A stretch of DNA of 64,000 bases. Source: Microbacterium horticulturae (GTDB lineage Bacteria > Actinomycetota > Actinomycetes > Actinomycetales > Microbacteriaceae). Made by a program: the position numbers and the translations under genes. Shown piece by piece: positions 1 to 64,000 of this stretch. Position 1 is the first letter of the stretch; each line of letters starts with the position of its first letter. The stretch lies in the NCBI RefSeq assembly GCF_029094505.1, contig NZ_CP119108.1, forward strand, positions 2,418,001-2,482,000. Direction: 5' to 3'. The notes beneath the pieces were generated by a model. The model worked only from the letters and a program-made list of their open reading frames with translations, searched no databases and was not told the DNA's origin.

Positions 1-723
1 CGTCTCGCTAAAGCGATGCGCATGCACGAGGGCTATGACTTCGTGCTCGCGAGTGCCGAAGATGCGCGCACTCCGTTCGCCGAGGCGTTGGGGGTGCCGC
101 GTGGCAAAGTCGTCGTCGCACCTCTCCCCCGGGTCGACCGCATGCTCGATCCAGTTCGAGCGCGAACCATTCGTGAGCATATCTACGCCTCGCACCCGCA
201 CCTGCGCGGCAAGACCGTGGCGGTGTTCGCTCCGACCTTCCGCCTCGACGGACAGGTCACCGTCGACGTGGCGGATCTCGCCCGTGCCCTAGACGAGATC
301 GGTGTTCACCTCGTGGTGAAGCTCCATCCGCTTATGCCGATCGACTTCGGGACGGGGATTGACATGGCTCCCGGGTTCTCCACGCAGGAGATGCTCCAGG
401 TGGCGGACATGTTCATCACCGATTACTCGTCGGCTCTGTACGAGGCATCTCTCCTCGGTGTGCCCGGGTATTTCCTAGCGCCTGATCTCGAAGAGTACAT
501 GGCTTCGCGCGATTTCTACCTCGACTACCGGAATGATCTGCCTGGCCCCATTGTCGAAGATGTTCTGTCACTCGCCGCCGCGATTGCCGCCGGCCAGGCG
601 ACCAAGGAGGCAACCCGTGCGTTCGCACAGCACTGGGTGCAAATTCCGGAGGAGTCGTCGAGCGCACACACACCTTGCGCAGACACCATCGCAACGCTCG
701 TTCTTCGTCACATCGGGCGCTGA
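1..723 (+). CDS. CDP-glycerol glycerophosphotransferase family protein, C-terminal part (5' end outside window)
   Basis: Carboxy-terminal part of a TagB/TagF-type polymerase, the family that transfers glycerol- or ribitol-phosphate from a CDP-polyol onto a teichoic-acid-like chain at the inner membrane face. The frame is open from base 1, so the true start lies upstream and the ATG codons at 16 and 22 are internal. Family marks are HPHLRGKTVAVFAPTFR, the VKLHPLMP strand and the late ITDYSSALYEAS motif, which in this family belongs to the CDP-polyol binding site. It is the first visible gene of a polymer locus in which two more family members follow (3449, 4699). Acceptor and polyol cannot be told from sequence. 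Confidence 0.85.
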   Translation, partial: RLAKAMRMHEGYDFVLASAEDARTPFAEALGVPRGKVVVAPLPRVDRMLDPVRARTIREHIYASHPHLRGKTVAVFAPTFRLDGQVTVDVADLARALDEIGVHLVVKLHPLMPIDFGTGIDMAPGFSTQEMLQVADMFITDYSSALYEASLLGVPGYFLAPDLEEYMASRDFYLDYRNDLPGPIVEDVLSLAAAIAAGQATKEATRAFAQHWVQIPEESSSAHTPCADTIATLVLRHIGR

Positions 724-733
724 GCGCCGCGAA

Positions 734-796
734 TAGGATGGTGCGGTGCGCGGCACCGACTGAGATCCGCGACTCCCTCTTCTCATAGGAGATTTC
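734..796 (+). promoter_or_regulatory. Candidate promoter and leader upstream of the cytidylyltransferase-SDR gene
   Basis: TAGGAT at 734-739 resembles the actinobacterial -10 box TANNNT. It is followed by a 6-bp stem with a 3-nt loop (744-749 pairing with 753-758) and then by a clear ribosome binding site TAGGAG just before the ATG at 797. The gene therefore may have its own promoter despite the short distance from the polymerase gene. No convincing -35 box was found. Confidence 0.4.
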
Positions 797-2191
797 ATGA
801 CAGCTGACCCGCGTACCGTTGCCGTCGTCCTCGCGGGCGGTATCGGTGTCCGCGTCGGCTTGGGTATCCCCAAACAGCTGATCAAGATCGCCGGTAAGGC
901 CATCGTCGAGCACACGCTCGAATCCCTAGAAAACAGCGCGTTGATCGACGAGATCATCATCATGATGAACGCATCGTCCATTCACGAGCTCGACCACCTT
1001 CTCGACCACGACAGATTTCCGAAGCTCACGCGAATTTTACCGGGTGGGCAGACTCGTAACGACACCACACAGCTCGCGATCGCCGCGCTGGAGGGTGACG
1101 ACACGAAAGTCCTCTTCCATGACGCTGTCCGACCTTTCATCGATGACCGCATCATCAGGGACTGCGTGGATGCATTGGACGAGTATGACGCGGTCGACAC
1201 GGCGATCCCTTCGGCCGACACGATCGTGCGCATCGATGACTCGGGTCGCATTACTGACATACCGAACCGCGCGACGCTCCGCCGCGGGCAGACGCCTCAG
1301 GCTTTCCGGCTCGGCACCATTCGCCGTGCATACGAGGTCGCGCGCACCGACCCGGGCTTCACTGCCACTGATGACTGCGGCGTGGTCTTCACCTACTTGC
1401 CCGATGTGCCGATCCACGTCATCGAAGGCACTGCAGAGAACATGAAAGTAACCGAGCCTATCGACGTCCACATCGCCGACAAACTTTTTCAGCTACAGTC
1501 GGCGAGCCTGTCGCTGGAGAACACGAAGACGCCGCCTGATCTGTCGGGCAAGGTCGTCGTGGTTTTCGGCGGCAGTTACGGTATCGGGAGCAGTATCGTG
1601 GATCAGGCCACCACGGCAGGAGCAACAGTCTGCGAGTTTAGCCGCTCGACGACAGGAACCGACGTGCGCTCGGCCAAAGCGGTGCGCAAGGCCCTTGCAG
1701 CGGTCGAAGGCGCACACGGCCGTGTCGACATCGTCGTAGTCACTGCGGGCGTCCTCCACATTGCCCCGCTCATTGACACACGCAAGAGCGATCTGAAGAA
1801 CACGATCGAGACGAATCTACTCGCGCCGGCGATCGTCGCGCGCGAGGCGTACCCGTATCTCGAGGCATCCGGCGGTCAGGTGATCCTCTTCACCTCAAGT
1901 TCCTACACACGCGGCCGAGCGAACTACAGCGCCTACTCCGCGACGAAAGCAGGCGTGGTCAACCTCACACAGGCACTCGCCGAGGAGTGGTCCCACACGG
2001 GCGTGCGAATCAACTGCATCAGCCCCCAGCGCACCAAGACACCGATGCGCACACAGGCATTCGGCGATGAGCCTGAAGACTCATTACTTGACCCTGACGA
2101 TGTCGCAAGGGTCTCGCTCAGCGTCGCTGCGTCCGACCTCACCGGCCAGGTCGTCACCGTGCAGGTGGCGCAGATGCGGGGTCGCGGCTGA
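797..2191 (+). CDS. Bifunctional cytidylyltransferase / SDR oxidoreductase (Acs1/Bcs1-like CDP-ribitol synthase)
   Basis: Two enzymes in one 464-residue chain. Residues 1-230 are an IspD/TarI cytidylyltransferase (start AVVLAGGIG, PKQ at 25-27, HDAVRP near 108-113). Residues 248-464 are a short-chain dehydrogenase with the cofactor loop GGSYGIG (258-264), a serine cluster at 367-369 and Tyr380-x3-Lys384. In Haemophilus Acs1/Bcs1 this fusion reduces ribulose 5-phosphate to ribitol 5-phosphate and couples it to CMP, giving CDP-ribitol. The same product is inferred here and would feed the neighbouring glycerophosphotransferase-family polymerases. The start is set by TAGGAG eight bases upstream. 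Substrate is inferred from architecture and context only. Confidence 0.88.
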   Translation: MTADPRTVAVVLAGGIGVRVGLGIPKQLIKIAGKAIVEHTLESLENSALIDEIIIMMNASSIHELDHLLDHDRFPKLTRILPGGQTRNDTTQLAIAALEGDDTKVLFHDAVRPFIDDRIIRDCVDALDEYDAVDTAIPSADTIVRIDDSGRITDIPNRATLRRGQTPQAFRLGTIRRAYEVARTDPGFTATDDCGVVFTYLPDVPIHVIEGTAENMKVTEPIDVHIADKLFQLQSASLSLENTKTPPDLSGKVVVVFGGSYGIGSSIVDQATTAGATVCEFSRSTTGTDVRSAKAVRKALAAVEGAHGRVDIVVVTAGVLHIAPLIDTRKSDLKNTIETNLLAPAIVAREAYPYLEASGGQVILFTSSSYTRGRANYSAYSATKAGVVNLTQALAEEWSHTGVRINCISPQRTKTPMRTQAFGDEPEDSLLDPDDVARVSLSVAASDLTGQVVTVQVAQMRGRG

Positions 2192-2240
2192 CCCGTGGCT
2201 GCCGCTGGCACGCGACCGCATCGACTACACTTATCAAGGA

Positions 2241-3464
2241 ATGAGAAGAACTCTAGGCGTCGTCGGACTGCTGACTAATGAGAACGTCGGCGACTACCTT
2301 TTGGTCGAGGCTTCGAAGTACCTGCTGCGATCGCACGACCCCGACACACTACTGGTCGACATCGACGTGGACCCGCAGACAAAGGGCGTACGTTCCGGGC
2401 GGCGACGCATTAACTTCCGGGTAGCGGCCATCATGAAGGTTTTCGAGCGCCCTATCCGGTCCATTCTCCGCGATCCACGCATCGCCTACTACTACAATTA
2501 CGCGTACTGGAAGATCAAACTCGGCTGGTACTTCAACGAGCGAATCAGGGATCTCGACGCCATCGTCTTCACGGGCGGCGGATTCATTAAGTTCAAGACG
2601 CAAGGTTTGAACTATATAGACGAACTCATTCTGGGCGCAGCACGCAAGCGCGATATTCCGGTGATGATGAACGGCGTCGGTGTGGAGGGTTACAGCCCGA
2701 CGGACATTCGGTGCCAGCGGCTAAAGAAGGCTCTGAACTCCCCGAACGTCAAGATGATTACCACCCGTGACGACATCGACACGCTCGACAACGACTACAT
2801 CATTAACGCCGACATCGTTACGGAGCGCGTGGGCGATCCGGTGTTCTGGCTGAATGAGATGGAGATGATCGATCAGAGTGGCCGCAAGGGCGAACGCTCG
2901 CATCAGCTGATCGGCATTAACCTTCTCAATCCTCAGAATTTTTCGGTGTACGGGGGCGACCTCTCGCCGGACGGCGTCGTCAACTTCTATCGGAGCCTGA
3001 TCGCAGAACTCCAACGGCTCGACGCAGAATTCGTTCTCTTCTCCAACGGCATGAAGGTCGACCAGCAGTTCGGTCAGTCGCTGGTCGTGAGCATGAACCT
3101 GCGCAACGATCAGCTCCTGCACAGGCCGACGAGCTCAGCCGAGTTCGTGAACATGATCGCCGGCTTCGACATCATCCTCAGTGCACGCATGCACGCCGGG
3201 ATTACGGCGTACGCGATCGATGTTCCGGTGGTCGGGCTCATCTGGGGAGAGAAGCTGCAGTTTCTCACTGAGATCACTGGCCTGCGTGACAGATACTTCG
3301 CCGAGGACGAGCTCGACGCGACGAAGATCGCGCATCTGCTCGTGCGCAACAACCTGCCCAGCCCAGACGTCGAACGGCGCGCGCAGCTTCGAGATCGCAC
3401 TCGCCACCAGCTCACCCGTTTCGTCGAGAGCGTGCCCCGGAGGCAAGCATGTTCAACAAGCTGA
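2241..3464 (+). CDS. Polysaccharide pyruvyl transferase family protein
   Basis: A 407-residue member of the PS_pyruv_trans family, enzymes that put ketal-linked pyruvate from phosphoenolpyruvate on cell-surface glycans; some relatives have other roles. Typical marks are the N-terminal GLLTNENVGDYLL, the central TGGGFIKFKTQG and the C-terminal SARMHAGITAYAI followed by PVVGLIW. An open frame continues upstream to 2067 inside the previous gene, but the family start matches the ATG at 2241. That start is odd: AAGGA touches the ATG with no spacer, and TACACT (2226-2231) lies nine bases before it, so an internal, nearly leaderless transcript is possible. The gene overlaps the next one by 16 nt, which implies cotranslation. 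Confidence 0.82.
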   Translation: MRRTLGVVGLLTNENVGDYLLVEASKYLLRSHDPDTLLVDIDVDPQTKGVRSGRRRINFRVAAIMKVFERPIRSILRDPRIAYYYNYAYWKIKLGWYFNERIRDLDAIVFTGGGFIKFKTQGLNYIDELILGAARKRDIPVMMNGVGVEGYSPTDIRCQRLKKALNSPNVKMITTRDDIDTLDNDYIINADIVTERVGDPVFWLNEMEMIDQSGRKGERSHQLIGINLLNPQNFSVYGGDLSPDGVVNFYRSLIAELQRLDAEFVLFSNGMKVDQQFGQSLVVSMNLRNDQLLHRPTSSAEFVNMIAGFDIILSARMHAGITAYAIDVPVVGLIWGEKLQFLTEITGLRDRYFAEDELDATKIAHLLVRNNLPSPDVERRAQLRDRTRHQLTRFVESVPRRQACSTS

Positions 3465-4702
3465 TCGAAGGGCGGCTTCTTACGCTGCTTGTCGGAAGCG
3501 TCTTCCGTCTCGTCGAGATCTTCGTTCGCACCATTCACATCGGTGTGCGGGCAGTGCGGCTGCTCATCCAGGAACTCCTCACGTCCCCGATCGACGCCCG
3601 GATATCCGCCTTCGGCAAGCGGTGGCTAGCAAACAGGACGGAAATCGATGCGTCGTCGGTCATCTTCATTGCGCAGCATGGTGAGTACACCGGCGATCCG
3701 AAATACATCGCGGAAGAGATTCTGCGCCGCGGTGCTCCGTACAAGATCACTTGGGTGCTCAGCGAGGATTCGGTGGGCCCCTTCCCGCAAGACTTCCGAT
3801 TCGTGCATGCGGGCACAGCCCACAGCTTCCGAGCGATCGCCCGCGCGAAGGTCGTGATCCAAGACGGCTACGGGCTGCAAGACAGCGGCGCCGCAAAAGG
3901 CTCTTCTCAGACCTGGGTACAGGCGGGGGACGCAGGCTTCGCGATGAAGCCACATGGGGAGGCTGGCATCCGCACTACCGACCGGCGATTGCGCCGGCTC
4001 GGCGGCCCACAGATGGATCTCGTTCTCACCAGCAGCCCGTATGAGGACGAAATCGTCGCGGCTTCATCTTGGCCTCATGTTCCGACGCTGATGGTCGGCC
4101 ATGCTCGGAACGACATTCTCATTAACACGCCTCCGCAGCTCACGCAAGAGCTGCGAAAGAAGGTACTCGACAGACTCAACATCGTCGACATGGGGCAGCG
4201 GTTCGTGCTCTATACACCGTCGCACGTGGGCGTCCCCGGAACCAGCAGTGTCAGCGGTGTCGACCTGGTCGCGGTACGTGAGGCACTGTCCGACAAGTTC
4301 GGTGGGATCTGGGACATCCTGATCCGCACGTACGACCGCAGCGAACCTGGGGCCGGCCCACTGGCCGGGCTTCCCGTGTACTGCCACAACGTGACCCTCT
4401 ATCCCGATATGCAGGAGCTCTTGGTCGTCGCCGATGCATACATCGGCGACGACTCCCGTTGGATGCGCGACTATCTACTCACTCGCAAGCCAACGTTCGC
4501 GTACTCCACTGGTATTGACACGTCGAACCAAGATCTGCTGCACGCGATCGATCAGTTCGACCAGGGAACTCACGATCGCACGATCACGCAGATGCGGGAG
4601 ATGGACGGCAACACCGACGACGGCGATGCCGCATCTCGAACCGTCGACAAGATCGAATCGCTCATGAGCCCGTCTGTATTCCAACGGGAGCACCGACCAT
4701 GA
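3449..4702 (+). CDS. CDP-glycerol glycerophosphotransferase-like protein (divergent)
   Basis: 417 residues. The N-terminus (about 8-50) is hydrophobic and amphipathic, fitting membrane attachment as in TagB/TagF proteins. Recognisable parts are SVIFIAQHGEYTGDPKYIAE, the VVIQDGYG strand, TSSPYEDEIVAAS and the GHARNDIL loop. The usual TDYSS motif is replaced by GDDSRWMRDYLLTRKP, so the donor site is altered and activity or donor may differ from a standard polymerase. A good ribosome site (GGAGG) lies six bases before the ATG. The end overlaps the next gene by ATGA, so 2241, 3449 and 4699 behave as one translationally coupled set. Assignment to the family is firm, the reaction is not. Confidence 0.75.
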   Translation: MFNKLIEGRLLTLLVGSVFRLVEIFVRTIHIGVRAVRLLIQELLTSPIDARISAFGKRWLANRTEIDASSVIFIAQHGEYTGDPKYIAEEILRRGAPYKITWVLSEDSVGPFPQDFRFVHAGTAHSFRAIARAKVVIQDGYGLQDSGAAKGSSQTWVQAGDAGFAMKPHGEAGIRTTDRRLRRLGGPQMDLVLTSSPYEDEIVAASSWPHVPTLMVGHARNDILINTPPQLTQELRKKVLDRLNIVDMGQRFVLYTPSHVGVPGTSSVSGVDLVAVREALSDKFGGIWDILIRTYDRSEPGAGPLAGLPVYCHNVTLYPDMQELLVVADAYIGDDSRWMRDYLLTRKPTFAYSTGIDTSNQDLLHAIDQFDQGTHDRTITQMREMDGNTDDGDAASRTVDKIESLMSPSVFQREHRP

Positions 4703-6405
4703 CGCCCGAAGCCGAAGAGGCGCCACGCCCTGCACCGCTATCCGCTACCTCGGCAGTGTACGCGCTCGATGTCATCACGATCGCCTGGGAGCGTATCCAC
4801 CTGATGATACGGCTGCGGCTGAAGCCCACCGTCGGCGGTGCCAGAGCGATCTCACCAACACCGGTGTCGTTTGTCTTAACAGACGGCGCACAGGTTTTCG
4901 ATCTGGCTTTCACCGGCGAAGGCGAAGGTACTTACGCCATCCACGTCAACGTCACAAATTTCCACCAACGCCATGCTGTCCCCGATGGCACTTGGCGGAT
5001 CCAAGCAGTCATCGATCACCGCCCGGGCCCGATCGCGTCATACGACGGCACAACCCTGGATCCGCTCGATGAAGCGTCCCGAGTGTTTCTATACGACAAG
5101 AACCGTGCTGCCATGACCGTCTCGTACGGCATCAACGAAAATGCGGATGACCCGACGCGTCTCGACTTTCTCGTTCAGACGTATCAATTTCACCGTTCTC
5201 CACCACCAGCGGGGAGAACGACGATCCTTGCGCGGGTAAAGGCGAAGCTTCTCGGCAATCGGGCGAAGCAGGCTTATGCACGCATGATCTATAACTTCGT
5301 TGTCCGCCTCGTCGGGCCCAGACCGGGAAGGATCCTCTTCGCCTCCGACCAGCAGCCTTCGATGGAGGGCAACCTCCGCCGGGTCCACGAGCGCATGACC
5401 GAACGGGGGCTCGACGCGAGGTTCGATATGCGTACCTCCTTCCGTTTGCCGGCGACCACTGGCTGGGTGACAACCACACGCATCCTTTGTCTCCTGGCCA
5501 CGAGCGAAATCGTCCTCCTCGATGACTACTTCGGCCTCCTCAACACAGTAACCATCGATTCCCGCTCGCGCGTCATCCAGTTGTGGCATGCCGGCATCGG
5601 CTTCAAATCGGTTGGTTACAGCCGTTTCGGTCGTAGCGACTCGCCTAAGCTCAGTCAGCCGCACCGGCAATATTCCTATGCGATCTGCGGGTCGGAACAC
5701 CTTCGTCCTGTCTATGCGGAAGCGTTCGGGATCGAGGAGAGCGCGGTCATCCCGACGGGGCTGCCGCGTATCGATTGGTTCCTCGACGAGAAGCGAACCG
5801 CCTCGTTCACAGAGACGTTCTTTGATCAGCATCCGCATCTCCGTGGAAAACGAATCATTCTCTTCGCTCCGACATTCCGCGGGGCCTCCTACCACGAGGC
5901 GTCATACGACTACGGACTCATCGACTTCGTCGCCCTCTACGAAGCGTGCCCAGCCGACACCGTCGTACTCTTCCGGATGCACCACTTCGTGAAGGATCCC
6001 ATCGACATCCCCGAGAAGTACCGAGACCGATTTTTCGACTTCACGGGGTTCGCGGACGGGCTGGGCTTGCTCCATGTCACGGACCTCTTGATCACTGACT
6101 ACTCCTCGATCATCTATGAGTTCGCGTTGCTCAACCGCCCGATGCTGTTCTTCGCGCCCGACAAGACGGTCTATGGGGCGACTCGCGGCTTCCACCGCGA
6201 CTACGAGCGAACGGCTCCTGGCCGTGTCTGCGAGAGTTTCGATGAGGTCGTCAGCGCTATCGAGCAGGGAGATTTCGATCAGGAGAAACTCAATCGCTTC
6301 CGCGATCAGAACTTTGACAGAATCGACACGGGCGCCGCGGACCGCGTGATCGATTGGCTCATTCTCGACAAGGAACGCGGGTTCGCGACGAGCGACGGAG
6401 GCTGA
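4699..6405 (+). CDS. CDP-glycerol glycerophosphotransferase family protein (TagF-like polymerase)
   Basis: 568 residues in two parts. An N-terminal region of about 190 residues looks beta-rich and has no motif I recognise. From about residue 200 there is a full Glyphos_transf domain with QLWHAGIGFKSVGYSRFG, the HPHLRGKRIILFAPTFRG block, FRMHHF and LITDYSSIIYEFALL. Enzymes of this type polymerise glycerol-phosphate or ribitol-phosphate units of teichoic acids from CDP-polyols. The gene starts inside the previous stop codon (ATGA overlap) and is followed seven bases later by a cytidylyltransferase gene that could supply its CDP-polyol. Confidence 0.88.
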   Translation: MTPEAEEAPRPAPLSATSAVYALDVITIAWERIHLMIRLRLKPTVGGARAISPTPVSFVLTDGAQVFDLAFTGEGEGTYAIHVNVTNFHQRHAVPDGTWRIQAVIDHRPGPIASYDGTTLDPLDEASRVFLYDKNRAAMTVSYGINENADDPTRLDFLVQTYQFHRSPPPAGRTTILARVKAKLLGNRAKQAYARMIYNFVVRLVGPRPGRILFASDQQPSMEGNLRRVHERMTERGLDARFDMRTSFRLPATTGWVTTTRILCLLATSEIVLLDDYFGLLNTVTIDSRSRVIQLWHAGIGFKSVGYSRFGRSDSPKLSQPHRQYSYAICGSEHLRPVYAEAFGIEESAVIPTGLPRIDWFLDEKRTASFTETFFDQHPHLRGKRIILFAPTFRGASYHEASYDYGLIDFVALYEACPADTVVLFRMHHFVKDPIDIPEKYRDRFFDFTGFADGLGLLHVTDLLITDYSSIIYEFALLNRPMLFFAPDKTVYGATRGFHRDYERTAPGRVCESFDEVVSAIEQGDFDQEKLNRFRDQNFDRIDTGAADRVIDWLILDKERGFATSDGG

Positions 6406-6411
6406 AGCACT

Positions 6412-7125
6412 ATGAACATCGGACTCATCTTCGCGGGCGGCATCGGCTCTCGAATGTCCACCGAAAACTTGCCGAAGCAATTCCTCACGATCCACGGCAC
6501 ACCGTTGATCGTGCACACGATCCAGCACTTCCAGGATCATCCGGACATTGATGGTGTCGCAGTCTCCATCCTCCCCTCCTGGCGCGACAGGTTCGCGCAA
6601 CTGGTGTCACGCTATGAACTCACCAAAGTGAACTGGATCGTCGACGGCGGGGCGACGGGCCAGGAGTCTCGGCACCGTGCCATACGGGCAGTTTCCAATG
6701 AATGTCCGGAGGAAACCGTGGTTCTCGTGCATGATGGCGTACGGCCGCTCATTGACGCACAGGTGATCGCCGACAATATCCGCACCGTGCGCGAAAAGGG
6801 ACCCGCGATCACATGCACCAAAGGCAACGAGACAATAGTCTCGGCATCGACTACAGAGATCGACGAGGTGCTACCGCGCGACCACCTTTACGTTGCTCAG
6901 GCTCCACAGAGCCTCCGGCTCAGCACGGCCCTGGAGATTTACGACCGTGCGGTGGCCGACGGAGATGACGACTCCATAGACACTGCCACGTTGCTGCGTC
7001 GGTACGGCCACCGGCTGTTCCGAGTGGAAGGGCCACGTTCCAACATCAAGATCACGACCGCGGAAGACTACTACATCTGCCGGGCATTCTTCGATCTCAT
7101 TGAGCGCAATCAAATCGGCGGGTAG
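6412..7125 (+). CDS. tarI: IspD/TarI family cytidylyltransferase (polyol-phosphate type, copy 2)
   Basis: 237 residues, the usual length. It couples CMP from CTP to a phosphorylated small alcohol: ribitol 5-phosphate in TarI, methylerythritol 4-phosphate in IspD. Visible motifs are LIFAGGIGSRM, LPKQFLTIHGTPLIVHTI, GGATGQESR, VHDGVRPLI and a late NIKITTAEDYY. Placement directly behind two glycerophosphotransferase genes argues for a teichoic-acid role rather than isoprenoid synthesis. A GGAGG site lies ten bases before the ATG. The TAG stop is followed by a strong hairpin (7146-7173), so this is probably the last gene of the first operon. Confidence 0.85.
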   Translation: MNIGLIFAGGIGSRMSTENLPKQFLTIHGTPLIVHTIQHFQDHPDIDGVAVSILPSWRDRFAQLVSRYELTKVNWIVDGGATGQESRHRAIRAVSNECPEETVVLVHDGVRPLIDAQVIADNIRTVREKGPAITCTKGNETIVSASTTEIDEVLPRDHLYVAQAPQSLRLSTALEIYDRAVADGDDDSIDTATLLRRYGHRLFRVEGPRSNIKITTAEDYYICRAFFDLIERNQIGG

Positions 7126-7145
7126 TGCGCTACGGCGCACGCCCA

Positions 7146-7180
7146 GCGCGCCGCTCCGGTCGGAGCGGCGCGCCCGTTCT
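7146..7180 (+). terminator. Rho-independent-type terminator after the first operon
   Basis: A perfect 12-bp GC-rich stem (7146-7157 pairing with 7162-7173) with a 4-nt loop, followed by the weak pyrimidine tail CCCGTTCT. It separates the cytidylyltransferase gene from the acyltransferase gene. It also argues against a GTG start at 7125 for the next gene, because the hairpin would then be translated. Confidence 0.7.
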
Positions 7181-7214
7181 CAATCCCCGGCCGGGATACG
7201 TGACAGAATACGGT

Positions 7215-9416
7215 GTGCCCAAGCTGTCGACCACCCTTGTTCTGCGACCATCGCAAGCAGAGCACAAGCCACCGTCCGCGACGCAAGTGGCGAAGGCGAG
7301 TGGGGGTTTCCGGCCCGATGTCCAGGGTCTGCGGGCGGTCGCCGTTGGCGCGGTTTTGCTGTTCCACGCGAACTGGAAGTTCTTCAGTGGCGGTTTCGTC
7401 GGTGTCGACGTCTTCTTTGTGATCTCGGGTTTCCTGATCACAGGGATTCTCCTGCGGGAGGCTCAGGGCTCAGGACGTATCCGGCTCGGCGGGTTCTATG
7501 CGAAACGTGCTCGGCGCATCCTGCCGGCCGCCACCGTCGTGCTAATCGCGACACTGATTCTCACTGTGATGCTCCTCCCGCAGATCAGGTGGGAGACCGT
7601 CGGCGTTGACACCATCGCATCCGCTCTATATGTGGTGAACTGGGTGTTCGCAGCCGGCACCGACTACCTTAACGCGGAAATAGCCGCGAGCCCGCTGCAG
7701 CACTTCTGGACGCTGGCGGTCGAAGAGCAGTTCTACATCGTCTGGCCACTGCTCCTCGTGACCCTGTTGTTGCTGTTCCGACGCAGAACCAAAACCAGGG
7801 AGGGCACGGTAGCTGACCATCGCGTTAGCGCAATGCGCGCCGCGCGCCCCGGCGTGCTACTCGTGCTCGTGTTGTCGTTGCTGTTCTCCATCTACCAGAC
7901 AAGCGTCGACCCCGCGCCAGCATATTTCCTGACGACGACCAGATTATGGGAGCTCGCCGTCGGCGCTGCGGTCGCCGTCTTCGCGTCCGAGATCGCCCGA
8001 ATCCCCCATTGGCTCGGATATGTCCTGGGCTGGGCAGGGCTTGCTTCCATCGTGGTCGCTACCCTGCTGTTCTCAGGTTCGACACCGTTCCCCGGCTACG
8101 CGGCGCTGGTACCGACGCTGGGCTCCGCTGCGATCATTGCAGGGGGCATGAACGGCAGGGCAGAGAACGGAGTCGGTCGATTACTGACGCTGAGGCCGAT
8201 GCGGTGGATCGGGGACATCTCGTACTCGCTGTACCTATGGCACTGGCCGCTGATCGTCGTCGGCACTTATCTGCTCGGTGGCGAGCTGCGCGTGCGCTAC
8301 GGACTGCTGATCGTCATCTTCTCCATTCTTCCGTCGTGGCTGAGCTACCGGTTCATCGAGAACCCTCTCCGCAATTGGGGGTGGGTGAAACACTCGGTGA
8401 AACGTTCGCTACTCGCCGGCGCAGCGCTGATGGTGTCGAGTATTGTCCTCGCCTCCTGCGTCTACATTGCACCACGGATCATGAACCCGCAGTACGAGGC
8501 CAGCGCCGACACGAAGATCGGCGCCGAGGCACTGACCGGCGACTTCACCAATGACGACCTTTCAAGCTTCACCGACGCTGGGAAACCGGCCGACCAGATC
8601 GAAGGCGGATTCACGCCCTCAGCCTTGGATGCACGGGACGATAACACCGAAGTCTACGGAATCGGCTGCAATCGTCCGAGCAGCGCCGCCACCCCGAAGA
8701 TCAAGGGCTGCATATGGGGTGACCCACACGGTGACACAAGCGTCATTCTCGTCGGCGACTCGCACGCAGCCAGCTGGGCAAGCGCTTACATTGCTCTCGC
8801 CAAGGAGCATGGTTGGAAGCTCTGGGTCAGCACCAAGGCGTCCTGCGGACTCTCCAGCGTAAGCCAAGCCGACGGCGACCAGGAATACACCAAATGCAAC
8901 ACGTGGAGCGCGATGATGTTCGACGACATCCTGGCGGAACACCCAGATCTGGTCGTCACCACGAATCGGTATACGCGAGCCGCATACAAGCCGGGACTCT
9001 CGCGTGGGGAAGCGAGGATGCTGTACGCCGACGGCCTCCACAACGATCTCCAGCGGCTCAACAAGGCGGGTATACCGACGATCGTCATGGACTCCACCCC
9101 GGAGATGAATAGCGATGTCCCCGAATGCCTATCGGCGAACCCCGACCACCTGACAGCCTGCGCTACGCCACGAACGGACGCGATAGGAAAGGGCGCCACG
9201 TACGTGAAACGCGCCGTCGAAGGACTGCCGGAGGCGGACATCATTGATATGAACAACTGGATCTGCCCCGACACCGAAGCGTGCTCTGCTGTCGTTGGAA
9301 ACGTCGCTGTCTATCGCGACGCCCACCACCTGACGAGGACCTTCGGACAGACTCTGGCCAAGCCTCTAGAGGCAGAATTGCGGAAGTCTGAAGTCGCGCG
9401 CAGCGCTCTGTGGTGA
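7215..9416 (+). CDS. Membrane O-acyltransferase with C-terminal SGNH domain (OatA-like)
   Basis: 733 residues from the chosen GTG. The N-terminal half is an acyltransferase-3 domain with about ten membrane segments and the signature GFRPDVQGLRAVAV, FHANW, GVDVFFVISGFLITG. The C-terminal third is an extracytoplasmic SGNH hydrolase-like domain with VILVGDSHAASWA (block I) and DAHHL (the Asp-x-x-His block). Such proteins O-acetylate peptidoglycan or surface polysaccharide on the outer face of the membrane. The frame opens at 7125, but the family signature, the hairpin at 7146-7173 and a CAGAAT box five bases before 7215 favour GTG 7215, possibly leaderless. Modification of the polymer made by the flanking genes is likely, the exact target unknown. 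Confidence 0.87.
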   Translation: MPKLSTTLVLRPSQAEHKPPSATQVAKASGGFRPDVQGLRAVAVGAVLLFHANWKFFSGGFVGVDVFFVISGFLITGILLREAQGSGRIRLGGFYAKRARRILPAATVVLIATLILTVMLLPQIRWETVGVDTIASALYVVNWVFAAGTDYLNAEIAASPLQHFWTLAVEEQFYIVWPLLLVTLLLLFRRRTKTREGTVADHRVSAMRAARPGVLLVLVLSLLFSIYQTSVDPAPAYFLTTTRLWELAVGAAVAVFASEIARIPHWLGYVLGWAGLASIVVATLLFSGSTPFPGYAALVPTLGSAAIIAGGMNGRAENGVGRLLTLRPMRWIGDISYSLYLWHWPLIVVGTYLLGGELRVRYGLLIVIFSILPSWLSYRFIENPLRNWGWVKHSVKRSLLAGAALMVSSIVLASCVYIAPRIMNPQYEASADTKIGAEALTGDFTNDDLSSFTDAGKPADQIEGGFTPSALDARDDNTEVYGIGCNRPSSAATPKIKGCIWGDPHGDTSVILVGDSHAASWASAYIALAKEHGWKLWVSTKASCGLSSVSQADGDQEYTKCNTWSAMMFDDILAEHPDLVVTTNRYTRAAYKPGLSRGEARMLYADGLHNDLQRLNKAGIPTIVMDSTPEMNSDVPECLSANPDHLTACATPRTDAIGKGATYVKRAVEGLPEADIIDMNNWICPDTEACSAVVGNVAVYRDAHHLTRTFGQTLAKPLEAELRKSEVARSALW

Positions 9417-9673
9417 AAGCCATCAGTGCCGTCGAGGACACGTCTCTTCGGGCCATCTGCACGCGGAAGAGCGCGTGGCCATGCCCATTTGCGCGCGGTG
9501 TGCAAATCGCGCGTCACAGTTGCACGCCGCACACAGTCATGCCACACTGCCGACAAACAGCAGGGTTCCGGCCAAGACATCGAAGTTGCGGAACCAGCCC
9601 ACGGAACAACCGCGGGTCGCGTCGCGTTCACTCGTCGACACGCGGCTCCGCGTCTCAACGAAGGAGAGCGTCC

Positions 9674-10273
9674 ATGTCCGTCAGGCCCCGGGTCGCCCAC
9701 GCTATCATTGCGACTGCTGCCTCCCTCATTCTGGCGGTCTACCCCGTGCTCACAGCAGACGCAGCCACGAACTCACCGTATGTCACGAAGACCGAGTTCG
9801 GCCAAATGGGCACTCACCAGACACGCACCCGCGTCGCCGAACTCTTCGGAACTCATGGCAAGACGGTCACTGAGAACTCGCAGTACGTCTGGAAGCAATA
9901 TCGGACCGCGTACGGAGCCCACCCCTACTCGGTCGACGTGCGCTTCTGGAAAAATGTCAACGGCGTCTACCGCGCCGAAGAATGGAGCGCTGTCTGGCGG
10001 ACCGGTCCCGTCCGTGCGCAGAACCCGGTCAAAAAGACCGAGTACGTGCAGATCAAGATCGGGCAGTCACTCGCTGAGGTCCGCTCGATCATCCATTCCG
10101 GGGGCAAGATCGCGCGGGAAGAACATGTACAGGGCTCGGGTGGGAGCTTGCACCGGAAGACGTATCTTTGGCCGGTCGCCTACAACTCTCGAGGCGTCGT
10201 GACGATCACGTTCGAGAGTGGTCCGGGAGAGAGCGGCTACTCAGTCGTCGCCAAGTCCGTCGACTGGGGCTAA
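9674..10273 (+). CDS. Secreted protein with two BLIP/SmpA-like repeats
   Basis: 199 residues. Residues 1-34 form a signal peptide ending near ADA-A. The mature part holds two related segments, one beginning VTKTEFGQMGTHQTRTRV and one beginning VKKTEYVQIKIGQSLAEV, each followed by a beta-rich stretch. This tandem layout recalls Streptomyces beta-lactamase inhibitory protein (BLIP) and SmpA/OmlA-fold proteins. AAGGAGAG six bases before ATG 9674 sets the start; the frame upstream is open but noncoding-looking. Function is unknown; the likeness is to the fold, not proof of beta-lactamase inhibition. The 257-nt gap before it shows no other gene. Confidence 0.6.
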   Translation: MSVRPRVAHAIIATAASLILAVYPVLTADAATNSPYVTKTEFGQMGTHQTRTRVAELFGTHGKTVTENSQYVWKQYRTAYGAHPYSVDVRFWKNVNGVYRAEEWSAVWRTGPVRAQNPVKKTEYVQIKIGQSLAEVRSIIHSGGKIAREEHVQGSGGSLHRKTYLWPVAYNSRGVVTITFESGPGESGYSVVAKSVDWG

Positions 10274-10329
10274 GCGCAACGACAGCATCGCCCAGCGGCC
10301 CTGAGCCTGTGGCCCTGCGGTCAACGACG

Positions 10330-10489
10330 CTCCGCTGACAGCGGAGAAGTTACAGGAACTCCTGGGGTACGATATCGGATGGCCGACCACGGCGGCATCT
10401 TGGTCGCTTTCCAAAGCCCGACCGCCCAGAATCCCTGGGCGAGCAGTGGAACTTCAGATGAATCGTCGCGCGCGGCTGTCCGTATACGG
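10330..10489. other. Intergenic region with small palindromes before licD
   Basis: The 278-nt gap 10274-10551 holds no gene I can support. It contains a 7-bp stem with a 3-nt loop (10330-10336 with 10340-10346), a 7-bp stem CGCCCAG/CTGGGCG near 10427-10445 and a perfect 10-bp palindrome CCGTATACGG (10480-10489). The palindrome could be an operator for the licD operon, but nothing else supports this. Confidence 0.3.
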
Positions 10490-10551
10490 TTACCAAGCAC
10501 CATCGTCGAGCCGGGACGTCTCGAAAGCCTTCTGAGGAGAAAATCACACGA

Positions 10552-11496
10552 ATGCGACCCTACAGCTACAGCGACCTCAGGGATCTAGCGTCCGACGCTG
10601 ACCACAAGGCTGCGATGCTCGAGCTCTTGCTGGCGTTTGACAAGTTCTGCGAAGAGCATGGTCTCACCTACTATCTCTCCGGCGGAACACTGCTGGGTGC
10701 TGTCAGACACCAGGGATTTATCCCGTGGGATGACGACGTAGACGTCAATATGCCCAGAACCGACTGTGAGAAACTCATGGAGCTCTGCGGCGGCCAGATC
10801 GGAGACTTCGAGCTCATGCCTCCGAACACCTCGCCGCTGTACTTCGCGTACCACTGGAAGCTGTACTCTGACAAGATTCTCATCGCCAAGCGCACAAAGG
10901 GTGGGATCGGCGGGAAGGTCTACCCCATCTTTCTCGATATCTTCCCGATCGAGGGCCTTCCAAGCACTCCCGAATTGAATCGCCAGCACTACGACGAGAT
11001 CAAGCGCCGCAAGGACCACGTCAGGCACGCGCGCAATGTGCGCAAATACCGCGGGCGCAATCCGTACCGGATTCTCCGTAATCGTGTCGCAACGCGGATC
11101 TATCGATCGATCGGTGTGAGCGCACTCTTCGATAAGGTCATCGAACATGCGAGGTCGATCCCATACGAGGACTCCGACTATGTCGGCGTGATGATGACCA
11201 ACGTCCACACAACCGAAGAGCGCGTCGAGAAGTCCGAGTATGCGCCCGTGATTAAGCTCGACTTCGAGGGACATCCGTTGCCGTGTCCGGCCGGTTACGA
11301 CACTTACCTGAGCCAGCTCTACGGCGCGAATTACATGGAATGGCTGCCCGTTCACAAGCGCGTCTCGCGCCACGGCTTCGTGACATTCTTCCCGTTTGCA
11401 CCGGGAGAAGGACCGCGTATTGTCGACGTGCCTTCCGACACCGCCGACGAATTCCCCCTCGCCGACGACGACGACATGCAGGACGAGCTAGCGTGA
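10552..11496 (+). CDS. licD: LicD family phosphotransferase
   Basis: 314 residues. The LicD signature is complete: YYLSGGTLLGAVRHQGFIPW followed by DDDVDVNMPR, with the metal-binding Asp cluster at about residues 60-64. LicD proteins move phosphocholine or another phospho-alcohol from a CDP carrier to a glycan such as teichoic acid; eukaryotic fukutin relatives transfer ribitol-phosphate. Here it opens a second operon (licD, pyruvyltransferase, cytidylyltransferase, epimerase). The neighbouring cytidylyltransferase suggests that its donor is a CDP-polyol made on site rather than CDP-choline, since no choline uptake or kinase gene is near. The start follows GAGGAG by about 12 bases. Confidence 0.85.
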   Translation: MRPYSYSDLRDLASDADHKAAMLELLLAFDKFCEEHGLTYYLSGGTLLGAVRHQGFIPWDDDVDVNMPRTDCEKLMELCGGQIGDFELMPPNTSPLYFAYHWKLYSDKILIAKRTKGGIGGKVYPIFLDIFPIEGLPSTPELNRQHYDEIKRRKDHVRHARNVRKYRGRNPYRILRNRVATRIYRSIGVSALFDKVIEHARSIPYEDSDYVGVMMTNVHTTEERVEKSEYAPVIKLDFEGHPLPCPAGYDTYLSQLYGANYMEWLPVHKRVSRHGFVTFFPFAPGEGPRIVDVPSDTADEFPLADDDDMQDELA

Positions 11497-11525
11497 CGTC
11501 GTCCAGCGATAGGAGGAGCACTTCT

Positions 11526-12794
11526 GTGAAGATCGCCATCTGTGGCCTCGTCAAGAGCGAGAATCTCGGGGAGATGTTCATTGCCCGAAGCCTCGAGTAC
11601 TTGATCGCCGACGGCCTGGAGCAGGCGCAGCCTGACCTCGACATCGAGTACGTCGAGGTCGATCTACTCGGCCGAAACGACACCATCTTCGAGATCACAG
11701 ATGCGCGCGACAGGCGACTGCGCAACTACTACCAGTACAGCGAGAAGGGCCGGCTCACTGAGAAGCTGTTCCTCAGCCTGCAGCGCAAGGGGCGCACCAC
11801 CAAGAGCAAGTGGGCGCAGAACGCGATCGCCCGGGCACGCCATCTGATCTGGAAGTACGGTCGCAACTACCGCGGGCGGCTCGCCGGCTACTTCGATCTG
11901 AAACTCGATGGCGTCGACTACATCGTGATCGACGGCGCGGGTCTTCTCGAGTACAGCTACAACGAATACCACTGGTCGTTGCTTCTCATCAGCCAGTACG
12001 CCGAACGGCATGGCCTCGAAGTGGTCTACAACGCGATCGGTCGGGCGGGCGCGTTCGACGAGCGCGACTTCGGGAGCAAGGTCCTGAAGCGGGCCATCCG
12101 CTCCTCGGCCGTCCAGTATGTCTCGGCCCGGGACAACGTGGCTGAGGTCCAGGCATGCGCCGGCCCTGAACGCAAGGTCAAGCTCCTCGCCGATTCTGCC
12201 TTCTGGATGAAGGAAGCCTACGAGATCGACACGACCGTCGAACGGAAGAAGATCGGTATCGGACTCATCCGCGGTAACTCGCTTCAGGGCTACGGTGTCG
12301 CCTTCGGCTCGAAGGAATGGACGGCGCTCTTCGCCGGCATCGCCACCGTCCTGCGCGATCGCGGATATGACTTCGAGTTCTTCACCAACGGTCTGCCTGG
12401 TGACATCGCGCTGGGCAAGCGCGTGTTGAAGAAGCTGCAGCTCCCCGACTCCTATCTCGTGGAACGTCCGGTCGACGACACCGTGCTCGTGAACACTATC
12501 AACGGGTACGAGGCGCTCATCACGTGCCGGATGCACTCGTCGATCGCGGCATTCACCATGGGAGTCCCCTCCGTCATCCTGTCGTGGAACGACAAGGTCG
12601 AGAAGCTCATGGATATCATCGGCTACCCTGATCGAGCCATCAAGCGGCACGACTTCCGACCCGAGTTCATCGTTGACAGCATGGAGAAGGCAAAGGAACA
12701 GGGCATCGACGACGCGTTACTATCCGCGATGAAGGACAAGGCGCGCGAGAGCGTCAGCGACTACCTGCCTCTGATCCTCGCTGCACGACCCTGA
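11526..12794 (+). CDS. Polysaccharide pyruvyl transferase family protein (copy 2)
   Basis: 422 residues from a GTG start preceded by TAGGAGGAG, a strong ribosome site that fixes the start; the open frame extends to 11283 inside licD and is not the coding start. It begins MKIAICGLVKSENLGEMF, as usual for this family, contains IDGAGLLEYSYNEYHW in the middle and ends with ITCRMHSSIAAFTMGVPSVI plus a conserved WNDK. The expected reaction is transfer of enolpyruvyl from phosphoenolpyruvate to a surface sugar, though some relatives act differently. It sits 29 bases after licD and 29 before the third cytidylyltransferase. Confidence 0.82.
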   Translation: MKIAICGLVKSENLGEMFIARSLEYLIADGLEQAQPDLDIEYVEVDLLGRNDTIFEITDARDRRLRNYYQYSEKGRLTEKLFLSLQRKGRTTKSKWAQNAIARARHLIWKYGRNYRGRLAGYFDLKLDGVDYIVIDGAGLLEYSYNEYHWSLLLISQYAERHGLEVVYNAIGRAGAFDERDFGSKVLKRAIRSSAVQYVSARDNVAEVQACAGPERKVKLLADSAFWMKEAYEIDTTVERKKIGIGLIRGNSLQGYGVAFGSKEWTALFAGIATVLRDRGYDFEFFTNGLPGDIALGKRVLKKLQLPDSYLVERPVDDTVLVNTINGYEALITCRMHSSIAAFTMGVPSVILSWNDKVEKLMDIIGYPDRAIKRHDFRPEFIVDSMEKAKEQGIDDALLSAMKDKARESVSDYLPLILAARP

Positions 12795-12823
12795 CACTGT
12801 CCTCATTTCCCAGGAGCTCCAAC

Positions 12824-13534
12824 ATGATCACAGCACTGCTGACGGCAGCGGGCACGGGCTCGCGGATGAAGCAAGACATCCCGAAACAGTTCATGCACGT
12901 CAAGAACAAGCCGCTCATCGTCTACACCATGGAGGCCTTCCAGGATCACCCGTCGATCGACGCGATCGTCGTGGTGACGCTTCCGTCGTGGATCGACGTC
13001 GTGACCACGTACGCGAAGCAATACGGCATCACTAAGCTGCGGGCGATCGTGCCGGGCGGCGCAACCGGTCAGGAGTCCATCCACAACGGCTTGGAGAAGA
13101 TCCGAGAAGAAGGCGCCGCCGACGAGGACATCGTCATGATCCACGATGGCAACAGGTGCCTCGTCTCGTCAGAGATCATCTCCGACAACATCGCTGAGTT
13201 TCAGACCAGTGGCAGTGCCGTGGCGGCGATCCCCTGCGTGGAGGCGGTCTTCCGGAGCAACGACAACGGAGTCTCATCAAGGGTGTCCATCCCGCGTGAG
13301 CAATTGTTCCGGACGCAGACGCCGCATTCGTACACCTTGGGCAAGCTCATGTGGGCGCACGATCAGGCGAAGGTTCAGGGCATCGGCGACACCGCGGCAT
13401 CCTGCGTGCTGATGCACGAGCTCGGAGAAACTGTCTACTTCTCAGCAGGCTCGGAACAAAACTTGAAAATCACCACAATGGATGATCTGTACATCTTCGA
13501 GTCCATCCTCGACGCACGAAAAGCTGCGGAGTGA
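12824..13534 (+). CDS. IspD/TarI family cytidylyltransferase (copy 3, divergent motif)
   Basis: 236 residues with LLTAAGTGSRM, IPKQFMHVKNKPLIVYTM, PGGATGQES and NLKITTMDDLY, so clearly a nucleotidyltransferase of the polyol-phosphate group. The usual HD-x2-RP active-site strand reads MIHDGNRCLV, so the conserved proline after the arginine is gone and the pocket differs from the other two copies in this window (HDAVRPFI and HDGVRPLI). It is flanked by a LicD-type transferase and an epimerase and so probably activates a different phospho-alcohol. CAGGAG precedes the ATG by eight bases. Confidence 0.8.
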   Translation: MITALLTAAGTGSRMKQDIPKQFMHVKNKPLIVYTMEAFQDHPSIDAIVVVTLPSWIDVVTTYAKQYGITKLRAIVPGGATGQESIHNGLEKIREEGAADEDIVMIHDGNRCLVSSEIISDNIAEFQTSGSAVAAIPCVEAVFRSNDNGVSSRVSIPREQLFRTQTPHSYTLGKLMWAHDQAKVQGIGDTAASCVLMHELGETVYFSAGSEQNLKITTMDDLYIFESILDARKAAE

Positions 13535-13541
13535 TCCGACG

Positions 13542-14609
13542 ATGACGAGCAGTTCCTATTGGGACGATGTCCACACGGCATACGGCAGCATCCCCGACGC
13601 GAGTGCGCTTCATGGCACCCGTGTTCTCGTGACGGGAGCCACGGGGCTAATCTGTTCGTCGATCGTCGACATCCTTCTGTTCATGAACCGTGAATTCGGC
13701 GCGGACATCACTGTGCTTGTTGCGGGGCGCAATCAGCAGGATGTCATCGATCGATTCCGCAGCTTTTGGGATGAGGGCGATCGCCTCATCTTCGTTCCGT
13801 ACGACGCGACCTCTACTGACCAAGTCACGCTCTCGAGCGACGTCGACTACATCCTCCACGGCGCCAGCAACGCCAACCCGGCGATGTACATGCAGTACCC
13901 CGTGGAGACGATGCTCGCGAATCTCATCGGGCTCTCTACGATGTTCGAGCTGGCTCGTTCGGCATCCGCGCGCAGACTTCTCTACATCTCCTCGAGCGAG
14001 GTCTATGGCCAAAAGGAGGACGCCCACCCATACGGGGAGAACGATTTCGGGTATCTCGATATCTTGAATCACCGCGCGGGCTACCCCTCCTCCAAACGAG
14101 CCGGCGAATCCCTCTGTGTGGCGTACGGCATGGAGTACGGCATCGACGCCGTCATCGTGCGGCCTGGGCACATCTACGGACCTGCGATCCGCAAATCAGA
14201 CAATCGCGTTTCGGCGGAGGCGACTCGTCGGGCGCTTGCGGGTGAAGACGTGATCCTCAAGAGCCGGGGCGAGCAGCTACGTTCGTATTGCTACTCGCTC
14301 GATTGTGCATCCGCAATCCTCACGGTGCTTCTGCGCGGCGAATCGGCGAACGCGTACAACATCTCCAATCCGCACTCGATTTGCACGATCCGTGAGATGG
14401 CCGAAGCTGTGGCGACAGCCGGAGACGTGAGCGTGCAGTACGATATTCCACCCCGCGCAGGTTCCGTCGTCCACAACCTGATGGACAATTCTTCACTCGC
14501 GTCCGACAAGCTTGAGGCCCTCGAATGGATTCCCGCTTTCGACCTTCAGCGCGGGGCGGATCGGATGATGACGGCACTGGGCGAGACTAAGGGGTCGTTC
14601 TCGGTCTGA
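13542..14609 (+). CDS. NAD-dependent epimerase/dehydratase family protein
   Basis: 355-residue extended SDR enzyme acting on nucleotide-linked sugars. The N-terminal cofactor loop reads TGATGLIC (31-38): the third glycine of the usual GxxGxxG is a cysteine, which is unusual. SSSEVYG carries the catalytic Ser and YPSSKRAGE the Tyr-x3-Lys pair. The C-terminal LRSYCYSLDCASAI resembles the substrate-binding part of UDP-glucuronate decarboxylase and GDP-mannose dehydratase relatives. It begins seven bases after the cytidylyltransferase stop, so a CDP-linked substrate made by that enzyme is plausible but inferred. It ends the low-GC locus. Confidence 0.78.
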   Translation: MTSSSYWDDVHTAYGSIPDASALHGTRVLVTGATGLICSSIVDILLFMNREFGADITVLVAGRNQQDVIDRFRSFWDEGDRLIFVPYDATSTDQVTLSSDVDYILHGASNANPAMYMQYPVETMLANLIGLSTMFELARSASARRLLYISSSEVYGQKEDAHPYGENDFGYLDILNHRAGYPSSKRAGESLCVAYGMEYGIDAVIVRPGHIYGPAIRKSDNRVSAEATRRALAGEDVILKSRGEQLRSYCYSLDCASAILTVLLRGESANAYNISNPHSICTIREMAEAVATAGDVSVQYDIPPRAGSVVHNLMDNSSLASDKLEALEWIPAFDLQRGADRMMTALGETKGSFSV

Positions 14610-14759
14610 ACGTCTCTTGCCAAGTCCGAATTCATCAGAGGCTGACGCCGAGCCGTTGTGCGATGTAGCGCCTTCGCGAGCGGAGGATCCGGCTGCCCAA
14701 CGTGACGACACCATTGCTTGCCGCAACCAGCCGTGATTCTCTCACCCAAGAGGTTCCGA

Positions 14760-14765
14760 TAGAAT
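14760..14765 (+). promoter_or_regulatory. Candidate leaderless promoter -10 box (TAGAAT)
   Basis: TAGAAT ends exactly six bases before GTG 14772, the geometry expected when transcription starts at the start codon. No ribosome binding site is present upstream of that GTG. Confidence 0.5.
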
Positions 14766-14771
14766 GCGTTA

Positions 14772-15401
14772 GTGACGGACCAGTTGATACTCACTATAAA
14801 TGTCTGCCTGCTCATTGTGTCGCTAATCGCAGCAGCAATAGCTGTCTCGCGCGCAGGCGCAGCACGGGATGCAGCGAGAGGAGCCAAGAGGGCTTCGCGG
14901 GTTTCGCGTACGGCCAGGGACCGCGCAACATCTGCTGAAGCTCACACGGGCTCCGCGGTCCATGCCGCAAGGACAGCTGCGCGACAAGCTACGACGGTCG
15001 AGACGAGACTGGCGGAAGCTGCTGCGCAGCAGTCCCGGGACCGCCAAGCGGACGCGATCATTGCGCTAACACGGATGATCTACCGTGAGGTGGAGTGTGG
15101 GCGAGACCTCGATAATTGGATGCAGCGCTCGCTCTCTCGCTTCGCGACCAACGAAGAGTTCGTTCGGGCCTACACGCTTCTCCCCACCGAGGACCATCAT
15201 GTGGTGCATTGGGCGGAACGGAAACGAGACGAGATTCGTCGCCTGATAGACCTCGCTCACGAAGAAGTGGCGGACGGGACAACGACCGTAGGCCCAAACC
15301 GCTCACATGCCGCCCGCCTCGCGGCGGAAACCACCGAGGAATTTCTCAGTTGGCGCCGCGGAACACGTGACGCCGCGAGCTTCTCGGTCGACCTCCTGTA
15401 G
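14772..15401 (+). CDS. Hypothetical protein with N-terminal membrane helix and coiled coil
   Basis: 209 residues, not recognised. Residues 5-26 (about [20 protein letters not shown]) form one membrane helix. Residues 27-100 are Ala/Arg/Glu-rich and of coiled-coil type. The remainder is soluble and acidic, with conserved-looking [15 protein letters not shown] and [12 protein letters not shown]. It looks like a single-pass membrane anchor with a long cytoplasmic tail. GTG 14772 has no Shine-Dalgarno sequence but a TAGAAT box six bases upstream, so it is probably leaderless. It stands alone between the low-GC polymer locus and rmlA and may be part of the acquired DNA. Confidence 0.6.
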
Positions 15402-15576
15402 CCCCCTTCCATGGCTGCATCCCGCTGGTGTTCACTGGTGGGGCCCACTGGCCACACCTAGTGATGTGCCGACAGCCTTGGCGGGACCGTCTCGTCGTGG
15501 TCTTGGACGGCGTAACTCTCTTCTACCGGGTGGCGCTCGGAAGCGACTGACATCCGCGGTATGCCACGATAGGTCT

Positions 15577-17444
<1,868 letters not shown>

Positions 17445-17499
17445 TGGTGCCTCCGATCGGCCCGCGAGCGAAGCGCGTCGAAACAGCGGGGGTGCGCGC

Positions 17500-18927
17500 A
17501 TGACGACGGAGTATGGCAAGGCGCTGGCCGCGGCATCCACCGCCATTCCGGGGCTCGTGGTGTGGGAGCTGCCCGTCCACGGTGACAACCGCGGCTGGTT
17601 CAAGGAGAACTGGCAGCGCGAGAAGATGACGGCGGCGGGGCTGCCCGACTTCGGACCCGTACAGAACAACATCTCGTTCAACGACGCGGTGGGCACGACG
17701 CGGGGCATCCACGCCGAGCCGTGGGACAAATGGGTGTCGGTGGCCACCGGGCGCATCTTCGGTGCCTGGGTCGACCTGCGCGAGGGACCGACGTTCGGCG
17801 CGGTGTTCATGTGCGAGATCGACCCGTCGCGGGCGATCTTCGTGCCGCGCGGCGTCGGTAATGCCTATCAGACACTCGAACCCGACACCGCATACAGCTA
17901 CCTCGTGAACGACCACTGGTCGCCCGACGTGCAGTACACGTTCCTCAATCTCGCTGATGAGACCACGGCGATCGCGTGGCCGATTCCGCTGGAGCAGGCA
18001 GAGCTGTCGGCGAAGGATGCCGCGCACCCACGCCTCGCCGACGTGACCCCCGTGCCGCCGCGCAAGACACTCGTCGTCGGCGCGAATGGTCAGCTGGGCC
18101 GCGCGCTGCGGGAGCAGTGGCAGGATGCTGCACACGTCGAATTCGCGGCGCGTGACGACCTCGATCTCACGTCGCCCGATCTGGAAGCGGCCCGACACTG
18201 GCGCGACTACGACACGATCGTCAACGCCGCCGCCTATACGGCCGTCGACGCCGCCGAGACCGCGGAAGGCCGCCGCGATGCGTGGGCGGCGAACGTCACC
18301 GCCGTGGCCGCGCTCGCGCGCATCGCGACCGCGAACGGTCTGACTCTCGTGCACGTCTCGAGCGATTACGTCTTCGACGGCACGAATGATCGCCCGTATA
18401 CCGAAGACGACCCGATCTGCCCGCTCGGCGCGTATGGGCAGACGAAGGCCGCGGGCGATGCGATCGTCGCGACGGTTCCGCGCCACTACGTGGTGCGCAC
18501 CTCGTGGGTGATCGGCGAGGGCAAGAACTTCGTGCGCACGATGGCTTCTCTTGCCGAGCGCGGCATCGACCCGAACGTGGTCGATGACCAGACCGGGCGC
18601 CTGACCTTCACCGGTGAGCTGGCCCGCGGCATCCATCATCTCGTGAGCACATCCGCGCCGTATGGCGTGTACAACCTGACGGGCGCCGGTGCCCCGACGA
18701 CGTGGGCGGATGTCGCGCAGCGCGTGTTCGCGTTGACGGGCAACGACCCGGCTCGGGTCACCGGGGTGTCGACCGCGGACTACTTCGCGTCGGGGACCGC
18801 CCCTGTCGCGCCTCGCCCAGCGAACAGCATGCTCGATCTGCGGAAGATCACCGCCACGGGGTTCGCTCCCACCGACGCGGACGACGCTCTGGGCGCGTAC
18901 CTGGGACGACCACGCCTCAGCGTTTGA
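17500..18927 (+). CDS. Fused dTDP-4-dehydrorhamnose 3,5-epimerase / reductase (RmlC-RmlD)
   Basis: 475 residues joining the last two steps of dTDP-L-rhamnose synthesis. Residues 1-185 are a cupin epimerase (RGIHAEPWDKW with catalytic-type His71, then GAWVDLREG, VPRGVGNAYQTLE). Residues 187-475 are an RmlD reductase (VVGANGQLGRAL cofactor loop, SSDYVFDG, YGQTKAAGD with Tyr-x3-Lys). Similar fusions are familiar in Microbacteriaceae; most bacteria keep two genes. It follows rmlB after 55 bases, completing the pathway in three genes. It meets the sulfotransferase gene tail to tail with 11 bases of overlap, so there is no room for a terminator. Confidence 0.92.
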   Translation: MTTEYGKALAAASTAIPGLVVWELPVHGDNRGWFKENWQREKMTAAGLPDFGPVQNNISFNDAVGTTRGIHAEPWDKWVSVATGRIFGAWVDLREGPTFGAVFMCEIDPSRAIFVPRGVGNAYQTLEPDTAYSYLVNDHWSPDVQYTFLNLADETTAIAWPIPLEQAELSAKDAAHPRLADVTPVPPRKTLVVGANGQLGRALREQWQDAAHVEFAARDDLDLTSPDLEAARHWRDYDTIVNAAAYTAVDAAETAEGRRDAWAANVTAVAALARIATANGLTLVHVSSDYVFDGTNDRPYTEDDPICPLGAYGQTKAAGDAIVATVPRHYVVRTSWVIGEGKNFVRTMASLAERGIDPNVVDDQTGRLTFTGELARGIHHLVSTSAPYGVYNLTGAGAPTTWADVAQRVFALTGNDPARVTGVSTADYFASGTAPVAPRPANSMLDLRKITATGFAPTDADDALGAYLGRPRLSV

Positions 18928-19660
18928 TTTTCGACGCCACCGAGCGGGCCTTGCGCTTCAGGCGCTTCAGCGTGCTTGGGCCGCCCACGTTGCCATCCGC
19001 GAACGGCACGGTCGCCTGCACCGGTGCCTGCCGGGGCGTGTAGCCGAAGCGCGTGAAGTCGTCGCGATAAAAGTCGCACACGAACTCCGTAAGCTCGTCT
19101 GGCATCTCAACCTCGGAGCTAGAGAAGCCTGCTTCCTTCTTGGAATTGAGCGCGCGGCCGCCCGCGGTCACACCGATCTCGAAGCGACGGTTCAGATCCG
19201 ACAGCATCTCGTCGATCCCGTCTTCCAGGCGATATACCCGAGCCGCGGGCATCCAGAACTCGTGTTGCGGGCGCAGGTGGTTGTCAAGCACGTAGGGATT
19301 CGATTCGTACGCCCGGAACTGCTTCCGCGCCCACGCGGACACGACGTCGCCCCGGCGCGACACCGTCTTCTCTTTGCGGTGCTTGTACACATATTCCGAG
19401 CGGAAACGAGCTACCGGATCGCGCACGACCATGAAGACCAGGTCGAACCGGTCGAGGCGAAAGATCTCTTCGAGCTGCGCCGCATGCATGTGCTGCGGGG
19501 AGCACGTGCGGAGGTGGTTCATGCTCTTCTGACCGAGTTTGCGATCGAGGTATTCGGTGACATAGCCGCTGTCTCGGAATGCATTCTCGATGCTCGTCCC
19601 CCCGCACTTGGGGACGTGGATGAAGAGGATGTTCTTACCGTTCTTACGGAATACCGGCAT
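18917..19660 (-). CDS. Sulfotransferase family protein
   Basis: 247 residues of the Sulfotransfer_2 type, which moves sulfate from PAPS to a carbohydrate or other acceptor. The 5'-phosphosulfate loop is ILFIHVPKCGGTSIE at residues 11-25, and the 3'-phosphate motif is VVRDPVARFRSEY. No membrane anchor or signal peptide is seen, so it should act in the cytoplasm on a lipid- or nucleotide-linked precursor. CAGGAG stands five bases before the ATG. It is divergent from a second sulfotransferase gene and near a complete PAPS supply set (21090-26462), which strongly supports the role. Acceptor unknown. Confidence 0.82.
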   Translation of the reverse strand: MPVFRKNGKNILFIHVPKCGGTSIENAFRDSGYVTEYLDRKLGQKSMNHLRTCSPQHMHAAQLEEIFRLDRFDLVFMVVRDPVARFRSEYVYKHRKEKTVSRRGDVVSAWARKQFRAYESNPYVLDNHLRPQHEFWMPAARVYRLEDGIDEMLSDLNRRFEIGVTAGGRALNSKKEAGFSSSEVEMPDELTEFVCDFYRDDFTRFGYTPRQAPVQATVPFADGNVGGPSTLKRLKRKARSVASKIKR

Positions 19661-19820
19661 GGTTCTCCTGAGATACGTCGACGCGGGTCGCGAGACTGGC
19701 GCAAGCAGACAGTTGCGGCAACGGAAGATGCCCGCGAAGCGGTCCGCCCGTGCACCTGCTCGACGATAGACCCGTCATCTATGTGGCTTCATGGTAGCGG
19801 CGATGAGGAGCGTCGGAAGG

Positions 19821-21080
19821 ATGTCTGCTGGCGGAACTCTCAAGTACCTCATTGAGTCGCCGGTTATGGTGCCGCACATGGCGAACCCGAACGTCTTGTC
19901 CCCGATCGTCCCGTACTCCAGCGACACACGTCTCCTGCACATCGGCCCGCACAAGACAGGTACGACGAGCATTCAAGCGGCCCTCCACAGCGCCCGCGCG
20001 GAGATGTCGCGACAAGGCGTGCACATGGCCGGTCGCAACCGGCATCCGATGGCTGCGGTGCTCGCCGGGGTGGGCCGCCCCGCACCGAACTCGAAGGCCA
20101 AAGAGGCACCGTCGCGTGCGAAATGGGCGGCACTGCTGCGCGATATCCGCAGCGCGCGCGAGCCGCGTGTCGTGCTCAGCAGCGAGTTCTTCGCCGATGC
20201 CCGGCCCGAAGCCATCCGCCATGTCGTCGACGAGCTCGACCCGTCGCGCGTACAGATCGCGGTCACGCTCCGACCGCTTGCGAAGGTCATCCCGTCGCAA
20301 TGGCAGCAGTACGTGCAGGCCGGCCTACGCACCGACATGGTGCGCTGGCTCGAGGGCATCTTCGGTGAGCATCCCGAAAAGACCACGCCGTCCTTCTGGT
20401 ACCGACACCGCCACGACCATCTCATCGAACGCTGGGCGGCTGTCGCGGGCGCCGAGAACCTCACCGCGATCGTCGTCGACGACCGAGATCACGACGGCGT
20501 GCTGCGGATATTCGAGCGGCTGCTCGGCCTCAGCGACGGACTGTTGGTCGCTGACCGCGATCTGAGCAACCGGTCAATGACGCTGCCCGAGATCGAGGTC
20601 GTTCGTGCTTTCAACCAGCAGTATGCGAAGACGCAACTCGGCCGCGCCGTCCATGCCAAAGCGATGAGGTTCGGCGCTGCGCTCAACATGAAACAACGAA
20701 CTCCGAGCCCTGAGGAGGAGCGGGTCGCGGCACCGCAATGGGCGATGGACCGCGCGGGCACGATCGCGCGAGAGATGGTGGCGAACATCCGCTCCTCAGG
20801 GGTGCGCGTCATCGGCGATCTCGACCTGCTGACGACGGTGCCGACGGGGTGGGAGGAGGGCGACCGGCCACCCGTGCAGGTCACCCCTGAGATCGCGGGG
20901 AAAGCCGTGATGGGCGTGCTCGAGTCTCTCCTGGCCGACGCGGCATCGACCGACGGCAAGGTACCCACGAGCCGCGATGCACTGCTGGAGGCGATCCCCG
21001 CGCGCGAGCTCGCCGAGGCGCTCGTCGACCGCGTCACCACGAAGGTCGGCACCGCGCTGCGGCGCAGGCCCTCGAAGTGA
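19821..21080 (+). CDS. Sulfotransferase-like protein (P-loop PAPS-binding type)
   Basis: About 420 residues. The PAPS-binding loop RLLHIGPHKTGTTSIQAAL lies near the N-terminus, with VVLSSEFFADA and a 3'-phosphate-like segment VTLRPLAKVIPSQWQQYVQAG. The C-terminal third has no motif I know. The start is uncertain: the frame opens at 19791; ATG 19821 has GAGGAG ten bases upstream and is used here; ATGs at 19866 and 19878 would bring the motif closer to the N-terminus, as is usual. It differs from the divergent neighbour in length and type, so two acceptors or positions may be sulfated. It ends nine bases from the convergent cysC gene. Confidence 0.75.
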   Translation: MSAGGTLKYLIESPVMVPHMANPNVLSPIVPYSSDTRLLHIGPHKTGTTSIQAALHSARAEMSRQGVHMAGRNRHPMAAVLAGVGRPAPNSKAKEAPSRAKWAALLRDIRSAREPRVVLSSEFFADARPEAIRHVVDELDPSRVQIAVTLRPLAKVIPSQWQQYVQAGLRTDMVRWLEGIFGEHPEKTTPSFWYRHRHDHLIERWAAVAGAENLTAIVVDDRDHDGVLRIFERLLGLSDGLLVADRDLSNRSMTLPEIEVVRAFNQQYAKTQLGRAVHAKAMRFGAALNMKQRTPSPEEERVAAPQWAMDRAGTIAREMVANIRSSGVRVIGDLDLLTTVPTGWEEGDRPPVQVTPEIAGKAVMGVLESLLADAASTDGKVPTSRDALLEAIPARELAEALVDRVTTKVGTALRRRPSK

Positions 21081-21089
21081 GCCCGGCGC

Positions 21090-22328
21090 TCATTCGATTC
21101 TCTCGACGAGCGCGGCCCGCACCTGGCCCACCGCGTCGTCGAGATCGATGACGGACGTGTCGATGACCACGTCGGCGTCATCGGGCGCCTCGTACGGCGA
21201 CGAGATACCCGTGAAATCGGGGATCTCACCCGCACGCGCCTTCGCATACAGCCCCTTTCGGTCACGCGCCTCGCAGACATCGAGAGGCGTGCTGACGTAG
21301 ACGAGAAGGAACGCCGCGCCGGCTTCGGCCGCCAGTTCGCGCACCCGCTGCCGCGCGGCGGCGAACGGTGCGATGGGCGCGGCGATGGCGATGCCCCCGT
21401 GGTGAGCGACCAGAGAGGCCACGTATCCGATGCGCTCGACGTTCGCCTCGCGCGAGGCGCGGTCGAACCCGAGCCCCCGCGAGAGAAACTGGCGCACCTC
21501 GTCGCCGTCGAGCTGCGTCGTGCGCATCCCATCGTCTTCGAGCTCGGCTCTCAACGCCGAGGCCACGGTTGATTTTCCCGAGCCCGAGAGTCCGGTGAAC
21601 AGCACGACGACTCCGCGGCGCCCGACGCCCGCCAGGGCGCGCTCAATGTCCGGCGCCTGCGCCGGCATGTACAGCTGATTGACGGCGTCGCGTCGCACCG
21701 TCGCCAGAGCATCGATGCGTCGCTGCTCGTCAGTCGGCCGGTCGTCGGACACAGCGCGTACCGTCGCCGCTCCGCACCCGCGTACGACCTCAGCAAACGC
21801 AAGGGCTCCCACGGAGAGCGTTTCGCCTGATTTCTCCTTCGGCCATGGCAGCACAACGGCACGAGCAAAGTGCCCGGCGTCGCGCAGCGTCGCCGCGAGC
21901 TCTTGAGCGGCACGGGCCAGTCCCGCGGCGCCCACCTGCCCGGCAGCGACCGTACCCCGTGCCGCCGGTGCAACCACGACGATCTGCCCACGATGGCCGG
22001 CGAACGCCGCGAGCGCGCGATCGATGTCGCCGCGGGTGGGCGGCTCGGCGAGGGTCAGGGCCGCGGCATCCGTCAGCTCCGTACGCAACTGCGCGGGAGC
22101 GATGCGCACCATCGGGTCCCACTGCGGCCCGGGAGTGTGTGCGAACGGTTTGAGCGCCGTGACGAGGCCGCCGTCGACGCGTGCCAGCGGTGCGTTCTCG
22201 GCATCCGTGAGCACCGTGCCATTCGGCACCTCGCCACGGGCCGGATTCGGAATGCCCCCGCCCAGCGCCAGCTCGAGGATGTCGAGTTCGGAATCGGTGA
22301 GGACACGCACGGGGCGCTGCAGAGTCAT
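21090..22328 (-). CDS. cysC: Adenylylsulfate (APS) kinase with N-terminal ATP-sulfurylase-like domain
   Basis: 412 residues. The C-terminal 180 residues are a canonical APS kinase that phosphorylates APS to PAPS: P-loop GLSGSGKST at 246-254, [26 protein letters not shown], and [16 protein letters not shown]. The N-terminal 230 residues resemble the PUA-like and catalytic domains of ATP sulfurylase (start [19 protein letters not shown]), but no clear catalytic ATP-binding histidine motif is visible, and separate CysD/CysN are encoded nearby, so the domain may be regulatory or degenerate. The start is fixed by GGAAGGA and by ATGA overlap with the permease gene. PAPS would serve the two adjacent sulfotransferases. 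Confidence 0.88.
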
Positions 22329-23311
22329 CGGGTTCCTTCCGGAGGCGAGTGATGCTGTGCGTCGGGGCAAGGAGGCGGGACGTTCCCCGACGGTTTGGCG
22401 CGGGCACGGCGCTGTTCGTGCTTGATCGCGGTGTAACGGTTGCGGATGAGGACCCACAGCAGCGGCCCCAGGATGAGAGCAGCGATCGTCACTCCGAACA
22501 CCCATTCGGTCGGCACGCCGGTGAGCTTGAGACCCGACGCCAGCAGCAGGATCGCGAGAACGCGGCGGATGATGCCCCCGGGCGCCCGGCTGGAGACACG
22601 GGCACCGAAGAAGGCCCCGGGAATCGCGCCGATCAGTAACGAGACCGTCAGCCCCAGCGAGAAGTCTCCGTAGAGGAGGTGACCGAGGGATGCCGCGGCC
22701 ACCAGCGGCACCGCCTGGACCAGATCGGTGCCCACGAGCTGCGATGCCTTGAGCCCCGGGTACATGAGCAGCAGGACGACGATGATGATGGATCCTGCGC
22801 CGACCGAGGTCATGCCCACGAGCAGTCCCGCCACTGCACCGAGGAGCACGGTGGGCACCGGCTTGACGACGACATCGGGGCGCGTCGGTTTCGCCGCGCC
22901 CTCGCCCAGTGCAGTGTTGCGCTGGAGCATGCCCAGCACGGCACGCACCACGAGACCTGCCGAGGCCAGAAGCAATGCAACACCCAAGATGATCTTGAGA
23001 ATCTCGTTAAGGGATTCGCCGAATGGCAGCACCCGTAACAGGATGACGCCCGAGAAGGCAGCGGGCACCGACCCGACGCACAGCCACAGGACGAGCTTGA
23101 GGTTCACGGTCCTGCGCCGGAGGTGTACGTAGGCTCCGGCCGGCTTCATGAACAGGCTTGCGACGACGTCAGAAGAGACCGCCATCAGCGGATCCACGCG
23201 GAAGAAGAAGATGAGCATGGGGGTCATCAGAGCTCCCCCGCCCATTCCGGTGAGGCCCACGACGAACCCGACGAGCAGGCCGCCGAGAACGAGACTGAGG
23301 TCGATGCTCAT
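22325..23311 (-). CDS. TauE/SafE family anion permease (probable sulfate/sulfite transporter)
   Basis: About 328 residues with eight or nine membrane helices. TauE/SafE permeases carry sulfite, sulfoacetate, sulfate or similar anions. Family marks are [16 protein letters not shown] near the N-terminus and its half-repeat [16 protein letters not shown] in the middle, followed by [14 protein letters not shown]. The frame is open to 23377 but the family start fits ATG near 23311 with GAGGAG upstream. It is translationally coupled to cysC, so import of the sulfate that CysDN and CysC activate is the natural inference. A charged proline-rich tail closes the protein. Confidence 0.83.
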
Positions 23312-23455
23312 CGCTGTACGGGCTGCTCCTCGTGTGTGACGAACGAGGTCGTGCCACAGGCTGGGAACATGCCGCAATGGTAGCCTCGGGCTGGTTTCGC
23401 GGACGGGCGTCTGTCATCTACGCGAAACAATCTCCAGCAAGTCGATAGGAATACA

Positions 23456-24295
23456 GTGACGACTCCCTCCGCCACGACGGACGACCACGCGTTCGCCGCC
23501 GAGTTGGCGCTCGGTGCGGGTGCGGTGCTGCTCGCGCTGCGTGCGGACGTCGACGAGACGGGGGATGCCGTCGACACGGCCGCTCTCAGAGACCTCGGCG
23601 ATGCACGGGCGCAGGACTGGCTCGCCGGCGCCCTCGCCGCCGGCCGTCCGGACGACGCCGTCCTCTCGGAGGAGGCCGCTGACGACCACGCACGCCTCGA
23701 TGCCGAACGCGTATGGATCATCGACCCGCTCGACGGCACCCGTGAGTTCGCGGAGCGCACCGGCGGCACCTGGCGGACCGACTTCGCCGTGCATGTCGCC
23801 CTCTGGGAGCGCGGTCTCGGCCTCACCGCCGGCGCCGTCGCACTGCCCGCTCGTGCACAGGTATATCGAACGCCCCCGACCGCGGCGGCACCCGATGAAG
23901 TGGCTGTCGCCGCCGTGCTGACCGGCGACCGCGCGCTGAGAATCGCCGCTAGTCGCAGCCGGCCGCCCGCGTTCGTCACGGCTCTGGCCGAACGCGACGA
24001 CGTAGAGCTTGTGCCGATGGGCTCGGCGGGCGTCAAGGTGATGTCGGTGGTCGACGGCACAGTTGACGCCTACCTGCACGCCGGCGGGCAGTACGAATGG
24101 GATTCGGCGGCGCCTGTGACCGTCGCCGCGGCCGCCGGCTTCGTCTGCACCCGCCTCGACGGCTCGCCGCTCGTCTACAACCGCGCGAACCCCTGGCTGC
24201 CCGACCTTTTCGTCAGCCACCCCGCCTTGCAGGCCCACGTGCGCAGCCTGCTCGCCACCGTCGTCACTCCCGATCAGGAAGGTACCCAGTCGTGA
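23456..24295 (+). CDS. cysQ: 3'(2'),5'-bisphosphate nucleotidase (PAP phosphatase)
   Basis: 279-residue member of the inositol monophosphatase superfamily. CysQ removes the 3'-phosphate from PAP, the inhibitory by-product of sulfotransferases, and can also destroy PAPS. The metal-binding motif IDPLDGTREF is complete, with an upstream EEA acid and the C-terminal WDSAAPVTVAAAAGF motif. A GTG start with TAGGAATACA just upstream fits a short ribosome site. The stop overlaps the cysD start (GTGA), tying PAP removal to sulfate activation. Confidence 0.88.
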   Translation: MTTPSATTDDHAFAAELALGAGAVLLALRADVDETGDAVDTAALRDLGDARAQDWLAGALAAGRPDDAVLSEEAADDHARLDAERVWIIDPLDGTREFAERTGGTWRTDFAVHVALWERGLGLTAGAVALPARAQVYRTPPTAAAPDEVAVAAVLTGDRALRIAASRSRPPAFVTALAERDDVELVPMGSAGVKVMSVVDGTVDAYLHAGGQYEWDSAAPVTVAAAAGFVCTRLDGSPLVYNRANPWLPDLFVSHPALQAHVRSLLATVVTPDQEGTQS

Positions 24296-25194
24296 ACACC
24301 CACGTCTTGAGTCAGCTCCGCAGTCTGGAGGCTGAGAGCATCCACGTCTTCCGCGAGGTCGTCGCGGAGATGCAGCATCCCTGCCTCCTTTTCTCGGGCG
24401 GCAAAGACTCGATCACCATGTTGCACCTGGCCGAGAAGGCCTTCACGCCCGCGCGCATCCCCTTCCCGATCATGCACGTCGACACGGGGTTGAACTTTCC
24501 CGAGGTGATCGCTTGCCGTGACCGCTGGGTCGAGCGCACGGGCGTGCAGCTCGTCGTGGCCTCCGTGCAGGATGCCATCGACCGCGGCCTGGTCACCGAG
24601 CCGCCGAACGGGTCGCGCAACCGCATCCAGACCCCCGTGCTGCTCGAGGCGGCCGAGAAGAACGGCTTCGACGCGCTGTTCGGCGGTGGCCGCCGCGATG
24701 AGGAGAAGGCGCGCGCCAAGGAGCGCGTCTTCTCGTTCCGTGACGAGTTCGGTCAGTGGGACCCGAAGAACCAGCGTCCCGAGATCTGGAGCCTGTACAA
24801 CGGCCGCGTGCATCCCGGCGAGAGCATCCGGGTCTTCCCCCTCTCGAACTGGACCGAGCTCGACATCTGGTCGTACATCGCCGAGGAAGACATCGACATC
24901 CCCGAGCTGTACTTGGCCGCCGAGCGCGACGTCGTCGAGCGCGACGGGATGCTGTTCGCCGTGAACGACTTCATCTCTCTCAAGGACGGCGAGCAGCTGC
25001 AGCGGCGGTCGGTGCGCTACCGCACGCTCGGCGACGCCAATCTGACCGCCGCCGTCGAGTCGACGGCATCCACCTTCCCGGCCATCGTCGAAGAGATCGC
25101 CTCGGTCCGCATCACCGAGCGTGGTGCGACGCGCGGGGACGACAAGGTCAGCGAGGCAGCGATGGAAGACCGCAAGCGAGAGGGCTACTTCTGA
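24292..25194 (+). CDS. cysD: Sulfate adenylyltransferase subunit 2 (ATP sulfurylase small subunit)
   Basis: 300 residues. CysD carries the PP-loop ATP pyrophosphatase active site (LLFSGGKDSITMLHL) that makes APS from ATP and sulfate, driven by GTP hydrolysis in CysN. Other CysD blocks are the FGGGRRDEEKARAKERVFSF motif and RPEIWSLYNGR; the C-terminus ends in the typical MEDRKREGYF. GTG start within the cysQ stop (GTGA). The cysN ATG shares one base with its stop (TGATG). The frame upstream of 24292 lies inside cysQ and is not used. Confidence 0.95.
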   Translation: MNTHVLSQLRSLEAESIHVFREVVAEMQHPCLLFSGGKDSITMLHLAEKAFTPARIPFPIMHVDTGLNFPEVIACRDRWVERTGVQLVVASVQDAIDRGLVTEPPNGSRNRIQTPVLLEAAEKNGFDALFGGGRRDEEKARAKERVFSFRDEFGQWDPKNQRPEIWSLYNGRVHPGESIRVFPLSNWTELDIWSYIAEEDIDIPELYLAAERDVVERDGMLFAVNDFISLKDGEQLQRRSVRYRTLGDANLTAAVESTASTFPAIVEEIASVRITERGATRGDDKVSEAAMEDRKREGYF

Positions 25195-26462
25195 TGGCAA
25201 CCGACCTGTTGCGGTTCGCGACCGCAGGCTCCGTCGACGACGGCAAAAGCACGCTCATCGGGCGGCTGCTGTTCGACTCGAAGACGATCTTCAGCGACCA
25301 GCTCGAATCGGTCGAGCGGGTGTCACAGAGCCGGGGCAACGACTACACCGACCTCGCACTGCTCACCGATGGCCTGCGTGCCGAGCGCGAGCAGGGCATC
25401 ACGATCGACGTGGCATACCGCTATTTCGCGACGCCGCGGCGCAAGTTCATCATCGCCGACACCCCGGGACACATCCAATACACCCGGAACATGGTCACCG
25501 GCGCCTCGACCGCCGATGTCGCGCTCATCCTCGTCGACGCGCGTAAGGGTGTGGTCGAGCAGAGCCGGCGACACATGTTCTTGGCCACACTGCTGGGAGT
25601 GCCGCACATCGTGGTGTGCGTGAACAAGATGGATCTCGTCGGCTATCACGAGGACGTCTTCGAAAAGATCCGTAGCGAGTTCACCGACTTCGCCTCGCGG
25701 CTGCGCGTGCGCGACCTGTCGTTCATCCCGATCTCCGCGCTGAACGGCGACAATGTCGTCGATCGCAGCGAGAACATGCCGTGGTTCGATGGCTCGCCGC
25801 TGCTCAGCCACCTGGAGCGGCTGCACGTGGCCAGCGACCGCAACCTCACGGACGTACGCTTCCCCGTGCAGTACGTGATCCGGCCGCAGCAGCATGAGCA
25901 CCGTGACTATCGCGGGTATGCCGGGACGGTCGCGAGCGGCGTCATGCGTCCCGGTGACCCGGTGGTCGCGCTGCCATCGGGGCTGGAGACTACGATCGCC
26001 GGAATCGACACCGCCGACGGGCCGGTCGCCGAGGCCTACCCGCCCATGTCGGTCACGGTGCGACTCACAGACGACATCGACATCTCGCGCGGCGATATGC
26101 TCGCTCGTCCGAACAACACCCCGGCGTCGCTGCAGGACATCGACGCTCAGGTGTGCTGGATGGACGAGACCGCGACCCTGATGCCGGGCAAGAAGTACGC
26201 GATCAAGCACACGACCCGCTGGGCGCGTGCCATGGTGAAGAACCTCAACTACCGCATCGACGTCAATACCCTGCACCGGGACGAGGCCGCCACCGAGCTC
26301 GGTCTCAACGAGATCGGGCGCGTGCGTCTGCGCGTGACGCAGCCGCTGTTCGTCGACCCGTACCAGCAGAACCGCGAGACCGGCTCGTTCATCCTGGTCG
26401 ACGAGAGCACGAACAAGACCGTGGCTGCCGGCATGATCGGGAGCCTCCCGCACACTGCATGA
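25194..26462 (+). CDS. cysN: Sulfate adenylyltransferase subunit 1 (GTPase subunit)
   Basis: 422 residues, an EF-Tu-like GTPase that energises APS formation by CysD. GTPase motifs are TAGSVDDGKSTLIGRLL (G1), IADTPGHIQY (G3) and CVNKMDL (G4), followed by two beta-barrel domains. There is no C-terminal APS kinase extension (CysC is separate here). No adenylylsulfate reductase or sulfite reductase gene follows; the next gene on the opposite strand is a pyruvyltransferase. This supports PAPS use for sulfation rather than for cysteine synthesis. Confidence 0.95.
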   Translation: MATDLLRFATAGSVDDGKSTLIGRLLFDSKTIFSDQLESVERVSQSRGNDYTDLALLTDGLRAEREQGITIDVAYRYFATPRRKFIIADTPGHIQYTRNMVTGASTADVALILVDARKGVVEQSRRHMFLATLLGVPHIVVCVNKMDLVGYHEDVFEKIRSEFTDFASRLRVRDLSFIPISALNGDNVVDRSENMPWFDGSPLLSHLERLHVASDRNLTDVRFPVQYVIRPQQHEHRDYRGYAGTVASGVMRPGDPVVALPSGLETTIAGIDTADGPVAEAYPPMSVTVRLTDDIDISRGDMLARPNNTPASLQDIDAQVCWMDETATLMPGKKYAIKHTTRWARAMVKNLNYRIDVNTLHRDEAATELGLNEIGRVRLRVTQPLFVDPYQQNRETGSFILVDESTNKTVAAGMIGSLPHTA

Positions 26463-26502
26463 TCGGCCGGGGCTGAGCTGCTCGCTACGTGGCGGGGGCG
26501 GC

Positions 26503-28116
26503 TCAACCCTGCAGAATTCGACGGCCGAGCCGTCGCACGTGTGTACGAGCCGTCGCGAGACGGCCCACAGGTGTTTGCGTCGGCGCAGCGACGACTCCCC
26601 CGCCCGCAACACGGCGGTCGAGCTCAGCCGTCAGCGCAGCGATCTGCGCTTCCTCGCCCCGTTTGCCTGCGACCACAGCCCGGAGCTGACGGCGCACCTC
26701 GGGTTCTTGCTGCCGCCCGGGCCGATACCCGAGGGGTGAGAACGATGGCCGGACCGTGCGCTCAGCGGCGATCCCCGCCGCTGTCGTCCGGTGCCGCAGC
26801 CAACGGACACGATCAGCGATATCGGTTTCGTATCGGGGACTGGCCGGCACAAGCGGGCGAACGGGCTCACGGAACGGCGCCGCCGCAACCTGCTCTTCAT
26901 AGGCGGGGTTGGCGCTGCCGTCCTGCCCGATGTGTGTGAGACCGTTGACGTCGAAGAATCTCATGAGGGTCTCGAACCGCGGTTTGAGTCCGCGGTTGTA
27001 GGCGGACCAATCGGACTCCGCGAACAAAGACTCGACGGTGGCCTTCCGACCTGCCGTAGCCAACTTGTGCCGAGGGATCTCGTGGTACTCGGCGAGCTCA
27101 AGCGTCCGGGAGTCAAATGGCAGAATCGTCGCCGGCGTCCGCGACAGGAGTGCGGCGATCGTTCCATGGATGCGTGTCCCAACCGCGTAGTCGAACTCGG
27201 AAAGACTGTCGACCCACGTACGGGAATCGAGCGGGAATCGCATCCTTCCTTCTCGATACAGCACGTGCCTGGTGTGCGTTGGCAGGACGGGATCATACTT
27301 TCCGGGAAGATCCTCGCCCCACAACATGAGCGCGAGATCGGTGTGATTCTGTGGAAAGTAGACCGCATTGCGATAGGTATCGAGCGTGCGTCGCACGAAC
27401 GGAACGACCTGTTTCGCATACGGAGAGATACTCATTGCGATACCACTGTCCGGGGTGGGCGCGTCGCCCACCACGACGGTGTTCTCTGGGCCGCGCAGAT
27501 ACACCGCCGGGCAACCGATGACTTCGACGTGCTCATCCCCGAATCCCAGTCTCCGCAGGAACAGCCGCGTCTGGTCGCCGCGCACACCGATCTTCGCAGA
27601 GTGGTCCAGTACGGCCCGCGCGAACCTCGTGACGACGACTTCGATGTCATCGCTGAGTATCGTGTCTCGCTCAATACCGAATTGGGCGCCCACGCCGACC
27701 ACAGTCACGGGGATCGTGAGACCCTCGATGACCTCGGTCAGCCGGCGCAGCGGGTCAAGGAACCGGCGGCGGAATGCGTTCGCAAGCGGGATCACGAAGT
27801 GGTCGAACTCCCGATCGATCCGGGCGATGTGACGGCGAGTGCTGTACTTCTCCGTGACGTACGAGTCAGCCACGACGTCATTGTCGGGTGTGGACAGCAA
27901 GCGATGCACGGAGTCCGCGAACAGGAGATTCCCGACGTTGCTGCCGAACACGCCACTGTGGCCATAGGCGAGTGCCGCTTCGGCACTGATGGCCGTGCGG
28001 GGGTCTTTTGCAGCACGCAGCAGATAGCGGGTCAAAGACATCCTCGTAATCGTTCCAGGAATCGGGGTCGTCCAATTGTCCCGCACGTCGTCGCCTGGAG
28101 AAAACTCCGAAGCCAT
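26503..28116 (-). CDS. Polysaccharide pyruvyl transferase family protein (copy 3, long C-terminal tail)
   Basis: 537 residues, longer than copies 1 and 2. Residues about 45-340 hold the family fold: GHSGVFGSNVGNLLFADS, VVGVGAQFG, YFPQNHTDLAL and VGTRIHGTIAALLS. About 170 further residues follow, with a predicted coiled coil rich in Arg, Glu and Ala near the end, possibly for oligomerisation. GAGGA nine bases upstream supports ATG 28116 (an internal ATG at 28041 is the alternative). Base composition is more AT-rich than the adjacent cys genes, suggesting the same foreign source as the 1-14.6 kb locus. It is convergent with cysN. Confidence 0.78.
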   Translation of the reverse strand: MASEFSPGDDVRDNWTTPIPGTITRMSLTRYLLRAAKDPRTAISAEAALAYGHSGVFGSNVGNLLFADSVHRLLSTPDNDVVADSYVTEKYSTRRHIARIDREFDHFVIPLANAFRRRFLDPLRRLTEVIEGLTIPVTVVGVGAQFGIERDTILSDDIEVVVTRFARAVLDHSAKIGVRGDQTRLFLRRLGFGDEHVEVIGCPAVYLRGPENTVVVGDAPTPDSGIAMSISPYAKQVVPFVRRTLDTYRNAVYFPQNHTDLALMLWGEDLPGKYDPVLPTHTRHVLYREGRMRFPLDSRTWVDSLSEFDYAVGTRIHGTIAALLSRTPATILPFDSRTLELAEYHEIPRHKLATAGRKATVESLFAESDWSAYNRGLKPRFETLMRFFDVNGLTHIGQDGSANPAYEEQVAAAPFREPVRPLVPASPRYETDIADRVRWLRHRTTAAGIAAERTVRPSFSPLGYRPGRQQEPEVRRQLRAVVAGKRGEEAQIAALTAELDRRVAGGGVVAAPTQTPVGRLATARTHVRRLGRRILQG

Positions 28117-28261
28117 CGACTCGGTCCTCGCAAACGAAGTGGCTTTGTGAGAACCCTTTCACCATTATTGTCGCCAATTTTGATTGTGATTCTGGCTGCA
28201 GTGGGTCTACGGTGGGCACGTCGCGGCGGTCCGCCGCGCTTTCTCGTTGGAGAGGACATCG

Positions 28262-30049
28262 ATGTCATCACGCAATATCGCGCGGAAGGCCTCGCGCCTC
28301 GTTGGTTCGTCTCGTTCCCGCCCGCATCGGAGTGTCGTCGCTGCAGCGGTCGGCACGGCCGCTCTGCTCAGTCTGGGTTCGCTTCCCGCAATGGCCTCAA
28401 CCGGTGGCCACGGAAGTTCTGGCCCGCACCCCCGAAACGCGAAGGGCACGTTCGATTCCCACCTGCGTTTCGACAACAGCGACTACACGACGCTCACTGT
28501 CACCGTCGACGGCGCGCCCACGAAAGTGCGGTGGTACAAGGAGATCTGCTACGTCGCGAACCCGCAGAAGATGGCCGACACCCAATCAGGCATCTTCGGC
28601 ACCTCGACCATCGCGAACCCGGAGTGCGGCTACCAGAGCATGAACATCTTCGTGCCCGAGAGCGCCTTCCACGATCGATCGACCGCGATCTACTTCGGCG
28701 TGAACAACGCCGGATGGATGAGTAGCTACGTCGGCGCTTCGGTGACCGACGGGGCAAGCTTCGATAGCGCGACGAGCAATGTCGGCGCCGCGCTGAAGGC
28801 CGGTTACGTATACGTGGACGTCGGCACGCGCAGTCGTGGTCTTGTGGCCGCCGACGGCAGCTACGCGGGCAAGGCGCCGCACGTCGTCGTCGACGCGAAG
28901 GCCGCGATCCGGTACCTGAGACTGAACGACGCCCGCATGCCCGGCAGCGCCGAGCGCATCGTGCTCAATGGCACGAGCGGTGGCGGCGGGCTCGGCGCGA
29001 TCGTCGGTGCCTCGGGCAACAGCACCGACTACCTGCCTTACCTGAAAGAGGTGGGCGCCGCCGGTGTCACGAAGTCCGGAAAGTCCACCCTGCGCGACGA
29101 CGTGTTCGCGGTGAACATCTACTGCCCGATCACCGACCTCGGCAATGCCGACATCGCCTACGAGTGGCAGTTCACCACCCTCGGCACGCGGGCGGCCACG
29201 GCCGACCTCGGCAACGATCCGGCGCCCGCGGTCTCGGCTGAGCTGGCGTCCCGCTACGCGAGCTATCTGAAGAGTCTGCATCTTCGCACTTCAGACGGCC
29301 GCAATCTCACCGCCGACACGATGATCGCCGCGATCAAGAAGGAGGTCATCCGCTCGGCCGAGACCTACATGAAGGCCGGTTCGGCGAACACGATCCCCGA
29401 TCTCGGCGAGCAGATCACGTATACGACCGGTGGGTTCGGCCAGCCGCCGACAGAGCATACCTACACGAACGACTGGATCGACGTCGACAACGCGAAGAAC
29501 AAGGTCGTGTCCCTCGACATGGCCAAGTACTTCCAGTTCGTCGTGACGCAGGCGACACTCAAGACGGTGCCGGCCTTCGACGCGTGGGGCCTCAGCAACG
29601 CCGAGGCCGGTCGTACCGAGTCGACGCTGTTCGGCACAGCTGAGCAGGAATACTCCAACTACACGGCCTACAGCTGGGACAACAACGACGTCGCCGGCGA
29701 CGACAGTGGGGCGGATGACACGGGTCTGACCTGGTCGCAGTATGCCAAGCGTGACGGCCTGGCCGCCGAGCAGGTGCACCTACTCGATCCAATGGACTAC
29801 ATCGGTACGAAGGCCACCACATCGGCGAACTGGTACATCCGCGTCGGCACGCGCGATCGCGACACCGCGTTCACAGTCGGCCTGAATCTCGACCGTGCGC
29901 TGGCCGCTGACCACAGCGTCGACGACCTGAATTATCAACTCGCCTGGAACCAGCCGCACGCGGGCAACTATGACGTGCCCGAGGCGATGGCCTGGATCGC
30001 GAAGGTACTGAAGGAGGCTGACCGGCGGCAGGGCCACCACGGCCGGTGA
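28262..30049 (+). CDS. Secreted tannase/feruloyl-esterase-like alpha/beta hydrolase (subtype B tannase family)
   Basis: 595 residues. An Arg-rich n-region plus hydrophobic segment (about residues 26-48, ending MASTG) forms a signal peptide. The alpha/beta-hydrolase nucleophile elbow is NGTSGGGGLG with Ser239. The surrounding pattern (YFGVNNAGWMSSYVG early, SLDMAKYFQFV late) follows the subtype B tannases such as those of Lactobacillus. Predicted role: cleavage of an ester outside the cell, perhaps gallate-type plant esters. GGAGAGGA before ATG 28262 sets the start; an in-frame TTG at 28247 is ignored. The gene is alone, ended by a hairpin at 30067. Actual substrate is not shown. Confidence 0.75.
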   Translation: MSSRNIARKASRLVGSSRSRPHRSVVAAAVGTAALLSLGSLPAMASTGGHGSSGPHPRNAKGTFDSHLRFDNSDYTTLTVTVDGAPTKVRWYKEICYVANPQKMADTQSGIFGTSTIANPECGYQSMNIFVPESAFHDRSTAIYFGVNNAGWMSSYVGASVTDGASFDSATSNVGAALKAGYVYVDVGTRSRGLVAADGSYAGKAPHVVVDAKAAIRYLRLNDARMPGSAERIVLNGTSGGGGLGAIVGASGNSTDYLPYLKEVGAAGVTKSGKSTLRDDVFAVNIYCPITDLGNADIAYEWQFTTLGTRAATADLGNDPAPAVSAELASRYASYLKSLHLRTSDGRNLTADTMIAAIKKEVIRSAETYMKAGSANTIPDLGEQITYTTGGFGQPPTEHTYTNDWIDVDNAKNKVVSLDMAKYFQFVVTQATLKTVPAFDAWGLSNAEAGRTESTLFGTAEQEYSNYTAYSWDNNDVAGDDSGADDTGLTWSQYAKRDGLAAEQVHLLDPMDYIGTKATTSANWYIRVGTRDRDTAFTVGLNLDRALAADHSVDDLNYQLAWNQPHAGNYDVPEAMAWIAKVLKEADRRQGHHGR

Positions 30050-30066
30050 GTCCCAATCGACAGAGC

Positions 30067-30097
30067 GGGCACCCTGGCTGCAGAAGCCGGGGTGCCC
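30067..30097. terminator. Hairpin between convergent genes
   Basis: GGGCACCC (30067-30074) pairs perfectly with GGGTGCCC (30090-30097); the 15-nt loop contains a further GGCT/AGCC pairing. It sits in the 61-nt space between the convergent tannase-like gene and the ABC-transporter genes and can serve both as a terminator, though there is no U-run. Confidence 0.55.
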
Positions 30098-30110
30098 TGC
30101 GATGTCACCG

Positions 30111-30938
30111 TCACTTCTTCTTCGGCTTCTTCTCCACGGGCGGCCGCTTACGGTCGTCGGGTTTGGTCTCGTCCAGAACCTTCAGTGCATCGAGGATCGG
30201 ACCGTCGAAGGCGACCTCACCCTTGCGGATGACAATGCCGCGCGTACACAGCTCCTTCACCTGACCGGCGCTGTGGCTGACGATCATCATCGTGATGCCG
30301 GTGGCCGCCAGTTCTTTGAGCTTCGCGTTGCACTTCGCTCGGAACGGGGCATCACCGACCGCGAGCACCTCGTCGACCAGCAGCACGTCGAGCTCGACGT
30401 GGATGGCGACGCTGAAGGCCAGGCGCATGAACATACCCGACGAGTAGTTCTTCACCTCTTGGTCGATGAAGTCGCCGATCTCGCTGAACGCGACGATCTC
30501 GTCGAAGCGCTCCTTCGTCTCCTTCTCGGTCATACCCAGGATGGCCGCGTTGAGGAAGACGTTCTCACGACCGGTGAGCTCGGGATGGAACCCGGCGCCC
30601 ACTTCGATGAGGCCCGCCACCCGGCCCCGAGTGAGCACCTCACCCCGATCAGGGCGTAGGACGCCCGAGACCAATTTGAGCGTCGTGGACTTTCCCGACC
30701 CGTTCAGCCCCATGACCGCGACGCACTCGCCTTGGCCGATTGAAAACGAGACATCGTTCAGCGCCTGAAAGCGCTGATTGCTCGCCTCGCGCCGCTTGAC
30801 GAGATCGATGAACGCGCCCTTCAGGGAGCGCGTCGAGCGCTTGCGGAACCACTTGGAGACGTGGTCAACGATGATCGCCGGGTCGGCGGTGCGGGTCCGC
30901 ACCGCCCTGGTTGTGGCGCGAGTGGGAGTATCGGTCAT
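30111..30938 (-). CDS. ABC transporter ATP-binding protein for polysaccharide/teichoic acid export (Wzt/TagH)
   Basis: 275 residues. It powers export of lipid-linked wall polymers together with the permease gene that precedes it. Walker A is GLNGSGKST, the signature region YSSGMFMRLAFSV, Walker B VLLVDEVLAVGD, and the His switch IVSHSA, all typical of the Wzt/TagH/RfbB family. The C-terminus is a short Lys-rich tail (KKPKKK), so the carbohydrate-binding extension of O-antigen-type Wzt proteins is absent, as in TagH-like exporters that do not sense a chain cap. ATG 30938 shares one base with the permease stop (TGATG) and has AGGA upstream. Confidence 0.9.
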   Translation of the reverse strand: MTDTPTRATTRAVRTRTADPAIIVDHVSKWFRKRSTRSLKGAFIDLVKRREASNQRFQALNDVSFSIGQGECVAVMGLNGSGKSTTLKLVSGVLRPDRGEVLTRGRVAGLIEVGAGFHPELTGRENVFLNAAILGMTEKETKERFDEIVAFSEIGDFIDQEVKNYSSGMFMRLAFSVAIHVELDVLLVDEVLAVGDAPFRAKCNAKLKELAATGITMMIVSHSAGQVKELCTRGIVIRKGEVAFDGPILDALKVLDETKPDDRKRPPVEKKPKKK

Positions 30939-31810
30939 CACAGATCCTGAGCGAACGTGCGCGAGAAGCGACTGAAGACGAGCTGGCCGATGACCACCAT
31001 CACAAGGCTGATGCCGACCGCGGCCAACACATGCCAACCGAACCCGGGCGGCCAGCCGATGGTGTCGTTCGGCACGACCTGCGACCAGTACGCCTCATGG
31101 AACATCTGCACCGCGACGGTGACGGGGTTGCTCATGTAGATGTCGAAGACCCACATGTGGTGAGGAACCCGTTCATACAGCATCGGCCATGTGTACATGA
31201 TCGGTGATGACCACGTCGCGACCGTGCGGATGATCTCGAGGAAGTTCTGCGCATCGCGATAGCGGACGTTGATCGCGGAGAGGAAGAGGCCCACGCCGAA
31301 CACGAAAGTGAGGACCATCGCAAGTCCGCCCAGCGTCAGGCCGATCGCCGCCGGCGTAGGGCGCCAGCCGAACAGCACCGAAGCGATCAGCAGCACGATG
31401 TACTGCGGCAGGAAGTGGATGAACGAGCCGACGAGCGACGCGATGGGAAACAGCTCGCGCGGCAGGTAGATCTTGCGCACGAGCGCCTTGTTCTCAAGGA
31501 TCGACCGCGTGGTGGCCGACATGCTCTCGTTGAACAGGTGTACGACGCACAGTCCGGCGAACAGGTAGATGGGGAACATCTCGACCCGGCGAGTCAGCCC
31601 AAGAATGCCGCCGACGACGAGGAAATAGACCAGGAACTGCACGGTCGGGCGCACATACGACCACAGCCACCCGAGGGCGGAGTTCTTGTACCGCAGCGAC
31701 GTGCTCTTGCCGATCAGCAGACGTAGCAGATAGCGATAGCGGAAGACATCGAACAGGCCACGGCCTGCGCCGGGCGTGTCATAGGCGGTCTTATCGAGTG
31801 TCATTGTCAC
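30938..31810 (-). CDS. ABC transporter permease for polysaccharide/teichoic acid export (Wzm/TagG)
   Basis: 290 residues, ABC-2 type, with about six membrane helices. It forms the membrane channel for the ATPase encoded next. Typical Wzm/TagG features are LLIGKSTSLRYKNSALGWLWSYVRP near the start (shown here in part), SATTRSILENKALVRKIYLP and the NVRYRDAQNF loop. GTG 31810 is preferred because GAGGAC lies nine bases upstream; ATG 31804 is the alternative and longer starts are unlikely. Together with the LCP gene at 35289 it supplies the export and attachment steps for the polymer loci at 1-28 kb. Confidence 0.9.
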   Translation of the reverse strand: MTMTLDKTAYDTPGAGRGLFDVFRYRYLLRLLIGKSTSLRYKNSALGWLWSYVRPTVQFLVYFLVVGGILGLTRRVEMFPIYLFAGLCVVHLFNESMSATTRSILENKALVRKIYLPRELFPIASLVGSFIHFLPQYIVLLIASVLFGWRPTPAAIGLTLGGLAMVLTFVFGVGLFLSAINVRYRDAQNFLEIIRTVATWSSPIMYTWPMLYERVPHHMWVFDIYMSNPVTVAVQMFHEAYWSQVVPNDTIGWPPGFGWHVLAAVGISLVMVVIGQLVFSRFSRTFAQDL

Positions 31811-31934
31811 GGGTATGTCGTCCTCGCGCCCGCGTTCATCCGGATTCGGGCCACCCGTCATCCTACTGGAACGCCGGCTGAGAACCGTCTGCAACGGTCC
31901 GTGGCGGCACCTGCGGCATCCCGACCCGCGACGA

Positions 31935-33944
31935 TCAGCGCAGGTACCTGTTGGCCACCCAGCCAGTCCGCGAGCCGTACGTCACGTGACTCCACGAACC
32001 GCTCGTCTTCTTCACCGTCACCGTCTTGCCCCGGGGAATGACCGTGAGCACCTTCGCCTTCAGACTGCCGCTGGAGCGCAGGTTCAGGGCCGCGGTCGTC
32101 TTCTTCTTGACCGTGCTCGACGACGATGACTTCGCCGTCGACAGGTAGTCGTTGTCGACCCAGCCGGTGCGCGACTTGTACGTGACCTTGCTCCAGTCGC
32201 CCTTCGTCTGCGTGACGGTGACCGTGGCACCGCGCGGCAGCACGGTCAGAATCTTCGCCTTCAAGCTGCCGCTGGAGCGCAGGTTGAGAGCGGTCTTGAC
32301 GGTGGCCTTCGACGACTTAGCGCTCGACGTCGTGCCCGAGCTCGAGGAGCCCGAGCTGGTCGGCGCCGAGGTCTTGAAGCCGGTGAGGTAGGCGTTGGCC
32401 ACCCATCCCGTCTTCGAGCCATACTTCACACTGCTCCACTTGCCGCTGGTCTTCGTGACCGTGACAGTCTTGCCCTTCGGGATCACCGTGACGACCTTCG
32501 CCGACAAGCTGGCGCTCGAGCGCAGGTTCAACGCCGCCGTCGTCTTCGCGGTCTGCGGCTTCGACGACGAGTCCGACGATCCTGACGACCCGGACGAGCT
32601 CGGCTTCTCGAGCGCGAGATAGTCGCTGTGCGCCCACATAGTGGCACTGCCGACCTTCAATCGCCACCAGACACCGTATGTGCCGGTGCGCGTGTACTTC
32701 TGCCCCTGCGTAAGCGTCCTGACGCCCACCGAGCAGCTTGTGGTCGGCGCCTGCCGTGCGTTGAGCTGGCGCACCGTCACGACCGCGGTGCCGGAAGCCG
32801 AGGTCACCTTCGCCGGCGTGGCACAGCCGGTGGATGCCGCAGACCCGCCGCCGGACGACGACGAGGTGCTCTTCAGATACGAGCTGACGACCCACAGCTT
32901 GTTGCCGTCGACCGTGATGTGGTCCCACGCGCCGTACTGGCCGGTGATGGTGACCTTCGTGCCCTTCTTCAGGGTCTTCAATCCACTGCCACACAGTGTC
33001 GTCGGTGCCGTGCGCGCGTTGAGCTCGGCGACCTTGACGGTCGCGCTGCCGCTGCGGGTCGAGACGTCCTTCTCATCGGGATTCGTGCACGCCTTCACCT
33101 GCGCGGGCGCACCCGACGACGTCGAAGCCCCGGCATCGAACCAGGCGACGTAGTAGTTGTAGAAGTTGCGGTTGCCGTAGGTCGAGCAGCTGTCGCCTGT
33201 TCCCCAGCCGGCGGCCAGAGCCGCGATGTTCGGGCGGTACGGCGTGTAGTTGTAGAGGTTCGCCGTCGCCTGGTTCTTGATGTAGACCTTCGAGGTGCCG
33301 CACGACGACGACGGTGCCCACTTGATCGTGTTGTACTGACCGGCGCGGTACGAGAACGAGCTCGGCCACTTCGTGTAGATCTGCATCTGCCGAGCTCCCA
33401 GGTACACCTGCGTCGAGAAGCCGGCGTACTTCGGGTCGCATCCCTGGGGTGTGTCCGGGCAGTCGAATCCCAGGGCGCGCGCATACCGCGTCGAGCCGGG
33501 GTTGTTCATCGTGACCAGGCCCTGCTCCTTCTGAAGCATGACGATGAGCACCTTGGGGTTAATGCCGCAGGCCTTTGCCGCGACGTAGATGATGCGTGCG
33601 GCCGGCACGGACTTCTCGGCCTTCACCGCGGCGCAGTACTGGTCCTTCGCACGCTTCTCGATGTCGCCGGTATAGTCCTTCAGACAGGTGTAGCCCTTCT
33701 TGCAGCTGGTCACCTTGCCGTCGAGGAACTTCTGGATCTGCGCCTGCGACATGGCGCCCTCGTTGTAGAACTCCCCGTCGGAGATGATGTACCCGCCGTC
33801 GATGATCGACCCCGGCAGCGCCGCCGCTTCGGCCTTCAGCGCCGGCCCCGTCACCGACAGCAACGCCGCCGCGACGACGGCGGACAAGACAAGTGCGAAC
33901 CCCCGGGTACGCGCGGACAGAGAGATTCCTCGCCGTGCAAACAT
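31935..33944 (-). CDS. Secreted protein with lysozyme-like N-terminal region and five SH3b repeats
   Basis: 669 residues. Residues 1-41 are a signal peptide ending AEA-A. Residues 45-272 match a domain common in secreted Microbacteriaceae proteins (YIISDGEFYNEGAMS, LIVMLQKEQGLVT with Glu140, YTPYRPNIAALAAG); the KEQG segment could hold a glycosidase-type glutamate, which is inference. Five SH3b wall-binding repeats follow at about 300-357, 386-443, 467-520, 546-601 and 616-669, separated by Ser-rich linkers. The last three are nearly identical and recent. CACAAT six bases before ATG 33944 and no ribosome site point to a leaderless start. Probably binds or cuts the cell wall. Confidence 0.75.
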   Translation of the reverse strand: MFARRGISLSARTRGFALVLSAVVAAALLSVTGPALKAEAAALPGSIIDGGYIISDGEFYNEGAMSQAQIQKFLDGKVTSCKKGYTCLKDYTGDIEKRAKDQYCAAVKAEKSVPAARIIYVAAKACGINPKVLIVMLQKEQGLVTMNNPGSTRYARALGFDCPDTPQGCDPKYAGFSTQVYLGARQMQIYTKWPSSFSYRAGQYNTIKWAPSSSCGTSKVYIKNQATANLYNYTPYRPNIAALAAGWGTGDSCSTYGNRNFYNYYVAWFDAGASTSSGAPAQVKACTNPDEKDVSTRSGSATVKVAELNARTAPTTLCGSGLKTLKKGTKVTITGQYGAWDHITVDGNKLWVVSSYLKSTSSSSGGGSAASTGCATPAKVTSASGTAVVTVRQLNARQAPTTSCSVGVRTLTQGQKYTRTGTYGVWWRLKVGSATMWAHSDYLALEKPSSSGSSGSSDSSSKPQTAKTTAALNLRSSASLSAKVVTVIPKGKTVTVTKTSGKWSSVKYGSKTGWVANAYLTGFKTSAPTSSGSSSSGTTSSAKSSKATVKTALNLRSSGSLKAKILTVLPRGATVTVTQTKGDWSKVTYKSRTGWVDNDYLSTAKSSSSSTVKKKTTAALNLRSSGSLKAKVLTVIPRGKTVTVKKTSGSWSHVTYGSRTGWVANRYLR

Positions 33945-34168
33945 GTGAACATTGTGGCGGATGTGACGAGTGATTACCACCCCGACCTGAATTCCGCATG
34001 CGCGACACGCCGATGCGAGCAACCTCCCAAGCGGTGCTCAGCCAGCGTTGAGCGGCTGTTCAGCCGGGGTTTTCGGCGCGCGGCTCTCTAGCGTTCGGAG
34101 ATTCGAGTTCCCCAGCGGCGGGACGGAGGTCTGAGCCTCGAGGCAGCCGGTCAGCGCGAGGCGGCAGG

Positions 34169-35287
34169 TCAGAGATCGGCGTGCAGCTGCCAGACGCGAT
34201 CGGCCGAGACCTGCCACGAGAACGCGCGTCCACGGTCGCCGGAAAGCACCCCCAGGCGATCGAGCGCCCGGCTCGTCGCCAGCGCCTGACCGATCGCGTC
34301 GCCCAGGGCCGCGGCATCCGATTCCGCGTCCTCCGGATCGCCGACGACCGCTCCCCCGTCGACGATGACCTCGCGGTGGTCGGGTGAGGCGACGGCCACG
34401 ACCGGCACACTGAGCTTCATCGCCTCGACAACGCGCCACGGGAACGCCACCCGCCGGCTGGGTGCGACCAGCAGCAGGCTCGCATCGAGGATCGCCGCAC
34501 GGTCGGCGGCGTCGATCTCGGCCCGCACGTGCACCCGGGTTCCGGAGATTCCGGATGCCTCGGCCATGTCGATGATCGCGGGCTCCTGCCCCTCCGCCGC
34601 CTCGAGCACGACGAGGGGAAGGTCGACTCCGGATGCCGCGATCGCCGCGAACGCGACCGGCAACGCCGACGACGCTCTGGTGTCGCCGACCACGGCGATG
34701 ACCGTCTCGGGAATGCCGAGAGTGCGCCGCCGCCCGATAGCGTCGACCGGTACGGCGAAGTCAGACGCGGGGGCGCCCGCGATCACCCGAGTGCGGCCCG
34801 CGAATCCGGTCACCTGCTCGAGGCGCTGTGCCATCGCGTGCGTGGGCACGACGACCGCGTCGGCGTGCTTGCGCGCGCGCTTGAGCATGCCCTTGTGCCA
34901 CGCCACGGTCGAGCGCGAGAGCTCGTCGGGGCTCTCCCACGGCAGCAGGTCCCACAGCGTGACAACGGTCTGATCGTGCTCGTTGATCCGGTCGTGACGC
35001 GTCAGCGGCGCCAGCAGGGTCGGAGAGTGGATGAGGCCGCCGCCGACACCGGCGGTGACACCCAGCTGCCACGCGGCCGCCAGCTCACGACGCCCCATGC
35101 CCAGGCGCCGCACCTCGGCCAGACCGTCGATCGCGAGATCCCGGCCGGTGGGCACGATGGCGCCCACCGCGCAGCCCGACGGCGCTGTCTGCACGAGCGC
35201 CCGGGCCAGCTCGCCCGACGCCATCGCGAGGTCGGGGTCGGTCTCGGTGATCAACTGGTCGAGCACGACCCGCAGCAGCACGCTCAT
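34169..35287 (-). CDS. Glycosyltransferase family 4-like protein
   Basis: 372 residues with a GT-B layout: an N-terminal acceptor half (VLLRVVLDQLITE, GGGLIHSPTLLAPL) and a C-terminal donor half with VVGDTRASSALP, a helix of the type LLVAPSRRVAFPWRVVEAMKLSVPVVA (residues in part) and a late DGGAVV. That C-terminal Ser/Pro-Glu-x7-Glu-like pattern is typical of GT4 enzymes using nucleotide sugars. It starts two bases after the LCP gene stop and is the third gene of purE-LCP-GT. A rhamnosyltransferase or other wall-polysaccharide role is likely; donor and acceptor are unknown. Confidence 0.82.
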   Translation of the reverse strand: MSVLLRVVLDQLITETDPDLAMASGELARALVQTAPSGCAVGAIVPTGRDLAIDGLAEVRRLGMGRRELAAAWQLGVTAGVGGGLIHSPTLLAPLTRHDRINEHDQTVVTLWDLLPWESPDELSRSTVAWHKGMLKRARKHADAVVVPTHAMAQRLEQVTGFAGRTRVIAGAPASDFAVPVDAIGRRRTLGIPETVIAVVGDTRASSALPVAFAAIAASGVDLPLVVLEAAEGQEPAIIDMAEASGISGTRVHVRAEIDAADRAAILDASLLLVAPSRRVAFPWRVVEAMKLSVPVVAVASPDHREVIVDGGAVVGDPEDAESDAAALGDAIGQALATSRALDRLGVLSGDRGRAFSWQVSADRVWQLHADL

Positions 35288-35288
35288 G

Positions 35289-36743
35289 TCAGCCCTTCGG
35301 AGACGGACTCGGGGATGCCGGGTGCAGTGCCTTGTGCACCATCTTGTGCACGGCGGCGATATCGGGCGTGTACTGATCGACGCCGTTATCGGGCGTCAGC
35401 TCGATCGTGGTGACCTTCTGCTTCTTCGACTTGACCGCGAGATCGGCGAACGCCGGCAGCATCTGTGAGGGGATGTCGGTCTTGACCAGGTGCTCGCCGG
35501 CCTTCATGATCTCTTCGAAGCGGCTGAGCACAGTGGTCGGGGTGAACTGCTTGAGGATCGCCTGCTGCAGCTGGCGCTGGCGCTTCATACGGTCCCAGTC
35601 GCTGGTCGTCTTGCGCGACCGCGCGTACCACTCGGCGGTCTTGCCGTCCATGCGATACGTGCCCTTTTCGATCCAGCCGGTGGCCCAGTCATCGACCGGC
35701 TCGCCTTCGTACGTCGGTCCGCCGCCCTTGGGCAGGCGCTCGGTCACGGTGATCTCGACGCCTCCCAGGGCGTCGACGAGTGCTGCGAAGCCGTTCATGT
35801 CGATGAACGCGTAGTACGGGATGTCGATGCCGAGCAGGCCCTCCGCGGCATCCTTCGTCGCCTCCACACCGGGGGTGGACCCGTTCTTCTCCGCGTCGGG
35901 GTAGATCGCGCTGCCGTCGCGGCAGACCTCGAGCTCGGTGTTGAGCTGGTTGATCGCGCCGGTCCAGCCACAGGTGGGGTCACCGTGACCCTGGTGCAGA
36001 TCGGGGTAGAACTTTCGCATCGGGCTGTCTTTCGAGAACGGGAAGCCCTCGAGGTCGCGCGGGATGCCGGTGATGGTGACCCGGCCGGTGTCGGCGTTCA
36101 CCGACACGACCGAGATCGAGTCGAACCGCATGGAATCGCGGTTCTTCGAGCTGTCGGCGCCCAGCAGCAGGATGTTGTAGTAGCCGTCGGAGGGCTCTGC
36201 CATGGGGGCGGACGCCTCGAAGATGCTCGCCAGTCCCCCGTGCAGGCTGTTCACCTTGCTCGCGCCGGCCGCCGTGGTGACGCCGGAGACGACCAGCAGT
36301 GCGACCGACAGCAGCGCGATGCCGAACCGCGCCTTGGGTCCGGTCTTGACCAGGCGCACCAGGCGCAGGGTGTCGATCGTGAGGATGACCCACAGCACGA
36401 GGTAGGCGATCAGCAGCACCTCGACGAGCAGCAGCAGCGGTGCTTTCACCGTGAACAGGCCGAAGACGCTCAGATCCCACAGGAACACCTTGAGCAGCGT
36501 CGTGTACGACATCAGCGCCACGACGACCGTGACGATGAGCAGGACCCACATCGTGATCGTGGCACCCAGGCCGATCTTGCCGAGGCGCCGATTGCCGGCG
36601 AGCGCCTGCGCCGAACCCGGGATGAGGAAGTTCAGCGCCACGAGCCACCATCCGCGGCGCGTCATCATCGCCTCGGAACGGGTGTCGGGATGCCGCAGCG
36701 GCCGCTCCTCGACGAGGTGGGCTCCCTGCGCGACAGCCGTCAC
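35289..36743 (-). CDS. LytR-CpsA-Psr (LCP) family wall-polymer ligase
   Basis: 484 residues. LCP proteins transfer lipid-linked teichoic acids, arabinogalactan or capsule to peptidoglycan outside the membrane. The N-terminal 170 residues hold four to five membrane segments, more than the single helix of classic LytR, as in many actinobacterial members. The catalytic domain shows [36 protein letters not shown]-type [23 protein letters not shown] and the [20 protein letters not shown] block that carries conserved Arg residues. It overlaps purE by ATGA and precedes the GT gene by one base. It is the obvious attachment enzyme for the polymer encoded upstream in this window. Confidence 0.92.
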
Positions 36744-37255
36744 AACGACTCCTTCAACCGCCGGTTCTTCTGCTCGACCTGGCCCTCCAGGTCACGCGCA
36801 TACGCCTCGACGCGGTCGGCGACGACCGGGTCGGCCGCCCCGAGGATGCGCGCGGCGAGCAGGCCCGCGTTCTTCGCGCCGCCGATCGAGACGGTCGCGA
36901 CGGGGATGCCGGCCGGCATCTGCACGATGCTCAGCAGCGAGTCGAGCCCGTCGAGCGTCGCCAGCGGCACCGGGACGCCGATCACCGGCAGCGCGGTGAC
37001 CGACGCGAGCATGCCGGGCAGGTGGGCGGCGCCACCCGCGCCCGCGATGATCACCTTCACGCCGCGCCCCCGCGCCTCGCGTCCGTACGTCACGAGCTTG
37101 TCGGGCGTGCGGTGCGCGGAGACGACCTCGACCTCGTGCGGGATGCCGAAGTCGGTGAGGGCCCGGGAGGCGTCGCTCATCACGCGCCAGTCCGAGTCCG
37201 AGCCCATGACGACTCCGACCAGGGGCGATGATGACGAGTGCAGAGGCTGAGTCAC
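36740..37255 (-). CDS. purE: 5-(carboxyamino)imidazole ribonucleotide mutase
   Basis: 171 residues. PurE moves the carboxyl group of N5-CAIR to give CAIR in purine synthesis. Complete class I motifs: [50 protein letters not shown] and a late [19 protein letters not shown] start at 37255 with TAGCCT (37262-37267, minus strand) six bases before it and no ribosome site, hence probably leaderless. It lies 66 bases downstream of purK, yet by position it heads the transcript with the LCP and GT genes. Confidence 0.95.
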
Positions 37256-37261
37256 TCGTCA

Positions 37262-37267
37262 AGGCTA
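37262..37267 (-). promoter_or_regulatory. Candidate leaderless promoter -10 box for purE (TAGCCT)
   Basis: On the minus strand TAGCCT ends six bases before the purE GTG, with no Shine-Dalgarno sequence between. This suggests that purE-LCP-GT has its own promoter apart from purK. Confidence 0.5.
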
Positions 37268-37321
37268 GGGCGAGTGTCTGGAAGATCCCCGCAACGGCAC
37301 GGGATGAACCGCGCTTTACCG

Positions 37322-38458
37322 TCAGTCGGCGAAGAAGGCGGCCGCGGCGCGGGCGTCGTAGACGACATCGTCGAGGTCGTCGCCCACGGCGTTCACGTGC
37401 CCGACCTTGCGGCCGGGGCGCGGGTCTTTGCCATACGTGTGGATCTTGACGTCGGGGTGTTCGGCCATGACCTCGGCGAACCGCGCGTCGATCGAGCCCT
37501 CGGCGGGTCCGCCCAGGATGTTCACCATGACCGCCCACGGCTGGCGCGGCGCGGGGTCGCCCAGCGGCAGGTCGAGCACCGCGCGCAGGTGCTGCTCGAA
37601 CTGGCTGGTCACGGCGCCGTCCTGCGACCAGTGGCCGGAGTTGTGCGGGCGCATCGCCAGCTCGTTGACCAGCACGCGGTCATCGGTCGTCTCGAACATC
37701 TCGACCGCCAGCATCCCGGTCACCTCCAGGCCCGCGGCGATAGCGACGCCGACCTGCCCGGCGACCTCGGCCAGGCGCGTGCTGATGTGCGGTGCGGGCG
37801 CGATGACCTCGGCGCACACGCCGTCACGCTGCACGGTCTCGACGACCGGGTACGCCATGACCGGGCCGGAGGGGCGGCGGGCCACCTGCTGCGACAGCTC
37901 ACGGCGGAAGTCGACGAGCTCTTCAGCCAGCAGCGCCCCGCCGTGCGCGTCTTCGGCGAGGGCGGCGAACCAGTCCTCGGCCTCGGTCGCGACCGACACG
38001 ACGCGCACGCCCTTGCCGTCGTAACCGCCGCGCGGGGTCTTTACGACCGCGCGACCGCCGTGGTCGTCGAGGAACGCCTGCAGCTGCGCGACATCGGACA
38101 CGGCTGCCCAGTCGGGCTGCGGCATCCCGAGCTCGTCGAGCCGGGCGCGCATGGCGAGCTTGTCTTGCGCGTACTGCAGCGCGTCGGGACCCGGGTGCAC
38201 GGCCACCCCCGCATCGACGAGCGCACGCAGCACCGGCTGCGGCACGTGCTCATGGTCGAAGGTGACGACGTCGACGCCACGAGCGAAGTCGAGCACGGTC
38301 TGCTCATCGTGATAATCGCCGACGGCAGACGCCGCGAGTTTCGCCGCCATGCCCTCTTGCTCGGCGAGCACGCTCAGCTCGATGCCGATCTCGACCGCCG
38401 GGGCGATCATCATCCGGGCCAGCTGGCCGCCGCCCACCACTCCGACTCGCAGGGTCAT
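37322..38458 (-). CDS. purK: 5-(carboxyamino)imidazole ribonucleotide synthase
   Basis: 378 residues of the ATP-grasp superfamily. PurK makes N5-CAIR from AIR, ATP and bicarbonate, the substrate of PurE. It opens VGVVGGGQLARMMIAPA, then FDHEHVP, the ATP-grasp loop KTPRGGYDGKGVRV, EELVDFRREL and the magnesium site LVNELAMRPHNSGHWSQDGA (residues given up to 20). GGAAGGA five bases before ATG 38458 selects this start over an in-frame ATG at 38482. Order PH protein, purK, purE is the conserved actinobacterial arrangement. Confidence 0.95.
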   Translation of the reverse strand: MTLRVGVVGGGQLARMMIAPAVEIGIELSVLAEQEGMAAKLAASAVGDYHDEQTVLDFARGVDVVTFDHEHVPQPVLRALVDAGVAVHPGPDALQYAQDKLAMRARLDELGMPQPDWAAVSDVAQLQAFLDDHGGRAVVKTPRGGYDGKGVRVVSVATEAEDWFAALAEDAHGGALLAEELVDFRRELSQQVARRPSGPVMAYPVVETVQRDGVCAEVIAPAPHISTRLAEVAGQVGVAIAAGLEVTGMLAVEMFETTDDRVLVNELAMRPHNSGHWSQDGAVTSQFEQHLRAVLDLPLGDPAPRQPWAVMVNILGGPAEGSIDARFAEVMAEHPDVKIHTYGKDPRPGRKVGHVNAVGDDLDDVVYDARAAAAFFAD

Positions 38459-38504
38459 CCGCGTCCTTCCGTCGTGCTCCATTCTGCCGCACGCGGCGCG
38501 CGGG

Positions 38505-39041
38505 TCAGCCGGGCAGCTGGCTGTCGCGGTGCGCGAGGATCTGGTTCACCTCGACCTGGTCGACCAGCACCTCGTGCACGAGCGCCGGCCGCGGGATGTT
38601 GTGCAGCAGCAGCGGCGCCTCGATGCCGTTGGAGAGGACGAGTGTGCCCGTTCCCCACAGACGCTGCAGGATGCCGCGGCGCAGGGTGATCGTGTACCCG
38701 CGGGCGTGAGCGAGCTCACGCCGGTGCGTGACCATCACGCCGCGGCGTTCGATGACCCGCTCGGTGGTCAGCAGGTAGATGTGACCGCGCCACGCCGCGA
38801 ACGGCAGCACGACCAGCAGCAACACGATGACCGCCGCGGCGGCGATGAGCATCCAGTTCTCGAACGGCGAGGGCAGGTTGTCGTAGAAGTACCCGGTCGC
38901 GCCGGCCACCGCGATGAGCACGAGGGCCGACCAGATGAGACGCCGGGCGTGCGGCCGGATGCGCGCGATGCGCAGCTCGGGCGTCGGCATTCCCGGCGCC
39001 GGCGTGAGAGGCCGGCCCCCGATGCTCGTCGGCTGCGTCAT
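38505..39041 (-). CDS. PH-domain membrane protein (YdbT-like)
   Basis: 178 residues. Two membrane helices (about 35-75: LIWSALVLIAVAGATGYFY and a second, MLIAAAAVIVLLLVVLPFA) precede a bacterial PH domain with YLLTTERVIERRGVM and HARGYTITLRRGILQRLWGT. The family's function is not established; in mycobacteria the homologue lies at the same place between birA and purK. ATG 39041 has CAGAAT six bases upstream and GGGAG just before it, so either a leaderless or a short-leader start is possible. The longer open frame to 39170 enters a palindromic repeat and is rejected. Confidence 0.78.
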   Translation of the reverse strand: MTQPTSIGGRPLTPAPGMPTPELRIARIRPHARRLIWSALVLIAVAGATGYFYDNLPSPFENWMLIAAAAVIVLLLVVLPFAAWRGHIYLLTTERVIERRGVMVTHRRELAHARGYTITLRRGILQRLWGTGTLVLSNGIEAPLLLHNIPRPALVHEVLVDQVEVNQILAHRDSQLPG

Positions 39042-39114
39042 GCTCCCATTCTGACGGACACCGCCGACATCGCGGGTATCCGCGCCGCGCCGCATGACGC
39101 CCCGCGTCGCCCCG

Positions 39115-39189
39115 GCGGTGAGAGTGCAACTGGTGGACGAAGAAGCGGTTGCTTCCCTATCTCTCGGCAACCCACTGCACTCTCACCGC
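39115..39189. repeat. Dispersed palindromic repeat, copy A
   Basis: A 14-bp perfect inverted repeat (GCGGTGAGAGTGCA at 39115-39128 with its complement at 39176-39189) encloses 47 bases. The 69-bp core 39118-39186 (from GTGAGAG to CTCTCAC) matches the reverse complement of 42299-42367 at 56 of 69 positions by hand alignment. It lies in the gap upstream of the PH-domain gene. Confidence 0.75.
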
Positions 39190-39203
39190 ATGGCAGGCGC
39201 CGC

Positions 39204-39285
39204 CTGATCGCCGAGAGAACACCTGCGCGCCGAGGGAACGGGTATTACCCGCACCCTCGGTCGGCAGGTGTTCTCTCGCGGTCAG
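39204..39285. repeat. Long near-perfect palindrome (copy B) at the birA 3' end
   Basis: An 82-nt hairpin. A 15-bp perfect stem (39212-39226 with 39264-39278) is flanked by a further seven pairs (39204-39210 with 39279-39285, one G-T) and continued inward by CCGAGGG/CCCTCGG (39230-39236 with 39254-39260) and CGGGT/ACCCG with a 3-nt loop (39239-39251). It includes the birA stop codon and may act as a terminator. Its GAGAGAACA-x-CTG ends resemble those of copy C. Confidence 0.75.
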
Positions 39286-40082
39286 GGGCGGGATGCCGCA
39301 TCCGGCCGCACGTGCACGACATCGCCGGCCGACACGGCGGTCTCGTCGGCGCCGGCGGCGACGACCAGGCGGCCCTCGTCGTCCAGGCGCTGCGCGCGCC
39401 CGAGCAGCACCTCGCCGTTCGGCATCGACACGCGCACGTCCGACCCCAGGGTCAGGCAGAGCGCCTCGACCTCGCCGCGCACACCGGACGCGCCCGCTCC
39501 CCCGCGGGCGAGCGCAGACAGCTGCTCGTCGAGCGCCACGAGGTAATCGGCGATGAGCTGGTCTTCGTCCACCTCACGCTCCAGGGCCGCGAACGAGGTC
39601 GCCGTGGGCACGGGCAGGTCTTCGGCGCGCATCCGGGTGTTGACACCCGAGCCGATGACGACGGCGTCCGGTTCGCCGGGGACGACCGATGCGAGGATGC
39701 CGCAGATCTTTCCGCCGTCCACGAGCACGTCGTTGGGCCACTTCAGGCCGACGGTGTGGCCGGATCCTCGCAGCTGCGCACCCACCGCTCGCGTCATCGC
39801 GGCGCCGGCGGCCAGCGGCACCCACCCGCGCCGCTCGACCGGGATCCGCGGAATGCGCACCAGCACCGACACCGCCAGCGCCGCGCCTGCGGGGGTGGTC
39901 CAGGTGCGGTCGAGCCGCCCGCGCCCCGACCGCTGGTCGGCCGTCAGCAGCACCGCCAGGTGCGGCCAGCCCACGGGATCCGCCGCGGCCCCGGCCACGG
40001 CATCCGCATTCGTCGAGCCGGTGGATGCCACGACCCGCAGCCGCGGGGTCACACTGGCGATGCGCGGGTAGGCGTCAGTCAT
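39282..40082 (-). CDS. birA: Biotin--[acetyl-CoA-carboxylase] ligase
   Basis: 266 residues, class I (no N-terminal helix-turn-helix), so an enzyme and not a repressor. It attaches biotin to the BCCP domain of AccA3 encoded at 47613. Motifs: STGSTNADA, RSGRGRLDRTW for biotinyl-AMP, KWPNDVLVDGGKICGIL, and IGSGVN. ATG 40082 has TATCGT (40089-40094, minus strand) six bases upstream, so probably leaderless; the longer frame to 40124 is rejected. Divergent from accD, the conserved actinobacterial order. Confidence 0.93.
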   Translation of the reverse strand: MTDAYPRIASVTPRLRVVASTGSTNADAVAGAAADPVGWPHLAVLLTADQRSGRGRLDRTWTTPAGAALAVSVLVRIPRIPVERRGWVPLAAGAAMTRAVGAQLRGSGHTVGLKWPNDVLVDGGKICGILASVVPGEPDAVVIGSGVNTRMRAEDLPVPTATSFAALEREVDEDQLIADYLVALDEQLSALARGGAGASGVRGEVEALCLTLGSDVRVSMPNGEVLLGRAQRLDDEGRLVVAAGADETAVSAGDVVHVRPDAASRP

Positions 40083-40088
40083 GCCCCC

Positions 40089-40094
40089 ACGATA
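40089..40094 (-). promoter_or_regulatory. Candidate leaderless promoter -10 box for birA (TATCGT)
   Basis: On the minus strand TATCGT is followed by six G/C bases and then the birA ATG. Placement equals that of the other leaderless candidates in this window. Confidence 0.45.
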
Positions 40095-40194
40095 GGCCCG
40101 CGGCATCCACCACCCCGCGCGCACTGGTGTGAATCGACAGGGGATGCCGCAACCCGTTGTGCAGTGTCTCTCACAGATCCCGGGCGGCCGTCGT

Positions 40195-40200
40195 TAGGGT
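40195..40200 (+). promoter_or_regulatory. Candidate leaderless promoter -10 box for accD (TAGGGT)
   Basis: TAGGGT ends seven bases before GTG 40208. No ribosome site lies between, and an out-of-frame ATG at 40204 is not used. Confidence 0.5.
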
Positions 40201-40207
40201 GGAATGC

Positions 40208-41794
40208 GTGACCGAACCGGACCTGACCACGACCGCCGGAAAGATCGCCGACATGCGCGCCCGCTTCCAGGAAGCGGTCACCGATGCCGAGGCGAAGGCG
40301 CAGAGCAAGCAGCACGCCAAGGGCAAGAACACAGCCCGCGAGCGCATCGAGATGCTGCTCGACACCGGCTCGTTCACCGAGATCGACGAGTACGTGCGCC
40401 ACCGCACGACCACGTTCGGCATGGAGAAGGCACGTCCCTACGGCGACTCGGTCGTCACGGGGGTCGGCACGATCCACGGCCGCACGGTCGCTGTGTACGC
40501 GCAGGACTTCTCCACCTTCGGCGGGTCGTTGGGCGAGGTGTCGGGCGAGAAGATCATCAAGGTCATGGAGCTGGCGCTGCGCAACGGCGTGCCGATCATC
40601 GGCATTCTCGACTCGGGCGGCGCGCGCATCCAGGAGGGCGTCGTGGCCCTCGGCAAGTACGGTGAGATCTTCCGGCTGAACACCGCCGCGTCGGGCGTCA
40701 TCCCGCAGATCTCGATCATCATGGGGCCTGCCGCCGGTGGCGCCGTGTACGGGCCGGCCCTCACCGACTTCGTCATCATGGTCGACAAGACCAGCCAGAT
40801 GTTCGTGACCGGCCCCGACGTCATCAAGACCGTCACCGGCGAAGACGTCGGCATGGAGGAGCTCGGCGGCGCGTTCACGCACAACACCCGCTCGGGCGTC
40901 GCGCATTACCTCGCCGACGACGAGGACGACGCGATCGACTACGCGCGCACGATGCTCGGGTTCCTGCCCGACAACAACCTCGCCGAGGTGCCGGTGTACG
41001 AGAGCGGCTTCGAGTGGGAGACCACCGACGCCGACCGGTTCCTCAACACGATCATCCCCGACTCGCCTAACCAGCCGTACGACATGCACCAGGTGATCGC
41101 GCATGTCGTCGACGACGGCGAGTTCCTCGAAGTGCAGCCGCTGTTCGCCCCGAACATCACGATCGGCTTCGGCCGCGTCGAGGGCCGTTCGGTCGGCATC
41201 ATCGCGAACCAGCCCAACCAGATGGCCGGCACCCTCAACATCGACGCGGGTGAGAAGGCGAGCCGCTTCGTGCGGTTCTGCGACGCGTTCTCGATCCCGA
41301 TCGTCACGCTCGTCGACGTGCCCGGATACCTGCCCGGCACCGACCAGGAGTGGACCGGCGTGATCCGCCGCGGCGCGAAGCTGCTGTATGCGTACGCCGA
41401 GGCGACGGTGCCGCTGGTCACCGTCATCCTGCGCAAGGCATACGGCGGGGCTTACATCGTCATGGGATCGAAGCAGCTCGGTGCCGATGTCAACGTCGCG
41501 TGGCCGACCGCCGAGATCGCGGTGATGGGCGGGCAGGGCGCCGTCAACATCCTGTACCGCGGCGAGCTCAAGCGCGCCGAAGAGGCGGGTGAGGATGTCG
41601 CGGCCGTACGTGCGCGTCTGGCCAACGAGTACACCTACTCGGTGACCTCGCCGTTCCTGGCCGCCGAGCGCGGCGAGCTCGACAGCATCATCGAGCCTGC
41701 ACAGACCCGCGTGTTCATCGCGAAGTCGCTGCGCGCGCTCCGCGGCAAGCGCGTGACGCCGGCCGCGAAGAAGCACGGTAACATCCCGCTATGA
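40208..41794 (+). CDS. accD5: Acyl-CoA carboxylase beta (carboxyltransferase) subunit
   Basis: 528 residues. It transfers carboxyl from biotin to acetyl- or propionyl-CoA to give malonyl- or methylmalonyl-CoA for fatty acid synthesis. The propionyl-CoA carboxylase beta pattern is complete: [42 protein letters not shown], the [16 protein letters not shown] oxyanion region and [11 protein letters not shown] with [19 protein letters not shown] 40208 is supported by TAGGGT seven bases upstream. ATGA overlap with accE, its small partner. In M. tuberculosis the equivalent is accD5 (Rv3280). Which acyl-CoA is preferred cannot be read off. Confidence 0.94.
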
Positions 41795-42021
41795 CCTCGG
41801 GGGACGTCACGGGCGCACCGCCGCAGATCGACGTGGTGCGTGGGAATCCGACCGACGTCGAACTCGCGGCGCTCATCGCCGTCGTGAGCGAGGCGTACGC
41901 GCGCGAGGAAGAGTCGGCCACCGCAACGGAGTGCGGTCGGCGCAGCCCCTGGGAGATCTCTTCGCGCAGCCTTCGCCGGCCGCTGCGCCGCGAGCTCGGC
42001 TGGCGCAACTTCACCGCCTGA
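41791..42021 (+). CDS. accE: Acyl-CoA carboxylase epsilon subunit
   Basis: 76 residues. Small actinobacterial epsilon subunit that stabilises the alpha-beta carboxylase complex and raises its activity. The N-terminal part [20 protein letters not shown] is the family hallmark, followed by a variable Glu/Arg-rich stretch and the C-terminal WRNFTA-type end. The ATG overlaps the accD stop (ATGA). A 416-nt noncoding stretch with a strong terminator follows. Confidence 0.9.
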
Positions 42022-42096
42022 CCGGCCGCAGATGCGGGGATCGTGTCCCCCAAAATACCTACAGACGGGCTCTTGCGGCTCACGCATACTGGATGT

Positions 42097-42231
42097 GCTG
42101 GAACGCTTCTGCGTTCGGCTGACCTGCTCATCCAGGGTAGATGAGCACAGGTTCGGCCACCGTGGACGGTTTTCGGGTAACTGTCCACACAGGAGAGGGG
42201 CGGGCGGCTTCGCCGCCCCTCTCCTTTCTCT
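42097..42231 (+). ncRNA. Candidate structured small RNA (or structured 3' UTR of accD-accE)
   Basis: No ORF fits here. The stretch is a row of stem-loops: 42101-42106 with 42111-42116 (6 bp, 4-nt loop); 42125-42131 with 42141-42147 (7 bp), extendable by ACCTG/CAGGT (42122-42126 with 42148-42152, competing); 42162-42171 with 42179-42188 (10 bp with one G-U); then the terminator at 42192-42231. A CATACT box at 42085-42090 would place the 5' end near 42097 and give an RNA of about 135 nt. It does not match any RNA family I recognise. A plain 3' UTR of the carboxylase mRNA is the alternative. Confidence 0.4.
42192..42231 (+). terminator. Strong Rho-independent terminator after accE
   Basis: A perfect 12-bp stem (42192-42203 with 42213-42224), 9-nt loop and the pyrimidine tail TTTCTCTT. 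The best terminator in the window. The orientation of the tail fits plus-strand transcription. Confidence 0.88.
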
Positions 42232-42298
42232 TGGCCCGCGCGCCTGGCCACGGCATCCACTCTCCTCGCTCCGGCATCCGCGCAGCACCTACCGATCG

Positions 42299-42367
42299 GT
42301 GAGGGAACAGCTGGCGGCCGAGAGATAGGGAAACAACCGCATCCTCGTCCATCAGTTGTTCTCTCAC
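42299..42367. repeat. Dispersed palindromic repeat, copy C
   Basis: A 69-bp imperfect palindrome: its first 19 bases pair with its last 19 with four mismatches. It is the reverse-complement homologue of copy A (39118-39186), about 81 percent identical by hand. Many differences between A and C fall in paired arm positions and keep pairing (for example TGCA/TGCA in A against AACA/TGTT in C). It lies between the accE terminator and the 3' end of the two-component locus. Confidence 0.75.
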
Positions 42368-42437
42368 TGTCTTGGGCGGCCCGGGGCGGGCGGGCGGAGA
42401 GCGCGCGCGGGCGGCTGAGAGGGCGGGATGCCGCGGC

Positions 42438-43502
42438 TCAGCCGCGCGCGGGGCGGACGATCTCGCGCCAGAGGTCCACGCTGTCTTCGTCGGGCAGCGA
42501 GCCGGCAGCCGAGCGTCCCACAACCGTGACCGCGATCTCGGGGTGCGTCGACGATCGGATGTACAGGCGCTGCGACACCGCGTCGTGCACGGCCGCGGCG
42601 AGCTCGGTGCGGATCCGCAGCAGCTCGTCGTCGCTCAGGCCCTCCAGCCCGCCCTCGTCGAGCACCGACACGGTCGCACCACGCCGGCGCGCGGCATCCA
42701 ACTCCGCCCGCACGCCGTCGTCGAGCAGCCGTGCGCCACGCAGTTCGTCGCGCAGCTGTCCCTCGGCGATGCGCGCCTCGGTGCGTTCGCGCTCGTCGAG
42801 CAGACCCGCCTGCTCGATCGCGCGCGAGAGGATGGGCCCGGCCACCGCGAGCGCCCGCTGCACCTGGATGCGGCGTTCCCGCTGCCGGCTCTGCTGCGCG
42901 GCCCGCCACGCCGAGGCGGCGCGCTGCAGCTCGGAGAGCCGTGCGGCATCGAGCGCCGCACGGTCCATCGACATGAGCAGCAGCTGCGAAGCCAGGACCC
43001 ACATCGCCGAGCCGATGAGGCCGAGCGTCAACGCCGGCAGCAGCCCCAGCCAGACGATGGTCGAGGCCGCGAGCAAGACGATGCCCGCCCACGCGACCCA
43101 CGGTCGCCGCCGCACCATCGTCACCATCATGAGCAGGCCGATGCCTCCCACGTACCAGGTGCCGAACGACGTCGTGCGTGACCCCGGCGCCAGCGCCGCG
43201 GCGGCGGCGTTCGGGATGACCGCTGCAGCGAGCAGCACGACGCCGCACACCCACACGGGCATCCGTGTCGGGCCGCGGCGCCCGGCGGTGAGCACGCCGT
43301 CGCTGAGCAGACCGCGCGCGGCCACCGGCCGCCCCTCGACGAACAGCGAGAACACGATGACCACGAAGTAGAGACCGGTCATCGCCAGCGCCAGCGCCGG
43401 ATGCTCGACGCGGCCGCCGGCCCACACCAGGCTGCGCGTCGCGAGATACACCGCGAACGCCGTGGCGAGCGCGGTGAGGATGCCGCGGACTGTCATCTTC
43501 AT
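42438..43502 (-). CDS. Membrane protein associated with a two-component system (histidine-kinase-like remnant)
   Basis: 354 residues. About six membrane helices fill residues 5-175. A long soluble helical region (about 180-300, Arg/Glu/Ala-rich, coiled-coil type) follows. Near the C-terminus AAVHDAVSQRLYIRSS resembles the His-Asp phosphoacceptor motif of NarL-type kinases, but no ATPase domain follows, so it cannot phosphorylate by itself. ATG 43502 overlaps the stop of the kinase gene before it (ATGA), which selects this start over 43517. It is co-translated with the kinase and may sense a signal or act as a partner. Function not established. Confidence 0.65.
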   Translation of the reverse strand: MKMTVRGILTALATAFAVYLATRSLVWAGGRVEHPALALAMTGLYFVVIVFSLFVEGRPVAARGLLSDGVLTAGRRGPTRMPVWVCGVVLLAAAVIPNAAAAALAPGSRTTSFGTWYVGGIGLLMMVTMVRRRPWVAWAGIVLLAASTIVWLGLLPALTLGLIGSAMWVLASQLLLMSMDRAALDAARLSELQRAASAWRAAQQSRQRERRIQVQRALAVAGPILSRAIEQAGLLDERERTEARIAEGQLRDELRGARLLDDGVRAELDAARRRGATVSVLDEGGLEGLSDDELLRIRTELAAAVHDAVSQRLYIRSSTHPEIAVTVVGRSAAGSLPDEDSVDLWREIVRPARG

Positions 43503-44746
43503 GCCGTGTCCGCCCATTCCATCGTGACCCGGGTGCCGCCGGAGCCCGACGAGATCCGGGCGCGGCCGCCCACGGCCGCCACACGCGCGTGGATCGACGC
43601 GCGGATCCCCAGTCGGTCGGCGGGCACGGCGTCGGGGTCGAAGCCGGCGCCGGAATCCGAGACACGCACGGTCACCCGCACCGGCTCGCGCTCACAGTGC
43701 ACGGCCACGCGCAGCCCTGCGCCGTCGGCATGCTGCACAGCGTTCGTGATCGCCTGGGTCGCCGCCAGGGCGAGTGCGCGTGCGACGACACCGGGTAGCC
43801 GGACGCCGTCGAGCTGCGACCGCTCGACGCGCAGGCCCGATCCGGTCTCGGCCGCCGACACCTCGATCTCGTGCGCGATGGTCTCCGCGTCGACAGGTGC
43901 CTCCGAGCCCATGCCCGCGTCCGACTCGGCATTGGCCAGGCGGGTCAGTGCTTCGCGGGCCATGCCGACCGCCAGCGTGCGCTCGCGGTCGGTATGGGCA
44001 CGCTCCACGGCGATGAGCGCAGCCAGCACGCTGTCGTGCATGAGCGCTCCCACGGCCACCCGCTCCTGCTCGGTGGCCTCCGCCGCTGCGGCGGCCGCAT
44101 ACGAAGACACCGCCTTCGCGCGGGCGGTGTCGACATTCGTGGCGACCGAGCGCAGCATCCACCCCAGTGCCACCAGGATGCCGCCGAGGATCAGTGCGAA
44201 CGACACGTCGAGCACGACCGGGATCGCGTAGCGGGGGTCGAAGCCTGCCTGGATCAGGCGGACCACCCCCCACAGCACCGGGATCACCACCGCGCAGACG
44301 ATCTGCCACACCAGCGGGAACGCGAGGACCGCGGCGACGGTGGCGACGTTCAGCAGGAAGAAGATCCACGGCTCGACCTCGGGCTCGCTGGGCACCCCGG
44401 CGGCCGCCACCGGCCAGATCACCAGCGCCGCCGTATAGATGACGACGAAGATGGCGGCCAGCGCGCGTTGGAACCGTCCGACCACGCACGCCATGAGCAT
44501 CAGCCCGAGCGGGAGGAAGACGATGAGCTCCATCGCCGGATGCCACTCCGACCGCTCCGCGGTGGTGTTCAGGGACGTGATCAGCCCCTGCACGCCGAGG
44601 ACGGCGCAGCCGACGGCGATGACGAGGGAGAGGATGCGCTCCACCCGGGTGCGGGTGAACGCTCCGACGCGCGCGACGCTCTCCGGCGAACGCGGAACGC
44701 GTCGCCACGCCGCATCGATCGCGGCCCTGTCGCTGTCAGCTGTCAC
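43499..44746 (-). CDS. Sensor histidine kinase (NarL/DesK type)
   Basis: 415 residues. Five to six membrane helices (residues 30-195) are followed by a helical stretch with the phosphoacceptor motif VGALMHDSVLAALIAVE and a HATPase_c domain: N box ATQAITNAVQHA and G1 box VSDSGAGFDPDAVP, then a G2-like GIRASIHARV with a final GGTRVTMEW. It would autophosphorylate on the His and pass phosphate to the response regulator encoded immediately before it, with which it overlaps by 11 bases. The signal is unknown; membrane-embedded sensing is suggested by the lack of a large outer loop. Confidence 0.85.
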   Translation of the reverse strand: MTADSDRAAIDAAWRRVPRSPESVARVGAFTRTRVERILSLVIAVGCAVLGVQGLITSLNTTAERSEWHPAMELIVFLPLGLMLMACVVGRFQRALAAIFVVIYTAALVIWPVAAAGVPSEPEVEPWIFFLLNVATVAAVLAFPLVWQIVCAVVIPVLWGVVRLIQAGFDPRYAIPVVLDVSFALILGGILVALGWMLRSVATNVDTARAKAVSSYAAAAAAEATEQERVAVGALMHDSVLAALIAVERAHTDRERTLAVGMAREALTRLANAESDAGMGSEAPVDAETIAHEIEVSAAETGSGLRVERSQLDGVRLPGVVARALALAATQAITNAVQHADGAGLRVAVHCEREPVRVTVRVSDSGAGFDPDAVPADRLGIRASIHARVAAVGGRARISSGSGGTRVTMEWADTA

Positions 44747-45398
44747 CGGCGTCTTCGATGGGGGTCAGGATGCCGTCTTCGACGGCTCGGCGTAGCAGGT
44801 CGACCTTCGTGGGGGCCGGTCGTCCGACGTCGACGTACTTGACGCGGACACGCGTGATGTTCTCTTTGGCCGTGGAGTAGGCGATGCCCAGCCGGTCGGC
44901 GACGATCTTCAGCGGCAGGCCCGTGGCGTACAGCCGCAGGACCTCGCGCTCGCGTGCCGACAGCTGCGCGTCAGCGAAGGCGCGGTCGCCGTCGACGGCG
45001 CTGGCCCATTCCACGTTGTTCAGCGGCTCGCCGCTGGCCACGGCCTGCACGGCCGAGATGACCTCGTCGATCGGCGATGACTTGCTGACGATGCCCGCAG
45101 CGCCCGCGGCGAGTGCCTCGCGCACCGCTGCGGGCCGGTCGGCGACGCTGTGGATGATGATGCTCGAGCCGTCGCTGACCAGCGCGTGCACGTTTTCGGT
45201 GACGGTGGTGCCGTCGCCGAGCGTCAAGTCGAGCACCACGACATCGGCGGGGGCGGCGCCCGTGCGGGCTCGCCACTCGAGGCAGGCCGTCACCGAACTG
45301 CCCGAGAAGACGACGTCCATGTCACCGGCCCGCGCGCATGCGGCCTCCAGGCCCAAGCGGACGGACTCGTGGTCGTCGATCAGGGCCACTCGCGTCAT
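44736..45398 (-). CDS. Response regulator, NarL/LuxR family
   Basis: 220 residues. The receiver domain has ALIDDHESVRLGLEA with the acidic pair Asp8-Asp9, the phosphoacceptor Asp57 in VVVLDLTL, and the Lys of GIVSKSSPIDEV. The C-terminal helix-turn-helix is LSAREREVLRLYATGLPLK followed by IVADRLGIAYSTAKENITRV. It controls transcription when phosphorylated by the kinase at 43499. TACCCT (45405-45410, minus strand) lies six bases before its ATG, so it is probably leaderless and the first gene of a three-gene operon. Target genes unknown. Confidence 0.9.
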   Translation of the reverse strand: MTRVALIDDHESVRLGLEAACARAGDMDVVFSGSSVTACLEWRARTGAAPADVVVLDLTLGDGTTVTENVHALVSDGSSIIIHSVADRPAAVREALAAGAAGIVSKSSPIDEVISAVQAVASGEPLNNVEWASAVDGDRAFADAQLSAREREVLRLYATGLPLKIVADRLGIAYSTAKENITRVRVKYVDVGRPAPTKVDLLRRAVEDGILTPIEDAGDS

Positions 45399-45404
45399 GC
45401 CATC

Positions 45405-45410
45405 AGGGTA
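45405..45410 (-). promoter_or_regulatory. Candidate leaderless promoter -10 box for the two-component operon (TACCCT)
   Basis: On the minus strand TACCCT is followed by six bases and the response-regulator ATG at 45398. No ribosome site lies between. Confidence 0.5.
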
Positions 45411-45434
45411 GCGCGACGCGCCGCGCCGGCAGGC

Positions 45435-46736
45435 TCAGACGCGGGTCAGCAGCGTGACGGCCTCCACGTGATGCGAATTCGGGAAGAGGTCGACCGCGGT
45501 CACCGAGGCCGGCGCGTACCCGCCCTCGCCGAAGGTCGTCAGGTCACGGGCGAGCGCCACCGGGTCGCAGGCGACGTAGACGATGGATGCCGGACCCAGG
45601 GTCACGAGTTCGCGCACGACATCGCCGCCGGCGCCCGAGCGCGGCGGATCGAGCACCACCACGCCACTGCGCAGGCGCGCGAGGTCGCGCTCGCCTGCCT
45701 GTTCGCGGAACTGCGGCAGCCAGCGGTCGACGCGCCCGGTCTCGGCGCGGGCGCCCACCCACTCGGCAAGGTTCTCGCCCGCGTGCTCGGTGGCGCGCGC
45801 GTCGGACTCGACGCTGACGATGCGGCTCGCACCCGCCTCGCCCAGCGTTGCGGCGAACAGCCCCACGCCGCCGTACAGGTCGAGGTGCAAGGCGTCGGGA
45901 TCGAGCGCGGGCAGTGTCTGCCGCACAAGATCGGTGAGAGCGGCGGCGGCACCGCGGTGCACCTGCCAGAAGCCGCCGGCGTCGACGAGGAACTCGCGGC
46001 TGCCGACGCGCTCGACAACGACCTCGCGCGCCGGATTGCGGCGCTTCGCGGGGGCCGCGCGGCGCGTGGCGCCCGGGCCGCGGTGACGCTTCTCGTCGCC
46101 CTTGTCGTGTTTGCCGACGCGCTTGTCGTGGCGCGGACGCGCGAGCACCCGCACCCGGCCGTCGGCGGGCTCGACGAGATCGATGCGCCCGGGAGCCTCG
46201 GGTGCCACATCCGCGGCGGTGCGCGCAATCGCCTCGGTCGCCAGCGGAAGGTCGTCGACCTCGATGACACGGTGGCTGCGCGCCGCATACGGACCCACGC
46301 GCCCCTCGTCGTCGACGTGCAGGCTGACCCGCGTACGCCAGCGGCTGCCGTCGTCGCCGTCGATCGTCACCATCCGCACGGGCAGGTCGACTCCGCCCAT
46401 GCGCTGCAGGGCGTCCTGCAGCACCTCGAGCTTGAGCGCGCGCTGGTGGTCGAGCGCTATGTGCCCGAAGTCGGCGCCGCCGGGTCGGCGCTCGGGCGGA
46501 ACCTCGACGTCCGCCTGACGCCACACATGCGGACGGCGGTGAGCCGAGGCATCCATCACCTCGACGGTCTCGCCGCGCCAGAACGACTTCTCGCCGGTCT
46601 GCGTGAGCTGCACCCGCACCCGCTCTCCCGGGATCGCGTCGGGCACGAACACGACGCGCCCTTCGTGCCGCCCGACGAACACCCCGCCATGGGCGACGGA
46701 GGTGATGTCGAGCTCGATGTGATCGCCGGGTTGCAT
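45435..46736 (-). CDS. TrmA/RlmD-family RNA uracil methyltransferase (no Fe-S cysteine cluster)
   Basis: 433 residues. N-terminal TRAM domain (IELDITSVAHGGVFVGRHEGR), then a class I methyltransferase: LDLYGGVGLFAATLGEAG for S-adenosylmethionine, VVLDPPRSGAGG, and YVACDPVALARDL with the catalytic Cys. Enzymes of this family methylate C5 of a uridine in tRNA or 23S rRNA. The four-cysteine [4Fe-4S] motif normally upstream of the Rossmann fold is missing: the equivalent region reads PPERRPGGADFGHIAL without cysteine. The target RNA is not clear. It lies divergent from maf across a region with an inverted repeat. Confidence 0.85.
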   Translation of the reverse strand: MQPGDHIELDITSVAHGGVFVGRHEGRVVFVPDAIPGERVRVQLTQTGEKSFWRGETVEVMDASAHRRPHVWRQADVEVPPERRPGGADFGHIALDHQRALKLEVLQDALQRMGGVDLPVRMVTIDGDDGSRWRTRVSLHVDDEGRVGPYAARSHRVIEVDDLPLATEAIARTAADVAPEAPGRIDLVEPADGRVRVLARPRHDKRVGKHDKGDEKRHRGPGATRRAAPAKRRNPAREVVVERVGSREFLVDAGGFWQVHRGAAAALTDLVRQTLPALDPDALHLDLYGGVGLFAATLGEAGASRIVSVESDARATEHAGENLAEWVGARAETGRVDRWLPQFREQAGERDLARLRSGVVVLDPPRSGAGGDVVRELVTLGPASIVYVACDPVALARDLTTFGEGGYAPASVTAVDLFPNSHHVEAVTLLTRV

Positions 46737-46799
46737 CTTCCGATCGTTTCACACCCGGATGCGCTCCGGCTGGGCGCCTTGCGGGCCGAACGTGTGCGT

Positions 46800-46863
46800 T
46801 CAACATGCTGAATCAGCGCATCGAGCACCGCACGGGGGCCGAAGTGGCGCTTCAGCATGTCGA
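46800..46863. promoter_or_regulatory. Inverted repeat in the trmA-like/maf divergent gap
   Basis: TCAACATGCTGAA (46800-46812) and TTCAGCATGTCGA (46851-46863) are inverted repeats with 12 of 13 matching positions and 38 bases between. The right arm ends 11 bases before the maf -10 box. It could be a pair of operator half-sites for a regulator, or a hairpin. Confidence 0.35.
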
Positions 46864-46874
46864 CAACACACGGC

Positions 46875-46880
46875 TACCGT
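46875..46880 (+). promoter_or_regulatory. Candidate leaderless promoter -10 box for maf (TACCGT)
   Basis: TACCGT ends six bases before ATG 46887, and no Shine-Dalgarno sequence is present. Confidence 0.5.
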
Positions 46881-46886
46881 TGACCC

Positions 46887-47534
46887 ATGCGCGTGTGCCT
46901 GGCCTCGACGTCCCCCGCCCGTCTGATGCTGTTGCGGCAGGCCGGGATCGATCCCGAAACCGTCGCGCCCGACGTCGACGAAGAGGCCGTGATCGCCGCG
47001 GTGGAGGCTGCGGAGAACCGCCCGCTCGAGCCCGCGGAATACGTGCTGCTGCTCGCCCGCCGGAAGGCGGCGGATGTCGCGGCGCGCGTCGCAGCGGACG
47101 ACCCATCGTTCGACGGGCTCGTGATCGGCGGTGACTCGATGTTCGTGCTGGACGGGCAGATCCTCGGCAAGCCGTACACGCCGGAGGTCGCCACTGCCCG
47201 CTGGCAGCAGATGCGCGGACGCACCGGCATCCTGCACTCGGGGCACAGCATCTATCGGCTGCAGCCGGGTGCGTCGCCGGTCGAAGCACATGCGTCGGCC
47301 GAGGCATCCGTGACTTTCGCCGCCGACGTGACCGATGACGAGATCGCCGCGTACGTGGCCACCGGCGAACCGCTCTTGGTCGCGGGCGCTTTCACGATCG
47401 ACAGCCTGGGCGGCCCGTTCATCGATCGGGTCGACGGCGACCCGTCCACGGTGGTCGGCATGTCGCTGTCGACGCTGCGCCGGCTCGTGCGAGAGCTGGG
47501 TGTGCGGTGGACGGATACGTGGACGTCCTCGTAG
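46887..47534 (+). CDS. maf: Maf family nucleotide pyrophosphatase
   Basis: 215 residues. Maf proteins hydrolyse dTTP, UTP or modified nucleotides to the monophosphate and have been linked to septum control. It begins LASTSPARLMLLRQAGI, the family signature, and has EEAVIAA, LLARRKAADVA, GGDSMFVLDGQILGKP and the LVAGAFTIDSLGGPFIDRVD segment. Probable leaderless start at ATG 46887. It sits between the carboxylase subunits, as in mycobacteria (Rv3282). 78 bases separate it from accA3. Confidence 0.92.
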   Translation: MRVCLASTSPARLMLLRQAGIDPETVAPDVDEEAVIAAVEAAENRPLEPAEYVLLLARRKAADVAARVAADDPSFDGLVIGGDSMFVLDGQILGKPYTPEVATARWQQMRGRTGILHSGHSIYRLQPGASPVEAHASAEASVTFAADVTDDEIAAYVATGEPLLVAGAFTIDSLGGPFIDRVDGDPSTVVGMSLSTLRRLVRELGVRWTDTWTSS

Positions 47535-47599
47535 ATCGTCCTACACAAATCCATCGCTATCTTGTGCGGTGCAGTCAAAAGAGCGCCGAACACGCTCGG

Positions 47600-47605
47600 T
47601 AGGCT
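47600..47605 (+). promoter_or_regulatory. Candidate leaderless promoter -10 box for accA3 (TAGGCT)
   Basis: TAGGCT ends seven bases before ATG 47613; the intervening GAAGTCC is not a convincing ribosome site. Confidence 0.5.
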
Positions 47606-47612
47606 GAAGTCC

Positions 47613-49379
47613 ATGCCTGAAATCGCCAAGGTGCTCATCGCGAACCGCGGCGAGATCGCCGTACGCATCATCCGTGCCGCACGCGACAGCGGAAAGTCAT
47701 CCGTCGCCGTGTACGCAGATCAGGATCGCGACGCCCTGCATGCCAAGCTCGCCGACGAGGCATACGCCCTCGAAGGCGCCACGAGCGCCGAGACGTATCT
47801 GTCGATCGACAAGATCCTCTCTGTCGCGCGCCGTTCCGGCGCCGACGCCGTGCACCCGGGTTACGGCTTCCTCGCCGAGAACGCCGAGTTCGCCCGCGCC
47901 GTCATCGGCGCCGGGCTCGTCTGGATCGGCCCTACGCCCGACGCTATCGAGGCACTCGGCGACAAGGTCACCGCGCGTCACGTCGCCGAGAAGGTCGGCG
48001 CGCCGCTCGCCCCCGGCACCCAGGGCACCGTCTCGGGTGCCGATGAGGTCGTCGCCTTCGCCCGCGAATTCGGCCTGCCGATCGCCATCAAGGCCGCCTA
48101 CGGCGGCGGCGGGCGCGGTCTGAAGGTCGCCCGCGAGCTCGACGAGGTCGCCGAGCTGTTCGAGTCGGCCACCCGCGAGGCGGTCACGGCGTTCGGCCGC
48201 GGCGAGTGCTTCGTCGAGAAGTTCCTCGACAAGCCGCGTCACGTCGAGACGCAGTGCCTGGCGGATGCCGCGGGCAACGTCGTCGTCGTCTCCACGCGCG
48301 ATTGCTCGCTGCAGCGCCGCAACCAGAAGCTCGTCGAAGAGGCCCCGGCCCCGTTCCTGACCGACGAGCAGCGCGACGTGCTCTACTCGTCATCGAAGGC
48401 GATTCTGCGCGAGGTCGGCTACGTCGGCGCGGGCACGTGCGAGTTCCTCATCGGCGCCGACGGCACGGTGTCGTTCCTCGAGGTGAACACGCGCCTGCAG
48501 GTGGAGCATCCCGTCTCCGAAGAGGTCACCGGGCTCGACCTGGTGCGCGAGCAGTTCCGCATCGCCGAGGGCGGCACGCTCGACTACGGTGACCCGGCGC
48601 CTATCGGCCACTCCTTCGAGTTCCGCATCAACGGCGAGGACCCGGGCCGCGGGTTCCTCCCCCAGCCCGGACCGGTCAAGGTCTTCAAGACGTTCGGCGG
48701 TCCCGGCACGCGCCTGGACTCCGGCGTGACCGCCGGCGACGTCGTCGGCGGGGCCTTCGACTCGCTGCTGGCCAAGATCATCATCACCGGCCGCGACCGT
48801 GCCGAGGCACTGGAGCGCGCCCGTCGCGCCCTTGACGAGTTCGAGGTGGGCGGTCTGCCCACGGTGCTGCCGTTCGACCGCAAGGTCGTGCGCGACCCGG
48901 CCTTCACGGCCGAGGACGGCGTCTTCGGCGTGCACACGCGCTGGATCGAGACCGAGTTCGACAACGACATTCCGCCGTGGGACGGCGAGATCGGCGACCC
49001 CGAGCCGACCGAGACGCGGCACACGGTCGTCGTCGAGGTCGGCGGCAAGCGCCTCGAGGTCAGCCTGCCGGACCGCATCGCCGCCGCTCCCATCGCCGCC
49101 GGCCGCCCGGCCGTCGCGCCACCCTCGCGCCGCTCGCACGCGACGGTCGCCAGCGCCGGGGCGTCCGGTGACGCCGTGAAGTCGCCCATGCAGGCGACGG
49201 TCGTCAAGGTCGCCGTCGAAGAGGGCCAGCAGGTCGTCAAGGGCGATCTGGTGCTCGTGCTCGAGGCGATGAAGATGGAGCAGCCCATTCAGGCCCACAA
49301 AGACGGCGTGGTCACCGCGATCAATGCCACGCCGGGCACGACGGTCTCGGCCGGCCACCAGTTGCTGACGATCGCGTAG
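47613..49379 (+). CDS. accA3: Acyl-CoA carboxylase alpha subunit (biotin carboxylase and biotin carrier)
   Basis: 588 residues. It carboxylates its own biotin with ATP and bicarbonate and hands the carboxyl to AccD5. An ATP-grasp biotin carboxylase fills residues 1-450 ([57 protein letters not shown]), followed by a BCCP domain from about 520 with the biotinylation site [10 protein letters not shown] Pro/Ala linker joins them. The lysine is the target of BirA at 39282. ATG 47613 has a TAGGCT box seven bases upstream; an in-frame start at 47562 lacks support. Confidence 0.96.
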
Positions 49380-49426
49380 CGACGCATTACGGGGGACGGA
49401 TGCCGCAGGTCAGGCCGCGGCTTCGC

Positions 49427-49432
49427 TAGGCT
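49427..49432 (+). promoter_or_regulatory. Candidate leaderless promoter -10 box (TAGGCT)
   Basis: TAGGCT ends six bases before ATG 49439 of the lipoprotein gene. The same hexamer stands before accA3. Confidence 0.5.
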
Positions 49433-49438
49433 CATCGC

Positions 49439-50014
49439 ATGCCCCGCGCGCTTCTGAGCATCGCCGCGGCGTTGATTGCGTGCGTGGCGATCAGCGCATG
49501 CGCACCCACCCCGAGCTTCGAAGACGATGTCGCGAGTGCACGGGCCGTGGCACGGCGGTCATCGACGCCTGCGGGCCCGGCGGCGATTGAGCCGACAGAG
49601 CCCGCCGCGACAGCACCCGCGGCTCCGGCTGATCCGTGGCAGGGGTATTTCGACGGCACGGGCGATGGCGATGCCACGAGCTCGTACTGGGGGTCGTTCG
49701 GCCCGCCCGGCGGTGTCGTCACGGTGGGCGACACCGACGAGTCGGCGAAGGCCGGGCACCACTTCGTCGTCGTGTCGTGTGCGGGAGCGATCACCCTGAC
49801 GGTGACGATGTCATCAGTCACGTCGGTGATGTCGGCCGACGGCAAGGCATTCGAGACCGGGCCTGCCACTGCGCACGATATCGACTGCCCAGTGACGGCC
49901 CTTCTCGACATCACCACCGATTCTCCGGGCCTGTCGGTGCACCTCGACAGCCACGGTCAGCCGGGCGCCTTCGACGTGCGCATCGACCCCGACGACGTCA
50001 CCCAGGGCCCCTGA
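49439..50014 (+). CDS. Putative secreted lipoprotein
   Basis: 191 residues, not recognised. A lipoprotein signal peptide ends at the lipobox AISAC (Cys21). A Pro/Ala/Thr-rich linker (about 45-65) leads to a compact C-terminal domain of about 120 residues, predicted mostly beta, with two cysteines (VVSCAG and DIDCPV) that could form a disulfide outside the cell. It follows accA3 by 59 bases and converges on the membrane protein gene at 50035. Function unknown. Confidence 0.7.
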   Translation: MPRALLSIAAALIACVAISACAPTPSFEDDVASARAVARRSSTPAGPAAIEPTEPAATAPAAPADPWQGYFDGTGDGDATSSYWGSFGPPGGVVTVGDTDESAKAGHHFVVVSCAGAITLTVTMSSVTSVMSADGKAFETGPATAHDIDCPVTALLDITTDSPGLSVHLDSHGQPGAFDVRIDPDDVTQGP

Positions 50015-50034
50015 CCGAGAGCGGATGTCGCGGG

Positions 50035-50913
50035 TCAGACGGCCGCGCACCACTCCTCGAGCATCTGCTGCCCGAACGTCGTGCCGAGCTTCGCGCGCTC
50101 TTCGGGTGAGTCGCGGCACACCCGCAGGGCCGTCCAGAGCACGTGCGGGTGCAGGCGCACGGCGCCCGGCGAGAGCGTGATCGCTCCCGGCACCTCGTCA
50201 CCGTCCGCGGTGAGCACGCGCCGCGGGTCGGCGTGGATGCGGATGAGCGGCATCGGATCACCGCGGCGCGGAGTGGTGACATCAGGCTGCACAGATCGGA
50301 TGGCGTCCCACGGGATGTAGACGGGGTCGCTCACGCGCAGCACCGCGACGCCGGAGGGACCGAAGCTGATCCCCACCGGGCGCCGGCCGAACGAGTCGAG
50401 CCGGTACTCGGCGATGACGCCCCGCACCGCGCCGTACAGGAAGGCGATTGCGACCAGCGCGGTGATGACCGCTCCCCCCAGTGCCTGCGGACGCCCGGTC
50501 ACACCGATGACGACAGCCGCGACGGTGGCAGCGGCGAACACGAGTCCCCACACGGCGAAGACGATCAGCAGCATCATCCCGGTGCGCCGTTCGCGCGTGA
50601 AGTGCACCCACGAGTCGGGCGGCGCCACGCGCGCGCGGGTGAGCGTGACCGCATTGATCATCTGCGGCTTCCCGTGCGCGAACGGCGCGCGGGCATAGAC
50701 GGCGAGCGCCGTGAACGCGAACAGAGCGAAGACGAGGGCCGACCATCCCCGGGTCGCGTGGCCCGGCGCGGTCACAGCCATCACCATCGCGATCAGCAGC
50801 AGCGCCACGCCGATGCCCAGCATTGCCCCCGGGCGCCGCGGGTGACGCGCACCCCAGGCCTGCGGCCAAGCCACGGGCAGCGCGTGCTCGGTCTGCGCCG
50901 AATCGGCCGACAC
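50035..50913 (-). CDS. Hypothetical membrane protein with PH-like cytoplasmic part
   Basis: 292 residues, not recognised with certainty. Two membrane pairs (about 31-72 and 108-165) are followed by a soluble part: FGRRPVGISFGPSGVAVLRV, YIPWDAIRSVQPDV and VLTADGDEVPGAITL, a pattern seen in bacterial PH-like domains that read membrane or lipid state. It begins two bases after the LpdA-type gene stop, so the two are probably cotranscribed. Function unknown. Confidence 0.65.
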   Translation of the reverse strand: MSADSAQTEHALPVAWPQAWGARHPRRPGAMLGIGVALLLIAMVMAVTAPGHATRGWSALVFALFAFTALAVYARAPFAHGKPQMINAVTLTRARVAPPDSWVHFTRERRTGMMLLIVFAVWGLVFAAATVAAVVIGVTGRPQALGGAVITALVAIAFLYGAVRGVIAEYRLDSFGRRPVGISFGPSGVAVLRVSDPVYIPWDAIRSVQPDVTTPRRGDPMPLIRIHADPRRVLTADGDEVPGAITLSPGAVRLHPHVLWTALRVCRDSPEERAKLGTTFGQQMLEEWCAAV

Positions 50914-50915
50914 GC

Positions 50916-52364
50916 TCAGGCTTCTGCGCCGGGCAGGTTGGTCACGTGCATCGCGTTGGCGACATCGGTGATCACGCCCGACAGCGACGGGTACACGGCG
51001 AACACGCGAGAGAGCTGATCGACCGACAGCCGTCGTTCGACGGCGATCGCGATGGGATAGATCATCTCCGAGGCGCGCGGGCCGACGATGACCCCGCCGA
51101 CGACCGTGCCGCTGCCGGTGCGGGCGATGATCTTGACGAAGCCGTCCTTGATACCCATCATCTTCGCGCGCGGGTTCGCCGACAGGGGCAGCTTGTGCAC
51201 GGTGCCGTGTATCAGCCCCGCCTCGATGTCGGCCTCCTGCCAGCCGACCGTGGCGATCTCGGGCGCGGTGAAGATGTTGGACGCGATCCGGCGACGCTCG
51301 AGTGGAATGACGACGTCCCCGAGCGCGTGGAAGACTGCCGTGCGCCCCTGCATGGAGGCGACGGACGCCAGGGGCACAAACGTCGTGCAGTCCCCTGCCG
51401 CGTAGATGTTGGGGACGGAGGTGCGGGCCACCCGGTTGACCTGGATGTGCCCCGAGTCGGTCATCTGCACGCCCGCGTCCTCCAGGCCGATGCCGGCCGT
51501 GTTGGGCACAGAGCCGACGGCCATGAGGCAGTGGCTGCCCGCGACGACCCGACCGTCGGTCAAGGTCACCTCGACACCGTCGCCCGTGTTGACGACCTTC
51601 TCGGCACGTGACTTCGACAGCACGTGCATGCCGCCACGTTTGAACACCTTCTCGAGGACGGCCGCGGCATCCTTGTCTTCGCCCGGCAGAACCTGCTCGC
51701 GACTGGAGACGAGCGAGACCTCGGCACCCAGGTTCATATAGGCACCGGCGAACTCCGCGCCGGTCACACCCGATCCCACGACGATGAGATGCTCGGGCAG
51801 CCGCTTCATGTCGTACAGCTGCGTCCAGGTGAGGATGCGCTCGCCGTCGGGCAGCGCGCTGGGCAGTTCGCGCGGTGCGGCGCCGACCGACACGACCAGG
51901 GTGTCGGCCTCGACCCGGTCGAAGTCGGTGCCGTCGGAGGCCGTCGACACGACGATGGCGTTGCGCCCCTCGAGCCGGCCGTGGCCCGAGACGATGCGCA
52001 CGCCCGCCTCGATCAGGGCCGCGCGCATGTCGTCGGACTGCTGGCGCGCCAGTGACAGAAGCCGGTGGTTGACCGCGGCGAGGTTGATGGCGATCTCGGG
52101 TTTGAGAGGCTTGCCCTCCTTGCCCTTCGCGAACAGCTGCACGCCCAGGTCGGACGCCTGCGCGATCGACACGGCCGCGTCGGCGGTGGCGATCAGGCTC
52201 TTCGACGGCACGACGTCGGTGATCACGGCCGATCCGCCCACGCCGGCGCGCTCGACGAGCGTCACTTCGGCGCCGAGCTGGGCCGCCGCAAGGGCTGCCT
52301 CGTAGCCGCCGGGGCCTCCGCCGAGGACCGCGACGGACTGGGTGCGCTCGAAACTCAACGACAT
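50916..52364 (-). CDS. lpdA: LpdA-type NAD(P)H quinone reductase (disulfide reductase family without redox cysteines)
   Basis: 482 residues of the lipoamide dehydrogenase/glutathione reductase fold: FAD loop VAVLGGGPGGYEAALAA, NAD(P) loop IVVGSGVTGAEFAGAYMNLG, YAAGDCTTFVPLA, and a C-terminal dimerisation domain. The active-site loop that in lipoamide dehydrogenase holds two cysteines reads GGSAVITDVVPSKS, with none. The homologue in M. tuberculosis (LpdA, Rv3303c) likewise has lost the pair and reduces quinones. The same is inferred here. Start at ATG 52364, with GGAG just before it; in-frame ATGs at 52373 and 52424 are alternatives. Confidence 0.88.
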   Translation of the reverse strand: MSLSFERTQSVAVLGGGPGGYEAALAAAQLGAEVTLVERAGVGGSAVITDVVPSKSLIATADAAVSIAQASDLGVQLFAKGKEGKPLKPEIAINLAAVNHRLLSLARQQSDDMRAALIEAGVRIVSGHGRLEGRNAIVVSTASDGTDFDRVEADTLVVSVGAAPRELPSALPDGERILTWTQLYDMKRLPEHLIVVGSGVTGAEFAGAYMNLGAEVSLVSSREQVLPGEDKDAAAVLEKVFKRGGMHVLSKSRAEKVVNTGDGVEVTLTDGRVVAGSHCLMAVGSVPNTAGIGLEDAGVQMTDSGHIQVNRVARTSVPNIYAAGDCTTFVPLASVASMQGRTAVFHALGDVVIPLERRRIASNIFTAPEIATVGWQEADIEAGLIHGTVHKLPLSANPRAKMMGIKDGFVKIIARTGSGTVVGGVIVGPRASEMIYPIAIAVERRLSVDQLSRVFAVYPSLSGVITDVANAMHVTNLPGAEA

Positions 52365-52511
52365 GAACTCCATTCTCTCAGGCATCCCCCGCTCGCGGAA
52401 ACCGGCCGCCACGAGGGGTTCCACCCGCTCCGTTTCGCGACCGACGGCGACCTCGTGAAAGGATGGACGCTCGACTCTTCGCGCTCGTAAAGGCCCTCAT
52501 GTACCGCCAGT

Positions 52512-52691
52512 GTGCTGGCCCAACGGTGGACCGGCGAAACGCAGGCCGCCTATGCCGACGCACACCGCAAGTGGGACGCCTCGATGCGCGAGCTGACCAA
52601 GATCGCCCATGAGCTGGGTCGCATCACGCGCGAGGGCAACACGCGTTTCCGCGAGCACGATCAGCGCGAGGCGAAAATCTGGGCGCGCTGA
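52512..52691 (+). pseudogene. WXG100/ESAT-6-like protein remnant (N-terminal half missing)
   Basis: A 59-codon frame from GTG 52512 reads VLAQRWTGETQAAYADAHRK, WDASMRELTKIAHELGRITR and EGNTRFREHDQREAKIWAR, then TGA. The central WTG turn followed by AAYADAHRKW, and a second amphipathic helix, match the second half of WXG100 proteins, the small helical-hairpin substrates of type VII secretion, which are normally about 95-100 residues. The first helix is absent and an in-frame TAA lies at 52488. Codons are strongly GC3-rich, so this was once coding. No partner or secretion gene is near. A deletion remnant seems likelier than a functional gene. Confidence 0.6.
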
Positions 52692-52716
52692 CGCGCGGGT
52701 AAGCCCGCGCCGCGGG

Positions 52717-52806
52717 TGCGACCTCGGCGCGACACATACGACCTCGCGGAATAAGGTACGACCTCGCGAAGACGGGTACGACCTCGCGGATTAAGGTACG
52801 ACCTCG
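52717..52806. repeat. Array 1 of the 20-bp-period TACGACCTCG repeat (5 units)
   Basis: TACGACCTCG or a one-base variant starts at 52717, 52737, 52757, 52777 and 52797, an exact 20-bp spacing. Each 10-bp site is mostly followed by GCG and a variable seven-base filler. The array lies in the 508-nt gap 52365-52872 and ends 54 bases before the -10 box of the purine nucleoside phosphorylase gene. The same site recurs 13 times at 55411-55662. Confidence 0.85.
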
Positions 52807-52860
52807 GCCTCGGCGCGACCGGGGGCGCCTGCGCGTCTCGCGGATGGGGGTGGCCGGCGC

Positions 52861-52866
52861 TACCGT
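52861..52866 (+). promoter_or_regulatory. Candidate leaderless promoter -10 box (TACCGT)
   Basis: TACCGT is followed by six G bases and ATG 52873. The G-run could double as a weak ribosome site, so leaderless or very short leader are both possible. Confidence 0.45.
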
Positions 52867-52872
52867 GGGGGG

Positions 52873-53697
52873 ATGATCGACAATCCGCTGGATGACCCGA
52901 GCGCCGATCCGTTCGAGGTCGCCCGCACCGCCGCCGCCGACATCGCGCGCCTGACCGGCGTGGAACGGCACGACATCGCCCTGACCCTCGGCAGCGGCTG
53001 GGGCAAGGCCGCCGAACTCGTCGGCGAGACGACCACGACGATCCCGGCGACCGAGGTCACCGGCTTCAGCAAGCCGGCGCTCGAAGGACACCCGGGCACT
53101 CTGCGCAGCATCCTGACCCCGTCCGGTAAGCGTGTGCTCGTCATCGGTGCGCGCACGCACTTCTATGAGGAGCACGGCGTGCGCCGGGTGGTGCACTCGG
53201 TGCGTACCGCGGCCGCCACGGGCGCTTCGGTCATGGTGCTGACCAACGGGGCCGGCGGGGTGAACCGTGGTTACACCCCCGGCAAGCCGGTGCTCATCAG
53301 CGACCACATCAACCTGACCGCGGCATCCCCCCTCGAAGGCGCCACGTTCGTCGACCTCACCGACCTTTATGCGAAGCGCCTGCGCGACGTCGCGCGCACG
53401 ATCGACCCGACGCTCGACGAGGGCGTGTACTGCCAGTTCCGCGGGCCGCACTACGAGACACCGGCCGAGGTGCGCATGGCCGGCATCATCGGCGGTGACA
53501 TCGTCGGCATGTCGACGGCTCTCGAGGCGATCGCCGCGCGCGAGGCCGGCATGGAGGTGCTGGGGTTCTCGCTCATCACGAACCTGGCCGCCGGCATCCA
53601 GACCACGCCGTTGAGCCATGAAGAGGTGCTGCAGGCGGGCCGCGAGGCCGAGCCGGTGATCTCAGGGCTGCTGGCTCGGGTCGTGGAGGCGATCTGA
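52873..53697 (+). CDS. punA: Purine-nucleoside phosphorylase (trimeric type)
   Basis: 274 residues, the length of the trimeric (PNP/MTAP) family. It splits inosine and guanosine with phosphate into the base and ribose 1-phosphate. Motifs: LTLGSGWGKAA for phosphate, EGHPGTLR, TNGAGGVNRGYTPG, ISDHINLT, and FRGPHYETPAEVRM. The stop overlaps the next start (TGATG), coupling it to a phosphomutase that can turn ribose 1-phosphate into ribose 5-phosphate. In M. tuberculosis the equivalents are deoD (Rv3307) and pmmB (Rv3308). Confidence 0.94.
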   Translation: MIDNPLDDPSADPFEVARTAAADIARLTGVERHDIALTLGSGWGKAAELVGETTTTIPATEVTGFSKPALEGHPGTLRSILTPSGKRVLVIGARTHFYEEHGVRRVVHSVRTAAATGASVMVLTNGAGGVNRGYTPGKPVLISDHINLTAASPLEGATFVDLTDLYAKRLRDVARTIDPTLDEGVYCQFRGPHYETPAEVRMAGIIGGDIVGMSTALEAIAAREAGMEVLGFSLITNLAAGIQTTPLSHEEVLQAGREAEPVISGLLARVVEAI

Positions 53698-55382
53698 TGG
53701 ACGACGACGTTCTCGAACGTGCACAGGCGTGGCTGGCTCAGGATCCGGACGGACAGACCCGCGCCGAGCTGCGCACGCTCATCGATCAGGCGAGCTCTGG
53801 CGACGCCGACGCGCAGGCCGATCTCGCCGACCGGTTCGACGGCCGGCTCGTGTTCGGCACGGCCGGTCTGCGCGGCAGGCTGGGCGCGGGTTCCACGCGC
53901 ATGAACCGGGTGCTCGTGGCGCAGGCGGCCGCAGGGCTCGCCAGTTATCTGAACGAGGAGGGCGGGCCGGACGCCCCGCCCACCGTCGTCATCGGATATG
54001 ACGGCCGCCGAAACTCGCAGGTGTTCGCCACCGACTCTGCCGAGCTGTTCGCCGGTGCGGGGCTGCGCACGATCCTGCTCCCGCGGCTGCTGCCCACACC
54101 GGTGCTCGCGTTCGCGGTGCGTCACCTCGGGGCCGACGCCGGGGTCATGGTCACGGCATCCCACAACCCTCCCGACGACAACGGGTACAAGGTGTATCTC
54201 GGCGGCGAAGATCAGGGGTCGCAGATCGTCGCTCCCGCAGACGCCGAGATCGCCGCGCACATCCAGCGCGTGGCCGACGAACAGCCCGTCAGCGAGCTGC
54301 CCCGCTCCACGGGCTATGAGGTCGCGGCCGAAGCGCTCTTCGACGACTATGTGGGGGCCACCGCCGCCGTCGGTCCGGCACCCGACGGGGCCGAGGGGCT
54401 GCGCTGGGTATACACCGCCATGCACGGCGTGGGGTGGGAGACCGCCTCGCGCGTGGTCGAGGCTGCCGGCTACCCGCAGCCCGTCACCGTGCCGGCGCAG
54501 ATCGAGCCCGACGGCGCGTTCCCGACAGTGGCGTTCCCGAACCCCGAAGAGCCCGGGGCGATGGACCTCGCGTTCGAGACCGCACGCGAGGCGGATGCCG
54601 ACCTCGTGATCGCAAACGACCCCGACGCGGACCGTCTGGCCGTCGGCATCCCGTCTTCGGACGCGGAGGGTGGATGGCGCCGCCTGGGCGGCAACGAGGT
54701 CGGCCTGCTGCTGGGCTGGCGTGCTGCACGCGCCGCAGCGGCGGTGGATGCCGCGGCCGGCGCCTCGCTCGCGTGCTCGATCGTCTCGTCGCCGGGGCTG
54801 CGGGCGGTGGCCGAGCACTACGGGCTCGCGTTCCACGCAACGCTGACCGGCTTCAAGTGGATCTCGCGCTCCCCGGGGCTGCTGTACGGCTTCGAGGAGG
54901 CGCTCGGATATCTCGTCGACCCCGACGTCGTTCGCGACAAGGACGGGATCTCGGCCGCCGTCGCGGTGCTGCACCTGGCCGCCGAAGCGCGCGCCGAGGG
55001 CAGTACGCTCGCCGAACTGCTCGAGGAGTTCGACGAGACGTTCGGCGCGTTCGTGAGCGACCAGGTGTCGCTGCGGGTCGACGACCTGTCGGTGATCGGC
55101 AAGATCATGGCAGGCCTGCGGGCCGACCCGCCGTTCCGCCTGGGCACGGTCGAGGTCGAAGGAGTGGACGACTTCGCCGCCGGCCTCGAAGGGCTGCCGC
55201 CGACCGACATGCTGCGGCTGCGGCTCACCGGTGCCGGGCGCGTGCTCGTGCGGCCGTCGGGCACCGAGCCGAAGCTCAAGGCGTACCTGGATGTGCAGGG
55301 CGACGACGCCGCGGATGCGGCATCCCGTCTCGCGGCGCTCCGCGATGCGGTCTCGGCGCTGCTCGACGCGCACGCGCGCTGA
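53697..55382 (+). CDS. pmmB: Phosphosugar mutase (phosphomannomutase/phosphopentomutase-like)
   Basis: 561 residues, in the PGM2-like branch of the alpha-D-phosphohexomutase superfamily. Phosphoserine loop VTASHNPPDDNGYKVYLG with Ser155, magnesium loop IANDPDADRLAVGIP, sugar-recognition loops GFKWISR and GFEEALGY, phosphate-binding RPSGTEPKLKAYL. Translational coupling to the nucleoside phosphorylase suggests ribose 1-phosphate or deoxyribose 1-phosphate as substrate; hexose phosphates remain possible. The 20-bp repeat array begins 28 bases after its stop. Confidence 0.9.
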   Translation: MDDDVLERAQAWLAQDPDGQTRAELRTLIDQASSGDADAQADLADRFDGRLVFGTAGLRGRLGAGSTRMNRVLVAQAAAGLASYLNEEGGPDAPPTVVIGYDGRRNSQVFATDSAELFAGAGLRTILLPRLLPTPVLAFAVRHLGADAGVMVTASHNPPDDNGYKVYLGGEDQGSQIVAPADAEIAAHIQRVADEQPVSELPRSTGYEVAAEALFDDYVGATAAVGPAPDGAEGLRWVYTAMHGVGWETASRVVEAAGYPQPVTVPAQIEPDGAFPTVAFPNPEEPGAMDLAFETAREADADLVIANDPDADRLAVGIPSSDAEGGWRRLGGNEVGLLLGWRAARAAAAVDAAAGASLACSIVSSPGLRAVAEHYGLAFHATLTGFKWISRSPGLLYGFEEALGYLVDPDVVRDKDGISAAVAVLHLAAEARAEGSTLAELLEEFDETFGAFVSDQVSLRVDDLSVIGKIMAGLRADPPFRLGTVEVEGVDDFAAGLEGLPPTDMLRLRLTGAGRVLVRPSGTEPKLKAYLDVQGDDAADAASRLAALRDAVSALLDAHAR

Positions 55383-55410
55383 CCCGCGCTACGCTGACCC
55401 GCGCTTCCCG

Positions 55411-55662
55411 CGAGGTCGTAGCCAAACCCGCGAGGTCGTAGTCAAACCCGCGAGGTCGTAGCCAAACCCGCGAGGTCGTACCCAAACCCCCGAGGTCGTA
55501 GCCAAACCCGCGAGGTCGTAGCCAAACCCGCGAGGTCGTAGCCAAACCCGCGAGGTCGTAGCCAAACCCGCGAGGTCGTAGCCACGCCACCGTACGACCT
55601 CGCGAGAACAGGTACGACCTCGCGTAAACACGTACGACCTCGCGCAAACACGTACGACCTCG
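55411..55662. repeat. Array 2 of the 20-bp-period repeat (9 direct and 4 inverted units)
   Basis: CGAGGTCGTA starts at 55411, 55431, 55451, 55471, 55491, 55511, 55531, 55551 and 55571, each followed by a filler close to GCCAAACCCG. The inverted form TACGACCTCG then starts at 55593, 55613, 55633 and 55653. Every step is 20 bp except the 22-bp change of orientation. The array fills nearly all of the 297-nt gap 55383-55679 and ends five bases before the -10 box of the next gene. There are no unique spacers, so this is not CRISPR. Confidence 0.9.
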
Positions 55663-55667
55663 CGCAA

Positions 55668-55673
55668 TAGGAT
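55668..55673 (+). promoter_or_regulatory. Candidate leaderless promoter -10 box (TAGGAT)
   Basis: TAGGAT ends six bases before GTG 55680. The -35 position falls inside the last inverted unit of the repeat array, so the array could influence this promoter. Confidence 0.5.
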
Positions 55674-55679
55674 CGGTGC

Positions 55680-56264
55680 GTGGAATTCGCGCAGAGCGTC
55701 ACCCTGGAGAACCCGTTCGTCCGGCTCGAGCCGCTCAGCGAGGCGCACGCCGGCGACCTCGCCGAGGCCGCGGTCGGGCTCGAGACCGCCTGGTATACGA
55801 GCGTGCCCGCGCCGTCGGACGTTCCCGTCGAGATCGCGCAGCGCCTTCGCCGGCGCGACGAAGGGAGCATGAACCCGTTCGCCGTGCGACGCCTGGCCAC
55901 CGGCCGCATCGTCGGTATGACGAGCTTCTGCAACATCGATCAGCCGAACCGCCACGTCGAGATCGGCTACACCTGGCTCGGCATCGAGACTCAGCGCACC
56001 GAGGTCAACACGGCCGCCAAGCTCGCGCTGCTCACGCACGCGTTCGAGCAGTGCGACGCGATCGCCGTCGAGTTCTGCACGCACTGGCACAACCGCCAGT
56101 CGCGGGCCGCGATCGAGCGCCTCGGCGCCAAGCTCGACGGCGTGCGCCGCAACGCCCGCATCATGGCCGACGGCACGCTGCGCGACACCGTGATGTACTC
56201 GATCCTTCCCCACGAGTGGTCGGCCGTGCGACGCGGGCTGCTCGCCAGGCTCGAACGGTACTGA
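55680..56264 (+). CDS. GNAT family N-acetyltransferase (RimJ/RimL-like)
   Basis: 194 residues. Acetyltransferase_3-type GNAT fold: starts with FVRLEPLSEAHAGDLAEA, then FAVRRLATGRIVGMTSFCNI, the strand VEIGYTWLGIETQRT and the acetyl-CoA helix NTAAKLALLTHAFEQ, followed by HWHNRQSRAAIERLGAKLDG, typical of RimJ-type enzymes and small-molecule acetyltransferases. GTG 55680 lacks a ribosome site and has TAGGAT six bases upstream. Substrate unknown. It converges on the MtlR-type gene with a hairpin between. Confidence 0.82.
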   Translation: MEFAQSVTLENPFVRLEPLSEAHAGDLAEAAVGLETAWYTSVPAPSDVPVEIAQRLRRRDEGSMNPFAVRRLATGRIVGMTSFCNIDQPNRHVEIGYTWLGIETQRTEVNTAAKLALLTHAFEQCDAIAVEFCTHWHNRQSRAAIERLGAKLDGVRRNARIMADGTLRDTVMYSILPHEWSAVRRGLLARLERY

Positions 56265-56283
56265 CGCACCGTCCGCCGGGGCG

Positions 56284-56306
56284 GGATGCCGCGGCCCGCG
56301 GCATCC
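56284..56306. terminator. Hairpin between convergent GNAT and mtlR-like genes
   Basis: A perfect 10-bp stem GGATGCCGCG/CGCGGCATCC (56284-56293 with 56297-56306) and a 3-nt loop. It is placed to end transcription from both sides, although there is no long U-run. The stem is built from the GGATGCCG octamer that recurs across the window. Confidence 0.6.
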
Positions 56307-56396
56307 ACTCGTCTTGATGACTCGCGCCCGACGGTGAGTCCCAAAGCCCACCTCGTCGCCGGCCCGCCCAGGGTCGGGACGCCGCCGCGCGCGGCG

Positions 56397-58310
56397 CTAC
56401 CCGTCGATGACAGCGACGAGCTCATCGAGGAACGACGAGAAGCCCTTCGCCCGGCGCACGATGCGCGCGACCGACTCGTGCTCGCTGAAGACCTCGACGA
56501 GCTGCTCGAACACGGTCTGGAACGCCTCGCGGTCGGCCTCTGAAAACGCGACCATCGCCACGACCTGCACCCGTGAGTCGCCCCACCGCATCGACGGGTC
56601 GGCGATACCCACCGCGATCACGGTGCGCGACGCGGTCATGCCGATCGCGTGCGGCACGGCCAGCGCGTCGGTGAACGCGGTCGACGAGAGGCGCTCGCGC
56701 TCGATCGAGCGCTCCACGTAGTCGTCGTCGACCACCCCGAGCCCCACAAGCTTGGCCCCCAGGCTCCTGATGACGTCTTCTTCGGCGGCCGCCGCCAGGG
56801 ACGGCGTGAACGCGGCTGGGTCGAAGTAGCGCTCAAGCTCGCGGCGCAGCCGCGCGAGTCTGCGGCCACGGCGGATGCGCGAGGCCGCCGCCTGCACGCG
56901 CTCGACGTCGGCGTCGGTGAGGAACGGCTGGATGCGCACCGCCCGCTCCACCGCCGGCGGCGCGTCGACGGTCGTGAGCACGAGATCGGTGTCGATCGCG
57001 GCCCAGTCGGGGTCCATCCGCGTCTGCAGGTCGACGATCTCGATGGCCTGTCCGAGCGAACGGTCGACCGACGAGCGCAGCAGCTCGTGCAGCTCGTAGT
57101 ACCCGGGGCACACGATGGTCGCGGTCAGCAGCTGCTCGGCGCGGCGGCTGCGCTCGAGGCGCCCGCCCACGTGCATCGCGATGTACGCGATCTCGTCGTC
57201 GGGCAGCGTCATGCCGAGCCGCTCGCCCAGCCCACCCGCTATCGACACGGCGATGTCGAAGATCATCGGATACGTCGACTTGAGCGACCGCGCCAGCGGG
57301 TTACGCGACCAGGCGTCGGCCTGGGCGCGACGGCGCAGGTTCTGCACGTGCATCGCCAGGCGCCGGATGAAGTCCTCGTGCGCGAGGTCGACGAGGAATT
57401 CCTCGGCCGCCGCCGTCACCAGATCGCGGACGGCGTCTTCGACCTCGGGATCCAGAAGCGGAGCGGATGCCACGGCCGGCCCCGGCGTGACGACCCGGGT
57501 CAGGATCAGCATGGCCAGGTGCTGGCGGTCGCCGCGCCCGAGGCTCACACCCAGGTGCTCCTCGACGAGCGCGCCCACGAGGTCGGCGATCTCGTCGGCG
57601 TCCTCGCCGCTGGGCTCGGCCACAGTGTCGAGCGCGCGCCCGTGTGCGACCCGGTCCGCCGCGATCGCAATGTGCATGAGCACGTCGGCGATGCCGAACT
57701 CGTTGATGAAGTAGCCACGCGAGCCCAGCGCCGACCGCAGCGCGGTCTCGAACGACCCGTGCACGTCGGCGCCCAGCGAGTCCTCGCCGAGTACGCGTCT
57801 CATACCGTGCGCGTCGAAGGCCGCGGCATCCATCTCCTCGTGCACCAGGCGGCTGAGCAGCCGGCGCTGCGCACTCTCGGCCCCGTGCATCCGCACGCGC
57901 GGGCCCGACCGCGAGAGCACCAAGGTCGTACCGGTCAGCAGCGACCGCACGCGGCCGAGATCGGCTTCGACAGTGGCCTCCGACACGTGCAGGCGCCCGG
58001 CCGTCTCGTGCACATCGATGCCGTCCGCCGCGTCGAGCAGTGCGCGGATCAGCGCGTGCAGCCGGTCGCGCGGGGCCGCGGCATCCACCATCGGCACACT
58101 CAACGCTGACCCGGCATCGGCACCCGCGCGGTACCCCTGCGGGCCCGACTCGACCGCCGTTCCCCCCGTGACCCGTCCGTTCAGCGCGGTCACGTACGAG
58201 CGCACACTGCGGGGGGTCACTCCCAACGCGTCGGCGAGCCGGCCGGCGGTCACCCAGTCGCCGTGGCGCACAAGAAGCGCCAGCAGGCGATCCTGTCGCG
58301 CTCTGGTCAT
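56397..58310 (-). CDS. mtlR: PRD-containing transcription activator of the mannitol PTS (MtlR-like)
   Basis: 637 residues in the BglG/MtlR layout: N-terminal helix-turn-helix (VTAGRLADALGVTPRSVRSY, 20-39) and a second HTH near 103-120, PRD1 with His213, PRD2 with His320 and His380 (EIAYIAMHVGGRLERS), an EIIB-like domain with Cys401 (IVCPGYYELHE) and an EIIA-like domain with His554 (ALAVPHAIG). Such activators are phosphorylated by HPr and the IIA/IIB proteins and switch on PTS operons. GAGGAG eight bases before ATG 58310 fixes the start; the open frame to 58673 crosses the divergent IIB gene and is not coding. Confidence 0.9.
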   Translation of the reverse strand: MTRARQDRLLALLVRHGDWVTAGRLADALGVTPRSVRSYVTALNGRVTGGTAVESGPQGYRAGADAGSALSVPMVDAAAPRDRLHALIRALLDAADGIDVHETAGRLHVSEATVEADLGRVRSLLTGTTLVLSRSGPRVRMHGAESAQRRLLSRLVHEEMDAAAFDAHGMRRVLGEDSLGADVHGSFETALRSALGSRGYFINEFGIADVLMHIAIAADRVAHGRALDTVAEPSGEDADEIADLVGALVEEHLGVSLGRGDRQHLAMLILTRVVTPGPAVASAPLLDPEVEDAVRDLVTAAAEEFLVDLAHEDFIRRLAMHVQNLRRRAQADAWSRNPLARSLKSTYPMIFDIAVSIAGGLGERLGMTLPDDEIAYIAMHVGGRLERSRRAEQLLTATIVCPGYYELHELLRSSVDRSLGQAIEIVDLQTRMDPDWAAIDTDLVLTTVDAPPAVERAVRIQPFLTDADVERVQAAASRIRRGRRLARLRRELERYFDPAAFTPSLAAAAEEDVIRSLGAKLVGLGVVDDDYVERSIERERLSSTAFTDALAVPHAIGMTASRTVIAVGIADPSMRWGDSRVQVVAMVAFSEADREAFQTVFEQLVEVFSEHESVARIVRRAKGFSSFLDELVAVIDG

Positions 58311-58376
58311 CGTGGCCGCTCCTCGCGGCACGGAGGGGCGCATGCCGCGGATCCAGTCAACCATGCCCGACGCGCT

Positions 58377-58394
58377 TTCCGCCCCTGCGGAAAC
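58377..58394. promoter_or_regulatory. Palindromic operator candidate upstream of the mannitol PTS operon
   Basis: TTTCCGC-CCCT-GCGGAAA: a perfect 7-bp inverted repeat with a 4-base spacer, ending nine bases before a predicted -35 box. This is the usual place for an activator, and the divergent gene encodes an MtlR-type activator. Confidence 0.5.
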
Positions 58395-58403
58395 AGAAGT
58401 GGT

Positions 58404-58432
58404 TGTCCCACACGCAGGACCCCACCACAATG
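58404..58432 (+). promoter_or_regulatory. Candidate promoter of the mannitol PTS operon
   Basis: TTGTCC (58404-58409) and CACAAT (58427-58432) are 17 bases apart, a standard sigma-70-type arrangement. Transcription would start near 58439, giving a leader of about 13 nt with the site GCAGGAGGATG before ATG 58452. Confidence 0.5.
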
Positions 58433-58451
58433 GCTGGCAGGAGGATGACCG

Positions 58452-58787
58452 ATGAGGATCACCGTCATGTGCGGGGCCGGCGCGTCCAGCACGTTCGTCG
58501 CCCAGCGCCTGCGCGGCGCCATCGCGACGCGAGGCCTCGACCACACTGCGCATGCGGCCGGGCTGTCCTCCTACCCCGACTGCCTGGACGGCACCGACGT
58601 GCTGCTGGTCGGCCCGCACCTGGCCGACCGCATGGACGACGTGCGACGGGATGCCGCATCCCGCGGCGTGCACGTCGCGATGCTGCCCGACGACATCTTC
58701 GGCGACCGGGACGGCGAGCGCGCTTTCGCGCTGGCCGAGGCCGCTGTGACGCCCATGACCGCCAACGACGAGAGGAACCCCTCATGA
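58452..58787 (+). CDS. PTS system EIIB-like protein (lactose/cellobiose IIB type)
   Basis: 111 residues. A small phosphocarrier of the PTS_IIB fold with the phosphocysteine loop VMCGAGASSTFVAQRL (Cys8) at the N-terminus, followed by LLVGPHLADRM and a Rossmann-like pattern. It is the first gene of the mannitol PTS operon although the mannitol permease at 60777 carries its own IIB domain. An orphan IIB could serve MtlR phosphorylation or another permease. AGGAGG precedes the ATG, and the stop overlaps ptsH (ATGA). Confidence 0.83.
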   Translation: MRITVMCGAGASSTFVAQRLRGAIATRGLDHTAHAAGLSSYPDCLDGTDVLLVGPHLADRMDDVRRDAASRGVHVAMLPDDIFGDRDGERAFALAEAAVTPMTANDERNPS

Positions 58788-59059
58788 GCCAGGTGACCAG
58801 GACAGTGCGGATCGGCTCCGCCCACGGACTGCACGCGCGCCCCGCGAAGATGTTCGCACAGGCGGCGAAGGACGCCGCAATCCCGGTGACCATCGCCAAG
58901 GGCGACGCCAAGCCGGTGAACGCGGCGAGCATCCTCGGCGTGATCTCGCTGGGCATCGACCAGGGCGACGAGGTCACCCTGACGGCCGACGGCGACGGCG
59001 CCGAGGGTGTCATCGACTCCCTCAGCGAGCTGCTCGCGACCGACCACGACGCGGAGTGA
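58784..59059 (+). CDS. ptsH: Phosphocarrier protein HPr
   Basis: 91 residues. HPr receives phosphate from EI on a histidine and gives it to EIIA proteins. The active site IGSAHGLHARPAKMF has the catalytic His17. A serine stands where Gram-positive HPr is regulated (AASILGVISLGI, Ser49), though the preceding Lys of the usual KSIMG is Ala here. ATG overlaps the IIB stop; the GTG of ptsI overlaps its own stop (GTGA). Confidence 0.93.
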   Translation: MSQVTRTVRIGSAHGLHARPAKMFAQAAKDAAIPVTIAKGDAKPVNAASILGVISLGIDQGDEVTLTADGDGAEGVIDSLSELLATDHDAE

Positions 59060-60744
59060 CCGTGGCCACGCTTGCCGGAGTGGGAGTCGGGCTGGGCGTC
59101 GCGTCCGGCCCCGTGGCGCGGATGGCAGAACCCCTGCCGGCGCCGGCCGACGAGCCGAGCACCCGCGCTGCGGATGAGGAGAAGGGACGTGCTCACGAGG
59201 CCCTTTCGGCCGTGGCCCGTGAGCTCGAGGAACGCGGAGAGCATGCCGGGGGGACCGCGCAGGAAGTGCTCGAAGCGCAGGCGATGATGGCCGAGGACCC
59301 GTCTCTGGCGGATGACATCGACGACCGCATCGCCGGGGGGAAGACGGCCGAGCGGGCCGTGCACGACGCCTTCGGATCATTCCAGCAGACGCTCGCCGAG
59401 ATGGGGGGCTACCTCGGCGAGCGCGCTGCTGATCTGGGTGATGTGGCGCAGCGCGTGCTCGCTCGGCTGGCGGGGATCGCCGCTCCCGGCGTGCCCGACC
59501 CCGGGCATCCCTTCGTGCTCGTGGCCCGCGACCTCTCCCCCGCCGACACGGCACTGCTCGATCTCGACCAGGTGCTCGCCGTGGTCACGACCGAGGGTGG
59601 ACCGACCTCGCACACCGCGATCCTCGCGCGTGAGAAGTCGATCGTCGCGGTGGTGGGCGTCGCGGAGGCCGCGTCGCTGAGTGAGGGCGAGACGGTGATC
59701 GTGGATGCCGCAGCCGGCGCCGTGGTGACCGACCCGAGCCCCGAGCAGATAGCGGAGGCGACCACACGCGCCGAGGCCCGCCGCGCCGCGACTTGCGCCC
59801 CGCCCACCGCGGGCGCGCTGGCCGACGGCACCGCGGTACCGCTGCTCGCGAACCTCGGCAAGCCTGAGGACGCGACGGCGGCGCGCGAGCTGGGCGCGGA
59901 GGGCGTGGGCCTGTTCCGCACCGAGTTCCTGTTCCTGAACTCCGCCGAAGCGCCGACGGTCGCCGACCAGCAGGCCGCCTACGAGACGCTGCTGTCAGGC
60001 TTCGCCGGGTGCAAGGTCGTCGTGCGGGTGCTGGATGCCGGCGCCGACAAGCCGCTCGCATTCCTCAACGACGACACCGAGGAGAATCCGGCACTGGGGC
60101 TCCGCGGCATCCGCGTGCTGCGGGCGCGCGAGCAGATCCTGCGCGACCAGCTCACGGCGCTCGCGCAAGCCGACGCCGCCACCACCGAGCGGGGCGAAGG
60201 CGCCGAACTGTGGGTCATGGCACCCATGGTCGCCACCGTCGAAGAGACCGAGTACTTCACGTCACTGGCCCGCGAGCTCGGCATCAAAACCCCCGGCGTC
60301 ATGGTCGAGGTGCCCTCTTGCGCACTGCTGGCCGACCGCGTCCTGCAGGTGGCCGACTTCGCGTCGATCGGCACGAACGACCTCACGCAGTACACGCTGG
60401 CCGCCGACCGCCTGCTCGGCTCGGTCGCATCGTTCCAAGACCCGTGGCACCCCGCGGTGCTGCGCCTCGTGAAAGAGGTCGGCGCCGCCGGACGTGACGC
60501 CGGCAAACCCGTCGGGATCTGCGGCGAAGCGGCCGCCGACCCGCTTCTGGCCGTCGTGCTCGTGGGCCTGGGCGCCACGAGCCTGTCGATGTCGCCGTCG
60601 GCCCTGGCCGACGTGCGCATGTCGCTGTCCGGCCACAGCCTCGACGATGCACGTGCCATCGCCGAGGCGGCCCTCGCCGCGAACGACGCGGCATCTGCCC
60701 GCGCGGCCGCCCAGGCCGCGGCATCCCGAACCACGGCGGCATAG
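59056..60744 (+). CDS. ptsI: Phosphoenolpyruvate-protein phosphotransferase (EI)
   Basis: 562 residues. EI takes phosphate from phosphoenolpyruvate and passes it to HPr. The phosphohistidine motif GGPTSHTAILARE has His near residue 186; the C-terminal PEP-binding barrel has VGLFRTEFLFLN, LDAGADKPLAFL, FASIGTNDLTQYTLAADR and GICGEAAADP. GTG start inside the ptsH stop. Finding ptsI and ptsH inside a mannitol operon suggests that mannitol induction also raises the general PTS proteins. Confidence 0.95.
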   Translation: MTVATLAGVGVGLGVASGPVARMAEPLPAPADEPSTRAADEEKGRAHEALSAVARELEERGEHAGGTAQEVLEAQAMMAEDPSLADDIDDRIAGGKTAERAVHDAFGSFQQTLAEMGGYLGERAADLGDVAQRVLARLAGIAAPGVPDPGHPFVLVARDLSPADTALLDLDQVLAVVTTEGGPTSHTAILAREKSIVAVVGVAEAASLSEGETVIVDAAAGAVVTDPSPEQIAEATTRAEARRAATCAPPTAGALADGTAVPLLANLGKPEDATAARELGAEGVGLFRTEFLFLNSAEAPTVADQQAAYETLLSGFAGCKVVVRVLDAGADKPLAFLNDDTEENPALGLRGIRVLRAREQILRDQLTALAQADAATTERGEGAELWVMAPMVATVEETEYFTSLARELGIKTPGVMVEVPSCALLADRVLQVADFASIGTNDLTQYTLAADRLLGSVASFQDPWHPAVLRLVKEVGAAGRDAGKPVGICGEAAADPLLAVVLVGLGATSLSMSPSALADVRMSLSGHSLDDARAIAEAALAANDAASARAAAQAAASRTTAA

Positions 60745-60776
60745 CCGCCGTCCACCCGAGAGAAAGTGACACTGAC

Positions 60777-62351
60777 ATGACAACGGCGTCCGTTCCCGCG
60801 AAGTCGGGCAAGGGAGGGGTCCGCGTCGGCGTTCAACGCTTCGGCACGTTCCTCTCCGGCATGATCATGCCGAACATCCCGGCGCTGATCGCCTGGGGTA
60901 TCTTCACCGCGTTCTTCATCGATGTCGGCTGGACCCCTGTGCCGGCGCTGTCGACCCTCGTCGGCCCGATGATCCACTACCTGCTGCCGCTGCTGATCGC
61001 CTACACCGGTGGTCACATGGTCTACGGCATGCGCGGCGCCGTGGTCGCCGCGATCGCCACGTTCGGCGTGATCAGCGGGTCGGACTATCTGATCGCGCAG
61101 TACAACCTGACGCAGCCTGCCGACAACCAGCTCGGCCAGATCCACATGTTCATCGGCGCGATGATCATGGCTCCGATCGCCGGCTACTCGATGAAGTGGC
61201 TCGACAAGCTCTGGGAGGGCAAGGTCAAGGCGGGCTTCGAGATGCTCGTCAACATGTTCTCGGCGGGCATCTGGGGCTTCGCGCTGGCCATCCTCGGCTT
61301 CTACCCGATCGCCTGGATCGTCAACGGCATCATGAACATCCTCAGTGCGGCGGTGAACTGGCTGGTCAGCGCGCACCTGCTGCCGTTGACGAGCATCCTC
61401 ATCGAACCCGCGAAGGTGTTCTTCCTGAACAACGCGATCAACCACGGCGTCCTCACCCCGCTGGGGCTCGAGCAGGCCGCAGGACCCGCGCACAAGTCGG
61501 TCCTGTTCCTCCTCGAGGCGAACCCCGGCCCCGGCGTCGGTCTGCTGCTGGCGTTCACGATCTTCGGAATCGGGGCGGCCAAGGCATCTGCTCCCGGTGC
61601 CGCGGTCATCCAGTTCATCGGCGGCATCCACGAGGTGTACTTCCCCTTCGCGCTGATGAAGCCGACCCTGATCATCGCGCTGATCCTCGGCGGCATGACC
61701 GGTGTGACGACGAACGTCGTGTTCAACACGGGTCTGCGTGCGCCGGCGGCACCAGGCAGCATCATCGCGGTGATAGCCCAGACGTTCCAGACCGACTATC
61801 TCGGGGTGATCCTCTCGGTCATCCTGTCGGCAGCGGTCACGTTCATCGTCGCGGCCATCATCCTGCGCGCGTCGCGCAAGAAGGACCTCGCCGCCGAGGC
61901 GGCCGGCACCGACACGTTCAGCACGGCGATCAGCCAGACCGAGTCGAACAAGGGCAAGTCGTCGGACGCGCTGTCGGGGCTGCGCAGCGGGGCGCAAGAG
62001 GCCGAAGAAGCGGCCGGCGTCCACGTCGCGAACCCGGTGGCTCAGGCATCCCGTCCCGTCAACAACATCGTGTTCGCGTGCGACGCGGGCATGGGGTCGT
62101 CGGCGATGGGGGCCAGCGTGCTGCGCAACAAGATCAAGAAGGCCGGCATCGAAGGGGTCACCGTGGTCAACAAGGCCATCGCGAGCCTCGACGGCTCGGC
62201 CGACCTGGTGATCACGCAGAACCAGCTCACCGACCGCGCTCGCGAGCGCACGCCCGAGGCGATCCACGTGTCGGTGGACAACTTCATGAACTCGCCGAAG
62301 TACGACGAGGTCGTGGACCTGGTGCGCGAGCAGCACCAGGATGGGCAGTAA
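60777..62351 (+). CDS. mtlA: PTS mannitol-specific EIICB component
   Basis: 524 residues. EIIC (about 20-345) is a mannitol-type membrane domain with eight or so helices (FLSGMIMPNIPALIAWG, YTGGHMVYGMRGAVV, the GGIHEVYFPF motif typical of mannitol/fructose EIIC). A linker leads to EIIB with FACDAGMGSSAMGASVL and phosphocysteine Cys435. Mannitol is taken up and phosphorylated to mannitol 1-phosphate. EIIA is encoded separately (mtlF, 62445). AGAGAAAG upstream of ATG 60777. Confidence 0.94.
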   Translation: MTTASVPAKSGKGGVRVGVQRFGTFLSGMIMPNIPALIAWGIFTAFFIDVGWTPVPALSTLVGPMIHYLLPLLIAYTGGHMVYGMRGAVVAAIATFGVISGSDYLIAQYNLTQPADNQLGQIHMFIGAMIMAPIAGYSMKWLDKLWEGKVKAGFEMLVNMFSAGIWGFALAILGFYPIAWIVNGIMNILSAAVNWLVSAHLLPLTSILIEPAKVFFLNNAINHGVLTPLGLEQAAGPAHKSVLFLLEANPGPGVGLLLAFTIFGIGAAKASAPGAAVIQFIGGIHEVYFPFALMKPTLIIALILGGMTGVTTNVVFNTGLRAPAAPGSIIAVIAQTFQTDYLGVILSVILSAAVTFIVAAIILRASRKKDLAAEAAGTDTFSTAISQTESNKGKSSDALSGLRSGAQEAEEAAGVHVANPVAQASRPVNNIVFACDAGMGSSAMGASVLRNKIKKAGIEGVTVVNKAIASLDGSADLVITQNQLTDRARERTPEAIHVSVDNFMNSPKYDEVVDLVREQHQDGQ

Positions 62352-62444
62352 GACACCGCGGACCGCTGCGGGGTCGGGCGGGCGTGAAGCCCCCGGCCCC
62401 GCAGCCCTCGGAACGATCAGCAGCACGAAGGGAAGGCGAGAGTC

Positions 62445-62885
62445 ATGGCACACGAGGTCCTCACCGTCGGTCAGGTGCGCATCCACACCGATGGCGCAAC
62501 GCAGGAGCAGGCGATGAAGGAGGCCGCCGACATCCTCGAGGCGGCCGGCGCCGTCACCAGCGACTACTACGACGCCATGCAGCAGCGTGAGCAGACCGTG
62601 TCGACGTACATGGGCAACGAGCTCGCCATCCCGCACGGCACGAACGAGACCAAGGACACGATCCTCGAATCCGGCCTCTCGGTCGTCCGCTACGACGGCG
62701 GCGTGGACTGGGGCGGCGAGCCGGTCACGTTCGTCATCGGGATCGCCGGCAAGGGCGGTGAGCACTTGGAGATCCTGTCGCAGATCGCCATCCTCTTCTC
62801 CGAAGAAGACGACGTCGCGAAGCTCAAGGCCGCCTCGACGCCCGAAGAGCTGTACGCACTGCTGGCCACCGTGAACGAATCATGA
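62445..62885 (+). CDS. mtlF: PTS mannitol EIIA component
   Basis: 146 residues. EIIA of the mannitol/fructose type, passing phosphate from HPr to MtlA. The active site [10 protein letters not shown] has His64. AAGGCGAG upstream of ATG 62445. The stop overlaps the mtlD start (ATGA). The 93-nt gap after mtlA holds no gene. Confidence 0.93.
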
Positions 62886-64000
62886 AGGCCGTCCATTTCG
62901 GCGCCGGCAACATCGGGCGCGGCTTCGTCGGGCTGCTGCTGCACGAGGGCGGCTACGAGCTCGTCTTCTCAGACGTGGCGGGTGCTCTCGTCGACGCCAT
63001 CAACGCCGTCGACTCCTACACCGTGCACGCGGTCGGCGAGGGCGGGGGCGACACCGTCGTCACCGGGTTCCGCGCGATCAACTCGGCCGAGCACCCCGAC
63101 GAGGTCGCCGACGAGGTCGCCTCGGCCGACGTGGTCACCACGGCGGTCGGGCCGACGATTCTGAAGTTCGTGGCGCCGCTCGTGCTGGCAGGACTGCGGC
63201 GGCGAGATGCGGCATCCACCCCTCTTCAGGTGATGGCCTGCGAGAACGCCATCAATGCGACCGACGTGCTGCGCGATGAGATCATCGCGGTCGCCGCCGA
63301 CGACTGGGACGCGCTGGCCGATCGGGTCGTGTTCGCGAACACCGCCGTGGACAGGATCGTGCCCGCCCAGCCGGAGGGCGCGGGGGTGGATGTCACGGTC
63401 GAGCCGTTCTACGAGTGGGCGATCGAGCGGCCGCCGTTCGGCGACAACCCGCCGCACCTGCCGGGCGCGCACTTCGTGCCCGAGCTCGCACCGTACATCG
63501 AGCGGAAGCTCTTCACGGTCAACACCGGGCATGCGACCACCGCCTACTTCGGCGCGCAAGCGGGGATCGAGAAGATCTCGGAGGCGCTGGCCGACGACGC
63601 CATCGCCGCGCGCGTGGCCGCCGCGCTGGAGGAGACCTCGGCGCTGCTGGCAGCCAAGCACGGCCTCGACCCGGACGAGCTCGCGCAGTACCGGGCGACG
63701 ATCCTCAACCGGTTCCGCAACCCTGCCCTCCCCGACACAGTGTGGCGGGTCGGGCGGCAGCCGCTGCGCAAGCTGTCGCGGCACGAACGGTTCGTGGGGC
63801 CGGCGGCCGAAGCCGCCGAGCGCGGGCTGACGGTCGACGGACTGGTGGCGGCGATCGGCGCCGCCCTGGCATTCGACGACGCCGAAGATCCGCAGTCCGT
63901 CGACCTGCAGCGCATGCTGCGCGAGCTGGATGCCGACGCTTTCACCGCCGAGGTGACCGGGCTGGCTGCGCCGCATCCGCTGTACCCGCGTGTGCGCGAG
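62882..64000 (+). CDS. mtlD: Mannitol-1-phosphate 5-dehydrogenase (3' end outside window)
   Basis: 373 codons visible, open to the window end; the family is about 380 residues, so only a few codons are missing. MtlD oxidises mannitol 1-phosphate to fructose 6-phosphate with NAD. It begins [20 protein letters not shown] (Rossmann loop) and has [28 protein letters not shown], and [17 protein letters not shown], the catalytic Lys-x5-His-like segment of the family. ATG overlaps the mtlF stop (ATGA). This completes the pathway from external mannitol to glycolysis. Confidence 0.95.

Follow-up and report, generated by a model that had tools for sequence, protein, structure and literature searches.

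Sulfate activation and glycan sulfation genes have been described together in a few bacteria. The capsular glycan cluster of Cobetia marina KMM 1449, whose polymer is reported to be sulfated, unites cysD, cysN/cysC, cysQ, sulfotransferases and a sulfate permease with a rhamnose operon and genes for ABC export (PMC11766843). In another actinobacterial glycan cluster, wps-1 of Actinoplanes missouriensis, two sulfotransferases from unlike families stand together, one of them of the heparan-sulfate type, and the polymer is predicted to be sulfated (PMC13390465). In Mycobacterium tuberculosis, APS serves an APS reductase as well as an APS kinase that feeds sulfotransferases (PMC4373884). In Thiobacillus denitrificans (3cr8) and Entamoeba histolytica, the APS kinase carries at its N-terminus an ATP-sulfurylase-like domain that is inactive in those proteins (PMC13213808). 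Among the matches listed from the open-licence PMC literature, there was no sulfated teichoic acid and no sulfated wall polymer of Microbacteriaceae, which is not proof of absence.

The locus studied here lies in a 64,000-nt stretch of the Microbacterium horticulturae genome (NZ_CP119108.1, GCF_029094505.1, 2,418,001–2,482,000), called the window below, which gives all coordinates and was annotated up to ~45 kb of its 64 kb. On balance, we read it as a sulfate-activation and sulfotransferase-type cassette in a teichoic-acid-like locus that would make PAPS to place sulfate on the polymer, and whose CysDN likely also feeds APS to a cysteine pathway 0.8 Mb away.

Gene content of the locus

The preliminary description had listed seven genes: SulT1, SulT2, CysC, a TauE permease, a CysQ-like phosphatase, CysD and CysN. 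All seven were found at the places given, six by Pfam or NCBIfam models and SulT2 by its predicted sulfotransferase fold (Table 1). They form two divergent units, TauE-CysC leftward and CysQ-CysD-CysN rightward, with the two sulfotransferase genes oriented separately. The coupling by overlaps described earlier was read directly in the sequence as ATGA (4 nt, permease stop and cysC start), GTGA (4 nt, cysQ stop and cysD start) and TGATG (1 nt, cysD stop and cysN start); the 3′ end of SulT1 and rmlCD also overlap convergently by 11 nt. Pfam likewise bore out RmlCD as the left flank and a pyruvyltransferase as the right one. At one other locus (L054), rmlA, rmlB and rmlCD homologs adjoin the cassette too (83, 82 and 73% identical).

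Table 1 Features of the window (window coordinates).
Feature	Position	Strand	Support
Polyol-phosphate genes: IspD/SDR fusion (TarIJ-like), pyruvyltransferase, two CDP-glycerol-type glycerophosphotransferases	797..6405	+	Pfam
AT3-SGNH acyltransferase, LicD, second pyruvyltransferase, epimerase	7125..14609	+	Pfam
rmlA, rmlB, rmlC-rmlD fusion, predicted dTDP-rhamnose supply; rmlA start approximate	15571..18927	+	RmlCD by Pfam; RmlA, RmlB from translations
SulT1, Sulfotransfer_2 family sulfotransferase (predicted), 247 aa	18917..19660	-	PF03567
SulT2, sulfotransferase-like, 429 aa, true start uncertain	19791..21080	+	No Pfam over cut-off; predicted fold
CysC, APS kinase with N-terminal relic ATP-sulfurylase-like domain, 412 aa	21090..22328	-	PF01583, TIGR00455
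TauE/SafE-type permease, predicted sulfate importer	22325..23311	-	PF01925 (150.8 bits)
CysQ-like phosphatase, predicted PAP removal	23456..24295	+	PF00459
CysD, ATP sulfurylase small subunit, GTG start	24292..25194	+	TIGR02039
CysN, ATP sulfurylase GTPase subunit	25194..26462	+	TIGR02034
Polysaccharide pyruvyltransferase	26503..28116	-	PF04230 (60.6 bits)
ABC-2 exporter ATPase and membrane subunits, TagGH-like by position (Pfam generic)	30111..31894	-	PF00005, PF01061
Glycosyltransferase and LytR-CpsA-Psr ligase, predicted wall-polymer attachment	34169..36743	-	PF13692/PF00534, PF03816

CysD and CysN scored above their model cut-offs (434.6 bits against 396.6 for TIGR02039 and 581.5 against 336.1 for TIGR02034). 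A search of the genome turned up no other CysD and no Sat, and the window CysDN was its sole ATP sulfurylase to be detected. The phosphatase matched Inositol_P (PF00459) over its cut-off at 105.2 bits, and its best NCBIfam match was TIGR01331 CysQ at 100.2 bits, under the equivalog cut-off of 228.8, which is why we keep the name at "CysQ-like".

CysC, the one true APS kinase of the genome, scored 194.6 bits with PF01583, over the cut-off, and 195.7 with TIGR00455 (cut-off 138.7). A profile built from 23 CysC proteins aligned to 3cr8 over positions 10–387, nearly the whole length, at 312.9 bits, compared to 221.9 for the best kinase-only chain, and residues ~3–412 aligned structurally to 1m8p, 1i2d, 2gks and 3cr8 with an rmsd of 11–12, meaning that the domain orientation differs. 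HxxH and QxRN, which we take to be the active-site motifs of ATP sulfurylases, are absent from residues 1–235 of the window protein; HxxH occurs somewhere before the P-loop in 3 of the 23 members, and the 25 families listed for them include no Pfam sulfurylase model. Judged by its sequence, the N-terminal domain is a relic ATP-sulfurylase-like domain that has lost its active-site motifs.

SulT1 is predicted to be a PAPS-dependent sulfotransferase of the Sulfotransfer_2 family (PF03567, 50.7 bits, cut-off 22). P17, K18, G21, R80 and S88 were invariant across 35 aligned sequences; the first three presumably form the 5′-phosphosulfate loop, and the last two the Arg/Ser pair for the 3′-phosphate. 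SulT2 reached no Pfam cut-off, and membership of Sulfotransfer_4 was rejected (18.5 bits, cut-off 22.8). Its predicted structure has a sulfotransferase fold nearest to the heparan-sulfate (glycan) sulfotransferases, and SulT2 is a putative second PAPS-dependent sulfotransferase. Sequence searches with the SulT1 and SulT2 profiles gave no link to solved structures at E up to 0.01, so that SulT2 is tied to these only through fold comparison; Foldseek rows for ATP synthase, CTP synthase and further P-loop proteins, none of them sulfotransferases, were set aside as unspecific matches to the fold. With at least 1432 relatives, SulT2 adds a large sulfotransferase-fold family whose window member falls below every curated Pfam cut-off.

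Predicted sulfotransfer and its likely acceptor

To follow the co-occurrence check proposed in the preliminary description, we surveyed 299 Microbacteriaceae genomes, taking the APS-kinase and sulfotransferase searches as the same draw. A sulfotransferase matching any of four profiles was present in 24 of the 29 genomes with an APS kinase and in none of the 270 others (Fisher p 7e-31, relatedness of genomes ignored). The profiles matched 11 (Sulfotransfer_3), 8 (Sulfotransfer_1), 5 (Sulfotransfer_2) and 14 genomes (SulT2 profile, for which 4 of 53 rows come from loci around CysC and scoring covered no more than six candidates in each genome); when the SulT2 profile was left aside, the three Pfam profiles gave 15/29 and 0/270 (p 1e-17, relatedness again ignored). 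Among 28 sulfotransferase candidates gathered by a motif screen, Sulfotransfer_3 was matched by 9, Sulfotransfer_1 by 7, Sulfotransfer_2 by 3 and Sulfotransfer_4 by 1 (E up to 0.01, a protein being able to count in two families), which leaves some candidates outside all of these families. This co-occurrence strongly supports the view that PAPS is very probably made for sulfotransfer, and a chance neighborhood of the sulfotransferases and CysC was rejected on the same grounds.

What would receive the sulfate is a separate matter. The window holds the teichoic-acid-type combination of CDP-glycerol-type polymerase (PF04464 twice), ABC-2 exporter (PF00005/PF01061) and LCP ligase (PF03816). Homologs of the polymerase (GlyP) lie within ~10 kb of 8 of 11 actinobacterial SulT1-type cassettes, near none of 24 cassettes lacking SulT1 and none of 10 reductive clusters, and all seven of these homologs that were scanned carry PF04464. 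The 24 exclude L014, which coincides with L082, and L015, with only CysC on its contig, and include L027, which is only 3.7 kb long; as 8 of the 11 SulT1 cassettes come from Promicromonosporaceae, they represent few independent events. An APH-type kinase (one member scanned) recurs near the cassette at six loci.

An acceptor other than the wall polymer, such as a lipid, a protein, an exported small molecule or a separate exopolysaccharide, would make the position of the cassette incidental. Several sulfotransferase families accompany it in relatives, and in several of these it lies among housekeeping genes, which, with the 0/24 count, means that cassettes are not as a rule tied to polymer genes. 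Yet GlyP homologs also lie near 17 of 68 other SulT1 loci, four Nocardioides/Pimelobacter loci combine SulT1- and SulT2-type genes with a GlyP homolog (a TarIJ homolog being present as well in three), and the SulT2 model resembles glycan sulfotransferases. We regard a non-wall acceptor as unlikely, although it is the best of the alternatives, and the wall polymer as a plausible and rather likely acceptor, given the locus and the recurrence near teichoic-type polymerases.

With the wall polymer as acceptor, the TauE permease would import sulfate, CysDN would convert it to APS and CysC would turn APS into PAPS, as their families suggest. SulT1 and SulT2 would then sulfate hydroxyls of the rhamnose/polyol-phosphate polymer, or of a precursor to it, after which the ABC transporter would export the product and the LCP ligase would attach it. 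The CysQ-like phosphatase would clear PAP. APS would be the branch point, with a distant CysH, of APS-reductase type by its cysteines, drawing on the same pool.

Probable sharing of APS with sulfate reduction

CysH was not found in the window, as had been noted; the sole PF01507 match there is CysD. The genome search proposed alongside that observation did find a reductive cluster, CbiX-sulfite reductase-CysH-CobA-Fpr, ~0.8 Mb away, which lacks an ATP sulfurylase (CysDN) of its own. Its CysH (G000:C1:3230166) contains LCCAMR and GCAPC, that is, the CC and CxxC cysteine pairs that we take as the mark of APS reductases and that recur in 9/9 other reductive clusters. The profile scores were less clear-cut: 212.6 bits for the APS reductase model TIGR02055 (cut-off 235.3), a lower 175.8 for the PAPS reductase model (cut-off 254.2), and 199.3 for TIGR00434 cysH, above its cut-off of 165.1.

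Same-genus genomes without CysC carry sir-cysH-cysD-cysN, so reduction there proceeds without CysC. Together with the cysteine pairs, these genomes disfavor PAPS as the need of the reductase. From its sequence, sulfate reduction in M. horticulturae likely depends on the window CysDN without needing CysC, since CysH has the APS-reductase cysteine pairs. The preliminary description had counted a reduction reliant on this cluster for PAPS as evidence against itself; in that wording it was not found, because of the same two pairs, and it is probably for APS that reduction relies on the cluster.

The gene layout follows a similar division. CysH adjoins CysD in all 19 same-genus genomes read as CysC-free (13 shown to lack APS kinase by name; G060, G061, G071, G072, G075 and G081 read from their absence in a list that gives all positives but not every genome drawn), and in a small Fisher test the two genes were split in 3/4 genomes compared to 0/19 CysC-free ones (p 0.0023). 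Family-wide, a sole CysD near CysC with a lone CysH elsewhere was found in 10 of the 13 CysC-positive genomes having CysH.

It is therefore the word "dedicated" in the original proposal of wall-polymer sulfation that fell, as the sir-cysH cluster lacks an ATP sulfurylase and only the window CysDN was found; PAPS for sulfotransfer stood, and a wall acceptor is plausible. CysDN serving sulfotransfer alone, with the CysH-Sir cluster idle or on another sulfur source, would fit the 27 of 40 CysC-positive family genomes in which CysH was not found (8 of the 27 under 90% complete), which indicate that this cassette type works without reduction, and the second CysD retained beside CysH in G059 and G109. 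However, an open sir-cysH-cobA-fpr cluster is kept in a genome where no other ATP sulfurylase was found, which makes this quite improbable. An ordinary assimilatory cluster beside two sulfotransferase genes by chance is more improbable still: CysD, CysN and the permease are commonly assimilation genes, our favored reading itself has CysDN feeding reduction, and no sulfotransferase was found by motif or homology within ~10 kb in 6 of the 13 same-genus CysC-positive genomes (G026, G457, G494, G516, G544 and G547; in G066, SulT2-type matches lie 12 and 25 kb from the cassette), but APS kinase occurs in just 13 of 247 same-genus genomes while cysH-cysD members manage without it, CysC is associated with sulfotransferases across the family, and reductive CysDN from seven loci branch together as a separate clade. 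We thus hold it very likely that CysDN is common to sulfotransfer and reduction.

Origin and comparison with described systems

The window CysDN groups with Promicromonosporaceae cassettes, which suggests a horizontal origin. More tentatively, and with somewhat less than even confidence, actinobacterial sulfated wall teichoic acids might arise through a mobile cassette (CysC with relic domain, permease, CysQ-like phosphatase, CysDN and SulT1) that has passed from one family to another and entered teichoic-type loci, where sulfate would be one more anionic group beside phosphate and pyruvate; in several lineages it would have replaced the native ATP sulfurylase and left cysteine synthesis reliant on it. 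If so, Gram-positive wall polymers would gain sulfate as a further charge carrier, with consequences for phage receptors, for the binding of cations and for recognition between bacteria. There would also be a genetic handle for sulfated wall polymers in Isoptericola, Krasilnikoviella, Arthrobacter castelli and Demequina flava, and a clean evolutionary case of a decoration cassette taking over a core metabolic step.

The gene set of the window is like that of Cobetia marina KMM 1449, which differs by its Gram-negative capsule, kps export and fused CysN-CysC; the Cobetia polymer is reported sulfated, and the passages on that cluster do not mention a reliance of sulfate reduction on it (PMC11766843). 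With wps-1 of A. missouriensis the window shares the actinobacterial setting and the pair of unlike sulfotransferases, but wps-1 belongs to a Wzx/Wzy exopolysaccharide, and cysC, cysN and PAPS have zero occurrences in the text of that paper (PMC13390465). The double use of APS from an actinobacterial CysDN is that of M. tuberculosis, where CysC is fused to CysN and the named products are sulfolipids; in the window, CysC is separate, carries the relic ATP-sulfurylase domain and sits with the other genes in a wall-polymer locus (PMC4373884). This two-domain CysC resembles the T. denitrificans and E. histolytica kinases, with a shorter N-terminal domain (~235 residues compared to 293 in EhAPSK), and unlike them it stands beside a CysDN-type sulfurylase (PMC13213808).

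Gene content of the locus and its link to wall-polymer genes

The host genome is a single contig of 3,645,982 bases with an estimated completeness of 100%. The window carries SulT1 (−), a Sulfotransfer_2-family sulfotransferase, SulT2 (+), a predicted sulfotransferase fold that reached no Pfam cut-off, and a cassette of CysC (APS kinase, −), a TauE permease (−), a CysQ-like phosphatase (+), CysD (+) and CysN (+), the last two forming an ATP sulfurylase (CysDN). These genes lie between rmlA-rmlB-rmlCD to the left and a pyruvyltransferase to the right, and the cassette comprises two divergent units, TauE-CysC and CysQ-CysD-CysN, with overlaps of 4, 4 and 1 nt. The window also encodes a TarIJ-like fusion, two CDP-glycerol-type glycerophosphotransferases, LicD, an AT3-SGNH acyltransferase, three pyruvyltransferases, an ABC-2 exporter, a glycosyltransferase and an LCP ligase. 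The preliminary description had placed the module in a wall-polymer locus, and this gene set, that of a teichoic-acid-like locus, bears it out. Sulfation by the cassette is a predicted chemistry.

Three separate polysaccharide pyruvyltransferases occur in this one locus, and the segment from the exporter to the LCP ligase includes a gene for a 695-aa protein that contains three bacterial SH3 stretches.

Coordinates of selected genes in the window
Feature	Position	Strand
Polysaccharide pyruvyltransferase 1	2067-3464	+
Polysaccharide pyruvyltransferase 2	11283-12794	+
Polysaccharide pyruvyltransferase 3	26503-28116	-
695-aa protein with SH3 stretches	31935-34022	-

The window cassette is of form A, with a separate CysC of ~400 aa, CysD and CysN, usually accompanied by TauE and a CysQ-like protein. 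A SulT1-family scan of named genomes gave 79 loci, from the best 80 of 273 stretches. Among these, 11 actinobacterial loci (seven Isoptericola, Krasilnikoviella, Arthrobacter castelli, Segeticoccus and Demequina flava) hold CysC, CysD, CysN and a SulT1-type gene within ~10 kb; TauE was not found in one of them (L082), nor CysQ in another (L072). A homologue of one window glycerophosphotransferase (GlyP, PF04464) lies near 8 of these 11 cassettes versus none of 24 form A cassettes without SulT1 (p 7e-6), although independent cases are few because 8 of the 11 come from Promicromonosporaceae. The homologue was near none of 10 reductive (Sir/CysH) clusters and near 17 of 68 other SulT1 loci, and PF04464 was present in all seven homologues scanned by Pfam (six from cassette loci, one from Nocardioides). 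As in the window, A. castelli (L069) has rmlA, rmlB and rmlCD together with the cassette and SulT1, and rmlA, B and CD adjoin the cassette of another genome (G494, L054). In four Nocardioides/Pimelobacter loci, SulT1- and SulT2-type genes and a homologue of GlyP occur together, and three of these loci have a TarIJ homologue as well.

Sulfotransferases and APS kinase across Microbacteriaceae

A co-occurrence check of the kind proposed in the preliminary description covered 299 family genomes, and sulfotransferases go with APS kinase. Sulfotransfer_3 matched 11 genomes, Sulfotransfer_1 eight, Sulfotransfer_2 five and a SulT2 family profile 14; their union of 24 genomes comprises 24 of the 29 with APS kinase versus 0 of the 270 without (p 7e-31, relatedness not corrected). 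As 4 of the 53 SulT2-profile rows stem from loci around CysC, the count for the three Pfam profiles alone matters (15/29 versus 0/270, p 1e-17). Five APS-kinase genomes had no profile match: G211 and G309 have motif candidates close to cysC, and G292, G297 and G370 were read on short contigs only. Counting against the association, 6 of 13 CysC-positive Microbacterium genomes show no sulfotransferase within ~10 kb of the cassette, and the nearest matches in G066 are 12 and 25 kb away.

A conserved sulfotransferase (KRGGTTSLYYD) lies directly 3′ of cysN in L019, L020, L021, L025, L026 and L055; the gene that follows it encodes, in L021, a kinase domain of the APH type. The SulT2-type gene adjoining the cassette of L022 (G178:C1:223544-224716) showed an in-frame stop in the scan; a second copy (G178:C1:1445225-1446406) has none.

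Sulfate reduction and origin of the cassette

The preliminary description also called for a genome-wide search for cysH and sulfite reductase genes, which found CysH with Sir ~0.8 Mb away. The genome has two PF01507 proteins, the window CysD and this CysH, whose cluster reads CbiX-Sir-CysH-CobA/SUMT-Fpr (named from translations; Sir and CysH also by NCBIfam). The CysH has CC and CxxC pairs and scores higher with the APS than with the PAPS reductase model, both below their cut-offs. Since no Sat-type sulfurylase was found in the genome and the one CysD found is in the window, the only ATP sulfurylase found is that of the sulfation cassette, which is likely shared with cysteine synthesis. PF01583 matched four proteins, of which the window CysC alone scores as an APS kinase (2.4e-58 versus 4e-4 or weaker). 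Near 3.22 Mb, upstream of this sulfite-reductase cluster by a few kb, the stretch L003:626-2733 suggests a nonulosonic-acid locus, as its translations read as a cytidylyltransferase/HAD fusion together with a NeuB-like synthase.

PF01507 matched in 24 of 59 Microbacterium genomes: 19 read as lacking CysC, with CysH and CysD adjacent, four have CysC, and G013 has a single weak match. The order sir-cysH-cysD-cysN was seen in all seven CysDN-containing reductive clusters read (L044-L050). APS kinase occurs in 13/247 Microbacterium and 29/299 family genomes, 40 different genomes combined, and the PF01507 search covered these and three from other families. In ten of the 40 (nine Microbacterium and G258), the only CysD lies near CysC and a CysH stands alone at another site; G059 and G109 carry an additional CysD that adjoins CysH; G544 is unclear because of partial CysD at contig ends. 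No CysH was found in the other 27, eight of which are <90% complete. CysDN is absent from all seven reductive clusters read of the lone-CysH kind, six from the ten (own, G026, G066, G258, G538, G457) and one from another family (G042).

Sixteen family genomes (14 of 1.2–2.0 Mb, two of 2.5–2.6 Mb) carry form B, CysD with a CysN-CysC fusion, read directly in all 14 loci fetched; CysH was found in none of the 16. In the small fusion-bearing genomes of L028-L041, without CysH found, sulfate activation apparently serves only sulfation. Several of these loci (genomes of 1.2–2.6 Mb) have GPxKTGTT-type sulfotransferase candidates near the fusion.

In a tree built from concatenated CysD and CysN (55 loci, 704 columns), the window CysDN groups with Isoptericola/Krasilnikoviella cassettes (100%) and separately from every other Microbacteriaceae locus included. 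CysD and CysN identities are 83–87% to these cassettes versus 68–74% to Microbacterium ones, whereas the host's own Sir/CysH are 68%/59% identical to the copies in G042 versus 79%/63% to those in G457 of the same genus. The cassette was likely acquired horizontally.

Comparison with known systems

Over nearly its full length, a profile of 23 form A CysC aligns with two-domain APS kinases as well as with fungal ATP sulfurylase (312.9 bits to 3cr8 versus 221.9 for the best kinase-only chain). The predicted window CysC structure (pLDDT 85.4, pTM 0.49) aligns over 4-412 with 1m8p (rmsd 11.6), and its N-domain lacks HxxH. The window CysC is thus an APS kinase whose sulfurylase domain is a relic; that this domain acts in sensing or docking would be a guess. 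Such kinases are described for T. denitrificans and E. histolytica (PMC13213808); the window N-domain is shorter, and its gene lies near a CysDN.

As far as open-licence PMC searches reach, four points are new: the cassette lies in a locus of teichoic type, it goes with sulfotransferases across the family, it has probably passed from one family to another, and it has taken over as the only ATP sulfurylase found. The capsule cluster described in Cobetia includes PAPS genes together with a permease, CysQ and sulfotransferases (PMC11766843), and an Actinoplanes two-sulfotransferase cluster is predicted to yield a sulfated polysaccharide (PMC13390465). The likely branch point here is the one described for M. 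tuberculosis, where APS goes to CysH or through CysC to PAPS and sulfotransferases (PMC4373884).
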